From contig JAMXDE010000012.1 of the NCBI GenBank assembly GCA_026770025.1, positions 1,302,001-1,366,000 of the forward strand: DNA of 64,000 nucleotides. The letters run 5' to 3'. Numbering within the stretch: the stretch's first letter is position 1; every line of letters begins with the position of its first letter. The translations under genes and the position numbers were made by a program. The DNA is from Craspedostauros australis (Eukaryota; Bacillariophyta; Bacillariophyceae; Mastogloiales; Achnanthaceae). A model generated the notes under the pieces. That model ran no database searches and was not told the DNA's origin. It worked only from the letters and a program-made list of their open reading frames with translations. Shown one piece after another: positions 1-64,000 of this stretch.

Positions 1-3000
1 TCAATGCTTTGATGATACAAATGGCCATTGTAGCTTCCCACTCGCACCTTCTTTGCTTCTGGGCATCGTCGATGCCCACCACATCTTCCTTTGCTTTCTT
101 CTCAAGAGCCATCGCTTTGTATGTCAGGTTACAATTGTCATCCATAGTCCCTGTTTCGCGATAGTGCTCTTCCATTGCCTCAACTTCAGCCTCTGCCATG
201 TCCATTGCTCCCTACATCCTCCAAGATCTCTTCCAACCTTTCAACAAAGGCAGATCCTACCAGAAATGGTTCTTCAATGCTGACTTGAAAGTCAGATACT
301 TCATTGCAATGGCAGTGACATCAATGTAGCCAAACTTACAACAGCGAATATATGATGGTCATGGTGGCGCCATGTCTCACGGATCGATGGGCAACGCTTC
401 GATGCCAGGCTATAGCAGTTATGCCAATCAATCGAACGATGGCCTGGTAAGCCCGATGAAGTTGTAGAACTCTGTGGAGTCACTATACTCTCAAATCAAA
501 GACCTGAGTTGAGATTCAATGAGGGACAGACTATTACCGAACACGGTATCAACCCGATGGGAGAAATTCTTGTTTTGGCGCGAAATCTTCCGACTTGATT
601 GACCACCAAATCTTTTTCTCCTCCTTCCTCTCCTCCATTCACGAATCCATCATGACTCAAACCTGACCGACCTGACTCACAACCCATCTGGGAACTATAT
701 GCTCTTCAGATCCTCCTTACTACAACATACCTCGATTCCTCCATGCTGATGACCACCACACTACCACCGTGGTCTCAAAATGCGTATCCAACTTGCTTCA
801 ACCCAAGCAATGGAATCCGAGGGTCAGCTTCAGCCACAGCCACTACTTCATGACCGTCACCACTAGGTGTCATGACCTACACTGCAGTGTAACTACATGT
901 ACGGAGAGCAAAGCACTGTAATGATTGTCTACTCTGTTGCACTGAATCAAGTACATCAGTGCAGGGTCTCGCCAAGTTGTGTGGCATCGTTTCTTCACCC
1001 TACTAACACCAATAAGCTAACTCATAATAACAGACAAGGATTAGCTACAAAGCACTCTACTACTCATCGTTACAGTTACAACTCTTCAACCAGTACACCT
1101 CTCTTGAACTGCATCACACGGCTATCCCAAAGCCAGCAGATTCACGAGACATCCTCCACCGATTCGCGCCGTCTACGCCCGAATCGTAACTACCTGAAAG
1201 ATATTGCTTGATGATGGAAGATGCTTGAGCTGAGGTACCAACCCCTTCGCACACTTATTGGCATGGTGTCGAGGATGCAGTGTGCTACAGCACACATGAG
1301 AAGGTGCTGCTGTGCAGCAAGATGCTCAAGAACGACAAGGATGATGGCAATCAAGGCAGCCTGGTGCTGGCAATGATACTGGAGGGTGGACGTCATGATG
1401 GTCGGGGAAGATATGATCCGCTGGAGTTCATCAGATGATAAATGCAGAGTTACACTAGGTGCATGTAAAGAAAGAGTTGAACTGCAACAGAGAGTTGCGA
1501 TGCAACGGGTGGCAACGAATAATCAACTTGCAGTAGAGCACATTGGATCAATCTGGTGTGAGCACAAAGTTTTGCTCCGATGCAGCCGTTGAGAACGAAT
1601 TTTGGACTACCACGACTCGTCAGAGAGATTATGAAATTATGAACGGTCTCCGAGGAGCGTTCATATTCGCGGACAATGAGTTCATAATTATTTCGATTGA
1701 CGTTATGTCGACGTTGACCCCCAATTCAACGAGGAGCCGAAAGGTATCTTGTGCCCTAAATGGAGCGATATGATTGGCCGAGAGGCCCAGATTATGAAAT
1801 TATGACCCTTACAACCACCTCCATTAGTGCACTGAAGCCATTCACAGTTACCAAAACAATTTCTGTGCGGATTGAGGCAAAGCCAGACACGATTCGTCGC
1901 GGAATTGTGAATGGGAGAAATTGCATGTCGGATTGAATCGAGAAGTCGACGACCATGTAGACCGGCAGGGTCCTCAGGTGTGATAGATAGTAGAGATGGA
2001 GAGGACTTGGCGGAGGCGACAATAACGCCGGTCGCGTAGTCGGAGAAGCAATAGCTCGAGAGAGAGTGTAAAGAGCAGACGTGTGAGGAACAGCAGTCGT
2101 TGTCTATCTATCCATCTATCTACTCTATGCGCGAGTATATGCCTGTGCTGATCTATTGGATGTTGGTAATGACGATGCGGGCAAAGAAGAATGGCAATAT
2201 CATCAACATGAACATCAACATCAACGCCGACTGTTACATGGAAAGTGCTTGAGCTGCGCGACTGTCATCAAGAGTAGAGTAGAGCAAACGCAGGCAAGCC
2301 ATATGGGAAGGTAGAGGCTGTGAATCTTGGATCGACTAAGCCGTCCGCATCTTGCTTTGCTATCAGCAGCCTGGTCTGAGTTGCAGTGCATTCGTGGCAA
2401 ATCAGAGCCCAGGTTGGGTCTGCTGCTGGACTATCGATGGCCGACAGCAGGGTGACAATACGGTACGGAGTGACCGTCGGTGTGCCGAGGGCGGCAAGCA
2501 CCGAGCGGGTTAGATCCTAGGGACCAAGGGTCAAGCCCGGAGAAGGTTAAATGCACACGAGCTGTCGAAGCCAGCCGAAGGCAGATAGCCACTAGCACGA
2601 AGTGATTGAAAGGCAGCAAGGGACAACAAAGCAACACCTCTGACTCAACTGCAGGAGACGAGCGGGATGCAAGCAGCGATGCCAACGATCGCCAACCTCA
2701 GATTACAGAACGTCTGATGCGATGCTAGATGACAACTTCGTCTCGGTCCAATTTTCGTCGATGTCGGCTGATGATCAGAAGCAAGAACGCAGTCAGATCC
2801 AAGCAATTGTGGCAGCCATTGACCCAATACGATATGACGTCGTGAACATGGCGGACGCGTGCTTGTGCGAATCGAGGAAAGAGAGGCTCAACAAGCAGCA
2901 TACTGCAACAGCCAGAGAGTGTGACGACGTGCAATGATCAATGAGATGACATCATCTTCACACAGGTGTTTCGCTCAGGCGATTGGGCTTTTGCTCCTCC

Positions 3001-3689
3001 ACAACGAAGAGGATCGACAGAGCGACATACGTAAGAAACCTATGCAATGAAGGCTCGTCACTCGCCATGCAGCATGGAATCACAGATAACGGTAGAATCT
3101 TTGCATGGAGCTCAGGGTATCCTAGATTTTCATTGCCAACGTTTTGTGCGCTCAGAAACGAGTCGGCTCTCGCCTAACGCTGCCTGGAATGTGCACTAAC
3201 ATCTTGATTTCTCTACGAGTACGACTATACGGCATCGTTCCTCGTCAATACAGAATGCGGCGGTGTACTTGAGCAAACCTACTCACTTAAGTTTCCCAAA
3301 CGATACGCTTGCGGACGAGTGCCTGCCTCCAATCTTGTGCGGCCTTGGTCGTTGTTTTGGATGCATTGCACGTAGGTGTGGTCGTCATCGCGTGCAGAGT
3401 GATCCTGTTTCCCAATTCCGGATCGTCCAACGCTCTCAATTCCCCGTACTCCGCACTTCTCTATTTCACAAGCGGGCACATACTGATCTGGTGACAGACA
3501 ACAGCGCAGAGCACTCTACTCGTACGAGTGGAGCATTCCAAGCAAACAGTCGAAGCTAACTCAATTCATATGACAGTGCATAGAGGTCTGTGTAGAATTC
3601 ATATTATACTATGAGTATATGCAAAAGTACAGCCAAATGTTGTTCATTCCATTCATACAATTCATTCTTGGCCACGGTCTTCGTGTTCA
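1..3689. other. Gene-poor stretch, no confident gene
   Basis: No long open frame and no recognisable domain on either strand. Two patches read like decayed coding sequence. One at about 332-467 on the + strand gives a Gly/Ser/Met-rich peptide ending at a stop near 467 but has a stop just upstream. One at about 2620-2937 on the + strand gives hydrophilic protein-like sequence only if the frame changes near 2720. A short phrase (gattatgaaattatga) recurs at 1629 and 1792. None of this is enough to call a gene. Confidence 0.5.
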
Positions 3690-4604
3690 TTACACGTTGT
3701 AGAGTTCAAAGTTCTTGATGTCCATAGCAAACGCATTATCACCAACTTCGTGGAAGTTCATGGCGTCGCCAAAGCATGCCCATGTCTTTGCCTTTTCGAT
3801 GTCGCATTCCACGACATCAAGCTGCAATTTGGGAATGCAGTCCGTGCCATTGGCTGGTGACTGCGCCATGGTGTTGTTCTGAGAGCTGAAGACTTGTTGT
3901 GAAGCCGTTGACGGTTGCAACAGCTGTGCAGCTCTTCCTGCTGGCGAAGTGGAGTCTTGCAAAGACTGTGCTCTTCCCGCCACGGTTTGTGTCGATTGAC
4001 TTCCTTCATCGGATGCGTGGTTGTGATCCGAAACTATCCTGGCAAGGCTTGTCTGTGCGGAAGCTCCTGGGATGATGTCCTGGGCCTGGGAGAACGTGGG
4101 GGCTGATTGGGTCTCCGGGGGCGGAATGCTGCGAACAGCCTCGCTTCGGCTGTCCACGCTCTCACCGGAAAACCCACTGAGTTGAATTGCAGACGAACGG
4201 ATTTGGGCCAGCTGCGCTTCTGTGAAAGCCTGCTGCATTTCCCGTCGGCGCTTGACGCGAAGCTGCGTGCTGGACTTGTACTTTGAAGACAGAGCGTCAC
4301 GGATCATGCAGCCGACCTTGGTCCTGGCTGCGCTTTCGTTCATCTCGTACCACCGACCGTCGTGGAACTTGACGAAAGGCGCGGGGCCGATATTGGACAC
4401 CTTCACCATCTCGATGATGTCGGTGACGATGTCCGTCTTTTGCTGCTTGGATGCGGACAGGTAGGCATTGCGGTACATTTCGATGACGCAAGTCAGGCGC
4501 TTGTTGCCAGTGGCGGAGATGCACCGCTTGCCTTTGCCAATCAGGATTGTGTGCGGATATGGAGTGTAGGTCGTTGGCAGGACTCTTGTAGTGTTGAGCA
4601 TCAT
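3690..4604 (-). CDS. DUF6824-domain protein, 304 aa
   Basis: Residues about 17-120 match the DUF6824 pattern known mainly from diatoms: a start like HTILIGKGK, then GNKR, a helical stretch ending in YRNAYLSASKQQK, the segment FVKFHDGRWYEM, and the closing ARTKVGCMIRDAL. The canonical GRGxxxNxHPGN loop is degenerate here (GKGKRCISATGNK). The rest (about 130-304) is Ser/Gln/Thr-rich and low in complexity, ending in a short acidic segment (KLQLDVVECDIEKAK). Two Met codons in tandem start the frame after an ACC context, and no other upstream start is plausible. The domain has no proven biochemical role; regulatory or DNA-binding proposals are inference. It lies 0.9 kb outside the left end of the large transposon. 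A second, better conserved member of the family is at 43081-46239. Confidence 0.8.
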   Translation of the reverse strand: MMLNTTRVLPTTYTPYPHTILIGKGKRCISATGNKRLTCVIEMYRNAYLSASKQQKTDIVTDIIEMVKVSNIGPAPFVKFHDGRWYEMNESAARTKVGCMIRDALSSKYKSSTQLRVKRRREMQQAFTEAQLAQIRSSAIQLSGFSGESVDSRSEAVRSIPPPETQSAPTFSQAQDIIPGASAQTSLARIVSDHNHASDEGSQSTQTVAGRAQSLQDSTSPAGRAAQLLQPSTASQQVFSSQNNTMAQSPANGTDCIPKLQLDVVECDIEKAKTWACFGDAMNFHEVGDNAFAMDIKNFELYNV

Positions 4605-5514
4605 GGTGGCTGTTGTAGTTGGTATTTGCTGTTTGCTGTTTGCTCTTGCTCTTGTGCGTGTGCGTTGCCGTTTGGATACCGTTGTTGGTTGCTGTTACTA
4701 GTGGCGGGGTGGGTGGGGTTGCAGGATGGTTGCTTCGTGAAGACTGAGATTGAAGATTATGAGCGTTGGGATATTGTGAGTTGATCAGGGCTGACATGAG
4801 ACGGGAAAAGATGACTGCGTCTCTGTTGTTGTCGTTTCTACTGCTGGTGATGTTGCTGCTTGTACTGTCGGATCGTATCAATTGTGTGTCTGTACTTGTC
4901 TGTACTTGCACTGTGGTTTCTGTTAGCTGATTGACTACTTGCACAGGTTTGCTGCCCGAGCGTCGTAATCGCAAACAGGGTGCTGGGCTCGTACGAACAC
5001 ACGCACGAACAAATGTACCACCACACGTACGAACAAAGGTACGAACACACGTACAAGCACGTGGATGTATTGGTATGAAGTGGTTCCAGCACGCTTCGAG
5101 TACGAGTATGACACAGAGACGCAATTGGTCGCCTCCCCACCCTTTCGCCGGGCGCGAGTTTGGATACGGTGTGTGTACGACTTTGTGTGCGATACGCTGA
5201 GTCTTCAAGGGTGGGTCTGGAGCAACGCAGATGTGCAGACGAACCAATCTCCATTGTTCCGCATGTTGATGCAAGTTTGTGGTTCCAACGAGAGGCGGAT
5301 CCAGCCAGAGCTCCACTTAAGCGTTTGTTGCGCCATGTTGGAAACGATATTTCCGTCGAACGCAAGAAATGTCAACTTGATTTATTGAGTCTGCATTCGG
5401 CCACAACAGATGTGTTCCGTGATCTTCGTTGAAGAACCCGTCGACAAGTACAAATATCAACCAGATATGGTTACTTTGGTCGTAGTACTTAGTGGAGTAT
5501 TGGTACGATTCCAA
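4605..5514. other. Intergenic, with degenerate ACGTACGAACA repeats
   Basis: No supported gene. Between about 4988 and 5064 the sequence is a loose microsatellite built from cgtacgaacac-type words, and 5090-5110 adds cgagtacgagta. Open frames on the minus strand at 4297-5316 and 4838-5365 overlap the DUF6824 gene out of frame or run through this repeat and look accidental. The last three bases (5512-5514, CAA) form the left target-site duplication of the 10.3-kb element. Confidence 0.45.
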
Positions 5515-5541
5515 GGGGGGGAAGGGAAAACGGCGTTTTTT
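5515..5541 (+). repeat. Left terminal inverted repeat
   Basis: Seven G, then AAGGGAAAACGGCG and six T. It pairs with 15753-15779 in inverted orientation with a single mismatch at base 3. The flanking CAA is at 5512-5514. Confidence 0.75.
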
Positions 5542-5919
5542 GCGAATTGCGACGAAGGAAAACGAAAGTCGAAAAGGGATGCGGGCCACCAAATGGCGAA
5601 ACATTCTTGCGTATTTTCAAAAACAACTTGTGGCTTTTTTGCTCATTATCATGTTGTGTACGAACTGCATCTTGTTGTTTTTTGGCTTTTTTCATTCTGG
5701 TCCACGGATCCTTCGCCTCTTCATGCCATTGTACACATTCGACAGCTACAGAGCCAGCATGTTCCCCTCTCTTCGAATGGGGGGTGCGGATGTTGTTGCG
5801 ACTCTCTTGCCAGTTGACTTGTTGCATTCCAACAGCAGGATTCATCTAGGTACGACAAGCAAACGTTGTACATTCTGACTCCACTATTTATGGTATTCTC
5901 GTTTGCCTTGCTGAGGCGG

Positions 5920-8900
5920 TTAACTTGCATCACCACGGCTCTGTCGTGCAGCCCTTCCACGGGTCCTCATCCCAGTAGTAGTCGGCTTTCTTCGTGCTTT
6001 CTCTTTGTCATTATGCTGGTGCTGTGATTGTTGGTCTCCTATTGCTTGTTCTGCCATTGTGGGATTATTCGTGGCTGCTTCCGCTGTTGTCGTTGGTGCT
6101 GTTGCGACCTGCGGTGGCTGTTGGCTACTTCCTTCTGCTGTCTCTCCTCTTGCATCATCTTTTCGGACCGATTCAGTTGATGCCAAAGTTGCACTTGGCG
6201 ATGGCATCTGGACTCCACCTGTTTCGGCTCCTCTTGTTGACACCAGTGATGGCGGTGATGGCAAGATCACCACCTCTGTTTGGGCATCTGTTCGTGTTGT
6301 ATGCTGCTTACCGCCTGCCTGGGCTGGTAGGATCCGTTGAGGTGATCCCACTACAGCAATCACCTCTTCTGGTGCCCGTCCTCCTCCACTGTCCAAGACT
6401 TCCGAAATTCTGGCTGCTGGTGATCGTGGTGGTGGCATTGTCTGCATCTCCGTTTGGGAATCTGTTCCTGTTGTTTGCTGCTCACCGCCTGCCTGGGCTG
6501 GTAGGATCCGTTGAGGCGATCCCACTACAGCAATCACCTCTTCTGGTGCCCGTCCTCCTCCACTGTCCAAGACTTCCAAACTTCTGGCTGCTGGTGATCG
6601 TGGTGGTGGCATTGTCTGCATCTCCGTTCGTGTTCTGTGGTGGGCATTGCCTGCCTGGGCTGGTAGGATCCGTTGGGGTGATCCTGCTGTTGCCATCTCG
6701 TCTGGCCATGCCCGTCCTCCTCCACTGTCCAAGACTTCCGAACGTCTGGCTGCTGGTGATTGTGGTGGTGGCATTGTCTGTGTCTCCGTTCGGGCATCTG
6801 TTCGTGTTGTTTGCTGTGCACCGCCTGCCTGGGCTGGTAGGATCCGTTCGAGCGATGGGTGAATGCGACTGCTCTGGCTTCTTTCGTCCATAGCAGAGCG
6901 ACGGTATGTGTACTGGTCTGCGCTGACTCTCACATCTGCTGCTGCTGGATCTTTACCACCTGATCTGCTTGCCAAGTGGCCAGCAGCATCAACCAATGCC
7001 GCATCAAGGGAGATATCCTCATGCTCCCACCATCTGTTGGCATTTTGGGAGACGTTCACATTGATGTTGGGGCCACCTGCTGGGGCCATTTCGATGGCAA
7101 GGCGGGGCTTCTTTCTTGGTCCACTCACTTCATTGTTCTCTGCCAACATTCTGGGTCTCTGTTGCAAGGCGTCTTCCCGTGCCCGGATTATGCGCTTTTC
7201 CTCCACCTTGAGAGCCAGCTCAGCTTCCATCATCTCAAGTGCTACCCGCTTGATTTCAATGCGGTCTCGTATTATGTCGGTACTGTCCGTAAATACCGAC
7301 ATGGTGTCGTCAGTGGCAGTCCGGGTTGCTGGCTGATGACTGATTGCAGAAACCGTGGGCGTGGCTTGTTGGCCATGCAGCCTTGGCTGTGTTGCTGATG
7401 GTAGTTGTCCGGTGTTGTTGCTTGCAAGGCTTTGTGCTGCTGGGATGTGGCTGTGGCCTCCTGGCTTGGTGGTGGGTGTGGGTATTGCAGGTGTTGTGCT
7501 GTAGCCAGCAGCATTTCCTGTGGTGTCCACTGTCTTGCTCACCGTGCTCGTCATTGTGTTGTTGATATTGTGGGTAGTGATGTCAGTGGTGCAACTTTGT
7601 GTGTTAGTGACTTCACCACGGACACCCGGATGGCTTCCATCATCTGCAAAGCCGAGACCATGGCATACAGAAAAGTGCCGGGTCACACCCACGTTGGTTG
7701 CTTCCTTCAAACGTACCGTTATTGTGAGGATGTTGTGAGTGGCGCCATCATTGTCCTTCACAGCATGACGTAGCCAGACCACTCCTCCTAATCTTCGGCA
7801 TGGTGTGTCACAGAAGATGGTGTCAATAGGAAATGGCATGGGCACAAGCATTTCTGATCGGAATGACTCTGCAAAGTCTTCATTCCGAAACTGCTGCACA
7901 TGGGCAGCACGTTTCTGTCCTGCATCAGAGAATGGATGGCCCAACTTGTCGATTAGAATGTCCACGATGCTTCCATCTTGACCGAAAGCTGATGGTGGCT
8001 TGTACAGCAGCACCAGGAACATCCGAGGTACTCCGCCCACCTTCCGACTTTCAATGGTCACTGTTGCGTCATTCCTTGTAGTACATGCAGGCAGGTGGAA
8101 ATCCACCCCAACCATGCGATATCGTTCACCACGAGGTCTCCACACTTGAGTTGTGTGAAAGACCTCGATGGTGCGGCTCAGCTTCCGAAACTTGGCAACT
8201 CGTTGGGGCTCTGATAGCTCAAAAAAGGTGCCAAATCTTGCAGTGATGGGGTCCAGAGGGCGGCTTGAAGCTTGGTTTTGGACTGCTGTGTTGCCCATCC
8301 CAAGGTAGTCGATGTCATCCTCAGAATCGGTTGCTTCAACATCATCGGATGCATCGTCGTCTTCAGCCCATGCACTGTTGTTGCTCCCATCTGTGTCATT
8401 GGTTTGACTGGGGGTAGTGGTGCCATGTTTGTCGGATCTGTCATGTGTGCTTCTCCGTGTGATTCGTCTGCTCACAGCTGACCTGCTGTTGTTGATGGTG
8501 TTGGCGTTGTTCTGGTTGGCGGTGTTGGAGTTATGGTTGGAGGTTTCCAGCACAGAGTCATCAGCCGCAGGTTCATCAAGAGGACGGAGGTTGGCACCTA
8601 GCTTCTGGATTGAAACCTTGTGTGGTGTGCCATCCTCTGGATGAAACGACGAAGAGATGAAGGCCAAAGGTTGGTGTCATAGGAAAGAGATAAGAACACG
8701 GATGAGAAGTAACCTGGTTGAAAGCAGAGATGCTCAGGATGAAAAGTTGGCAATGTCACTGGGCATGTGATACTCACGATGAAACAAAGACTTCTTCACC
8801 AGTGCGCGTTTGAATTCGCGTAGCGTCCGAACAAACTTCTTTGCATCGTACTTGACCAAGAAAGGGTGATGAAGACGCAGAGGCGTTGACTCCCAGTGCC

Positions 8901-8985
8901 ATTTTGTTGGCTCGGCCAAGAACGCCTTGATCAGCTCCTTAGCATCGGGGCCATTTTTGTAGAAACGGACTTCTGAGCCAACCAT
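5920..8985 (-). CDS. Accessory protein of the Harbinger-like element, two exons, 974 aa
   Basis: Exon 1 is 8985-8778 (start MVGSEVRF), exon 2 is 8636-5920, and the 141-bp intron has a GTGAGT donor and a pyrimidine-rich CCAG acceptor. I infer the intron because the exon 2 frame is closed upstream by a stop and has no ATG near its start, while exon 1 is clearly protein-like. The first 70 residues (WHWESTPLRLHHP, KKFVRTLREFKRAL) suggest a small helical, possibly DNA-binding domain; that is inference. Then follow an acidic Asn/Thr-rich linker, a folded-looking segment at roughly residues 165-390 (GERYRMVGVDFHLPAC, RMFLVLLYKPPS), and a tail with four copies of a 54-60 residue repeat beginning RILPAQAG. 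No known family recognised. Its place opposite the transposase fits the second protein of a Harbinger element. Confidence 0.6.
6305..6880 (-). repeat. Fourfold in-frame coding repeat, about 165-174 bp per unit
   Basis: The phrase gcctgcctgggctgg recurs at about 6312, 6487, 6651 and 6825. Translated on the minus strand, each unit starts RILPAQAGG, continues through QTMPPPxSPAAR and SEVLDSGGGRA, and ends VVGSPQ or similar. Unit length is a multiple of three, so the frame stays open. The first unit in protein order reads AWPDEMATAG where later units read APEEVIAVVG. Confidence 0.8.
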
Positions 8986-8993
8986 TGTTGTGT

Positions 8994-9990
8994 GTGTGCA
9001 AATGTGCTGATGTGCAAGTGTCTTGATGTGCGAGTGCAAGGATGTGGTGATGTCCAAATGTGAGAGTGTCTTGATGTGCAAGTGTGAGGATGTGCTGATG
9101 TACAAATGTGAGAGTGTCTTGATGTGCAAGTGCAAGGATGTGGTGATGCCTGAGTGTGAGAGTCCGTTGATGTGGGAATGTGCAAATGTGCAAGGATGTG
9201 CTGATGTGGTGATGTCCAAATGTGAGAGTGTCTTGATGTGCGAGTGCGAGGATGTGCTGATGTTCGAATGTGAGAGTGTCTTGATGTGCGAGTGCGAGGA
9301 TGTGCTGATGTCCAAATGTGAGAGTCTGTTTTTGTGCGAGTGCAAGGATGTGCTGATGTGCTGATATTCGAATGTGAGAGTGTCTTGATGTGCGAGTGCG
9401 AGGATGTGCTGATGTTCGAATGTGAGAGTGTCTTGATGTGCGAGTGCGAGGATGTGCTGATGTTCGAATGTGAGAGTGTCTTGATGTGCGAGTGCGAGGA
9501 TGTGCTGATGTTCGAATGTGAGAGTCTGTTTTTGCACGAGTGCAAGGATGTGCTGATGTGCTGATGTGCAAATGTGCTGATATGGGAGTGTCTTGATGTG
9601 TGAGTGCGAGGAAGTGCTGATGTCCAAATGTGAGAGTCCGTTGATGTGCGAATGTGCTGATGTGCTGATGTCCAAATGTGAGAGCGTCTTGATGTGCGGG
9701 TGCGAGTGCGGGTGCGCCTTTGGTGCAAGGATGTCCTGATGTGGTGATGTCCGAATGTGAGAGTGTCTTGATGTGCCAGTGTGAGGACGTGCTGATGTCC
9801 AAATGTGAGAGTCTGTTTTTGTGCGAGTTCGAGGATGTGCTGATGTGCTGATGTGCTGATGTGCTGATGTGAGAGTGTCTTGGTGTGCAAGTGCAAGGAT
9901 GTGCTGATGTCCAAATGTGAGAGTGTCTTGATGTGCGAGTGCAAGGATGTGCTGATGTTCGAATGTGTTGATGTTGGATTGTGTGGGTGA
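8994..9990. repeat. 48-bp minisatellite
   Basis: About 20 units of a 48-bp motif, with some shortened to 36 or fewer bases by loss of a gatgtgctgatgt-like segment. Key words are gagagtgtcttgatgtgcg, agtgcgaggatgtgctg and atgttcgaatgt. Because 48 is divisible by three and the motif has no stop in several frames, long artificial open frames run through it on both strands. It ends only a few bases upstream of the start codon of the accessory gene, so it occupies that gene's 5' region. Confidence 0.9.
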
Positions 9991-10234
9991 GTGTTGTGTT
10001 TTTTATGGCAGCAATGATTTGTTCGAGTGGGTTGTTTTGACATGTTGAGAGGCAATACCACTGCAAGCCTTGTTTGGTGACGCTGCTCTGTGGGTGTTTG
10101 GTTGCCTCTGTTCTTCCAGTGCGCTGAAACAAACCAGCACGGTCGTGCGCTCCATTGCGATGCAAATTCCTTCCTTCGTGGCCATGCGTACGTGCAGAAC
10201 CGGCGCAGTTCCATCGCAGCGACGCATTCCGCAT

Positions 10235-10445
10235 CAGTGGTCGTGGATGATTTCGAATGCTGCGAAAAGACCAAGCAGGGCCGGACAGTCCGTTGGCGCG
10301 GTCGAATACCACATGGTGAGACGAAACCGAATACATTGAAGTTTCGCATTCCGCGGAAGTATTCGCGTGTGACTTGGAAAGTCGCAAAAAGACCGAGCAG
10401 GATCGGACAGTCCGTTGGTTCGGTTGAATACGACCTAGTAGGAAT
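10235..10445. repeat. Diverged direct duplication, about 118-bp spacing
   Basis: Two copies share the pattern cgaaaagaccaagcagg (10261) or cgcaaaaagaccgagcagg (10383), followed by atcggacagtccgttgg or a near match and then cggtcgaatac or cggttgaatac. A third weak trace (tccggccaacgcag) is near 10870. No coding meaning is evident. Confidence 0.6.
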
Positions 10446-10989
10446 GGGCTCGGAACCACGTCGCAGTGTACAACCACACTAAATAGCGTCGCAGCGAACC
10501 CAAAACGCGACATGTTGGTCCCAAATGGCACTTTGAAAGACTTTGATAGCCCCAATAGTGTCACTCGCTGCACAATAATTGACAAGAATGGGTCTAAGTA
10601 ATGCTGTTCTTGGTCGAAATCGACACCAAGGCATAAAATAGTCTCAACATTACGTCAATTGGCGCAGAAAGGGGCTAACAAATGCCCAAATGGTGTTGCT
10701 CGAACCGTTCATCCTGAAACTGCCTGTTCAGAACTGCCACAACCAAAACATCATTCCTGGCACATCCGGACGCAGGGAGCAATCCGTTCAAAACTGCAGT
10801 GTATGTACAAACAGACCAACATGTTGGGCGAATGCGCCAAAGGCGACGCAGTCGAAACACTGTTTCGGTCCGGCCAACGCAGAAAAAATGGCACAAATGA
10901 GAACATGTTCCACGATTCAACGGCGAGATGGAAAAAACGGTGCGAATGTCCGAGGGAAACAGTAACAGACGAATTTCGCACAGGACGAA

Positions 10990-12970
10990 TAAATGTGACA
11001 AAGCGCTTCCGGTCTTCATCTGTGTGTATGCGTGCACCGGTCTTGTTCCTTCGTTTGGATTTAACCTGTCTGTTCTTACTGACATTGTGCATGTGACAAG
11101 TTTGCACGATCGACCCTGCGCGGCATGACTCCATACCCGGTTTGTTTCAGCAATACTGCACAGAAACATGTCAGACATGACATGAAGAACAACAAATCAT
11201 CCCACGTACAACATCACTCGCGCACCATCCGACATGATCCTTCTGCTGTTCGTCTGTTGCTGTGTGTGCTGTTCTTTTTCGTTTGGTTCGATTTAACCTG
11301 TCTGTGCTTGGTAACGTTGCACATGTGGCAAGTTCGCACGATCAACCCTGCGCGCCATGACGCCATACCCTGTTTGTTGCAACCGTACTAGACACGACAT
11401 GAAGAACACATCATCCCACGTACAACATCACTCGCGCACCATCCGACATGATCCTTCTGCTCTTCGTCTGTTTCTGTGTGTGCTGGTCTTTTTTGTTCGT
11501 TTCGATTGAACCTGTCTGTGCTTGGTGACGTTGCACATGTGGCAAGTTCGCACGATCAACCCTGCGCGCCATGACTCCATACCCTGTTTGTTGCAACCGT
11601 ACTAGACACGACATGAAGAACACATCATTGTGCATACAACATCACTTGCGCACCATCCGACATGATCCTTCTGCTGTTCGTCTGTTGCTGTGTGTGCTGT
11701 TCTTTTTCGTTTGGTTCGATTTAACCTGTCTGTGCTTGGTGACGTTGCACATGTGGCAAGTTCGCACGATCAACCCTGCGCGCCATGACTCCATACCCTG
11801 TTTGTTGCAACCGTACTAGACACGACATGAAGAACACATCATCCCACGTACAACATCACTCGCGCACCATCCGACATGATCCTTCTGCTCTTCGTCTGTT
11901 TCTGTGTGTGCTGGTCTTTTTCGTTCGTTTCGGTTGAACCTGTCTGTTCTTACCGACTTTGTGCATGTGACAAGTTTGCACAATCGACCCTGTGCTCGAT
12001 TACTACATACCCTGTTTGTTGCAACCGTACTAGACACGACATGAAGAACACATCATTGTGCATACAACATCACTTGCGCACCATCCGACATGGTCCTCCT
12101 TCTCTTTGTCTGTTTCTGTGTGTGCTGGTCTTTTTCGTTCGTTTCGATTTAGCCTATCTCTTCTTACTGACGTTGTGCATGTGACAAGTTTGCACGATTG
12201 ACCCTCTGTGTGCCATGACGCCATACCCGGTTTGTTTCAGGAACACTGCACAGAGACATGCCAGAAACGACGTGCGGAACAACAAATTATCCCACGTACA
12301 ACATCACTCATGCACCATCCGACACGGTCCTCCTGCTCTTGGTCTGTTTCTGTGTGTGCCGGTAATTTTTGTTCGTCTCGATTGAACCGGTCTGTTCTTG
12401 CCGACGTTGCACATGTGACAAGTTTGCACGATCGACCCTCTGTGTGCCATGAGTCCACACCCGGTTTGTTTCAGCAATACTGCACAGAGACATGCCAGAA
12501 ACGACGTGTGGAACAACAAATTATCCCACATACAACATCACCCACACATCATCCGACACGATCCTCCTGCTCTTCGTCTGTGTGTATGCGTGCGCCGGTC
12601 TTTTTTGTTCGTTTCGATTGAATCTGTCTGTTCTTGCCGACGTTGCACATGTGGCAAGTTCGCACGATCGACCCTGTGTGCCATGACGCCATGGCGGGTT
12701 TGTTTCACCAACACTGCACAGAGACATGCCAGAAACGACGTGCGGAACAACAAATCATCCCACATACAACGTCGATCGCGCACCATCCGCCACGTCCCTC
12801 CTTCTCTTTGTCTGTTTCTGTGTGTGCTGGGTCTTTTTGTTTGTTTTGATTTAGCCTATCTGTCCGTACTTGTTCATGTTGCACATGTTACTACTTTGTA
12901 TGGTTGGCCCTGTGCGCCATGACTCCATACCCGGTTTGTTGGGACAATACTGCACAGACATGAGGCCCAC
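10990..12970. repeat. Tandem array, 214-bp units then about 234-bp units
   Basis: The marker caccatccgacatgatcc or its variants recurs with starts at about 11221, 11435, 11649, 11863, 12077, 12311, 12544 and 12779. The first four spacings are exactly 214 bp and the later ones are about 233-235 bp. The longer units carry an extra cactgcacagagacatgcc segment that the short ones have replaced with ccgtactagacacgac. Diverged partial units lie at both edges. Open frames within the array repeat with it and show no domain. Confidence 0.88.
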
Positions 12971-13249
12971 GTACAGAATTGCGCGGGCAGAATCAAACAC
13001 AGCACATCCAACCCTCCTCTGTGTCCGTGAATGCACTGCGTTTTTTGCCAGTCCGAACCAACACAAATGGCGAATGCCAACAAGCCGCACAACATGCTAA
13101 ATTTTGCATGTTCTTGTGTGTTCAGAACAAATCAACAATAGCAGCACTTGCCCTGCATGTTTTCCTCTCTCTGTTGCTGAATTTCATAGTTCACTGCTTG
13201 ATGTCACAATTTTGTCCTCCATCCTGTTGGTACATCAAGGCACATCAGA

Positions 13250-14295
13250 ATGGCATCAGAGACAACAGAGACAGCCATTGCATGCAAGGGAATGGAGCTT
13301 CTGGGACAAGCGTTTGAGCCTAGACTCCAGACTCCACCATCGTACGGCGTGCAAACATGTTTCCGAAGCAACTTCGGAACCCACACCAAAGTGGCAGCCA
13401 TGGCGTGGGACAGACTGAATGAGGAGGACTTACTGCCGTGGAATGCAACAATGGAGCACCTGCTGTGCGCTCTCATGTTTCTCAAACAATATTCGACATG
13501 GGGCGTGCTGGCAGGGCAAATGGGAAAGGATGTGAAAACTATACAGAAGTGGACCTGGATTATTCTTCGTGCGTTGGGTCTCCTCAGCCGTGAACTTGTA
13601 AGTGGCACAACTTTGGAACATCAACATCCAGACTGCAACATACACAATGCAATTGATGAGCAGCATGCCTTACGTCTCACATTCTCTTTATCTTCCAATG
13701 TTCACATGTGTTCATCCTATCCCAGATATGTTTTGAAGATCGGAAAATGGGATGTGCACCAGGAACTACAACAATGGCATCTGTAGATGGCACTGACTTC
13801 CCCATCATGGAGCCTGTTTTGTATGATCCAGGCTGGTATTCCCACAAATTTCAAGCTGCAGGGCTCCGATACGAAACTTGCGTTTCCATTGCAAAAGGGC
13901 ACCTTGTGTGGGTGGATGGACCATATCCTTGTGGGGAGTGGCCGGACATCAAAATTTATCGAGAGAAGCTCCTACATGAGTTGGATCCTTTCGAACAGGT
14001 CATTGCAGACCGTGGGTACAGAGGTGAGCGAAGCTGCTGCTTGGATCGCACTCGACGCAATGGTGTGATTCGTGCACGCCATGAAACCGTACACAAAAGG
14101 TTCAAGAACTGGAAGTGCCTGAAGCAAAAATGGCGGCACTTACTGGAGAAGCACCAGTATGCAATGTACTCGGTTGCCGCAATCACGCAGTTGGAACTGA
14201 AACATACAAATCCATTGTTTAACCTCACCGAAACAATGGGAGTGATCAGAGAGATGGATGATTGGTTGGATTCCCTGGTGGAACCGGAAGAATAA
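13250..14295 (+). CDS. PIF/Harbinger-like DDE transposase, two exons, 305 aa
   Basis: Exon 1 is 13250-13597 and exon 2 is 13726-14295; the 128-bp intron runs from GTAAGT to CCCAG and both exons meet in phase 0. Residues about 45-116 form a helix-turn-helix-like region (AMAWDRLNEEDLLPWN, TWGVLAGQMGKDVKTIQKW). The DDE core follows: first Asp in VDGTDFPIMEP (about 137), KFQAAGLRYE, GHLVWVDGPYPCGEWPD, second Asp in IADRGYRG (about 211), and Glu in RARHETVHKRFK (about 236). Known: this pattern belongs to the DDE_Tnp_4-type endonuclease that cuts and joins transposon ends. All three acidic residues are present and the frame is open, so it could be active. It is about 1.5 kb from the right terminal repeat of the element. 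Confidence 0.88.
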
Positions 14296-14388
14296 GCAAC
14301 ACTCACATGCAACAAAACAACGAACTTTAAATAGCAACAACAACCATCACTTTTCAATCTATTCGTCACCGGAACTGCTGGAAAGTTG

Positions 14389-14726
14389 ATGCAGTTGGCT
14401 GGACCAACAGACAAAGTATCCCAGGCCAAACCAAGGTGGACTGAAGGAGTGATCCTTGTCTGCAAAGGTAAGAATAAGGACAAGGACAAGGAAGAAGAGA
14501 AGAAACAGAGGCACGAAGCAGTTTGTTTGCAATCATGATTGTGTTGTTGACAAACACATGGGGGGACAAGAAGAAGCTGCTTGTACAACATAAGAACAAC
14601 AACTATGCAAATAGCCTGGTAGTTTTGGACTCCTGCATCCAACAAATCCGGCACATCATGCAACCATCAAGGTCCACGGAGATGGGGGCAGAGGCCGTTG
14701 TTACAGCTCTCAGCATCCTGAAGTAA
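14389..14726 (+). CDS. Possible small third gene of the element
   Basis: An ATG at 14389 opens a 49-codon frame (MQLAGPTDKVSQAKPRWTEG, then a Lys/Glu-rich stretch) ending at 14538. The KPRWTEG segment recalls the start of Myb/SANT-like or trihelix proteins that accompany Harbinger transposases. Just downstream another frame carries NTWGDKKKLLVQHKNNN and ends SILK at 14726. The two could be exons of one gene (a GTAAGA word lies at 14468) or a decayed gene. No splice pair of normal size joins them convincingly, so the call is weak. Confidence 0.3.
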
Positions 14727-15752
14727 GGCAGCACTCCATCAGAAGGAAGCAACTACATGTCAATCAACATCATCAAGGAAGCTCGGCAAGGAGCAGGCTG
14801 AGACGGCCTGATATGGACTGCACAGTTCGACCGTGGAGAAAGCACGGTCGAAACCCTGCCAGGTCATCAGAGCGCCGCAAACCCTTCCACTGGCAAACCA
14901 AAGTGACTCACGAGCTGTGACACGTGACATTACAACAATGGTCAGGCCTAAATCACCTCCTCCTTGAAGAATACCAGTGCGTCATCATGTTTCAGTGCAT
15001 GGACACCGATTGCCAAGCCTTTGCAGAGCTGCCTCGAAGATCTATGCTTACCCACCATGTGTAAGCTGGCTTTGCACCTAGCAGGAGCCAGGACGACTCT
15101 AGCAGAGGAGCTTCTTGCCATGACACATGGCAAGCCGTATATGGAGGCCACAGTTGGTCCAGAGCATGGAGCATGGCTGCACCGTTCACCATCTGCATCC
15201 AACATCCTCCAGCGTGACCACACGCCCGGCATGCCTCACACGAGTCACTGCAATGGCAGCTGGCACTGCCACGTGCGTCTCCCGCATGTATGTAATATAT
15301 GTACAGGCATATGTAATTGCATGCAACCACACGGCAAGGCAAGACCTGCCAACATGATCCATTCCCACTGAATGGTTCATGTGGAATGAATGCAGCAGTA
15401 CGAAAACACCGGTGGCACATAGTTTTGGAATACAGTCTATATGGTACAACAATAACAGAAAAATATCTGTACACAGCATGCATGGGGAGGAAGAGAGAAG
15501 CAACTTGCATTGTTCGTATGGTAGGCTGGACCACTATTAGTTGTTACAGGGTGGTGGTAAAGTGTGGATGCAAGTTATGGACGAAGTTGCAATGGAGGAT
15601 GGGCTTGTTCTCCCAAACCCAAAGCAAGTCACAAATACACGAGGAAAGCAACAGCAGAACCTGTGAAATGGCTGATTCCAACGAAGACCAAGAAAATGTG
15701 GAAAATAGCAACAATGGACCCACTTTCTATTCTTTCTGAGTCGCATTTACAA
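14727..15752. other. Right interior of the element, no clear gene
   Basis: About 1 kb between the small open frames and the right terminal repeat. Open frames on both strands overlap (for example 14992-15534 minus and 14964-15371 plus) and show no domain. The region is likely noncoding terminal sequence of the transposon. Confidence 0.45.
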
Positions 15753-15779
15753 AAAAAACGCCGTTTTCCCTTCCCCTCC
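15753..15779 (-). repeat. Right terminal inverted repeat
   Basis: Inverted copy of 5515-5541 with one mismatch. It is followed on the + strand by CAA at 15780-15782, matching the left flank. Confidence 0.75.
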
Positions 15780-17292
15780 CAAGAGGATCGCTCACAGTCG
15801 TCTTGATTCGAGGTTTGACTGGTGACAAATTCATGCAGGCTCGACATGTTTGAACAAAGCACAACCGTGATTCACAGAAGCAGAATAAATGATACTGTGG
15901 ACGACGAACACCGGATACTGCTGGCTCCCTGACCTCTCTCCACTCTTCCACGCTTGCGCCAACATACTTGCGAGAGTCCACTTGGTCGATACAGCTCTGG
16001 AATCCCAGACTGGCTGTTGGCTGCGAGAGTTGCATGGAGTTTTGGATGATCTGTGTCACACATAACGATAAAGCCAGAGACGAATCACAATTGGGACATC
16101 ATCGCCGTCGATGTGTCTTCCCCAAAGTGCCTCGCTCCGTGCAGAGGCGCAGCAGCACAAAACTCTTCACCCTTTCCTCTCCAATCGACTTCAAGCAGAG
16201 CTGGTGGAGGCTGCACAGCCGTCGGAAGGAGTTGCTCATTTGACACGAGTGCTGTGCTTTCGACGCAGGCAGTATGGAACTGTGATACGAGTACGAGCAG
16301 AGCAGCGCAGGTCACCGATGGCACGGATAACAGGACATCAATCAAGGTTGCTCATGAGAGTTCTGCTCGAGATGTTCTGTCGCAAGCATGTTTGAACATC
16401 ACTGTGAGCTCTTGCGGTCTCTCTCTCTCTCTCTTGCTGGAGAGAGGAGCGCATTGCACTTGTGTCCGCAATACAGCTCAAGCGGGTTCATTGGATGCAG
16501 CGCAAGAGTCATGTCCCTCATTTTGTTCCCGCATCATCTGCTAGATACTGCGTCAAGATGAGTGAGCCTGCCCAGCGGCGCCGAGAACCCACAGAATAGA
16601 TTGTTCACAGTCAGCTATTGCATTGCCTAACGAGCAACATATCTTCAACAGAGGTGGCAGAACCGCCAATCTATCCTCTCGCTCTCTTGCTTTCTTTGGT
16701 TTATTGGTTTCATTGTTAGATCTCGCCACGCGGTATCGATGTCGAGCCTGTCGTCGCACAAGCCGACTTAAACGACTGATGTGTTGGCAGCGGCGTTAGT
16801 GCCATCCTGTTGTGATCCATTTGGGCGACGCTCTTGCTCACCTGGCTCCAGACCTTCGTTGTTCCTTCACAACAGCAATGACAAATAGAATACACACAAC
16901 TTGTAACGTGGCTGTCATCCACTGTGCTCCCATTTGGAGCGGAATGACAAGTTGCAATTGACCATGTGTGATGCCATCTCATGATCTGACTGTTCATGCC
17001 CAGCGTGCCTCCGATTCCTCTCTGTCGAGCTATGCGGCCGCATGAAGCAAGTTTGCTCCAGCCACTCAGCTCCAGCAGGTCAGCCAACTATAACAATAGG
17101 GTGAAATGGGCAAGTGCCATTGATTCAGCATATTCGTCCAATATTATAGAATTAGACGAACGCGTTTTCTCATTCTATTGCGAGGCTGCGTGCGTGTGTT
17201 TGTGTCTGGGGCAACAGGATTGCCGCATTGTGTGCCTCCGATAGAAGATATGGAGTACGCTGCTCAACTCACATTTGTCTCTGTCTATGACA
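15780..17292. other. No supported gene
   Basis: Open frames are short and conflicting (16053-16544 plus, 16716-17087 minus, 15727-16059 minus) and none shows a domain. A CT-rich run sits at about 16420-16436. The part next to 17293 may be the 3' flank of the PARP-family pseudogene. Confidence 0.4.
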
Positions 17293-18151
17293 TCACGTAC
17301 GGAGTAGAGAGGATGTGACAAAGTACTCTGGGTAGGCCTGGGCGTCGTGATGCACCACAAAGGTGGATGGATTGTCCATGTTGTCGACCGTGGAATCAAA
17401 GAGTTCCGTCTGTTGGTTAGGTTTGGTGTCAGGGATCAGGTGGTTGCTTGTTCCTTGGCAAAAGTCTCCAATAGCTGCGCGGCACATGAACATGCGTTGG
17501 ACGCTGTCGTCATCAGGGACGGAGTATGTACGATTGGCCGAGGCGGATAGATCGCTTGCAAAGTATACACCTTTGCCGTACTTTGTTCCGTTGCGCCCGG
17601 CAAATGATCGATTGAATCCCTGTCTCTCGATCTTGGCGGCGTGCTCCCTTGTCGTGCCATGAAAGAGCCATTTGTACTCCGCAGACTGCCTGTGGTTGTT
17701 CACAACGGTTTCAGGATGCTCTTCGAAGGCAACCTCCATCGTTTGCTTTTTGGCTGCATAGGTCTGCCATAGCACCAGGTTTTGAATGCGCTCAATTGAG
17801 GCGATGTCGATGCTTTGGCCTGAAGAGCTGCACGGAGCGTGTTGAACGAAGCTGACCACATCTTTCTATTCTTCGGAATGATGGCACAGTTGAAATCGTC
17901 CATGGTTGAAGCTCTGCTTGTCGTTGCTGAATCTCTCCCATGCAGGTGGTGTTTCCGATGAGACAGCCATTCCCTTCATGCCCTTGATGATATCGCCCAT
18001 CATATCGACGGTGGGGGCGCTGACTGCTGTAATCGGAAACCAACCGGAGGTGGCGCAGTTTTTGCAATGCCTGCGACAGTGTTTCGATTGGCGTGCAAAA
18101 GGCAGATGAAGTTGGTACAGCCTTGATTGTGCCTGCGCGCAATTTGAATGG
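17293..18151 (-). pseudogene. PARP-family gene, catalytic part (split by copia insertion)
   Basis: The frame at 17859-17293 encodes a mono-ADP-ribosyltransferase domain of the PARP14/PARP10 type: SIERIQNLVLWQTYAAKK, WLFHGT (NAD-binding His), GFNRSFAGRNGTKYGKGVYFA (Tyr of the triad), and the closing VVHHDAQAYPEYFVT. These enzymes move ADP-ribose from NAD+ to proteins or nucleic acids. Reading upstream in the same frame gives PPAWERFSNDKQSFNHGR and then SEE, a TAG stop, and KDVVSFVQ. The stop sits where related proteins usually have Tyr, so a nonsense change is likely. Further upstream the protein-like frame shifts near 18050. The copia element lies immediately upstream at 18152, between this part and the WWE-bearing 5' part. 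With an in-frame stop, a frame change and a 5.9-kb insertion, the gene is almost certainly dead. Confidence 0.8.
18146..18151. repeat. Target-site duplication of the copia element, left copy
   Basis: gaatgg at 18146-18151 is repeated at 24050-24055, directly outside the two LTRs. Copia insertions normally duplicate 5 bp; the sixth matching base may be chance. Confidence 0.8.
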
Positions 18152-18814
18152 TGTTGAAACAGGTCTCAATCCTGTTGCTCATGTAGACCGGGTGGGGCTA
18201 CAATTGGTTCACTAAGTTAGTTGTTCTGTTATCCCGGGTTTGTAGGTTGGTGATTCCTCTTTCTCTGCGATTTATGAGCTCGACTTGTCTGTCAAAAGTC
18301 AACTCATGTCAATCTCCAGTTGCCCTGCAAACTCGTGTAGTTCTGACTCCTATTGAGTCAGATCATTTCCTAATTCCTAACGATCCACCGCGATGTGAAT
18401 CCTCGACCTGCGCCAGTTTCCCGCAGTTCGTCGTGTTGTTGTCTTATTTGGTCTTGGTTGTGTCAGACAGAGATTCAGGAACTCGATTGCGTCAGTCTCT
18501 AATCCTGACGTCTTACCTAAGTGGTTCCTCTCATCCATATATATCTGGTCTTGCTCCTCTGCTGACGTTCATGCTCTGCTCCTCACGTTCCCGCTGACGT
18601 TAGATTCCTCTCGGCTCGTAGATTATTTGTTTCTGAAGATTCCGAGATTCTTTCGTCATATTCGAGGATTCTGCTGTAAATTTCCGTTTTCGGGTTTGGA
18701 ACATTTGATCGTGAGAAGGAGTTCTGGACAAACAAATATGTGTGAGCAGTCATTTGCGCAACTGTGACCCCTACCGGGTCATACACGAATCTGAATATTC
18801 GTCATGTTCCAACA
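18152..18814 (-). repeat. 3' LTR of the copia element
   Basis: 663 bp with TGTTG/CAACA ends. It is identical in the compared stretches to 23387-24049 at a constant offset of 5,235 bp. Confidence 0.95.
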
Positions 18815-18866
18815 CTCTCCCTGTTTGTGCAGAACCTCTCCTTTCATCTCAAAATGACGTCGATTG

Positions 18867-21800
18867 TCACTTCAACCCTCCTTGTCTGATGGATGGCACC
18901 AGCCTCTCATGAATGCTCTCCTTCACATTCTTGGTCATGGGATCCGCGAAGTTCATCTCGGATGGTGTGAACTTCATGGTCATCTCTCCTCCCTGTACCA
19001 TTTCCTTGATGAAGTGATATGCCACATCGATGTGCTTGGTGCGTAGTCCAACCTGCTGGTTCTTGGTCAAGAAGATTGCTCCAGTGTTGTCGCCATGTAG
19101 AGTGATCTGCGTGTTGGTTCCAGTCATCTCATCCAGCAGCATCTTGGCGAACTTGCATTCGGTTGCGCAGTTTGCCATCGACACGTACTCCGCCTCTGTG
19201 CTCGAGAGTGTCACCGATCGCTGTGTCTTGGACTGCCAGCTCACAAGACACCCTCCGACCGTCACGATGTTGCCTGAGACGCTGCGACGATGATCCTTGT
19301 TCGTTGCGTAATCCGAATCGCACCATGCTTCGATCTCCAGCCTGCGCGGCTTCCTGAGCTTGATGGCATAGCTGTCCTCCTTCGCAATCTCAGCCTTGAT
19401 GTATCCGATCAGTCTCGCCATCGCCTTCCAGTGTTCCTTGGTTGGATGCTCCAGATGTGATGCAAGTTCTCTGACAGCGTTGGCACACTCTGGTCCCACT
19501 TTCTTCATCATCCAGAGAAGCTTGCCAACAATGGATCGGTATCCAGCTCGATTGTCCACTTCATCATCTTCGGTCGCCTTCACCAGGGTAGTTGATGGGT
19601 ATCCTGGGGTCTCAAAGAGTCTAATGTTCGATTCGTAGTGCTGTTCGAATTCCTTGATCATCTGCTCCACGAAGTCGTCCATGGTGACCACCAGGCACTT
19701 GCCATCTGCATCAGTCATCCTCTTGTACCATACTCCCAGATGTTTGGTGAGCTCTCCAAGGTCCGTGATGTTGAACTTGCGTGCGATCTCTTCCTTGATC
19801 CATTCGACTGTGACTGGGTCTCCTCCGATAGCAGCATCGTCGACATACACGATCACCAGTGCTGTGACTTGCCCGCTCGACTTGTACACGAACAAGCATG
19901 GATCTGCCAGACTCTTGGTGAATCCAATGTCCACCAGTGCTGCTGTGAAAGTCTTCATCCATGCTCTGGGTGCTTGAACCGTTCCATACACCGCCTTCAG
20001 CAGTTTTGCAACATGCTTGTGACGATATTCCGGATCTGCCCTTCCGTCAAAGTCTCCGTCCACGAATCCTTCTGGGATCTCGATGTACACCTCTTCTTCA
20101 ATCTCTGCGTTCAGGAATGCTGCCTCCACATCCAGGGCTTTGATCACCCATCCAGTGTTGGCCAGGCACACCGCCAGCATTGTTCGAATTGTGGTATCAC
20201 TTGCGACCAGGGAGAATGACTCTGTGAAGTCCACTCCAGGGATCTGTTCGTATCCCTTCACCACCAGCCTCGCTTTGTACCGTGTTGACCCATCCTGTTC
20301 GGACTTCTTCACGAATATCCAGCGAGACTTGAGTGCAGTGCGTCCTCGTCCCATGCTGCCTCGATCAATGACTTGGAGACAGTCGCGCTTCTGGAAGTTG
20401 TGAACCTCCTTTTCAGCTGCTCCCTTCCACTTGTCACCATCTGGCCTGCTCAGAGCGTCCTTGAGCGTCTTTGGCAGCCCTGGATCAGAAGTAAGGGAAG
20501 CGTTAAAAACCATCAACACTCTCCCGGATCTGGTGTTTGGCCTTCCATCATTCCGGCCTTGCACCTCGTAGGATCTCCAGGTCTGTAGTTTCGCTCGCTC
20601 TCTCTCCATCTTGGATGACCCTCTCCCAGCTTGCGGAACTGCCAGACGAGTTGGATGTCTCTCACGTTGGTTCGCAGGTGTCACATGCCGTTCATTCGCC
20701 TGATGCACATCCACCATCTCGAAGTCATCCATGCCCTCATTTCCATCCGAATCAGAGACAAGCCCAGGATCCACAACGATTCCGTTGATATCGTCCCGGA
20801 CATGGTCGGTTGGGTCCGCCATCACACCGCTCTCATCGTCCGAAATGACATGAGGAAGTTCATCGATGCTGACCATCTTTGGAATCTTGGTGGTTGCCGC
20901 TCTCTCCCCAGTGGACGGAGTCATCATCAGTGGAACATCCGCGTCGACCACAGGCTTCTCATCTGGGACTGCGGCTGCGGTTGCTGCTGGTGTTGGATTG
21001 GATGCAGGCTCAGGTTGTGCAATGATCTCCACACCATCCACGACCCCTGCTCCATGCCACTCCATCCAGTTCAGGTCTCTGGACATCACCACCTTGTTGG
21101 TATCGACCTTCAGCATCCGGTAGGTATCGCCTGCATGGTTGTCAGCATAGCCCAGCATCACCGTTTTGAATGCTTTCGGTGTAAGCTTCGGCTTCTTGGC
21201 GCGATCCGTTACGTATCCGACGCGTCCCCATTCCATCAGATGCGGATAGAGCTTGGGATTCTGGCCGTAGAAGGTTTCATCTGGACTCTTGTCGTTGCCT
21301 GTCGTGACCGTCAGGTTATGGAGCCGGGTTGCCGTGTGGATTGCCTCCGCCCAAAGCCGTCCTTGTGCCTCATCAGTGAGATCAGCATCCAACATGAGCG
21401 CCAGTGCCGAATCTCGAATCGTCACGAATCCTCTCTCAACAACACCATTCATCATTGGTGTGTTGGGGGCGGTGTACTCCAGTTGGATTCCATGCTCGTC
21501 ACAGACCTTCTCCAGCTTCCCTTGGTTCTCACCAGCGTTGTCACACCGAATGGCCTCCACCTTCAGGTCTGCACCTTTGAGTTTGGTGAGTAGAGTCTCC
21601 ACCTGTCCTGCAAGCTGGCTCTTGTTTGTCAGGAAGTAACTCCACTTCTTCTTGGAAACCTCATCCACGATCAACAGCCAGTAGTTGCTTCCTTTGGCCG
21701 TCTTCTTGTATGGACCAGAGATGTCCAGGTATAGGCGTTGAGCGATGTGGGTAGCTTTCTCAAATGCCTTCTTCCTCACTCCCTTCGCCTTTGCTTTTGC

Positions 21801-23315
21801 CTTTGCACATGCCTCACATGCTCTCCAAGTCCCAGTGAGTGACCAGCCTGCCTTTGCTGCTGTCAGCTTGGTGTAGCGCTCGTTTGGATGCCCCAGGATG
21901 CGATGAGCTCGATTGACATCCATGGTGCTCTTCCTCTCCACAGTTCCCGTGGCCATGATGGATTCCGTTGGCTTCCCCTTTGACTTGCATTTGAGGAAGT
22001 ACAGGTTGCCGTCTCCATTGTCATCTTCATGTTGGAACTTCAGACTGATGTCGGTGCTTGGATGTTTCAAAGTGATATCATCCTTGCCTCCACTGAGCGT
22101 GCATCCCTTCTCCAGGAATTGGGGAATACTGATGATGTTGTGTGCAAATCCTGGGACCACGAAGACTGACTTCAAGATGAACTCGGTACCGTCCAGGCAC
22201 TCTCCATGGAATTCCCCCACATGGGTTGGTGTCACCATGTTGCGGTCTCCCACCTGCACCTGTCTGTCGTCGGTGACCGCCACCAGATCTGTGATCCCTT
22301 CGGTTGACCAGGTCACATGGCATGTAGCTCCGGTGTCAGCCAGCCACTTGTTCTTGTCTCCAGCCTGCCTGCCATCTGTCCCAGTTACATGAGATATCGC
22401 CGCCATACCAACGAACATTCCAGAGTGGGTGTTCCCAGATCCTCCTGCTTGTCCGCCCTGTCCGCTCTTCTCCGGACAATCCTTGGCCTTGTGCCCTTGC
22501 TTCTTGCATCTGTAGCACTTGATTCGTTGGAGGTAGTCATTGTTGTTGGTTGGTGGCTTGGTGCACTCTGCTGCCTTGTGTCCGTATTCTCCACACTTGC
22601 GACACGTGCCCTTGAATCCGCTCTGATACCCCTTCGTCATGGTGTTGAAGGCCTTGTTGGTTGAAGTTGAAGCAGTGCTCCCATCCTCACTTGTCCTCAC
22701 CTTCCTCTTCCAGAATCGGATCAGGGACTTCTTCAGCGACTCCCACTTGAGGTCTCCATCATTCAGCTCTCTATCCAGTGTAGTCTTCACCTCGCTGTAG
22801 ATCTCCTCGGGTAGGTTCACCATCACATGCGCAATGCAGTCGTCATCCGTCTTCTCCACGCCGAAATCCTTCAGCTCCTTCACGATCTTGTTGATTCTCA
22901 TCATCCACTGGCTTGGATCCTCTTCCGGAGTCTGCAGTGTACACATGGTGAACTCGTTGAGCTTCGTCACCTTGTCTGCCTTGTCCCGCGGCGCATACCT
23001 GTCCTGAAGTGCCTTCAACGCTGCCACAGCATCACCCTTGGGTTGGTGATCTGTCTTGCACTCCCTCACGATGCTTCTCGCCAGTCCCTCAGTGCTGAGC
23101 ATCAGCGTGCTGTATGCTGCCTTGTTCATCCGCTCAGCCTTCTTCTCTGCTTCGCTCTTGGCTGCCTGATCATGCCTTGGTACCGCGACTGTCTCGTCCA
23201 ACACCTCATCGTACCCCTTGCACGCAGCGAGAGCCATGAAGACGTCCAACCACTTGTCAAAGTCCTCGCCATCGAACTTGACGATCTTCACCGACTTGAC
23301 CCCGTCTTCATCCAT
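18867..23315 (-). CDS. Copia gag-pol polyprotein, 1,482 aa
   Basis: One continuous frame in the usual copia order. Gag occupies about residues 1-220, followed by two CCHC zinc knuckles (CRKCGEYGHKAAEC and CYRCKKQGHKAKDC) near 237-275. The aspartic protease motif is WLADTGATCHVT. The integrase has an HxxxH/CxxC region (HRILGHPNERYTK ... CEACAKAKAK) and a D,D,E core (LDISGPYKK, IRCDNAGENQGKL, NGVVERGF). Reverse transcriptase carries the YVDDAAIGG box. RNase H is at the end (TLSSTEAEYVSM, LHGDNTGAIF). Gag and pol are in the same frame, as in many copia elements; relative amounts of gag would then depend on other means. It starts MDEDGVKSVK, 71 bp inside the 5' LTR. Confidence 0.95.
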   Translation of the reverse strand: MDEDGVKSVKIVKFDGEDFDKWLDVFMALAACKGYDEVLDETVAVPRHDQAAKSEAEKKAERMNKAAYSTLMLSTEGLARSIVRECKTDHQPKGDAVAALKALQDRYAPRDKADKVTKLNEFTMCTLQTPEEDPSQWMMRINKIVKELKDFGVEKTDDDCIAHVMVNLPEEIYSEVKTTLDRELNDGDLKWESLKKSLIRFWKRKVRTSEDGSTASTSTNKAFNTMTKGYQSGFKGTCRKCGEYGHKAAECTKPPTNNNDYLQRIKCYRCKKQGHKAKDCPEKSGQGGQAGGSGNTHSGMFVGMAAISHVTGTDGRQAGDKNKWLADTGATCHVTWSTEGITDLVAVTDDRQVQVGDRNMVTPTHVGEFHGECLDGTEFILKSVFVVPGFAHNIISIPQFLEKGCTLSGGKDDITLKHPSTDISLKFQHEDDNGDGNLYFLKCKSKGKPTESIMATGTVERKSTMDVNRAHRILGHPNERYTKLTAAKAGWSLTGTWRACEACAKAKAKAKGVRKKAFEKATHIAQRLYLDISGPYKKTAKGSNYWLLIVDEVSKKKWSYFLTNKSQLAGQVETLLTKLKGADLKVEAIRCDNAGENQGKLEKVCDEHGIQLEYTAPNTPMMNGVVERGFVTIRDSALALMLDADLTDEAQGRLWAEAIHTATRLHNLTVTTGNDKSPDETFYGQNPKLYPHLMEWGRVGYVTDRAKKPKLTPKAFKTVMLGYADNHAGDTYRMLKVDTNKVVMSRDLNWMEWHGAGVVDGVEIIAQPEPASNPTPAATAAAVPDEKPVVDADVPLMMTPSTGERAATTKIPKMVSIDELPHVISDDESGVMADPTDHVRDDINGIVVDPGLVSDSDGNEGMDDFEMVDVHQANERHVTPANQRERHPTRLAVPQAGRGSSKMERERAKLQTWRSYEVQGRNDGRPNTRSGRVLMVFNASLTSDPGLPKTLKDALSRPDGDKWKGAAEKEVHNFQKRDCLQVIDRGSMGRGRTALKSRWIFVKKSEQDGSTRYKARLVVKGYEQIPGVDFTESFSLVASDTTIRTMLAVCLANTGWVIKALDVEAAFLNAEIEEEVYIEIPEGFVDGDFDGRADPEYRHKHVAKLLKAVYGTVQAPRAWMKTFTAALVDIGFTKSLADPCLFVYKSSGQVTALVIVYVDDAAIGGDPVTVEWIKEEIARKFNITDLGELTKHLGVWYKRMTDADGKCLVVTMDDFVEQMIKEFEQHYESNIRLFETPGYPSTTLVKATEDDEVDNRAGYRSIVGKLLWMMKKVGPECANAVRELASHLEHPTKEHWKAMARLIGYIKAEIAKEDSYAIKLRKPRRLEIEAWCDSDYATNKDHRRSVSGNIVTVGGCLVSWQSKTQRSVTLSSTEAEYVSMANCATECKFAKMLLDEMTGTNTQITLHGDNTGAIFLTKNQQVGLRTKHIDVAYHFIKEMVQGGEMTMKFTPSEMNFADPMTKNVKESIHERLVPSIRQGGLK

Positions 23316-23386
23316 CTTGTCGTTGTTCTTCAGCCCTGATGGCCCAACTTCGTGTGTCTGAGTGTCTCAAGACACGTTTTAAAACG

Positions 23387-24049
23387 TGTTGAAACAGGTC
23401 TCAATCCTGTTGCTCATGTAGACCGGGTGGGGCTACAATTGGTTCACTAAGTTAGTTGTTCTGTTATCCCGGGTTTGTAGGTTGGTGATTCCTCTTTCTC
23501 TGCGATTTATGAGCTCGACTTGTCTGTCAAAAGTCAACTCATGTCAATCTCCAGTTGCCCTGCAAACTCGTGTAGTTCTGACTCCTATTGAGTCAGATCA
23601 TTTCCTAATTCCTAACGATCCACCGCGATGTGAATCCTCGACCTGCGCCAGTTTCCCGCAGTTCGTCGTGTTGTTGTCTTATTTGGTCTTGGTTGTGTCA
23701 GACAGAGATTCAGGAACTCGATTGCGTCAGTCTCTAATCCTGACGTCTTACCTAAGTGGTTCCTCTCATCCATATATATCTGGTCTTGCTCCTCTGCTGA
23801 CGTTCATGCTCTGCTCCTCACGTTCCCGCTGACGTTAGATTCCTCTCGGCTCGTAGATTATTTGTTTCTGAAGATTCCGAGATTCTTTCGTCATATTCGA
23901 GGATTCTGCTGTAAATTTCCGTTTTCGGGTTTGGAACATTTGATCGTGAGAAGGAGTTCTGGACAAACAAATATGTGTGAGCAGTCATTTGCGCAACTGT
24001 GACCCCTACCGGGTCATACACGAATCTGAATATTCGTCATGTTCCAACA
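23387..24049 (-). repeat. 5' LTR of the copia element
   Basis: 663 bp, paired with 18152-18814. In the element's own orientation it lies upstream of gag and would hold the promoter. It is followed on the + strand by the second copy of the target duplication (24050-24055). Confidence 0.95.
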
Positions 24050-25068
24050 GAATGGGTCATAGAGTATCTCACCGTACGCCCATTCGTTATTGTGGGATGT
24101 TGCTTCGTTACTTCGATAATCTGGTCTGGCACGGGGGGGGGGGGGGCAAATTCTTGTGGTTGTCATCAATGTCGTTGGGCAAGGCCGGGATCTGATTGAC
24201 GCATCCAACGTCAGTGGCAACCTTGACCTCTTCACGATGAATGCTGCGGTCGTACTGCGACGAATGGTTGGTTTGGATCATGCGAGCGAAGTTCACCGTG
24301 TACAATGCCCGTATGAACGTTCCGCTTCTTCACCACCTTGTTCGAAAGATCCAGCGGAAACGAATGCACCGTACTATCTTTCTTGTATTGCTGAAACGCT
24401 CGCTCGATTTGCTTCGATATGTCGCTGCCGTACGACACAAAGTTCGTGTTCTCCAATCTTATTCCCTTCGCGTGCATTTGCACGGTGTCCGTGTCCTCCT
24501 CCCAGTACCAGGTTACATCAGGGAGGGACATCTTCTTCGATCCTCTCTGATACGTCACGTACTCGCTCACGGATCGAAAGGGGAGGGTCTGGGTGACTGC
24601 CATGACTCCCGTCTTGTTCTGACAGCTGTTCTTCTCCATGTCGAAGGCTGTGTTGGATGATGAGTTGAAGCGTTCGTCCGGTTGGTCCGACTGATGAAGT
24701 TGAAGCTGCAACGTGTGGACGGCCACGCTTACGAGTAGTGCTTTCGTTTGCTGTGGCCTGCGCTTGATGATCTCATTTGATGATTTGCATTTGCCTTTGG
24801 CTGTGATCGCGGAGAATGGCAGCACTCGCGCGGGGGACGTAGGTATTGGCAATGCGTCATCGATTCCTCTTTCATCCACGCGATCGTAGAGGGTGTGCGT
24901 GATATACGTAGTGATTGGAGTAGATCATACAGCACGGAGCCACTCCAGTACTGATGAGTACTGTTTGGATGTTGGTTGCATTTGATGCGAGAGTGCATCG
25001 CGATGCGGGAACTGCTCCACCAACGTGTTGCTCTTGCGTGACGGATCGTCATCGTGCCATTGTGCCAT
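24050..25068 (-). pseudogene. PARP-family gene, 5' part with WWE domain
   Basis: A likely first exon starts at 25068 (MAQWHDDDPSRK) and reaches a GTATGA donor at 24930; its acceptor is unresolved. The next protein-like frame (to about 24300) holds most of a WWE domain: VTWYWEEDTDTVQ, FVSYGSDISKQIERAFQQY. The domain ends YTVNFARMIQTN in a different frame, so a one-base shift near 24300 is likely. A run of 14 G at 24133-24146 lies further on and also coincides with a frame change. Beyond it, NEWAYGEILYDP leads to the copia insertion point. WWE domains bind ADP-ribose-containing ligands and commonly accompany PARP catalytic domains, which is what lies on the far side of the insertion at 17293-18151. 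Confidence 0.72.
24133..24146 (+). repeat. Run of 14 G
   Basis: A homopolymer within the decayed PARP-family gene. Runs of this length are prone to slippage and to assembly error, so frame reading across it is unreliable. Confidence 0.9.
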
Positions 25069-27037
25069 CGTGTCTGCCTGCGTGCCATGTTTGATGCATG
25101 TCACTCTGAGTGTCGACCAATCTCAGCTAGAAGAGAATGCGACTTGAGCCAGCTGCAGGATAGTGCAGGGCCTGCGCAGCCTTGCGGCATGCATCCCACG
25201 AGAACCGTTGGGTGGGTATCTACTCGAAGACCACCAGACATGGATGCGAAGCACCGCAGAGTGGAATGCCCTTCTGCCGCCGTCTCGTGTCCGGAAATTC
25301 CGCGTTGAAGTGGTTGTTGTGTGTGGTTTGTGTGTGCCACTCTCTCTTTCTCTCTCTGGCGTCAATCCCCCCTTGTTGCTCATTTGCAAGCGCGCGTTCA
25401 TGAGCGATCAAACGCCTTTGTGGCCGATCCTCGCGGTTGGCGTGGTCGTCATGACACATGGGCGAGCGTTGTGTGCAAAACAAGAGAGACATTGCATTGG
25501 CACCGGTTGTCTTCGCGATCTTGATTTTGGCGCGATTTGTCTCTTCGTGATGCGATTCGATCATTGGCGAACACACGCACACACGTACGGACGTTGTATT
25601 GGATGATCATCAATGACAACTTTCTGTCTGTCCATCTCTCTGCAACCACATACTTGCTTTCACGAAAGGAAGCATCCACGTGATTTAACTTCAAAATAAT
25701 AGATGACATTTTGTTTTCTGCCGTAAGCACCAGGGATCTTGTCACATACGACATCGTGACAATCGAGATTTCTGAAGAAAAGCTGGTTCTTGGAAGGACT
25801 GCATTTGGTCCAGGTAGTCGGATAGCAGAATTGTGCGCGCAACGTGTCAAAAAGTTCTTTCCCGAACGTGTCTGCGCACATTGTGTTTTTTGCATCGGGA
25901 AAACTAAAAAAATGCCTCTTCAACGTCACAAAGCAGCGTGCCTATTCGACCAAGAGGACCGTACATCTACAATGGTCCATAAAAATTAAAGGAAGGCATT
26001 AAAGAAAAATCTACGTCCACAGTGTATCAACAAACTTATGTAGTTTATGAGTGGTTTGGATGAAAGCCCCGTATGTTGCCGTCACCTCAGGACTGACTGC
26101 AGGTCGTGTATCGTCATGGCACTCTGATCTGATGGATGGATGGATCGATCGACCGATCGACACGCAAGTGTGCAGGTTTTTCACGTGACCGGAGGTGTTG
26201 GGGGGTGAAACCTGTCTGTTCTGAAAATTATGACTGTGCGGAGCGGTCATTTGCTCAACGTGGATCCTACGCGTGGTTTGTGCAGTATCGTCTGTCCATC
26301 GACACTCATTGTTCGGATTCGGCCAGATTCGGGAATTGGCACTAAATCTGCACAGCAAGCGATTGTTCGAAGGAGTGCGCATCCAACCAAACGAGAGACC
26401 AACAGAGAAGGCACAAAACCAACGGTCACCACATGATGTCGGAGTAACTCGAAAACCACGACCAAGACTTGTTGGATGAGGTCGAAGGTTACGACGACAA
26501 CAAATAACGAGCCTGATGTTCTCCATTGTCTGTCCGACTGTACGTGATTCTCCGAACATGAAGAAATCGCGTTGTTCCCAAACACGTTTGCTGCGTCACT
26601 CGTGTCGAACAAGATTTGTTTGTCGAGTGTCCTCGCAATCCGCTCACATTTTTGGCAGATCGTCACAAGATTCACAATCGCATCGCCAACACCCACAACA
26701 ACAATCCCTTGGTGACGATGCCCAAAGCTACGACACCGTTCATGCTCACAACTCGTGCAAACACCGACAAAAATTCAATCGTTTCCCAAGTCCCAACCTT
26801 GGCCAAACTCGAGAGTCAGCGTCCAAGATGCATGTCATCCACCAAGACAACTGTGTTGCTCCATCACGACGGAAATGGTACCGACTACAACAACAACAAC
26901 AGCAACAACAACAACAGCCATAACGGCGACGACAGTTGGGGACCTGATGGTGCGTCGACACTTTCACCGCGACGCACAAGCCAAGATTGTCCTCATAAAA
27001 TCAATCAGTTGACCAATCTGCCCACTGCTACAAACGC

Positions 27038-27083
<46 letters not shown>

Positions 27084-27127
27084 TACCGCAAACGACAACC
27101 TCATCAGACCAGCCAACGCCGTCCACC
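25069..27127. other. Intergenic, no supported gene
   Basis: Open frames on both strands overlap without domains (25163-25606 plus, 25449-25895 minus, 25660-25929 minus, 26011-26559 minus). A frame at 26616-27131 (+) is Asn/Gln-rich and ends in the CAG/CAA tract right before the silaffin-like gene; I regard it as 5' untranslated sequence. Simple repeats: gatggatggatcgatcgaccgatcg at about 26131-26160 and AAC-type repeats near 26886-26920. Confidence 0.4.
27038..27082 (+). repeat. CAGCAA microsatellite upstream of the silaffin-like gene
   Basis: About 15 CAG/CAA triplets ending 45 bp before the start codon at 27128. If transcribed they fall in the 5' untranslated region. Confidence 0.85.
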
Positions 27128-27877
27128 ATGAAGATCTCCATTCTCTCCTTCCTCTTCGTCGCCCTCTCAAACGTCGCCACGACGAACGGGCAGCTACCAA
27201 GCAGTTCGCCATCGTCCGTTCCAACCAGATCGATCGCGCCGTCTGCGACCCCATCGACCTTGCCATCAGCTGTTCCCACCAGGTCGATCGCGCCGTCTGC
27301 AACCCCATCGACGTTGCCATCGGCGGTTCCCACCAGATCAGAGGCACCGTCTTCGACGCCGTCGTCAGTACCAACGAGCATGCCGACAGCAGCCCCAACC
27401 AGCATGCCAACAGGGTCGCCGTCATCAACACCAACGGATATGCCAACAGGATCAGCAGCACCGACCGGCATGCCAACCGCACGTCCAACTGATCTCCCAA
27501 CCCTGTCACCAACAGCAGTGCCAACAGGGTTGCCGACATCAGCACCAACATATATGCCAACAATCACAGCCTCCCCAACCATGAAGAGCGTCAAGGCCAC
27601 CAAGTCGCCAAAGACAACCAGCGATACCACAAGTGGCAGCACCAAGGCACCGAAGGCCACCAAGTCCCCAAAGACAACCAGCGATACTGGCGGAAGCGCG
27701 AGCACCAAGGCGCCAAAGTCCACGAAGGCACCGAAGAATGGCAGCACTACGACAACAACGACTACTACCACTGCAGCGAGCAGCACCAAGGCTCCAAAGA
27801 CCTCAGAGGTCACGAAAAAATCGAAGACGGCTTCGGCGGATGGTTTCAAGGAAACCAAGAGCAAGAAGGTACGTTGA
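27128..27877 (+). CDS. Silaffin-like secreted protein, 249 aa (may have a further exon)
   Basis: Residues 1-22 are a signal peptide (MKISILSFLFVALSNVATTNGQ). Residues about 24-148 are a Pro/Ser/Thr-rich repeat region (PTRSIAPSATPSTLPSAV occurs about twice, then PTxMPTxAP-type words). Residues about 150-245 are Lys/Ser/Thr-rich with three clusters of four lysines spaced KxxKxxKxxK, at 27584-27613, 27644-27673 and 27707-27736. Known: diatom silaffins have a signal peptide, Ser/Lys-rich composition and regularly spaced lysine clusters that guide them to silica. The RxL processing site of some silaffins was not found. The frame ends KKVR-stop, but AAGAAG followed by GTACGT is a strong splice donor at 27873, so the last residues may be replaced by another exon. 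Cell-wall mucin-like protein is the alternative. Confidence 0.68.
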   Translation: MKISILSFLFVALSNVATTNGQLPSSSPSSVPTRSIAPSATPSTLPSAVPTRSIAPSATPSTLPSAVPTRSEAPSSTPSSVPTSMPTAAPTSMPTGSPSSTPTDMPTGSAAPTGMPTARPTDLPTLSPTAVPTGLPTSAPTYMPTITASPTMKSVKATKSPKTTSDTTSGSTKAPKATKSPKTTSDTGGSASTKAPKSTKAPKNGSTTTTTTTTTAASSTKAPKTSEVTKKSKTASADGFKETKSKKVR

Positions 27878-29045
27878 AAACGCTGCTCCTGCCGTGGCCC
27901 AAGCATCCATTCGTCTATTCATGCAGTCCGTCGTTGCCAGCGAGAAAGCGGCACACATGATTGGCAAACCAAGAGATGGACCGAAACCGCTACAATCATC
28001 AGCACACGCGTCCGTTACTTTGATCTCATCTCACCTTTCGTTTCTCTCCGTACCGTTGCAATACACCGTCCACGATCACAGGCATCCACGTAAGCACAAT
28101 CCGGATACTATCCGACCGTCCTCCAACGCATCCATCCTCCAATGAATGGCTTGGTGGATGATCAACCAAGCGGAACAGATCCGGCGATTCGGCATTGAGA
28201 CAGTGGCGGCGTTCCTTGTCAATATGCTCCGCCGCTCTGCGCACAATGCCATTCTCATGGAACGGTGCTCTCGAACAGAGATCCAGCAGAAGCATGGATC
28301 AACAAGCCCCTCGTTGAGGAGGCTCTCGCACTCCCATCATGACCTTCGTGGGTTCATGGCGAGATGGAGATGTATCACACAACTCGAATTCATATGTGCG
28401 AGTATGTGAGAGTTCGTGGAGCATCTCCCGCTGTGGCAAATGGACTGCGCAGGATCGTCGACATCTCGATGTATCAAGCGCATCCATGGCACACGTACCA
28501 ACACGACGGCTTGCCCCTTCGTGTACTCGTATGAAAGTCCAAACCCATCACATCCAATCTCGTTTATATCATATAATAGTACACATTGTAAAGTAAATGT
28601 TTATACGTCCAGCCATCGTCTACACTTACGACTATCAGCACGATAGGAGAGCGCGAGCAGAGAAGAGTGCTTGCATCTCTGTTGTCCGGACTCAAGAACA
28701 CATGCGCATCTGGTACTCGTCGTACCGTGGACCGTCCACTCGCACGAGTCGAGTGCGGCCGCCGACATCGTTGTGCTCGTGTGGGAAAAGTTGGGAGAAA
28801 ACTCGGATGCTTGCATCCATGGTCACCAAATGAGGTGTTGTCATCAGATTTCAACATCTTTGCCACAATCATTCCGCCCGTCGCAATACCCACAACCGAA
28901 GTCCCCCCACCGTGAAGGCTGGCACACATGACGAGCATTCGATACTCAGTACGAGCACGACAGACAAATCGATCTGAATAGACGGGTCAAGCAGAAGCAA
29001 TCGCAGCAGTGGCAGTCCATCGGAATACAACCTCCCGTTGTGAAG
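27878..29045. other. Intergenic or intron plus 3' exon of the silaffin-like gene; nothing firm
   Basis: No domain on either strand. If the donor at 27873 is used, an exon should lie in the next few hundred bases; a near acceptor (ttcatgcag ending at 27930) opens a frame to 28145, but a more distant one is equally possible given intron sizes elsewhere. Short frames at 28564-28938 (-) and 28667-28931 (+) look accidental. Confidence 0.35.
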
Positions 29046-30392
29046 ATGGATCGAGAAAAGCTGCGCGCGGCGTGGGCGTCGCTGACGTTGGGAACTAAGA
29101 AAGGCATGCTCGTCGATAGCGGACGCGCGGCGAAAATGATGCGCTGGGGCTACAAGGCACCACCTCCATTGCATCCTGATCCACCAAGCGGCTTCGGCAC
29201 ATCCAGAAGGCTCGTCATCTCACCAAGCCAATGGGAAGTGGTCATCGCTCGCAACTATCACTCAACTCAATTGAAATGTTTCACCAGATGCTGGGGCACA
29301 ATCTTCTTTGGAGACCACATTGTTATCACGTCACAATTGAAGGAAAAGGAAGGATGGGCGAACTTCCTCTCGAGTCCTTGCTGTTACATCCAGTTTCGTT
29401 CCTGCATAGTGTCGGAAGCTGGCCGGATCGATGAGGATGCGGAACGTCAACTGAACGCCATCTTGATGGTTCTGCTCTCAGCTGACCCGGATCGTGTTCC
29501 CTTCTCTTCGTACGTCTATGCTGTGCCATGCCCAAGGGTCCACTGGGTCATGATCGATCATTGGCCATTGGTGTACCGCGTCCATCTCATGGAGATGGGA
29601 TGTATCAGTTCGCGGAACGTCAAGACTATTGCAAGCAAGTCAAGGACCCTCTCTCTCCGTCACTGTACTTTCATGGATGGGGGCATGGGCCTGTACCATG
29701 CCTTGCTGCAGGAAGGAACATTTGGTGCCTCCTTGGCTCTCTTCGAGGGTCACGGAATCAGTGAACATTATCTCCGCAAGATATTCGCTAAATCCAGCAT
29801 AGCAACTCTTCGTTGGAATACCGGCACGGCGATGTCCGCCGCATTGGTAGATTCCGTTTGCCAGAGTAAGAGCCTCACTCGCGTAGAATACTGGGGAGGG
29901 CAACTCAGGACCATGCATGATCTTAAGATATTGCGCAAACGGATTCGTGCTGGGAACGTCACGCAGATCACAGTCTCAAGAAATACGCTGGCGCCACGTC
30001 TGTCAATGGACGTCGTGACCCGCCAGGTTGAGGCTGAGCTCGCTCCCAATAGGAAGTTGTGCAGTCCGAATCCGGGGAGGGTTGAAAGTCTGAGGTACAC
30101 AAGTGTGGCATGCAGTACAAGGATTGAATCGGTCCTCTCGCGGAATAAATGGAACCAGACGGTGTCCAAAGTGGAACAGATTGCGCCAGAGCCTGACTTT
30201 CTGAAGCGATGCATCCGGATCATGGACGATCAACCGGAGACATACAGCAAACCGGACTTCCTGTTTGCGGTGCTGCAACATGCACCCCAATACTACGCTG
30301 AGCTAGGTGAGCGATATTGTGCCTTTGAAAGAAAAAACAGCAGAAAGCGAGATCGCTCCCAGTGTACCGTACCATGCGAGAACAACCGCTAA
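29046..30392 (+). CDS. Unrecognised protein, 448 aa, weakly LRR-like
   Basis: The frame is open for 1.35 kb; the first ATG gives MDREKLRAAWASL. I do not recognise the family. The middle part (about residues 180-310) has loosely regular segments such as TLSLRHCTFMDGG, LALFEGHGISEHYLRKIF and LTRVEYWGGQLR, of the kind seen in degenerate leucine-rich-repeat proteins that are numerous in diatoms; this is inference. The end (FLFAVLQHAPQYYAEL) is protein-like, but the last 25 residues (ERKNSRKRDRS) follow a GTGAGC word at 30307, so a 3' exon may replace them. No signal peptide or membrane segment is seen. Confidence 0.6.
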   Translation: MDREKLRAAWASLTLGTKKGMLVDSGRAAKMMRWGYKAPPPLHPDPPSGFGTSRRLVISPSQWEVVIARNYHSTQLKCFTRCWGTIFFGDHIVITSQLKEKEGWANFLSSPCCYIQFRSCIVSEAGRIDEDAERQLNAILMVLLSADPDRVPFSSYVYAVPCPRVHWVMIDHWPLVYRVHLMEMGCISSRNVKTIASKSRTLSLRHCTFMDGGMGLYHALLQEGTFGASLALFEGHGISEHYLRKIFAKSSIATLRWNTGTAMSAALVDSVCQSKSLTRVEYWGGQLRTMHDLKILRKRIRAGNVTQITVSRNTLAPRLSMDVVTRQVEAELAPNRKLCSPNPGRVESLRYTSVACSTRIESVLSRNKWNQTVSKVEQIAPEPDFLKRCIRIMDDQPETYSKPDFLFAVLQHAPQYYAELGERYCAFERKNSRKRDRSQCTVPCENNR

Positions 30393-30944
30393 AGCATTCG
30401 TAACACCCACTGCATATTTCTTTGTTCGAGAGAGGAATACAATATTTCCAGCACCCTCTCTAGATGAGCACATGTTTCAACATTGTGCTTTGTGAGTGCG
30501 ACAACCATCATATCTTTGCAGTGCATCCAGATCGGGGCGTAGGTACGACTACTCCTTGTGTTTGTATGTGAGAGGGAAGACCTCTAGCTTCGAACCCAGA
30601 AGTTTAGGCTCATACACTAATGTACTGAAGTAGCGCTTCGTAAACTCCGCATTTGTGTGTCCCGAATTCACAAACAAACTTCCAAACACAAACCGAATGG
30701 CAATGATGATACGCAAAACAGCCACCGTTCGCAAACATCGTTTCATCACTTGTTTGCTTCTGGTTGCTCAAAACCGAGCAGAGCCAGGAGGACGGAGACG
30801 TTACCCTCCAGTATAGTACCAGAGAGACGGAGACTTGGCTTGCCAGTGAGCCCTGCTCTGGAAGAACCCGCCACCATACATTCGTGACGACGTTGCGACT
30901 GAGACGTAAAGAGCAAAAGCAGGCGAAGAGCGAGAACGTCCACG
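30393..30944. other. Intergenic, likely promoter and 5' region of the PP2A-A gene
   Basis: 552 bp without coding sequence that I can support. A 66-codon minus frame (30749-30549) has no domain. Confidence 0.4.
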
Positions 30945-33900
30945 ATGGACCCCATGATCACGGAAGAAGAGGAGGCTCGGCAGAGCCTGGAGATGCTGCG
31001 GAGCGAGGATGTGTCGGCCAGAGTTGCAGCAGCCAACAAGCTGGAGGCCATCGCCGTCGCGCTTGGCGAGAAGCGAACTCGCGAGGTGTGTTTCAGTTGT
31101 CGTGGTTGGGTGCCAAGCTCATGTCGGCAAGGGAAAGGCCTCTTTGCAGTGTCGTGGTCATGTACTGCACAAGTTGCTTCATTGCTTTGTCGCGGCAGGT
31201 CTGGTCAGGTTGGCTAGAACCCAATGAGCATCGTGTCACAGATGGCGATGTTATGCCATACTTCCGGCGCGGGCGTGAGCGTTGTCCATCAATTGCGCAA
31301 TGTTGTTTGCAAGAGGGAGGACGATCCTCAGGTGCCTTCGCGATGCGCCATCCAAGGCTCTTTATCTCATGAGCATGCTTTCTTCACACCGACGTATTAT
31401 GTCATCTGCTTCTTCGCTCACAACTCTTCCTATTTTCTCATTTGTCATCACAAACATGGTCATGGCCACTATGGTTATCATGGTTATCATTGCTTGCTTG
31501 CGTATGGCGCGACCTTCGTTTGGGACCATCATGGAATCTATTGCGGCTGCTGCAGGAACTTCTGCCATTCCTGAAAGATGGAATTGATGACGAGGATGAG
31601 GTGCTGCTGGCGGTCGCAACATCGCTCGGAAAGATGGTGGGTCACGTTGGCGGTCAGGACCATGCCCACAAACTGCTTCCCCCGCTGGAGATGCTGCTGA
31701 TGGTGGAGGAGAGCGCAGTGCGTGATGCCGCATCCGCATCCACATCGACTATCTCCGAAGCCTTGCCGAGCGAGACATTTCAGAACGAATATGCGAACAT
31801 GCTGGTGCGGTTGGCAACCAAGGAATGGTTCACGGCGAGGATATCAGCTGCGGCGCTCATTGCGAATGCCTACCAGAAGCTGACAGCACAGCAGCAGGAG
31901 GATGCGCTGCAACATTTTGCGAAGCTATGCCGCGATGATACACCCATGGTGCGCAGAGTCGCCACGCAATCCTTGGGAAAGATGCTGCAGAATGTGGTCG
32001 TGGTGTCCGGCAGAATAGCGTTGGATGAAGGCGGGCCCGTGCCAGCAACTTTGATACCTATCTACGAAGACTTGGCCTCCATCGAACAACCGGTACGTTC
32101 CTTGCTTTGCTTTGTATTGTCTCGCCTTGCTTCTCATGGTCTCGACCTGTGCAACTTGCGAATGATGCATTGTCAAAGAGAGAGAGAGAGAGAGCATGTA
32201 TGTGTGTTCCAGTGCATACGATTTGTATTCATGAAAATAGAGACTGCACTTGATGCGGATGCAGATGGTAAAGTTGCCGCCCTTCATAACGATTCAGCTG
32301 CCTTCCGAAAACTGTTGCCACTCTCCTATCTCTACTTTCTGCTTTCCATGGCACTCAACTCTTCCTCACCTACGCTTACACGCTTACAACTGAACGACTC
32401 TTTTTCCATGCTATTTATGCTTCGTACACTTGCTTCCATTCGGACCCTCGATCGAACAACACTGCCAATGCCAACGTCGACGTTAACACCAACGTGATGA
32501 ACAAATAGGATTCTGTGAGGCTGCAAACAACGGAGAATTGCGTCATGTTTGGGAGAGTGATGTCCGACGTGGTGAATGAGAATGGGGGCGCCGCGGACGC
32601 ACTACGAGCGTGCGAGACGAGCCTGATCGAACGATTACTACCGCTGATAGTTGCCACCATCGACGACCGATCATGGAGAGTGAGATGGACGGCAGCGGCG
32701 AAGTTTGCGCACGTCATTGCAGCATTCGATATGCTACCGAACGTCATGGATTCGTTGGTTCCGGCGTACGAAAAGCTATTGCAGGACCCTGAGGCGGAGG
32801 TGAGAACAGCAGCAACGTTCAATCTGGCATCGGTGGCACGTTGTGGAGCCATGGTGCCAGTGGCTACGCAGGGACGACCGGACGGCGGTCCTATGGAACC
32901 GATGACCAATTACGACGGACCTCGTGTCACGGTGGCCGAACGATTGGTGACGCGAGTAACGTCACTGACGGAAGATGACAGCGAGCACGTGAGAGCAGCG
33001 CTGGCGATGGTGGCAACGGAGCTGGCGCCCATCATGGGCAGAGAGGCGACGATCACACATCTGGTACCTCCAATCCTGCTATTGCTGCGAGACGCCGCCT
33101 CCGAAGTCCGATTGAATCTGATATCGTCATTGGAGGCATTGGATGAGGTGGTCGGAGTCAACCTTCTTTCCCAATCGTTGCTGCCGGCGATCTTGGACTT
33201 GGCCCAAGATGGTCAATGGAGGTAAGTGAGCTGCACTCTACGGGTCATTTGTCAAAACCGAAGCAAGCATCGCACGCTGGATGTCGTTGGCTCCACGCGT
33301 CTGTGTCTGAACAAACAGTTTGTGCATGTATTGTGGTCTTGCACTCGCCCATCTGAATCCACACGTGGTGGCATGCAGTTGCATCTATACATACCATACA
33401 CTGCGAATCATCTCCAATGCCTTTCTGTCTTCTCACATCCACTTCCACCACCGCCACTTCTGCTCTACCACCTATATTCCAACACGACATCCTGCACGCA
33501 CGCACTCACACATGGCTGTTCAGAATTCGACTGACAACCATTCAGCACATCCCGCTGTTGGGCAAGCAACTTGGCGAGACGTTCTTCACTGACAGATTAG
33601 CAGCCACATGCGTGAATTGGCTGGGCGACGACATCGCAACCATCCGCGTTGCCGCGGCAAAGAACCTGCAACAGCTGACGGCGCTGTTCGGTACGAAGTG
33701 GGCCTGCGAGACGATCATCCCGTCGATCAACGAGATTCAGAACAACGGATCGTACCTGCGCCGACTCACGGCTGTACAAGCGTACGCCAACATGGCACTG
33801 GAAATGGACCCGCCTATCGCATCCACTGTGGTGATCCCCACGTTGCTGCAGATGGCCAGCGATCCCGTGCCCAACATCCGCTTCAACGTGGCCAAGGAGC

Positions 33901-34058
33901 TGGGCCAGATAGCGCCGAAGGCCTGTTCCGTGTCCGTGTTTGAGAGTCAACTGAAACCGGTGCTGACGTTGCTGGCGCAGGATCAGGATCGCGATGTGCG
34001 GTTCTTTGCGGAACGATCGATCCATAAGCTGGAGGAAGAGTACGCCGGTAGAGAATGA
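30945..34058 (+). CDS. PP2A-A: Protein phosphatase 2A scaffolding subunit A (PR65), four exons, 641 aa
   Basis: Exons are 30945-31085, 31556-32092, 32509-33221 and 33524-34058, with introns of 470, 416 and 302 bp obeying GT-AG. The junctions rebuild conserved PR65 phrases: TRE/ELLPFLKDGIDDEDEVLL, EQP/DSVRLQTTENC, and GQWR/IRLTTIQHIPLLGKQLG. The protein is a continuous set of HEAT repeats and ends LKPVLTLLAQDQDRDVRFFAERS, as in animal and plant PR65. It holds the catalytic and regulatory B subunits of PP2A together in the cytoplasm and nucleus. At 641 residues it is somewhat longer than the usual 590 or so; the extra length includes an insertion TQGRPDGGPMEPMTNYDGPR in the middle repeats. The GA run in intron 2 (about 32177-32194) and the large introns are otherwise unremarkable. 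Confidence 0.95.
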
Positions 34059-34551
34059 GTGAATGAATGTCATGGTTATGATTTGATAGAGAGAGAATTG
34101 ACGTACTGCAGTGATGCAAAACCAAAAATGAGGTTGGTGGTTATCGTCGGAGTCTCCCGTGCGACAGTTGGTGCGTTCTTGTCGGAGTAGAGCAGAGATC
34201 GTCGGAGTGGTTGATTGACTGAGTGACTGCTCGCGATGTTATGCATTATCTCTTTTACTTTACTTTAGTGCTGCCAAACGTATTGCTGCTGCTGCTGAGC
34301 TCATCATGACTGTACCACATCATCCCCCAGGCATGTGCTCGTCCAAGCAAATAGGTGCGGATAGCTGCTCCGTGTATAGCATAGTACATATGATACTTAT
34401 CAGCGCTGTACGAGTTGGGCACCTGTGGTTGCTGTACGTACTATTACATGTTGTTCTGAATTGATCCACCGCACAAAAAGTTTTCACGTTTGTTCCATGA
34501 TGCTCGTGTGTCCTCCGCTCGTACGACTGCTCGTCCTCACGCGCACAATGA
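34059..34551. other. Short convergent intergenic region
   Basis: Separates the 3' ends of the PP2A-A gene (+) and the membrane protein gene (-). No coding or RNA feature seen. Confidence 0.45.
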
Positions 34552-35151
34552 TCAGTCGTCGCGTTTGTCCTTGCCCTTGCAGCACCGCACGACGCACATG
34601 TGAAAGATCGCCGACGCGAATGCGACGCATGCCCCCGCCAGTTCGACCGTGGCCTCACGCAGCTCATCATTGCCGCGATCGTCCTTGTCCAGCACCTTGC
34701 GGAATTGCAGCGTCTCGAGGACGATGTAGACGGCTGCCCAGATGGCGGCGCTTGAGGCCAGACTGTAAATGACGGACGTGGGGAAGCAGCAGAAGTAATG
34801 CATCAGGGCCAGCAGCGCGATGATGGCGTGCAGGACGTAGAAGGCGACCCATTGGATGTACGTGGCGACGCCGTCGTTGCGGCTCGTCCAGGCGGCGAAT
34901 CCGAAGCATCCCAAGCAGCAGAGCGAGATGAAGGAGACGGAGAGGCCCTGGCAGATGCCGTTCTTCTGCGAGTCGTCGTCGCCTGTGGTCGCAGTGCGCG
35001 TGTTGGCTTCGAGATCGCGGTTGCTGTTGTCGCGGTCCGTGTCGTTGGTGTTGGTGGATGCCGGAGTCCAGGACTTGCGCTCACCGCCGCCGTTGTCCTC
35101 GTTCTTCTCCAGCCAATCCGGAGTGTCTGCTTGTGCCCAGTTGTTGCTCAT
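34552..35151 (-). CDS. Four-helix membrane protein, 199 aa, unknown function
   Basis: The start is ATG (MSNNWAQADTPDWLEK). Residues 1-65 are hydrophilic and Asn/Asp/Thr-rich and lack a signal peptide. Four hydrophobic segments follow: about 68-88 (GLSVSFISLCCLGCFGFAAW), 96-117 (YIQWVAFYVLHAIIALLALM), 120-145 (CFPTSVIYSLASSAAIWAAVY) and 165-190 (ATVELAGACVAFASAIFHMC). The tail is basic (CCKGKDKRDD). The layout is similar to small tetraspan proteins such as MARVEL-type, but no diagnostic motif was found. Cys pairs at helix ends (CC, CCF, CC) could be palmitoylated; that is inference. Convergent with PP2A-A and 659 bp downstream of the RING gene. Confidence 0.75.
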   Translation of the reverse strand: MSNNWAQADTPDWLEKNEDNGGGERKSWTPASTNTNDTDRDNSNRDLEANTRTATTGDDDSQKNGICQGLSVSFISLCCLGCFGFAAWTSRNDGVATYIQWVAFYVLHAIIALLALMHYFCCFPTSVIYSLASSAAIWAAVYIVLETLQFRKVLDKDDRGNDELREATVELAGACVAFASAIFHMCVVRCCKGKDKRDD

Positions 35152-35810
35152 CGTGGAATTATTATTCTTGTTATTCTTCTTGTTCTATTATATAATTACT
35201 ATTATAATAGATCGTATTCCTATTCGTACGAGTATTGGTATTGCCGTTGTTGCTATTATGAGAGGATGAACAGTTGTCTACGAGTACGAGGATGGTATTC
35301 TTCAGAGAATGTGCAAGTGATGAATGGCGATTGCTTGGATGCAATCTACGTTCACGTGATACACAGTGATGTTGTGTTTGGTGTCTCCTTTCTTGGCCAG
35401 ACGGGAAACAAGGGAGGAAACGCGAAATGGACGGCAAGATGCAAAGCGCAGCGTGTCTCGCAGCGATGACCAAGAAGAACAATGACAATCGATGGTGGCG
35501 ATTCGAGAAGCTTTGGGAAGAAACCAGAGACATCCTTTCTCGCAACCAGATACAATTGCGAACTGCGCGTTGTTGCGCAGTCTTGTTGGGTGTGTGCCAC
35601 TGTGTGCTCAATAGAGAACACGCCCGTTCCGCGCGAACGTGTGCACTCCGCGTCGTTTGTGACATTGCTGCGACATTTCCCATTTGCCGCTCGTTTGAAT
35701 TTCGAAATAGCCTAATCTACACATTGAGATTAGTGGTGTCGTCACGTGAACATTCACATCATCATTATCATCATCCGGGTCGTTCGTCCACATGGAATCG
35801 CTAAATAATC
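35152..35810. other. Intergenic, AT-rich start then no gene
   Basis: The first 80 bp upstream of the membrane-protein gene are very AT-rich (tattatataattactattataatag), followed by cgtacgagta words at 35226 and 35281. Likely promoter sequence. No coding feature. Confidence 0.4.
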
Positions 35811-37142
35811 CTACACCGCTTCCTGTTCCTGCCCTTCTTGCGGTTGCTCTTCACCAGCAACGTCTTCAACATTTTCACCTTCCGTCAACAACGGCTCGGC
35901 CAATTCGTTGGACGGCTGGTTGTTGCGCCCCATCGCCGTCCTCATGCGCTGCTGCCACTGCTCGTGACGTTGCGCGCGTCGTTGCCGTCTCTCTTGACGC
36001 CGCCTCTGCCGCTGCAACAGTTCCAAACCTCGTGCGCTTTCTGGTTCTTCATTGGCGGTTTCGGGATCGTCCGTGGTGGCATGATTGTCGACAGTGGCCG
36101 GATCGTCCGAAGCATCGGCGTCAGTAGTGTTATTGTCTTGACTCGTCGCTTCGGTCGGTGCTGTAGTTGTCTGCGACGACGAGGACGGCGTCAACCAACC
36201 GAACCAGGAGGAACCCGACACGACGGTCGCATCGTTCCGCCGCGGACGGGCGCGACGCCGCTGCCTGCGCCGTTCCAACCACTCTCGCTCCTCCTGCTCC
36301 TGCGTCGCCTGCAGTTCTTCGTCGGTGGGACGCAGGAACTCCTCCTTGCACAGCGGGCACGTGGCGGAGCGCTCCGCCAACCACTTCGTGATGCATTTGG
36401 AGTGGAAGGTGTGGTGGCACGGCAGGACGCGGACCTTGCAGCCGGTCTCGTAGTCGTCGAGGCAGATCGTGCACTGATCGAGCGGCACTGAGAGTTGATC
36501 GGGAAGCGCCAGAACATCGCTGCCGCCCGTCTCGTCCGCCAGCAGCGGCTCCGCCGCCGTCGCATCGGCGTGCGTGTTGGGCGCCCGGTTCGTGGGAAAG
36601 AGACTGCCGGATACACGCCGCAGCTCCTTGTTTTCGGACACGGCGAAGACGGGGAAGTTGTCCTTGATCTGCTGTTTCGTCAACTTGCGACGACGCGTTC
36701 TGCGACGGCGCTGACGTTCGAGCTCGCGGCGATCGCGCTCATCCTGCTCACGGAAGTAATCGCGTTCGGCCTCATCGAAGAACATGTGGAAGCGCACCAA
36801 GCAGCAGGCGCATACGAACATGGCCATCATGGAGAAGAAGAAGGTGATCATGAACTGTTTCTCGTCGCGGCGGTGTCGCTCGGAGTCGTGGTGATGCATT
36901 TGCAACATGGCGTCGCCGCCGGTCACGTCGATATCGTCTGAAGCATGTGCATGTGCGACGTCTTCTTGTGTGTGTTCGTTCGCGTGGGTGTTGTGGGAGG
37001 ATCCCTTCAAGTGACGCGATTCTGCATCGAGCTTCCGTGGGAGATTGAGTGGATTGGCATTGGCAGTCTCCGGGATTGCATGTGCCGCACGACTGAAGGA
37101 CAGCAGAGTCACAACCAGCATCAACATGCTGGTGTTCTTCAT
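35811..37142 (-). CDS. Signal-anchored RING-H2 E3 ubiquitin ligase, 443 aa
   Basis: I chose the ATG at 37142, which gives a good signal peptide (MKNTSMLMLVVTLLSFSRAAHA). The mature N-terminal part is His-rich (HSNTHANEH-like, LQMHHHDSERHRR). A single membrane helix lies at about residues 98-120 (FMITFFFSMMAMFVCACCLV). A strongly basic Arg-rich stretch follows. The RING-H2 finger at about 222-264 reads CTIC ... CHHTFHSKC ... CPLC with correct spacing. The tail is acidic and Thr/Asp-rich with another Arg-rich block. Expected topology: N-terminus in the secretory lumen, RING in the cytosol, acting with an E2 enzyme on membrane or secretory-pathway targets. Such SP-TM-RING proteins resemble the RNF13/GRAIL design but lack a recognisable protease-associated domain. 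The frame extends 14 codons upstream of the chosen start; this extension lacks a start ATG. Confidence 0.85.
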   Translation of the reverse strand: MKNTSMLMLVVTLLSFSRAAHAIPETANANPLNLPRKLDAESRHLKGSSHNTHANEHTQEDVAHAHASDDIDVTGGDAMLQMHHHDSERHRRDEKQFMITFFFSMMAMFVCACCLVRFHMFFDEAERDYFREQDERDRRELERQRRRRTRRRKLTKQQIKDNFPVFAVSENKELRRVSGSLFPTNRAPNTHADATAAEPLLADETGGSDVLALPDQLSVPLDQCTICLDDYETGCKVRVLPCHHTFHSKCITKWLAERSATCPLCKEEFLRPTDEELQATQEQEEREWLERRRQRRRARPRRNDATVVSGSSWFGWLTPSSSSQTTTAPTEATSQDNNTTDADASDDPATVDNHATTDDPETANEEPESARGLELLQRQRRRQERRQRRAQRHEQWQQRMRTAMGRNNQPSNELAEPLLTEGENVEDVAGEEQPQEGQEQEAV

Positions 37143-38861
37143 TGTCGCTTGTATGGGGTGGAGTCTGGGGGCGTGGGGCCTCATAGTTTGCCTCGCGTTT
37201 GTCGTGTGGCTGTTTTGCGGAGGTGGTTGTGATTCTGTTCCGACGGAAGCTGTGGAGTCGTAGTTCCACTTGTCAGAGAGAGAGAGAGAGAGAGAAAGAG
37301 AGACAGGAGGCCTGTGTCACCTTGCTTGGAAGGCTCCGCACCTTCTTGCTCTATTCGACTTGCTTCTCTTCCTGCTGCGCTCGTATCTTCGGCAGCCTGT
37401 TCTTGTGGTGGAGTGAGATGGGATGGGATGGAAGAGATGGATGTGGTTGTGCAGCGTCTCTTGAGGATTGTGACGAGAATGAGGAGCGCTGATGACGATG
37501 ACGATGGCAACAGTTGTTGGCGGTGCCTGCTTTGCATGGAGAGATCGCTGATCCACGAACAGACAGACAGAGAGAGATGTTCTGAGTCGCGTTCGTTCGC
37601 TGCCGTCCGCTTCGCTGCTTCGTAATTTTGATGTCTTCTCTGCGAAGACTTTCGTTGGTGTTCGCATCGTGGTCGCTCATGCGTGGGGATCGTTCGTGTT
37701 TCAAGATACCTACATCTTCATCTAAACACCAGTTATCGAAATTCGCCCTATTTTTGTGTATGGTCTGTGTACAATATGTACTACATCGAACGTCGACCGT
37801 ATTTGCACCGTTTTGCAGATCGGAAGCAGAACATCGTTCTGCGAGACATCGTTGATGATTTTGGTCACAACGCAGACAACGTCGCATGGCTGTCCGCCTG
37901 CACATGCAACACACATCGCCATCACAGCGCCTCGTTGTCGTCGTCGTTGTTGTTGTCGCCTCCATTGCCTTCGACAAGCCAGGACAAAGGACGTCGTCTT
38001 GCGCAGAGGACAACCGCAAAGCATTGCTTGGCCATCGACGCTGAACTTCACTCTCTGGAATACGATCTCTCGACCATTCCGATACTCGTACTACACAGAG
38101 TCCACAACGACCACGACATCTCTGTTTCGCAACGACAACACCTACTCTACGATCTGCACATCACCAAATTCTCCTATTAAAATACAAAGAGTATACTATT
38201 CTACTTTCCTTTGTCCATCACAGCACCCACCACAGCAACACTCACAGCAACACTCACATCCGCTTTGAGAAAGACCCTCAAGAAGCACATCCGCAGACAA
38301 AGAGAGCCTCCGCCGCGCACAAACATCGCTGCCCCGCTTGGCGCGCTCCGCTTCTTTGGTGGGCTGGTGGACGGACTGGCACCGTCCATCGGTTGATTGG
38401 GCTTTCTCTGATCTGCACAGAGTCGACCAGTGCATCGCCTCCTTCTGCTTTCTGTCTGCCATCCCGAACCGGACCAAAGTCGACAGAACAAGAGAGACCG
38501 AGCAAAGCGCTCAGGAATACCATACTATTCTAATACCCAAACCCATACTACTACTACACATACCAACCATACTGTATCCACGCTCACTGATCATCGCGTT
38601 CCTCACGACAAACCGCAGACCCATCACAGACCCATCACAGACCCATCACAGAAATCATCACTGCGTTCACAACACACAGCATTGTCGAGTTGAGTTGAGT
38701 GGAATCTTATCCCACAATCCACAATCCCATCACACAGACAAACAGGAGGCGGCTGCAGATAGAGCATATAATACGAGAGTAGCATTGGTTGTCAGCTTCC
38801 AATCTGCGTCCGAGTGCCAACCCAGAAGAACCCAGAGAGACAGCAACCAACCATCTCTCCG
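37143..38861. other. Divergent intergenic region between RING and kinase genes
   Basis: 1.7 kb that should hold both promoters. A GA run lies at about 37275-37303. A minus frame of 222 codons (38019-37351) is composed of Thr runs and Cys-rich sequence and I do not accept it. A thrice-repeated word cacagacccatcacagacc occurs at about 38622-38650. cgtactc words occur near 38085. Confidence 0.4.
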
Positions 38862-41800
38862 ATGGCTTCCTCATCCCCGACGAGCGACTTTGCCACCGGG
38901 AACAACAGCACCAGCATCAACCACACCAACAACAGCAACGTCAGCAATAGCAACAACCATGACTCCATCAACAGCCAGGATGATTTCCTCAACGCCTCGC
39001 ACGCGCAGTTGCCGCAGTCTCCATTCCGCACCGCGGCCAGCAGACCGCCACCGCTCTCACCTAATTCACGGTCGCATTCCAACGCGCACATGACGCTGCA
39101 GCATTCCACCTCCTCCCTCAACGAAGACTACGACGACGAAGGCAATGTCTGTCGTGTCGGGAATCTCATCTTCGTCGACGGTGTTCTCGGGAAGGGCGCC
39201 TACGGAACTGTGCGGCTCGCACGTCGCATCCAACCCATCGCCACCCCTTCTGCGACCACCCCAAACCTGGTCGCAACTCCAAACAGCTTCGACAGCACGA
39301 GCAATAGCAATAACACCAGCATCAGCAGCAGTAACAACAACACCGGCTACGGCTGGCGCGCAGGACGACGACGTAAGCAGGCGAGACGCTATTCCGACGA
39401 CTACTCCAACTCGGATCAGCAAACGAACGCGCAGCCAACGACGTTGAGTTCAAGCAGTCATGGCATCAGCAAGCACGACAGCGCCGGCAGCCAGCACAGC
39501 CAAGGCATCTCCAGTCTCAAGAAGAACCCCAAGCACACCACACCGCAGCAGGCAAAGACGACTTCCTTCGATTCGTCCCTTCAATCCGCAGAACAACCCA
39601 GCAACGACCAAACGCCACCCAAAAAGAGCAGGCGGGAGAGACGGCGGCGATTGAAGAGTCTGTCCGCGCCGACGGGCAGCGATCTCTTTGGCGGCGATGC
39701 GAAGACGGAGGCCGATCCAAAAATTGACGCAACCGACAATCTAAATGCGAAAGCGGATGAAACGAGAACGGAGAAAACTTCCACCATCAAGTGGGGCGAC
39801 CATCACAACAATGACAACCACGCCAGTGCGGCACAGCAATTCTATTCCATGCGCGGGGGACGGTCGTTTGATATGACAGAACTTGATGACACTGGCAACA
39901 ATCATACCACCACCAGCAGCAGCCACGGCAGAAGGCGGAGGAAGAACAGCCTTGCCGAGCCAGATGAAATGGTCGCAGTCAAGATCTTCAACAAGTCGCT
40001 CTTGAAGCGCAAGAGAACCATGGTGGTTGCCAAGGGACAGCGACGCCGCATGCAGGTTTCCACCGCGTTGGATCAAGTCGAACAGGAGGTTGCGCTCATG
40101 AAGAAGCTGTCCCATCCCAACATCATCCGCATGTACGACGTGCTGGATTCACCCGAATCCGACATGCTCTACATGGTCCTGGAGTACATGCCGCTGGGCG
40201 AGATCCTCAGCTACAAGGAAGAAACTGGCACATTCCATCGCAAAGTCAAGAGCGACAACGCTTCCGATACCAGCGGTTTCAGCAGCTGGAGAAGTCGAGG
40301 CAGCAGCCATCGCCGGCAGAATCCATTCTCGCCGCATTCCTCATCGTCGCACAGGCGCGGTCAGATGAAGGACATCTTGTCTCCGGATGCGAGCCTGGTC
40401 GATGGGCACTTCGATGAGAAGCACGCCGCATTCTACTTCGTCGATATCCTGCACGGTCTGGCCTACTTGCATCAGCATCATGTCATCCATCGCGATCTCA
40501 AACCAGAAAATATCCTCCTCGATGCGCGCGGCGTGGCGAAGCTGGCTGACTTTGGCGTTTCGCACTTGTTCGAGAAGGAATCGGATATGTGCTTTGTGGA
40601 TTCAGGTGACGATGACAGCAGCTTTGGCCAAAAGAGTCATGGCAAGACCGCGGCCGCCACATCCGAACACTCCAACCATTCACGGCCGATGCTGCACAAG
40701 AAGATGTCTTCGCTGTCGGGAGATCGACCAGCTTCGTCTCCCAACATCACGCCACCCACAACACCGGCAAGCACGCCCAAAATCACGACGCCCCATCGGC
40801 AGCACAAGTTGCATGAATTTTCGCACTCGGCATCGGCATTGACGTCGCCTGCACTTGGGATGGTGAAGACTCCATCCAGCGTGCATGATCCCAACCGAGA
40901 TGCGCATTCCATGAGATCCAAGTTCCTCCCCATGAGTCCGTCGATGCCGATTCTCAGCAAAAAGGAAAGCAGCAACAGAGGCATTTCTTTGCGACGAAGA
41001 TTGATGCCCAAGCATACCAGCGGCAGCAGCAGCGGCAATGCCAGCTTGGCTCTTTCCAGCGCCGTGGATGGCGACGTTTCCGCATCCGAAACAGCCCAAG
41101 ACGAGATCGGCTCACCGCCGCATCATCCACATTTCCTCACGCGTTCGGACACGGAGACCGCGCTGGTCATGCCGCGCATGCCGAACCATGGACTCATATC
41201 CAAGACGGAGGGTACGTGGTGCTTTTGGGCGCCGGAGATCTGCAAGCGCAGGGAAGGCACTGGATCCAAGGCATTTTCGGGCTATGCCGCCGACATTTGG
41301 GCGGCAGGCATTTGTCTCTTCATCTTCGTCACCGGTCGGCTGCCGTTCTATTCCGAGAGTCCCACCGAGCTGTTTGATCAGATCGTGAACGACGAGATTG
41401 ATTACTCGGGGTTGGGTCTCAGCGATTCCTTGGTGGATCTGCTGAAACGAGCGTTGGAAAAGGACCCCACCAAACGCGCCGGCGTCGGCGAATGCTTGAA
41501 GCACCCCTTCTTGCAGAATGCTCGATGGCAGCGCATACGCATGCTGTCCTCCGAACTGGCGCGATCCAACAAACGCAAGATCGTGCTCAATGAGGAAGAT
41601 ATCAAGGCTGCGTTCCGAATCGTGAAGAAGGTTCCCCGCGTGCTGCTGCAATCCGCCAGCAAGACGCTGCATCAGGGAACGAAGAAGATTCAAGAAGGTC
41701 TGCGCGGTCGGTTGGTCGGTGACAAGCATCGATCAGGGGCTGGCGGAGGCAATGCGACATCCACAACAACGCAATCCGCATCCTCGTCTTCTCATCAGAA

Positions 41801-42500
41801 GGGGTTTTGCAAGCACATGCCCAACGGACTGCGGATGAACCTCCGCTTCCCGTCGATGGGATCCAGCCATTCTCACGACGGTTCTGTCGGCCATCAACAC
41901 CGCGGACACGGTGGGAATCATCGCCGTGCAGAACCCAACTCGGTCGCTTTCAGCAACGAGATCGACGACACATCCTACGACGAATCCTCTCGATCCTTCG
42001 TAGTCAATGATTCGCCAACGGGCGTCTCCATCCACGCGCAGCGCGATGTGAATCGGCAACCATCCGCCATGTCGTCGTGTTCGGGCATCAGCCTCCGCGA
42101 AGAAGACAGCAGCGATATTGAGGACGAGGAGGATGATGACATTCACGATGACATTGAAGAGGAGGAGTACGGTGAAGGCATCCCGCTGTCCAGCGGACCG
42201 CCGTTGCCTTCGTTGGACTTGCCCAAGACGGATCAGAAGAAGCTGGAACCAAACGGAACGCCGGCCACTGCCACGAATTTGACGCCACGTGAAATTCCGA
42301 ACGATCATGAGAAATGCGGTGCCCCCTTCCATGGTGACGAGGAGACTGCCAAGACGCAGCCGACCAAAGCGACGGAGCCAGATGGTGGTACTGGTGGCAG
42401 CATTGGAAAGAAGCAAAAGAAGAAGAAGAAGAGCAAGAACAAGAAAGGGAAGAAGGACAAGCAGAAGAGACGCAACTCGGTACACTGCTGCATCCAGTAG
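38862..42500 (+). CDS. CaMKK/LKB1-kinase-like Ser/Thr kinase with CaaX tail, 1,212 aa
   Basis: The first ATG of the frame gives MASSSPTSDF. Kinase motifs in order: glycine loop VLGKGAYGTVRLA (about 107-117), VAVKIFNKSLLKRKR (Lys about 373), VEQEVALMKKLSHPNI (Glu about 410), VIHRDLKPEN (about 541), LADFGVSHL (about 563), and WCFWAPEI (about 785), ending HPFLQNARW (about 880). Three large low-complexity insertions split the domain: about 255 residues between the glycine loop and VAVK, about 70 after the hinge, and about 215 between DFG and APE. The start (VDGVLGKGAYG) and the FNKSLLKRKR segment point to the CaMKK/Tos3-Elm1 group that activates SnRK1/AMPK-type kinases. The C-terminus is a long Lys-rich run followed by HCCIQ, a CaaX farnesylation signal with a polybasic neighbour, as in K-Ras4B. 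Plasma-membrane anchoring is therefore predicted. Confidence 0.88.
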   Translation: MASSSPTSDFATGNNSTSINHTNNSNVSNSNNHDSINSQDDFLNASHAQLPQSPFRTAASRPPPLSPNSRSHSNAHMTLQHSTSSLNEDYDDEGNVCRVGNLIFVDGVLGKGAYGTVRLARRIQPIATPSATTPNLVATPNSFDSTSNSNNTSISSSNNNTGYGWRAGRRRKQARRYSDDYSNSDQQTNAQPTTLSSSSHGISKHDSAGSQHSQGISSLKKNPKHTTPQQAKTTSFDSSLQSAEQPSNDQTPPKKSRRERRRRLKSLSAPTGSDLFGGDAKTEADPKIDATDNLNAKADETRTEKTSTIKWGDHHNNDNHASAAQQFYSMRGGRSFDMTELDDTGNNHTTTSSSHGRRRRKNSLAEPDEMVAVKIFNKSLLKRKRTMVVAKGQRRRMQVSTALDQVEQEVALMKKLSHPNIIRMYDVLDSPESDMLYMVLEYMPLGEILSYKEETGTFHRKVKSDNASDTSGFSSWRSRGSSHRRQNPFSPHSSSSHRRGQMKDILSPDASLVDGHFDEKHAAFYFVDILHGLAYLHQHHVIHRDLKPENILLDARGVAKLADFGVSHLFEKESDMCFVDSGDDDSSFGQKSHGKTAAATSEHSNHSRPMLHKKMSSLSGDRPASSPNITPPTTPASTPKITTPHRQHKLHEFSHSASALTSPALGMVKTPSSVHDPNRDAHSMRSKFLPMSPSMPILSKKESSNRGISLRRRLMPKHTSGSSSGNASLALSSAVDGDVSASETAQDEIGSPPHHPHFLTRSDTETALVMPRMPNHGLISKTEGTWCFWAPEICKRREGTGSKAFSGYAADIWAAGICLFIFVTGRLPFYSESPTELFDQIVNDEIDYSGLGLSDSLVDLLKRALEKDPTKRAGVGECLKHPFLQNARWQRIRMLSSELARSNKRKIVLNEEDIKAAFRIVKKVPRVLLQSASKTLHQGTKKIQEGLRGRLVGDKHRSGAGGGNATSTTTQSASSSSHQKGFCKHMPNGLRMNLRFPSMGSSHSHDGSVGHQHRGHGGNHRRAEPNSVAFSNEIDDTSYDESSRSFVVNDSPTGVSIHAQRDVNRQPSAMSSCSGISLREEDSSDIEDEEDDDIHDDIEEEEYGEGIPLSSGPPLPSLDLPKTDQKKLEPNGTPATATNLTPREIPNDHEKCGAPFHGDEETAKTQPTKATEPDGGTGGSIGKKQKKKKKSKNKKGKKDKQKRRNSVHCCIQ

Positions 42501-43080
42501 CAGTGGAATGGGCACACACGAGTACACATGTGCCGGTATGCGTCACCCAAGGAAGAAGTACCGTGATACACAACCACATGTGAGGCGTTGGTAGATCGCA
42601 ACTAGCATTTAGCTGCAATCTCTCCCCCAGCGTTGGGGGTGGGAGACAAACTGACGCCATAAATGCATTCATGATTACACACGAAACACGATTCATCACA
42701 CTACACGACACCATATTAAACAATATGATATCATACATGGAGGTACTTTTCACAATCACCGTGTATTCAAAGTATTGCATGAGACGGAACTTGATCAATC
42801 TCTGACTTTGGGCGTTCCGTTGTTCGATCTCGGAGTTGAAGTGTTTAGATCATCTCGCAGGTGATGACAAAACGTCTCCACAATTTCGTCGCCAATTGGA
42901 CCAACTCAACAAACGCAACAGCTACAACACTGCCCCAGGGAAACGAAGGGCTTGATCACGACAGTATTATCATTGTACCACTTAACATTGTTGTATTATC
43001 TATAATATCTTCCATTACTTCGCAGATTGCGCTGCCGGCTGATTCTTCCCCAGGTACTTGCGACCACGCCCGCCTCGGCA
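42501..43080. other. Convergent intergenic region with one hairpin
   Basis: Lies between the ends of the kinase gene (+) and the DUF6824 gene (-). A GC-rich imperfect hairpin (ctcccccagc / gttgggggtgggag) at about 42628-42650 could be a 3'-end structure of the kinase transcript. No coding sequence is seen. Confidence 0.4.
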
Positions 43081-46000
43081 TCACACTTTGGCCAACCATT
43101 TGGTGGTGACGGACTCATTCGTGAGTGGCAGCGGTTTGATGCTGTCGTCATCGAGCAAGGCTGCTGCACGTTCTTCCTCCAAGGGTTCGTTCACCATTTC
43201 CAGAAAGTCCATCGTAGTCAGACGGCTTTCCTCCTTGATGGCTAAAGGCCGGTCCATTGCGGAAGTTGATGGCGATGCCGCATCGGTGTTCAATCCTTGC
43301 ACGACATCCGGTGGCAACGGCATCATATCCGAGGCTGGCAAGATGCTGCCATTGTCGTCTTCCAGGTTGAGGTCAAGCGCATCGATCGTGCTTGTGCGAT
43401 TGTCTTCCAGAAGCGGTTCAGGTTTGTCAAGGAACGCCAACGTCATCTTGTCCACCGTGCTGAGCCGGTCGGCGCTGCCCAGAGGCTTGGGCTTGACGCG
43501 CTTGCCGTCGCTGTCTGCGAAGTTGCCTCTGTCCTTCAGCTTGGTCTCTTCGAGGTTGTCGCTGAGCATGCGGATTTCCTTGTCGAACCTGGCACCGCCG
43601 TTGTTATTGACGCCGTCGTAAAATTCGGGCAGGTACTGCTGCTTCAGCCTGTTCGACGTTTCGCTTTGGTCGCGACTCAGAGTCGCGCGCTTGATCGACG
43701 GCTTGGTTTCGCGGCTCTCGTTCTGGTGGGAGGTGTCGCGCTTCACCATGCCTGGCTTTGGAACGGTGCCGCCAAGATCATTGCCGAATCCCATCGAAGC
43801 TGGAGGCTGTTGTTGCCTGTGTCGTTGTTGCTGCTGTTGTTGGCGGCGTGTGCCTGCCCGCATGGGGCTTCTGGATGTGCCATTGCGCGCCGATCGTCCA
43901 CCGGCCGTGTCATTCAACGGTCTCTCGTACTGCTCCTTGCTCCAGTCCGTTGGTGCCCCAGGATCCTCTCCCGACCAGCTTCTGCGCACATCGCCGCCAC
44001 CACCGGACCAAGTCTTTGCGATGCTGAGATCGACGTTGTAATTCGGCGTGGACGGGGCACTTGCCGCTGCGTTGTCGCCGCCTCGGTTGTGATGGGATCG
44101 GGCCGGTGGGATGATGTTGGAATCTGTTCTGGGACTGTTGGTGCCGTTGCTGTTGGCCGGCGATCGACCGCCGTACGGTGACAGGTTGTTGCTGGGTTCG
44201 CGGTACGGTCCCATGGGCTGCTGCATTGGCGGTGGTTGCTGCTGCTGTTGCGACATGGATGGGCTGGGGTATCCGTTGGGAGGTGGCATGACTGCCTGTG
44301 GCGGTGGCATCGACGTTCCGTACGCACCTGGGGGTGGTGGAGGGGGAGGATTGGCCGCCCAGTAGCCCGATCCCGTTCTGCCTCCGTTCGCGTCGAATGG
44401 CGATGCGGCAAGCGCCGTGGATGCATGGCTGAGCGGATTCATGAGCAGCGAATGCTCTCTGCCGTTGGACCAGCTGCCGGATCGCTGATGCGTTGAACCG
44501 CGCGATGGCAGCGGTGGTACGGGAGGCTGCGTCCACGATCCCGATCGCTGGATGTGATTGAACGCACCCGGTGGCGGCGGTGGACCTCCCGCACCGTGCT
44601 GACCTGGTGGCGGGGGCCCGCTGAAGGAACCGGAGCGATTGCCGATGCTGCCAGTGCTGGGGAAGGGCTGGAGGCTGCTCAACGAGCCGATGGATCCCCA
44701 GCTTTCGAAGCGTCCGCTGGAGAATCGACGTCTCCTGTCTTCGTTGCTGTTGCTGGCGACTCTGCCGTAGTAGTCAGGCGGCGGTGGCGGGTGCATGTGA
44801 GAAGGAGGTCCGCCAACGCTGGTGTGGTAGGTCGGGTGCATGCCCATGCTGCCGTGACTGCTGGTCCTGCCTGCCGGTGCGGTGTACACAGCATGAGGCG
44901 GAGGCGGCGGAGGGGCCGTGGGATGCACCGGAGCACCACCACCACCGCCGCTGCTCGTTTGCGCTCCGCTTCTTGCCGCGGCTGAAATCCCAGGCAACGA
45001 CCCCATGCTGCTGAAGGATATGCTCCTGCTGCTTTGGAACGGCTCCTGCCACGAAAACCGATCAAGCGAGAGCTTCTCGCCTTCGCCGAAGAACTCTCTG
45101 CCGAAGGTGTGATCGCGCGCAAGCAATGGTCGCTTGACCTGGCCTCCTTGATCTACTTCCATCTTGTTGTTCCCATCTGGTCGTGAAGGTGACCTGCTGG
45201 CGCTTCCGTTCTGTTGATTTGCAATGATCATCACGAGTGTGCATGGTACGGTTGTGTACGAGTGCGGTTGTGTACGAGTGCGTTTGGCATGTCCATGTGA
45301 TGTGCGTGATGAAGAAGTGATGGTGAACAAGAGTGGGCGGAGTGGTGATTCATTCCCCATTTGGCGCCATTTTGAGTTGCGTTTTCCGTGTGGAGAAACA
45401 CACCGCGACACGAAGGCGATTGGTTGATTGGTGATTGTGCACAAGATGCGTGTGTGGCCGAGATGGTGAACAAATGTAATTGCATACGAGTCAGGAGGTG
45501 GAAAAGAGGAGAAAACAAAGTTTGAGGCGGATTGATCAAAGGCATGCTCGCTGTACCGCACATCACAGTCCATCATCCAGCGTCTTCACTCCTCGAATAC
45601 GCCATGATCCATTCTCACTCGCGTTCACAACCGCAAAGCAAACGAAAGCAAACCGACATGACATGCAATGACACGATCATTCCTCACCTGTCCATTGAGC
45701 GGCACCTCGACGATCTTGGCGTTGCGTTCCTCCTCCTGCTGCTTGCGGATGGACGGGGCCTTTTCACGCAGCGCCTGCGACGTCTTCTCCCTGGCCTTCT
45801 TGTCGCCGACGTCGTTCCAGAGGCCCGTGCTGTCGTCGAGCTTGAGGAATCGGCCCGGCGGATCCTGCGCCCTCCATTGGCGGATGATGTCGAGCGCCAC
45901 GAGGGGCTTGTCGAGACGCTTGCTCATGACGTAGTCGACCTTGCGTTCCTCCACGAGCTTGCGGTATCGCTTGTTGCCAGGATGGTGGTTGGTACCGCCA

Positions 46001-46239
46001 CCGCGGCCGTACATGACATCGTTCTCGTGGGGTTCCTTGATGTTCTTCAGCGGCCAATCCGCGCTGGAAATCTTCCTCTTGCCATCGCTGTTGTCTTTGC
46101 CGTCCTTTGCGGCGGCATCATCCTTGTCGTTGATGTCTGCCGGTGACGCTGCTGCGTCTTCCGGATTCTGGCTGTCGGACGAGGTCCCATTTGTGGACGC
46201 TTCCGCGCCATCGTCCGCCGTGCCGTTGTGTTTGCTCAT
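43081..46239 (-). CDS. DUF6824-domain protein with Pro/Gly/Ser-rich tail, two exons, 893 aa
   Basis: Exon 1 is 46239-45688 and exon 2 is 45210-43081. The 477-bp intron runs from GTGAGG to CAACAG and the joint is in phase 0 (PLNGQ/NGSASRSP). Residues about 70-165 are a well conserved DUF6824 domain: VMYGRGGGTNHHPGNKRYR, ALDIIRQWR, GRFLKLDD, WNDVGDKKAREKTSQALRE. Then come hundreds of residues of low complexity: FSSMGSLPG and SIGSLSSL words, Pro runs, and RSGSW or RSGSF repeated four times, which look like phosphorylation sites. Near the end a short motif R-x-[ST]-T-[VIM]-D occurs three times (about 43460, 43390 and 43215). The exon 2 frame is open 366 bp into the intron, but that extension lacks domain-like sequence. 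The family is typical of diatoms; a regulatory role is inferred only from composition. Confidence 0.85.
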
Positions 46240-49200
46240 TGTCAGATGTGCGGTTCTGTCTTCTTGTGTGGTTATGTGTGCTGACTGCTGGTTGTTGCCT
46301 GCTGCAGTATTAGTATTGGTAGTAGTATTGATAGTAGTATTGGTGGAGTTTGTGGAGCCGGTACAGGAAGAAGGACTCTGTGTGATGGTGTGCCTTCGCG
46401 AGTGTTCTTGCGCTGATCTGCGGAGGTGGTCTTGCTTTGGTGAAACCCCAAACCGTTCTGCCTCTGGTCTTGTGTGCGCTTGCTTCGTATGCAGAGTATT
46501 ATATGTTATTATAGTCGTATGCTATTGTCTGGTGTTATATGTATCAGGATGGTGCGTCTTGAATTCCCGGGATCCCCCTCCTCTCTTGTGTGGTTCGGTT
46601 GGCGTCTGGACTCTCTGCGTCCTCAGCTTGGTTTGATGTCTTTGCTCAGTTGGTCCCTCGCTCTGTTGTTTCCTCGTTGGTTTGCTTGCTCTCTCTCTCT
46701 CCTCTGTGTGTGGGATTGCTTGCTTTTCGCCGCCGTCGCGGTTTGTTGTAGTAGTGCGCTTCGTTTTTGCAAGTTTTGGTTGCGAATACTTGTGGCTTGC
46801 CTCTCACTGCGTGGTACTGCTCATCCTTGGCACCGTTGCGTCGCACATCAGTCGCGGTGTCGCGAAAACAACACGGATGAAGGCGCTCGCCCTTCCGTGT
46901 TTCGTTCGTTGTTGATTGCGGGGTCTTGTTCGTGTCGCCCAAATCGAACACTAAGGGGCCTCACAAAGTACCTTGATTGTTCATGAGTCGTGCACAATCC
47001 CGTTTTTGGTTCGTGCTTTAACGCCTGTTCCAGTACGTACCAACAAACAAATCTGATTCGATGGACCGCAACACCAACCAACCAATTTGCAATCCCCAAC
47101 AACGGCAGCGCAAAATCATCCGACAGAGGCAGCATGGGGAAAAGAGAGCAAGAGGGGATGTGCTGCGGAAGATGTCATAAATCTGGCAGGCACATCTGCC
47201 AAGAGAGAAACAAGACAGCAGTGCTGCAATGGCGACATCGACGGCCTCCGCAAAAGGATGAGGCGGCCTTCTCGGCGTAACCTTGGACGTTCGCTGTGCG
47301 CACGGCATCCAACACACGCACTTGGTCGCAAGACGATGCGATGCATCGAGACCGTCAGCACGATGTGAGCAGCAGCCGGTCCATGCAGCGATCGTTGACA
47401 GTTTCAGTATGATACGATACAAGCACCTGCGCAAGAGGGATTGCTGACCATCATGGGCATGTGTCACACACGCACGCAGCATGTGCCGACCCCCACACGG
47501 TGAGCATCATGCCACGAAAGCCGCGCCGAGACAACATCCACTCTGCCTCGGCCTTCTCCACTGCATCATCATCGCCGCCACATCTCCCTCTAGGATGTGG
47601 ACGCGACATCAAACCGGATGTTTCTCATTTCTCGTCCATTTCCTTCGATCCGACCCATGACGGAGCGCCGACTGCACGTATCGAGCGCCCAACCGAGGTG
47701 TTCGTTGGTGCCATCAATCACCTCTGCACGAGGTATCGGCAAGTGCTCCGTCTACGTGATGTGATGATGTGCTATTGACACACGCACAAGTATCCACGAC
47801 TTCGCGCTATCATGCTTGGAATGAGGTCGATCCGCACATGCGCATCAATCGCTCGCTCGCGATCCTCTTCGACCACGAAAGCCGTTCGCTCCACAGGCAG
47901 AGTACCCGCGATTATCCATTCCGCAGCAGAGGAGCCAAGCATGTAAGTCAAGTGCGTTCGTCCATCGTTCCACAACCAAAAACGCATCCTTTTTCGGTGA
48001 CGTGTCAATGATCGTCAGTATCTGGCGCCATCCCACACACGATACACCTTCATGCGGATGCAACAACGACCACCATGAACGGGGTTTATTAGCGAGGAGA
48101 TCAAATGGAGCAGGGGGCGTGCGGAAAGAGCGAGCACTCGCATCTTTCTCCATGTCCATTCCAAACCTGCTGCGTCGGGTTGCATGCTTGTGAGAGCCGA
48201 CGATCGACGCAGTTTTTGCGGAGATCGTCGCTGTGGCTGTCACCGTGCGGTCTGCCCACGATCTTTCCCTCGTCAGTGCCTTGACCAACATCACACCATC
48301 ACACGCCACGAACATGCTGACCAACATGCTGACCAACGTACATGTCGTACTCGTAGCCTTGCCGCAGAGACGGGCGAGTGGATAGATGGATCGATGGAGG
48401 GAGGGAGGACACCATTTGATCCCACCACCCACACGAGACCAAGAGAGCAGAGGAACGCTCTGCTCGGACAAATACAGCGGCCTCTGCAGAGTATCCCCGA
48501 CACGAGGAGGACGTTTCATCTCTCACTTGCCGTGAGGAGTAAATCGTGCTCTGGGGTGCTCCAACAGCAGCGTCGCCATCGTCACTTTTGCTCCATCCGT
48601 TCGTGCAACTTCTCACCACATGACCCCTATGTCTTGCATCGCCTTGTCGGCGCTCTCGTCGTTTATTCTCTACTCATCCGCTCGTGTCACCCACAAAAGG
48701 GTCAAGAGTGGACTCATGACCCTTGCGACACTCGTATCCCCACAGCGGATCATGGTTCCTTCTTCATGATTGCCTCTCACGTTGGAATTGATCCCACTGC
48801 AACGTACAAAACAATAAAGTCTAACAGTGTTTCACTAAATATGAATAACGGCTAGTGTTGTACTTCAATGAGAACAGGCTTTTCCGCCTCTCAATCAAGT
48901 TAGCTGTATCCTCTTTGCGGAGTCTGTACGTGGTGCCAATGTCGGCGGAATGAAAGGCTTTTGTATTTCTGTTTTCTATTTCTCTCCTGTTGTTGTGGTT
49001 GTTGTTGTTCTTCCCATCTTGTGCCGAGTGTCATCTGCCTCTTTACCGTGCTGGAAGAGCGAACAATGCCAGAATGGGGACAACGTCAATGAATGTTCGA
49101 CACAATTATTGGGATTTTGTGGTCCCTATTGAGTCTTGTTGTGCATATTCACATGATTCAAGACAGCAGGCACCACGTGAACAAATATTACAACATGAAA

Positions 49201-50056
49201 TATATGCAAACCGCTTCTCCCAGAACACATACGGACAGTGGGTGGATTGCATGTTGGACGAGAACTGACATTGCTATGCACCGACAAACAGCGAGCAGGG
49301 TAAGCGGAAGCCATACTCCACACACGCCATCGCAACGCACCCAGAAGAAGGAAGCGTTCGCAAGAGATGCAAGGCACAGAGGAACCACACCGCTGGAAAT
49401 ACACAAACAACACCACAACCGAAGAGAGCACGCACAATCGAGAAACCGTCACTTGATTCCCTTTCGTGTTCTGCCTCTGCGTGTCCACATTCTGGGACAA
49501 GGGAGAAAGAGAAAGAGAGAGCGAGCGAGCAACAGAGCAGAACACCAGACGCCAGCCGCAACAAAAGCCTCAACAAGAGTTCCTCACAATCTGAACCCAG
49601 AGAGAGGAAGTCAAGTGTTCATTGCAGTGACTGTCTTGCAGGTGAAGGAAGGGGAGCAAGGAAGTAAAGAAGCAAGGGAAGAAGCGAAAGGCAGGAGAGC
49701 GACGACGATAGAAGCAACCACGGTAGCGCGGTCCAGAGAGAAGAAGAAGAGGCTGTCAAGAGAAGAGACTCGCACCAAGAGAAGCAAAAACGAGGGCATC
49801 AGGAGCGAAACGGGTGTCGAATTGGAGGAGAAAACAGCGCCACCAACCTCAGTTGCAAACACGACGGGAGGGTTGGACCCCCAAGACCGGATTTGAAGTG
49901 CAGCGCAGCGAAGCACCCACAGCGCGCCAGCAGCTGCACGAGTGGAGACACGAGCACAGACATCCAGTTGCACCATACTCGGACAGAAACGCACAAAGCA
50001 TATCACCACACATCACCACATATCACCATATATCACCACACATCACGCACGTGACG
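46240..50056. other. Divergent 3.8-kb region, no supported gene
   Basis: Frames at 47018-47482 (-), 47461-47778 (+), 47845-48519 (-) and 48184-48855 (+) overlap and show no domain or convincing protein character. A 105-codon + frame with MPRKPRRDNIHSASAF is the only one that reads at all like a protein. The last 200 bp before 50057 carry atcaccacat-type repeats (about 50008-50048) and are likely the 5' untranslated region of the Gln-rich gene; a long Arg/Glu-rich frame at 49093-49896 leads into it. Confidence 0.4.
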
Positions 50057-51404
50057 ATGATGCCATCGAATCACCAACAGCAGGCGCAAGCGCAGCAGCA
50101 GAGCTTTCAGATGAACCCATACCAACAGCAGCAGCAGCAGCAGTATCAACAACAACACAATCAGCAGCAGCAGCAGCAGCAGATGCACTTGCAAGTGCAA
50201 CAACAGCAACAACCGCCAATGGCGCCAATGACTATGCCAGCCTCCCCAGCGGAACGTGCCATGGTGGAGACCTGCCTTTCGTCGATGGCATGCGCCATCA
50301 CCTACAACCCACAGACGGGGGCGTTGGAGGAGCCACCAGGCTTGCGATCTGGTTACCAACTCGCCAACCTCATGTCTGCCCCCGCGATGAACAAGCCCAA
50401 CCCAAACCCCATGAACGCAGGCATGAACGGAGGCGCCAACACTGGCAACGGCACCAAGTGCTGGACCTTCCCGTGCTACTCCCTCAAGCAACACCAATCT
50501 TCACCAGAGTCGGCAGCTGCCAAGCAGCACAACGACAAGCCTTCGTTGGAACGGGTTGCTGCCAGCAACCTGGCGCAACCGCTGCACGCATCGCTGATGG
50601 AGATCCCCATGATCCCAAAGTTCATCCTCTCCAACATCTATGACACGTTCCAATCCCTGCTGCATTCCAGGCTGCGATCCTACTTCGTGCTGCTATCTCA
50701 GCAGGCCAAGCAGCAGCGGTTCCAACATCAACAGCAAGCCATGGACCGGCTCGCGATGAAGCAGATACTGCAGCATTTGTTGCTGGCCATGAAGCGGCTT
50801 AAGAATGGCAGCAGCGGCGCCGACGGTGCTGGCGGGACCAACGGCAACAGCAACGCCGCTGGAGATACCAACGGTTCGCAACCCTTCGTCCAAGCCACCA
50901 CCATCGTCAATCGGTTCCAGATGGCCTACGGCGGCAACGAATCGTCCCTCATGTGCATCCCAGGACAGGGCTTCATGGTGGTCATCACGCAGCAAGTGAC
51001 CATGGACATCAGCATCCTTGGTGAACCATCAAGTCCCATCCAGGTCAACACCAACGGGAACCTTTTCGGCTACATGGACGCGGCGCTCCACACCAACGGG
51101 AACTCCAACAAGCTCTCGCACGTTTCCTTCACAATGAACATGGAGTCCTTCCTGCAGGGCCTCAGCCATCAGATCAAACTGATCGTGCGAAATGCCGTGA
51201 GGCAGGTCATGCAGCGATGCGTGGCAACCGCCAATGCGAACATGGCACCTGGCATGGCCAATGGAAGCAGCCACGGCATGAATGCCATCGGCGCCACATC
51301 CAATCACAGCAACAACGCCGCCACCGGCGGTAGTAGCTCGGGCATGACCAGCATGATGATGAACAATGCGCTGTCGCTAGACAGCAGCCTGCACAGCAGC
51401 AACC

Positions 51405-51447
<43 letters not shown>

Positions 51448-52267
51448 CGGCGACAACATCAATTCACTCATGATGATGGGTTCTGATGATCTCCCTGCCT
51501 GTGACATACCCATCGACATGGCCAACACCAATCTCAACAACCAAGGCAACAATCTGATGCCGCCCATGGGAATCCCTTCCATGAATGGCAGCTCGATGCA
51601 GTATCCAACCGGAACAACAGGAGGGACAGGAATGGGCGCCCAATCCCAACTGCAAGCAGGGTTGAACATGCAATCGCAGCCGCAGGGCAATCTCAACACA
51701 AGTACTGTCGTCTCCGATGCAATGCAAACGGCGCAGCACGTCCCGTTGACAGGATTGCCAATGGTCGCAAAGGGCACGCCGCTCCCAAACACCACATCAT
51801 CGTCAGTTCCAAACATCCAGGCGATGCAAATGCAGCAGCAGCAGCAACAACAACAACAACAACAACAACCGCAGTTTCCACAGGACCAGCTGGCATTGGT
51901 AGACGTAATGGCAAACGCCGTGCGCAACAATGTGCCCCTGGGCAGCGTGAACAACCTCGACATGCCCACCAAGACCAACGGCAGCAGCCACGTCGTGTCG
52001 CCACAGGTGACCGACCGTTCCGTCCTGCCCGTCGATTCTGTTTCCAGTGGAACGGTCCCGCCCAAGCCCGTCGAGCCAGGCAACTCTTTCCAGCAAGTTA
52101 TCTCACCCAAGAACGGTGGAATGGACTCCATCGGCACGGGCAACAACAACAACAACAACAGCAACAACAATGCAAGCCTCTCATCTTTCGACTTTTCACC
52201 AGTCCCCGAGACCGACAAATCCTTTAAATGGAATGCATCGGAGGATCTTGACTTCCTGGAGTTGTAA
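50057..52267 (+). CDS. Gln/Asn-rich putative transcriptional regulator, 736 aa
   Basis: I chose the tandem ATG at 50057 (MMPSNHQQQ); the frame is open upstream but only through repeat-like sequence without another ATG. Residues about 15-55 are polyglutamine. A conserved-looking region lies at about 140-390: WTFPCYSLKQHQSS, MEIPMIPKFILSNIYDTFQS, LRSYFVLLSQQAKQQR, LCIPGQGFMVVITQQVTMD, LQGLSHQIKLIVRNAVRQVM. After that come polyasparagine (51405-51448), Met/Asn-rich sequence and polyglutamine (about 51832-51870). The last 25 residues are acidic with aromatic residues (FDFSPVPETDKSFKW, EDLDFLEL), like an activation domain. I do not recognise the core. Composition suggests a nuclear co-regulator; that is inference. 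Confidence 0.75.
51405..51448 (+). repeat. AAC trinucleotide run in coding sequence
   Basis: About 15 AAC triplets coding for Asn in the Gln/Asn-rich protein. A perfect codon run of this kind varies readily in length between strains. Confidence 0.9.
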
Positions 52268-52931
52268 AAAGACCAGGCCTTTGGGAGGTGAACTACTGAG
52301 GGCATGGGCAACAACGTCGTGCATTCCACTACAAGAGCACTGGAAGGATGCTCGGCTCCGCTACTCTAATTTCTACTTTCATTCACGATGAGTACGGGGC
52401 AGCAGGGTGTGGTAGTTGAAGGGGGTTGGAACAGTGCGAAGACGAGGGGCGTGCAGCTCGCTGGCATGTATCCATGTAGTCGCCTAGTATATGCACGATG
52501 TACCATTATATAGTAGCGTACTCGCAGTACGAGTGCAATAGAGTAAAACGGTTCCGTATGGCAATGTCGGTATGCATTTCCTACTTTAGTCTTGCAGCCT
52601 GCACTTTCAACGTTCACGCCATGCGATTGTGAACACTGACTTGCCCGACATGCAACTGGCGTACCGCGGCTGTGGTCGAGTTGCCGCAGGGAGAGGAACG
52701 CTACTCCGGTCCCCTTCATTGCCGCCATGGTGCAAGTATGATATGCATGTAGAAAAGTACCATGTTCATGTGCTCCATGTGTAGAGTATGATGCGATGTC
52801 ATGGAATACTGCCATAAAATACTAAACATAGAATGCTGCTCCAACTTGTCCCACGCGAATATTGAGGATTTGGCCAGTTGTGGCACGATGAGAAAGGAAA
52901 GCTCCTGCTGCCCATGGTACTCGTACTGTAT
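52268..52931. other. Convergent intergenic region
   Basis: Separates the Gln/Asn-rich gene (+) from the plastid protein gene (-). Only conflicting short frames are present. Words gtactcgcagtacgagtgc are found at about 52518. Confidence 0.4.
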
Positions 52932-54171
52932 CTACATCCAGAGGTCGTAGACCACGGGCACCATCGGAGCAGAACGTGCGAAGAGAGGGGAATTCAAGTA
53001 CAGCTCCCAAAGCACCAGCGCGAAGATACCAGCCCACGCGCCTGCCTCCAGCAACTGCCAGCGTCAAAGGCAATATGTGAAGAGTATGGCATCCAGGTAC
53101 GTGTACCCGTACAGGTTGTGTCGCAGCAACAAGAAGGAACGTGAGACGATGCATTTGTGCGGCAAAAGCAGACATTTTGCAAGAGACCCACCATACGCAA
53201 CTGCAGGCGACTTCCCTACATTGCGAAAAGCTGAAGCAGACACTCGATGGAGTTCTCAGTAGTTGCATGTTCGCCTCATCATCGCCCATCTCAAGACACG
53301 CGCCGGCTGAAACAAAGTGCACACTCTTTGTTTCCACCGCCGCATCACTTCACGAACGACACAGAAGTTCATCCAACAGCGGACCTCACGTATCAAACCA
53401 TCGCTGTGTCCTCTCCCAACATGATTGTACCGTCAATAGTGCCCTTTTCCTTTTGACACACCGTGCACTATGTTGGTTCCTCACCTTGATCGGATTGACT
53501 TCGCCCTTTTCATCAACAACGAAGGGGATCTTCTCCCAGATCGTCGTCTGATTCTCCTCCTCCAGAGCTTTGAGCGCTCTTGCCTTGCGTGCGGCTTGAC
53601 GGGCCTTCTTTGATTCCTTGGCAGGCACATCCGACTCGTCGATGGGTTCCGCCATGGCTTGGAAGTCCTCGAAATCTGGAATGGACTTGGTCACGTCCTT
53701 TCTGCCATCGTCCGCGACTTCATCAAACACAAAGTTCTTCTCCAACGAACGGTCCTTGATGAGGTCCTTGACCGAACGCACTGGCTGGGTGGAGCTTCCC
53801 ATCATGACATCCGTCACGACGTTGCCATCCTCGTCCGTTCCCACGACGGAGATCTGGCTCGACAGCGACTTCTTGGACGATTTGACGTCGTCCTTGAGCT
53901 CGAAGTCTGGCAGATCGCTGCTGGCGGCCGCGCTGTCGTCTACGTCGAAAGTGTCCGAAGCTGGCGGCGTGGATGGTGTCACTGGAGATTCCGGTGACGA
54001 TTTTTGACGACGTCGTCGTTTCTTGGCCATCTGCATGGCGACGGAGGATCTCGCAATTGTCGCTGATGCGATGTGCGGTTGCCCGCATGCATGACCGTGG
54101 GATGGAACGCAGAATGCATCACCTGCGATGACGCAGAATGCGAACGCGATGAATGATGCCAACTGGTTCAT
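52932..54171 (-). CDS. Plastid-targeted single-helix membrane protein, two exons, 269 aa
   Basis: Exon 1 is 54171-53485 and exon 2 is 53054-52932; the 430-bp intron runs from GTGAGG to GGCAG, phase 0. The N-terminus MNQLASFIAFAFCVIAGDA is a signal peptide followed directly by FCVPSHGHACGQPH; Phe after the cleavage site is the hallmark of complex-plastid transit peptides. The middle is charged (KKRRRRQKSS, DLPDFELKDDVKSS, SVKDLIKDRSLEKNF), then KKARQAARKARALKALEEE and IWEKIPFVVDEKGEVNPIK. Exon 2 gives LLEAGAWAG, a membrane helix (IFALVLWELYLN) and SPLFARSAPMVPVVYDLWM. I recovered exon 2 by reading past the donor; an alternative frame over the same bases (52822-53337) is not credible. I recall similar stramenopile and algal proteins with WExYxNSPxFxRxAPMxPVVY ends but cannot name a function. 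Confidence 0.82.
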
Positions 54172-55079
54172 CGTGATCGCCGAAGTGTCTTGCTGATGCG
54201 AAGACTTGGAATATAATGCTTGCAACAGATCTATGCGATCGGAGTCGGATCTTCAGCTGTTCGAAGGTGCCTGAACTTGTATGGTGCATGCAATTTGTTT
54301 GGGATTGTGAAATAGTGTGAGAGGAGCTCGCTACTGCCTCTCACAACCGAGACGACCAAGGATCCAATCTCCGTTGTCGTTGTGTGTGTTTGTTTGTTTT
54401 CCCGTAGTCGTACTACTACGCGTCCAGAAGTATGCAGATCCATGTTGCAGTTTTGGTTTGTGTTGGGTTTGCCTCCTTTGGATTCTGTTTGACGTCACCC
54501 ATCATCAATCCAACACGGTTGTAATCATGCTAGTCGTACTTTGACTCGTGTGACCCACATGTTTCCATGGATCTGTTGTCAACCATCCTCCACCAACTTC
54601 ACTATCCCGCATGCATCGACCATACTCGTACCATATAATTACCATCATCATTACCATGACCATTTTGAGCTCGTAAACGAATATGAATGAGAGCGGGTGG
54701 ACCTTCCGGTGCGCAAGCAACATGATGGATTAGAGTGGAGAGAGTCCTCCATTCCAGAGGCTTGCTTTGTTGGCAGAGTCTAATACTCGTAGCATGCAGC
54801 CAGCCAAGCAGACACGACATTGTTGGCGCGCTCCCATCTGCGCATGACTTTCACCGAAATACTCTGCAATCGCTTTGGAGATCTCGCTTGCGTCGCAGAG
54901 TAAACGTTGTCTCTATCTCCGTGCCATTCTTCTGCGCCTGGCGCACGAGTACCCGCCGTCTGTTTGTGCTTTGTGTGGGGCTTCCTTGATTCTTGGTTCT
55001 CGTTCAGTAATACCTCGTACCTACTGGGGCTTGTGTGCCTCTTGGTTGGACCTGTGCGCAATGGACTGAGATGTTGCAT

Positions 55080-55374
55080 TCATTCACTATCGCGCTCAGA
55101 GTACCTCTTGGGTTGCTGAAGGACGGTCGACGTTCTTGGTCGGGTCCGCTGCATCCGGATGGCGCCAAGATCATGGCTCAGACAAACATCTTTGGCGTCA
55201 TACGAGCTTCTCGGAGGTCTACGACTACTGACGGCGGATGAATTCTGAATGTATGCCACATCACGATTACCCTTCTGGATTTCTTTGCGACGTTCTTCGG
55301 TGAATCGGCGCACGAATCCCTTCGTATCACCTTCAACTACTGGTACGATTATGCAGTCGGTGTTGAACATTCCT
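55080..55374 (-). CDS. Doubtful small open frame
   Basis: From the Met at about 55374 the frame reads MFNTDCIIVPVVEGDTKGF, then VRRFTEERRKEIQKGNRD and a basic, Ser/Arg-rich tail ending ERDSE. A CATCAAAG word just upstream could be a splice acceptor, so this might be a terminal exon. No family is recognised and the opposite strand is also open over part of it. Confidence 0.25.
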
Positions 55375-55869
55375 TTGATGCAGGGCAAGGCAAGTAAAAG
55401 TGCTTTGCTGCTACCAGATCGGTCATGGGTTTGTTGCGCTGCGTGGCGACACTTGAACTGTGTTGTGTTGTACTTGCATGCCAGCTTGAGTGTGTATGGT
55501 AAGCGAGGCTCAATCAATCTGCAGTCCACTCAGCGAGCGAGACTCTGGTTGGTGCTCACACATCCACATGCTCATGCTCATGCTCATGCTCGCGTAGCGT
55601 GACACCCTCCTTTCATTTCATCTCACCGTGCTGACTCGTGTGCACAGCTTTGGTAAGATCTGCGCCATTTCGATCGGCACCGACACATCTGATCGACATA
55701 TTATATGATGATTGTGATCCATTATATCATGCTCATGCCGAGGCATGTGACTGGGATACCTGTTGCGATATGGCTCTTTCCGTCAATCATGTTGCCACCA
55801 ATGCCAGCACCAATGCCGCTGCGCTTTCGTCTCCCAGAGGCAAGCGTAGGCGCAGATTGAGATGCAGAA

Positions 55870-55900
55870 AGATAGAAAGATAGATAGATAGAGAGAGAGA
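55870..55900 (+). repeat. GATA/GA microsatellite
   Basis: Runs of agatagat followed by gagagagagag. Confidence 0.7.
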
Positions 55901-58710
55901 GCAAGACCAGGAAGATGCATCAGGGCACATCGATGTCAGTCATCTGAAGCTTCGTCTTGCGTTGGGAAGCAGTCTCGTTGACTTCAGACACAGTGACATC
56001 GCTGATTCAGCGCCCGATACGGCAGCGAGAACTCCGCGATCAGCCAGGAACGCGGATACTCGCCCGAAAGATATACGACTAAAGGTGCGAGATGCTCGGT
56101 CTGTGGACCCAAATGAGCCTCACCACCCGCCGGATAGTTCAGTCCTCTCATCTCATCTCGCGGTCTTGCTCTTGCTCTTGCTTGATGTGAAGTATTGTAT
56201 TGGCAGAGTCGAGTCTGTACGAGTACATCGTATGCAGGTGTATTGGAGGACCCATCATAATGCAAGCTAACAGAGCATCTCCGAAACATTCCCTTCCGTG
56301 TCGTGCCCATCCAAGAAGCAATCGCTCGAGAGCGCTTTGCCGCAACCAAATCCGAGCTCGGCCAAAGTCATCCTCCCGACCGGTGAGGCGAGTAGGAGTG
56401 CTCGCAGGACGATGGCGATCATGGTTGGGGTCGACGCACTCGGAACCACCAAGGCGACGATCATGGTCGTGCAATGGACGGACAGCGCGATTGCGAGTGC
56501 TGTGTCCACGACATTCGGTACAAACGAAATGAAGTTGCTCTGATCGTAGGTACGACTAAGTACCAGAACTCGTCCGAGAACGATACTCGTATTCGTGCGG
56601 TATCACAGCCGATCCTCGTCTTGTTGCTGTATTGTCGGTATCGCATGAAGAAGAACGCAGACTTGCCAAGAAAGAACGCTGGTCTGATCGTGCCATACAT
56701 ACGAGGATGTAGTCGTACGAGTAGGACCACTCATCAAAGGATTCTACGAGTAGCTCATACGAGTATGCGTATGGTATGGTATGGTACGGTACAATGGCGG
56801 TGCCTGCAAGCGTCATAGCTCGTACGCATAGCTCGTTTGGTATCATGCGCACTCGTGAGCACTTGGCTTGTGAAATGTGAGGCATCCTGCGACTAATCGT
56901 AGACTTCTGAGCTACATCATGTCACAGCACTTGAACGTTGTGGGCTGGATTGGCTCGCCGTTGATGGGTCATTTGAGGAGGAGCAAGTGTCCCTTGTTGC
57001 GATTTGGGGGCAGAAGGGCGGTCGCAAGGCCTCTCGTGTCGCATTTCCACGGTTGGGCGAGAGCTACAAACACTGATGCGAGTGTTGGCGTTTCCAAACT
57101 TGGTCCTCGCCGTCTTTGTTCGGACATGGCGGGCCCATCCAGACCGGTTTTTGGGCTTCCGACTCGCGGTCATCCGGAAGACAACTTTTGCTGTCCCTTG
57201 CCTCTCGTTGCCCTGTACTCTATGTGGCAAAACAGTTTTCGTCGAAGCGCATCGCATGGCGTCACGCCACAAGAACACGGAACGGATTGAAATACTCTAC
57301 TTTGCTCTATGATATGTACTTTGTACGAGCAGAGTGCATACTGGTACAACCGCGAACATCATACGACTATACCAGACACCAAACACCAAACATCAGACAT
57401 AGAATAGCTACGTCTGAGCATCCTAGTGTTATGCAAATACAGCCACAAGATTCTCAAAACGTGATCCGTCGACCAAGGAAGTCAGACATCAAGAGGAACA
57501 GGAGATTTTGATGCTTTCATCGTTGCATGTACACGGGTTTGGCTGCAGTTGGTTCTCTGTTGATGGCGCGCAGAGAGCTTGGATGCCTTTGTGTGCTCGT
57601 CACAGCTATCTGTTAAATTACATTGTCCTCGCGGTTTCCCTTTTCGCGCAGTCGCCAGGTGTGCTGTTGCGCCGTTTGGCCCGAGGTCGCCGTTCGCGAG
57701 ATGTGGCTAGTCATGAAGACATTCCTCCAGGCGAAGTTGCGAAGTTGCTGGACAAGCCCCACAGGATTTGGTGGGGCATGTGCGGCCTTGTGAGACCTTG
57801 TTCAGCCCTTGCAGGTTGTGGTCGAGGTGGGGGCGTGGGCGGGTGACACTGGGCGACTTTCTGTCTGCTTCGTTCGTGAGCGAATGAGACGGCGGATCTC
57901 GACTTCGCCAACAGGTTGTGCTGACCCTCCCATGGTGGAGGCGAACGACGAGAAACGAGCCCACACCAGCACCCAAATCAAATCAAACCCAACCAAAATA
58001 GCGCGTACACAGCGTTTTATACTAATTTTTCTGCTCTGGAGTATTTCATTCTGCGAACATGTATGGTCTTATATATATGGTACGTATGATACAAGTGCGA
58101 TCTACTCTGTCCTTCTCTGCTGCACGCGTATGGTATGCAGGTAGTTCGTGTTATACATCGCATATTCGTGCTCGAAATGTGACGACCACCGTCCACCCGG
58201 AGAAGTCGTCGACGAAAGAACAGAATGCCTACCATCCCGATTGTATTTCGGAAGATGGCGTGGGGCAAGAAAGGCAACAACAGGAGGAACACGGATGAAT
58301 CGAAGATTGATCTTGCGAGTACTCGACGTTTGGTCGGTCGTGTTCTTCACCAAGGGCGAGATCACGTACAAGAGGGCCCACAGGGTTGGAGGCGGGACGT
58401 TCGCTCTTCGTTTGGTTCATGGATGATGGCTCCAGACTCCACACACACTCAACATCAAAGTCACGCATACCACAAACTCGCAGTTGGGCTGTCTTGAAAC
58501 GCGATTTTATGGTGCGGTCATGCCAGCGTGGCACGCTTGCGACTAGAACAAGCGCAAGGCATAGCAGTCACATGAGCGCGGCACCATACGCCGCTGTGGA
58601 GAATACTCCCAGCATGCATGGCTCACACTGGTCGATGCGAGTACTCCATCTACCTCCCCACAGTATCTGTTTCTATTCGTCGAAATCGCACGATGCCGTC
58701 ATGCTCAATC

Positions 58711-58772
58711 GTACTTGTACTCGTGTTCACACTCATACTCACGCTCACGCTCGTACCCGTACTCGTATTTGT
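58711..58772 (+). repeat. Degenerate hexamer microsatellite, about ten units
   Basis: Six-base units of the form gtactc, acactc, atactc and acgctc. The unit carries the actcgtac word that is scattered through other intergenic parts of the window. Confidence 0.75.
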
Positions 58773-61142
58773 GTGCCATACACGGTGTGGATGGTACGAG
58801 CTACAGGCCACGAACCACGAGTACGGTACCACGCCAATTCTCTGCTCTTCTGCATTTGTGGAACGCTCCTGTTCCTGCCATTCGGCTCTTGGCTGGTCTT
58901 GGAGGTGTTCTGGGTGTCGGAAAAGCGTCGATCCCATTTTTGTTCGTGAAGGGTGGCTGCGCCGTTTTGTGGCACAATTAGTCTTCCGACTGCGACAGCG
59001 GCTTCTGTGTTGTGCAGGTGACCTTCTCCGTACCAATGGAAATGAGAAGTCATCCCACGAGTACGAACACATGTATTATTAAGCGCCACGACAAAAGGCG
59101 TGCGTCATTTCTCGTTGCGTGGTTGCCAGACAACTCGAATAGAGAATTGTGCCAGGGAGCCTCGCCTTTCCCAGTCGCGTTCCGCAGTCAACCCAGGTAG
59201 TGGCGCGGGAGTGTCGCCACCAGGTACAAAGACATTGACTTAGCCCACCGCTAGCAGAGGAACAGCGTGGTTCGATTTCATCAGCTTCCGAAGTGTGACC
59301 ACAGCGTCTCAACATCGACCACGTTAATTAAACTGCGAGCAGTCTTGACGCACTTTCGTCTGCTTTGTGTCTGTCGACAAGACGCTTCGCCATGTTCGTT
59401 GCATCGTGAACGCCCACGAGCGGACCTCCCAAGGTCAGAGACAACACGCCTTTCGACGAACGGTTAAAATTAATCTTGTCGCACGATGTCGTGTCCGGTG
59501 TCTCACTCGCAATTGAAGGTGGAGCCATTGTGTGTGTGGCATACATGCTCGCAGAGTACATATACTTAGCGACGTGTGGTAGATCTCTTGTTATTCCAAC
59601 CCGACTAAAAGTACCAGGGTGCAAACACACAGCACACTCTCGTCAGGGTTCATGGCTGCGCACCTCTGTTTTTGTGGGGCTGTTTCGTTGCTCCGCTGCA
59701 GCGAAGAGACGCTTTCTGAGCGCAACTCATCCTTGGTGTCGTCTGTCTGGTTTGTCGACAAATACCGGTCAGACAGATGCATTCAAGGTAAAGGCGCAAA
59801 GGTCAGTCGACACACTAACTTGTATTCTACCACACAAACAACCAAGCCACTTCGCAGCCGAGTATCCGCATGGGCACTGTTCCGTCTCCTCACAATTCCG
59901 CAAGATTTCGCGCCGAACCCAGAGAGCGTTCCATCTCCCATCCATTCTCCTGCTACTGCCCGATCTGCAACAAACCAGCGGCAGTCGTTCCGTGACAGGG
60001 TTGAGAAGAGGCAATGAATTCAGACAACAACGTAAGTGACAGTTGCTGCTCTCTGTGCGGAGCATCCCGCAGAGCACTCTCGCGGAGCACTCTCGTATTC
60101 GTATGTATAATACCATACATCGTCCTCGTCCAATCCTGGAATAGCCCGTATCCATCACATGATTGGCAACTTGGCGACAAGTCAGATGGTTGGTCCATCG
60201 CCCAGTGCTCGGTCCCAATAACTCTGTCGTTTTTTGGTAAGATGGGATGGGAGGAGACGGTTGGGTACTCTCGTCAGATGTGCGGCGTCTGGGTGCTCTA
60301 TGGGGGATGCTAATGATGCGATTTATGCTTCTTCGGACCATGGCGAAAGACGCGGGGAGATAAGAAACGCCACAGAGTGTAGACTACTCGTGCTGCCCTG
60401 TCTTTGCCGTCGTCGCTCTGTAAACTTGCGTAGTGTTTTTGCTGTGTCGGTCAAATCGACTCTTCTTCGGCGCTTCCTGAGAACACGATCATGTCTCATT
60501 GACACTCATCAATCCCAGGTGTACCTTCATGCGTGGCAGGCAATCCATCACGGCGGATCATTCTCACCATCACCCCTGTGATACCTGCTCTCGACTCGTG
60601 TCTCGGATGCTCATTGTACGCCACTTTTTGCCACCACGCGGTGGCGCGCATCGATTTTTGACGCAAAGGATGATAAAGCTGGTCAAGCAAAACAGCGGCT
60701 CGATCTCGCTCTCTCCATTCCTCTCACACCTGCGGAGAACATCAAGACTGACGCCAAGGTCATAGGAGCAACGCCTCCGCGTCACACACCCAACACCGTC
60801 TTGGCAGCACGGGACGAGAGATCGATTGCAAGTCACAAAGAAACAGGCAAGGATATCGACCGACACCAATCGGCAAGACAACATTATCAGCCGGACTCGG
60901 CACCGCTCGTATGGGCACAGCCAGCAAGTTCATCGATAACATCGACGCCGTTGGCAAAACAAGCACAAAAAGCTGCTCACGAGCCGCATGCCCGTACGGC
61001 ACAATCACAACCGCCTGCTTCCATAACTTCGCCATCCTCGTTTCCACCTTCGACGCCAAAGCAGCCTCAACAACTGGGATTACGGTTCAAACAGCACTAT
61101 CACACGAGTACGCAGAAACACGAAGACAAACAACACAGATCG

Positions 61143-62702
61143 ATGGCAGATTCAGGCAAGAGTGCGATCGAATCGAAAGTAACGTCAGAAAGCCACGGCG
61201 CGTCTTCCACTGTGTTAGGTTCCGCGCTTGTACTTGCGCCTGCACTTGCGTCAGCATCTCAAATAGCTCCGTATCCCTCCGCTGACTTTTCAACGTCGAT
61301 GGACGGAAATCAGGAGTCGGCGTCACCGTCGTCGTGTGCCACTGCGCCCAAATCCAAGCGAACAAGAAAGCGGAAATGGAAGAAGCCCAAGGACATGCCC
61401 AAGCGTCCTCTGTCCGCTTACAACATCTTCTTCGCCGATGAAAGGCAGAACATGATCAACGAGGGAACGTTGCACTCAAGCACAGCCGACGTTGAGCCCA
61501 GTGCAGCGCCGCCGCCGTTGTCTACGTCCATACCTGCTTTGCGGTCTGTGCCGAAACCTTCACACGATGGAAAGGGGCGTGCCCGCAAACCCAAGATCGG
61601 ATTCGCAGGCCTTGCTAAAACGATCGCATCCAAGTGGAAAGTGCTGGGTCCCACATCTCGATCCAAATACGAGCAACAGGCAATGGTCGAGCGGGAGCGG
61701 TACAAGCGCGAGCTCGAGAAATGGAAGCAAGAACAGGAGGACCGCCGCATCTTCGACATAAAATTTGCATCCATCTACAACATGCAAGGGTTGAGGGGGG
61801 CACAGGCCCTCCAGGAGGATGGATCATATGATCTCGGCGATGTGACTATGGGTGGTGTATCTTCGCGCGTTGACGGTTTCCGCGATGACGATGAAGCCGC
61901 AGAGGAGGTGCACAACACGCACGGCGATGAGCATAGGAACAGGCATGAGTACGAGTTATTCGCGGAATCTCTTCAGCAACAACAACTTCGACAACAGCAG
62001 CAGCAGCGACAGCAACAACAGCAGCGACAAGAACAACAGTATCATCAAGTCGGTCAGATCCAGCAAGGTCTACACGGCAACCTCGACACGAATAGCTCGT
62101 GGATGGCACCCTGGCAATCCATCCAGCCAGAAGTACAAAACCCGGTAAATACGAATAGGATGGACTCCGCAACATCACCAATACGCGAAGACATGAAGGC
62201 GGATCAAGAACATGCAGGAGGCGCATTCGGCAGGGCAGCATCGCATTTACCCTCGTCGGCATTCGCCAGTCTGAACCAAAGTATGGGATCTATCCACACT
62301 TCCGTGACGGACCAGGACATGACAGGATCGTCGTCGGCTAACGACATGCCGTTTGATCCCATCACCGTTCCGCCACACCAGACACCTCCAGCGCACAACG
62401 TACCATCCGGTTCGACGTTCGACAGCTCGCAGCGTAGCCTGGGATCATCGATGCTGACGATGGGCTTGGCAAGTCCCAGATCTCAGCTGTCGCCGAATAC
62501 ACCCCCTCGAGATTTTCACATCACATCCGGATCCAACATCGGGCGTTTGGCACGGGCGCTTGATGAAGAGTCTTTCCATTTCCTGTCGTCTCTTAGGGAT
62601 GGCGCACACACTACCGGTGGCGACGATCACAACACCACCGACCACAGCCATGACGATCATGGCCGCGACCTTCATCGCATGCAGAGGGAAGGGAGACGGT
62701 GA
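61143..62702 (+). CDS. HMG-box protein with a split box, 519 aa
   Basis: I chose the ATG at 61143 (MADSGKSAIESK), the first in a frame that is open further upstream. A basic stretch KRTRKRKWKKPKD (about residues 74-86) leads into the HMG box: helix 1 PKRPLSAYNIFFADERQNM, then an insertion of about 45 residues (Ser/Pro-rich, ending GRARKPKI), then helices 2 and 3 (GFAGLAKTIASKWKVL and SKYEQQAMVERERYKRELEKW). The canonical Pro-Ala-Phe-like start and the Trp of helix 2 are present. Further on are an acidic patch, a Gln-rich run (about 280-305) and Ser/Thr-rich sequence. HMG boxes bend DNA or bind nucleosomes; a transcription-factor role is likely but the target is unknown. Confidence 0.85.
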   Translation: MADSGKSAIESKVTSESHGASSTVLGSALVLAPALASASQIAPYPSADFSTSMDGNQESASPSSCATAPKSKRTRKRKWKKPKDMPKRPLSAYNIFFADERQNMINEGTLHSSTADVEPSAAPPPLSTSIPALRSVPKPSHDGKGRARKPKIGFAGLAKTIASKWKVLGPTSRSKYEQQAMVERERYKRELEKWKQEQEDRRIFDIKFASIYNMQGLRGAQALQEDGSYDLGDVTMGGVSSRVDGFRDDDEAAEEVHNTHGDEHRNRHEYELFAESLQQQQLRQQQQQRQQQQQRQEQQYHQVGQIQQGLHGNLDTNSSWMAPWQSIQPEVQNPVNTNRMDSATSPIREDMKADQEHAGGAFGRAASHLPSSAFASLNQSMGSIHTSVTDQDMTGSSSANDMPFDPITVPPHQTPPAHNVPSGSTFDSSQRSLGSSMLTMGLASPRSQLSPNTPPRDFHITSGSNIGRLARALDEESFHFLSSLRDGAHTTGGDDHNTTDHSHDDHGRDLHRMQREGRR

Positions 62703-64000
62703 CTTGGAGTGCGGTGCACGTAGCTTGTGCACGGGCCATGGAGAACGGGCGCACACCCATTGTGCTGTTCTACACTACACTATCATACTATTATATGTCA
62801 GTAGAGAACAGCACAATGGTGTTAACATTGGTGCCATGCACATCTACAATACATCTGTCATTCACATATTATATTCAGACATGCGCGCGCATGCGTCCAA
62901 ACAAGAGATAGCATCCGAGCCCCCATCCCGACTATCATTCACGGGGGATCTGGAGTACGGCACCCCAACAAGAGATCATAGTGCGCGATATCTGAGCCTC
63001 CGGCTGGACACGGGCAACAACATATGATGGCAGAACTCTCAAGCAACCTTGTGTGTAGCTCGTCCCATACCAACCAACATCCCAGGATCCTCTTCTTGCT
63101 TCTCGCGCGATGCATGCCAAGATGCGCCGTGATTTCTCTGTCATTGGATAGAGTAGCCAAGACAAGATCCTGATAACACCTTCGACGGAAGCGATGCATT
63201 ACGCAGCAATTCACCGCTTTCGCATAACATCACCTTAGGCTGTCGTAATCCAGATACGCCATAAGGTACCGCCAATGAGAGCATTCTCGTTCATCGCAGA
63301 GCACTTCAGAGTATTGGTGGAGTGATTTGAAGCAACTGACGCCACGATCATTAGACTAACCGAGGTAGGCAAGAAGAGGCCATTTCCAAGTGTCTGGGCA
63401 CACCGAGTCCGAGTACTTTGCAGCAACGCGCCGCGCGACACATCAACCAAAGAAGCTGCTGGAGGCAGCGGGAAGGCAGGCCTGGCTCCACGAGAGTGAT
63501 ACACGAGGTACGTGCGTACAGAATACCACACTACGAGTTGTATTGTCTCTGGACAACCTGCCATGAGTACCGACCAATACAAACAGCTCGTCGAGTAGGT
63601 CGTACAAGACAGCGATGGCATCTTGCCATTACGCAGGTGGGTCAATACCAGAAGGCGGTCACTGGCGGAGTAGTGCTCGTCTTTTCTTCCATGCTGCGAG
63701 CTACGAGTAGTGCCAAACATGCTATCGCACTTATGCATTGTTTGTTTATTCTCGGTCTTGTGCTTGGCCAATACCGTCTTGTCCAAGACTTCTTCATCCT
63801 GCCAGAGGCAGGTATCGTGGAAGCACATAGAGTCTGTATTGTATCTCTGTGCTCCACTGGAGTGTGTCTGCACCTCGCGAAATGTTTCCATGATCATGTC
63901 CACTCCCGTGGCACTCTCGTGTGCAGAGGAGGACGATGATCTATGCATTGCGAATGGTAGGTTGATACGTGTACATGGTGATGTTTCAGACGGTTTGACA
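62703..64000. other. No supported gene
   Basis: The last 1.3 kb contains overlapping frames on both strands (63235-63948 minus, 63418-63939 plus) without domains. No RNA gene was recognised. Confidence 0.4.

Follow-up and report, generated by a model that had tools for sequence, protein, structure and literature searches.

The interval between 5512 and 15782 of the window (the whole stretch of 64,000 nucleotides analysed) probably corresponds to one DNA transposon with two genes, hosted by a eukaryote and belonging to the PHIS (IS5-like) superfamily. Within this established superfamily the element would be atypical and possibly represents a new subgroup. Its features are given below from left to right, with the basis of each assignment in brackets.

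5512 to 5514, no strand: left CAA flank, putative target-site duplication (sequence)
5515 to 5541, plus strand: left terminal inverted repeat (TIR), 27 bp, with a weak match onward to about 5569 (inverted-repeat search, alignment)
5920 to 8636, minus strand: predicted exon 2 of the second gene (open frame 5920-8667, splice reading)
6274 to 6856, minus strand: coding tandem repeat of 174 bp (58 codons) within the second gene (tandem-repeat search, codon analysis)
7138 to 7305, minus strand: charged segment with a coiled-coil look by eye (second protein)
7627 to 8268, minus strand: presumed globular part of the second protein, the model being too poor for a fold name (structure model)
8637 to 8777, minus strand: predicted intron of the second gene, 141 bp, GTGAGT...CAG (splice reading)
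8778 to 8985, minus strand: predicted exon 1 of the second gene, with the ATG at 8985 (splice reading)
8995 to 9984, no strand: array S1, composed of 8-bp words, with periods of 16, 24, 48 and others above them (tandem-repeat search)
11039 to 12958, no strand: array S2, units about 214 or 234 bp apart (tandem-repeat search, alignment)
13250 to 13597, plus strand: predicted exon 1 of the transposase gene (splice reading)
13598 to 13725, plus strand: predicted intron of the transposase gene, 128 bp, GTAAGT...CAG (splice reading)
13726 to 14295, plus strand: exon 2 of the transposase gene with the DDE_Tnp_4 domain (Pfam, splice reading)
15753 to 15779, minus strand: right TIR, 27 bp, with a weak match starting at about 15722 (inverted-repeat search, alignment)
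15780 to 15782, no strand: right CAA flank, putative target-site duplication (sequence)

The two TIRs match as inverted copies at 26 of 27 positions (96%), and the element measures 10,265 bp between their outer edges (15779-5515+1). Weaker similarity reaches about 58 bp inward, with an alignment of 81% over 59 columns (E 3e-7). Within 3001-18000, exact inverted repeats reach 24 bp at most, a length equalled in 0 of 200 dinucleotide shuffles (maximum 22, mean 14.5). An 18-base TIR core has two matches in the window at up to 3 mismatches, both being the element ends, compared with a mean of 0.04 in shuffles, where none of 100 gave two. Among the 25 longest of the 87 inverted pairs in the window, the TIR pair is preceded by five with longer arms, which are CAA/CAG-type low-complexity sequences at 71-80%. 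A screen of pairs straddling the transposase (left arm within 1-13250, right arm within 14296-30000) places the TIR pair at a score of 24 and the runner-up at 14 among the best 29 pairs. The original prediction of 27-bp inverted ends spanning 10,265 bp is borne out by the inverted-repeat search and the shuffles, and its CAA on both sides is present in the sequence at 5512-5514 and 15780-15782. The left flank reads GATTCCAA up to the element and the right flank CAAGAGG from it, so that CAA abuts both ends; the identity is visible only from the full 27-bp edges, the 24 exact bases stopping inside the single mismatch. The sole match shared by the element and the flanking DNA is 35 bp at 83%. When the flanks are joined at a single CAA, stop-free stretches over the junction extend to at most 113 residues (170 and 123 residues in joins lacking one or two bases); no interrupted gene is shown at this site because the empty-site junction restores no long reading frame. 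RNA and tRNA searches gave no matches.

Directly to the left of the element is a minus-strand frame (3690-4604) with a DUF6824 domain (PF20710, 59.3 bits), which may point to a diatom as the host, and directly to the right is a minus-strand frame (17293-17859) with a PARP catalytic domain (84 bits). Farther along, a copia-type LTR retrotransposon occupies 18151-24049 with two 664-bp LTRs (18151-18814 and 23386-24049) having 0 mismatches, GAATG flanks on both sides, and a 1,482-codon frame with gag, integrase, and RVT_2 domains; this retrotransposon appears to have inserted very recently. A 54-bp tandem repeat (27208-27339, 2.4 copies, 87%) is located where frames of 292 and 249 codons are both open, on opposite strands.

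The transposase is read from two plus-strand frames (13250-13786 and 13708-14295) that give a protein of 305 amino acids when joined via the predicted intron. The DDE_Tnp_4 family (PF13359, cut-off 24.8 bits) matches frame 13708-14295 with 31.3 bits and the spliced transposase with 29.4 bits, bearing out the DDE transposase that had been proposed inside the ends. A putative catalytic triad, assigned by eye, consists of D137, D211, and E236, separated by 73 and 24 residues; the D-E spacing of 24 residues is shorter than usual in such transposases, a point against the main reading. By this profile match to DDE_Tnp_4, the element is assigned to the PHIS superfamily of IS5-like transposons, which includes PIF/Harbinger, ISL2EU, Spy, and their relatives. 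The features shared with the superfamily are a transposase alignable over the DDE domain and terminal inverted repeats. Matches of exon 2 to phrog_4716 ("transposase", E 0.047), of the transposase to NF050157 (E 0.15), and of the transposase to the PDB (best E 0.11) are weak and have been set aside.

The second gene is placed on the opposite strand, head-to-head with the transposase gene, and its predicted spliced product has 974 residues. Its main frame comprises 915 codons, compared with a longest stop-free run of 257 in 200 mononucleotide shuffles of the element. The earlier reading of a 974-residue protein of no known family is reproduced with the 141-bp intron, and no family was matched in NCBIfam or in Pfam, Myb/SANT included (E limit of 1 for the 915-codon frame and of 10 for residues 1-404), a Pfam search that could miss divergent Myb/SANT members. 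The best PDB matches of the protein (E 1.3 to 434 Cro, and another at 1.8) are not significant, and a weak match of exon 1 to phrog_37155 (function unknown, E 0.026) has been set aside. Structure models built without relatives are poor, with mean pLDDT values of 41.4 for 7627-8268 and 67.0 for 8779-8985, and fold searches of these models against the PDB gave best E values of 0.17 and 3.0, respectively, neither of which names a fold. No fold is claimed for the protein because the models are poor and the PDB matches weak. Some stramenopile proteins may have similar motifs, a resemblance given no weight here. The codon usage of the second gene correlates with that of the transposase gene at 0.35 and with six other frames of the window at 0.17 to 0.63; because the former value lies within the latter range, codon usage says nothing for a common origin of both genes.

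Two non-coding arrays, S1 and S2, totaling about 2.9 kb are located in the 4.3 kb that separates both start codons, and a third array (6274-6856) is coding. The original prediction of two kinds of tandem repeat amounting to about 3 kb agrees with the non-coding pair and falls short of the three arrays in all. Compared with one S2 unit, seven near-full units are 78-94% identical and one partial unit is 81% identical. The coding array consists of four units in frame, one copy being 4 codons shorter. The three closest unit pairs have dN of 0.08-0.19 and dS of 0.04-0.16, and the three pairs that include the divergent final unit have dN of 0.57-0.74 and dS of 0.58-0.71; this array keeps its frame, yet its repeat sequence gives no sign of purifying selection. 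Between S1 and S2 is a direct duplication of 90 bp (10223-10312 and 10345-10434, 77%), perhaps the remnant of an older array. The minus strand of the S1 region has no stop trinucleotide starting between 10004 and 8942, whichever frame is read, and lacks ATG between 10042 and 8986, directly upstream of the ATG of the second gene, whose own frame stays open throughout S1. S1 may serve as a leader without ATG or be translated as a repeat, or it may do neither.

Movement of such an element would proceed by cut and paste, with the transposase binding the inverted ends, excising the element, and inserting it at a 3-bp staggered site to leave CAA on both sides. From the gene content, the second protein would most likely do the work of a Myb-like partner, namely end binding and transposase import into the nucleus, a role that no domain match or structure model of the protein supports. 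The Myb-like protein of canonical Harbinger elements contacts both the transposase and the TIRs and aids nuclear entry of the former, and such partners diverge strongly in sequence (PMC9179366; this and the other papers are cited from excerpts), so the absent Pfam match of the second protein says little. Most autonomous elements of the PHIS groups have a second gene (PMC4482050, sections cited). The second gene is thus more simply explained as a partner than as captured cargo, and the cargo-bearing form suggested in the original prediction is not upheld. Both genes diverge from a common central region that may have been enlarged by tandem amplification, either through slippage or through interrupted gap repair after excision. 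Abortive gap repair appears the likeliest origin of S1 and S2; growth of tandem repeats by this route has been proposed for Medicago Harbinger elements in the excerpts of PMC2213677.

It is highly improbable that the ends are a chance inverted pair delimiting no single element. The CAA identity alone, a 3-base match at a single insertion, has a chance of about 1-in-64 and one copy is known, but the ends are equaled in 0 of 100 and 0 of 200 shuffles and bracket a transposase of the expected type. A composite, in which a smaller Harbinger-type element acquired DNA later and the arrays or the second gene derive from the host or another element, is unlikely. The element is about 2.5 times as long as autonomous PIF/Harbinger elements are on average (4,124 bp in the cited part of PMC4482050), the largest Medicago MtPH-A6-4 element has nested insertions (PMC2213677, excerpt), and the codon-usage correlation between the genes, only 0.35, could also be read this way. 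However, no second inverted-end pair with a duplication is conspicuous among the best 29 pairs straddling the transposase, and S1 and S2 have no relatives in the flanks.

Two further alternatives concern the parts of the element. S1 would be coding rather than satellite DNA if it lengthened the second protein at its N terminus by a repeat-rich segment, in the protein's own frame and spliced from an upstream exon, which is quite unlikely. The minus strand described above is free of stops and ATG, whereas 500 dinucleotide shuffles of S1 contain a mean of 8.45 stops (minimum 1) and 10.1 ATG (minimum 2). The open stretch, however, has no in-frame ATG, and the biased vocabulary of S1, which lacks 13 of the 64 trinucleotides, accounts for part of the effect. 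Zero stops also survive random substitution in 36%, 15%, 1%, and 0.2% of 500 runs at 10, 20, 40, and 80 changes, respectively, and an ATG-free transcribed leader accounts equally for the absent ATG. That the second gene is true cargo, a captured host-derived gene with no role in transposition, is very unlikely. Its protein matches no family known for such partners, and Harbinger relatives that have added genes exist, with TET/JBP in rust fungi and SET in HarbingerS of Phytophthora (excerpts of PMC12730594), but the element has no other second gene where one is normal in these groups, and divergent partner proteins make the silence of Pfam uninformative (PMC9179366, excerpt). The reading as a single element with a transposase and a partner gene is retained as the most probable; the Harbinger-type transposase of the one element proposed originally stands on the ends, flanks, and PF13359 match.

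Within the superfamily, groups are defined by their target-site duplications, which in the cited sections of Han et al. 2015 (PMC4482050) are TWA for PIF/Harbinger, AT for ISL2EU, ANT for Pangu, CWG for NuwaI, TNA for NuwaII, and none for Spy. CAA is none of the duplications given there for the six groups, and its outer bases are not complementary, unlike theirs. PIF/Harbinger elements have TWA and a Myb/SANT second ORF, whereas here CAA occurs on both sides of one insertion and the second protein has no Pfam family, which divergent members could escape. CAA likewise differs from the ANT of Pangu, from the AT of ISL2EU, whose THAP domain and YqaJ exonuclease in the second ORF found no Pfam match here, and from the CWG or TNA of NuwaI and NuwaII, whose second ORF encodes Myb/SANT, for which no match was found. 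Spy elements have one gene and insert in AAATTT with no duplication, as against flanks of GATTCCAA and CAAGAGG and two genes. A newer lineage has a TA duplication, and Harbinger relatives give duplications of 0, 2, or 3 bp (excerpts of PMC12730594). A single insertion does not suffice to define a group, since the CAA identity could be due to chance or reflect an unusual target. The missing Myb/SANT domain is still weaker evidence for a new group than CAA because such domains are very divergent and the second ORF of Pangu is described without a known motif. The view that the element was atypical for Harbinger holds for CAA in place of TWA; size and internal tandem repeats have precedents in Medicago (PMC2213677, excerpt) and are not diagnostic. 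A new PHIS subgroup with an asymmetric CAA site, a large protein from a novel family, transcribed divergently and replacing the Myb partner, and a kilobase repeat free of stops and ATG serving as leader or coding extension is rather doubtful.

PHIS groups being distinguished by their target duplications, an asymmetric CAA subgroup, if true, would mean that this type of transposase is less constrained in its targets than is suggested by the six groups in the cited sections of PMC4482050. A partner protein without Myb/SANT, if true, would help in probing the function of the second gene in such transposons. Should additional copies have neither CAA targeting nor a Myb-less partner, the element would be one more large Harbinger-type element with tandem DNA.

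Relatives were sought in viral, phage, plasmid, and prokaryotic collections, results that say nothing about eukaryotes. Viral contigs yielded no relative with the spliced transposase, residues 1-404 of the second protein, two degenerate motif patterns, or the 24-base TIR; the pattern stretches from the two protein searches (one for the transposase and two for the second protein) failed a tblastn check. The two degenerate motif patterns had no match in prokaryotic genome contigs, transposase exon 2 (as protein) and 5515-8700 (as DNA) had none in plasmids, and part 7627-8268 of the second protein had none in phages. One viral contig (L001) matches the 18-base TIR core, sharing 20 bases with the ends and otherwise weak short matches; about one chance match to the core is expected, assuming that the viral collection comprises tens of billions of bases, and this match is taken as chance. 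No description of this element was recognised in the literature searched; Repbase lies outside that search, so the element is not claimed as undescribed.

Compared with known systems, the element resembles PIF/Harbinger in its DDE_Tnp_4 transposase, two genes, TIRs of <60 bp starting with G, and 3-bp duplication, and differs in CAA versus TWA, in having no Myb/SANT found, and in its 10,265 bp versus the 4,124-bp average (PMC4482050, sections cited). Pangu (Harbinger2 in Repbase), for which one heterokont species is reported, has similar TIRs of 11-40 bp starting with GG and a second ORF without a known motif, but an ANT duplication and a 3,487-bp average length (excerpts of PMC4482050 and PMC12730594). 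The absence of a known motif is stated in the Results of PMC4482050, whose Discussion counts Pangu among the Myb/SANT groups. The Merlin, Tetris, and Galileo elements are likewise DNA transposons with tandem arrays, but are non-Harbinger, with repeats inside the TIRs in Tetris and Galileo (excerpts of PMC8101967 and PMC4079207). The excerpt of PMC6431247, a paper on giant transposons, does not name Harbinger. Closer in type, MtPH-A6-4 of Medicago is a subfamily of Harbinger elements partly filled with tandem repeats and reaching large sizes, with 2-35 copies of a 60-bp repeat that at the extreme make up almost the whole region between the TIRs, and complete Medicago PIF/Harbinger elements range from 2,180 to 25,288 bp; the subfamily differs in its TAA/TTA duplication, single subterminal repeat, and plant host (PMC2213677, excerpt). 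Harbinger-like elements are recorded in the diatom Thalassiosira pseudonana (PMC2806351, excerpt), and the autonomous Harbinger of Ectocarpus, also a stramenopile, has two opposite-strand genes, arranged tail-to-tail with ANT or TNA duplications, in contrast to the head-to-head genes and CAA here (PMC12477816, excerpt).
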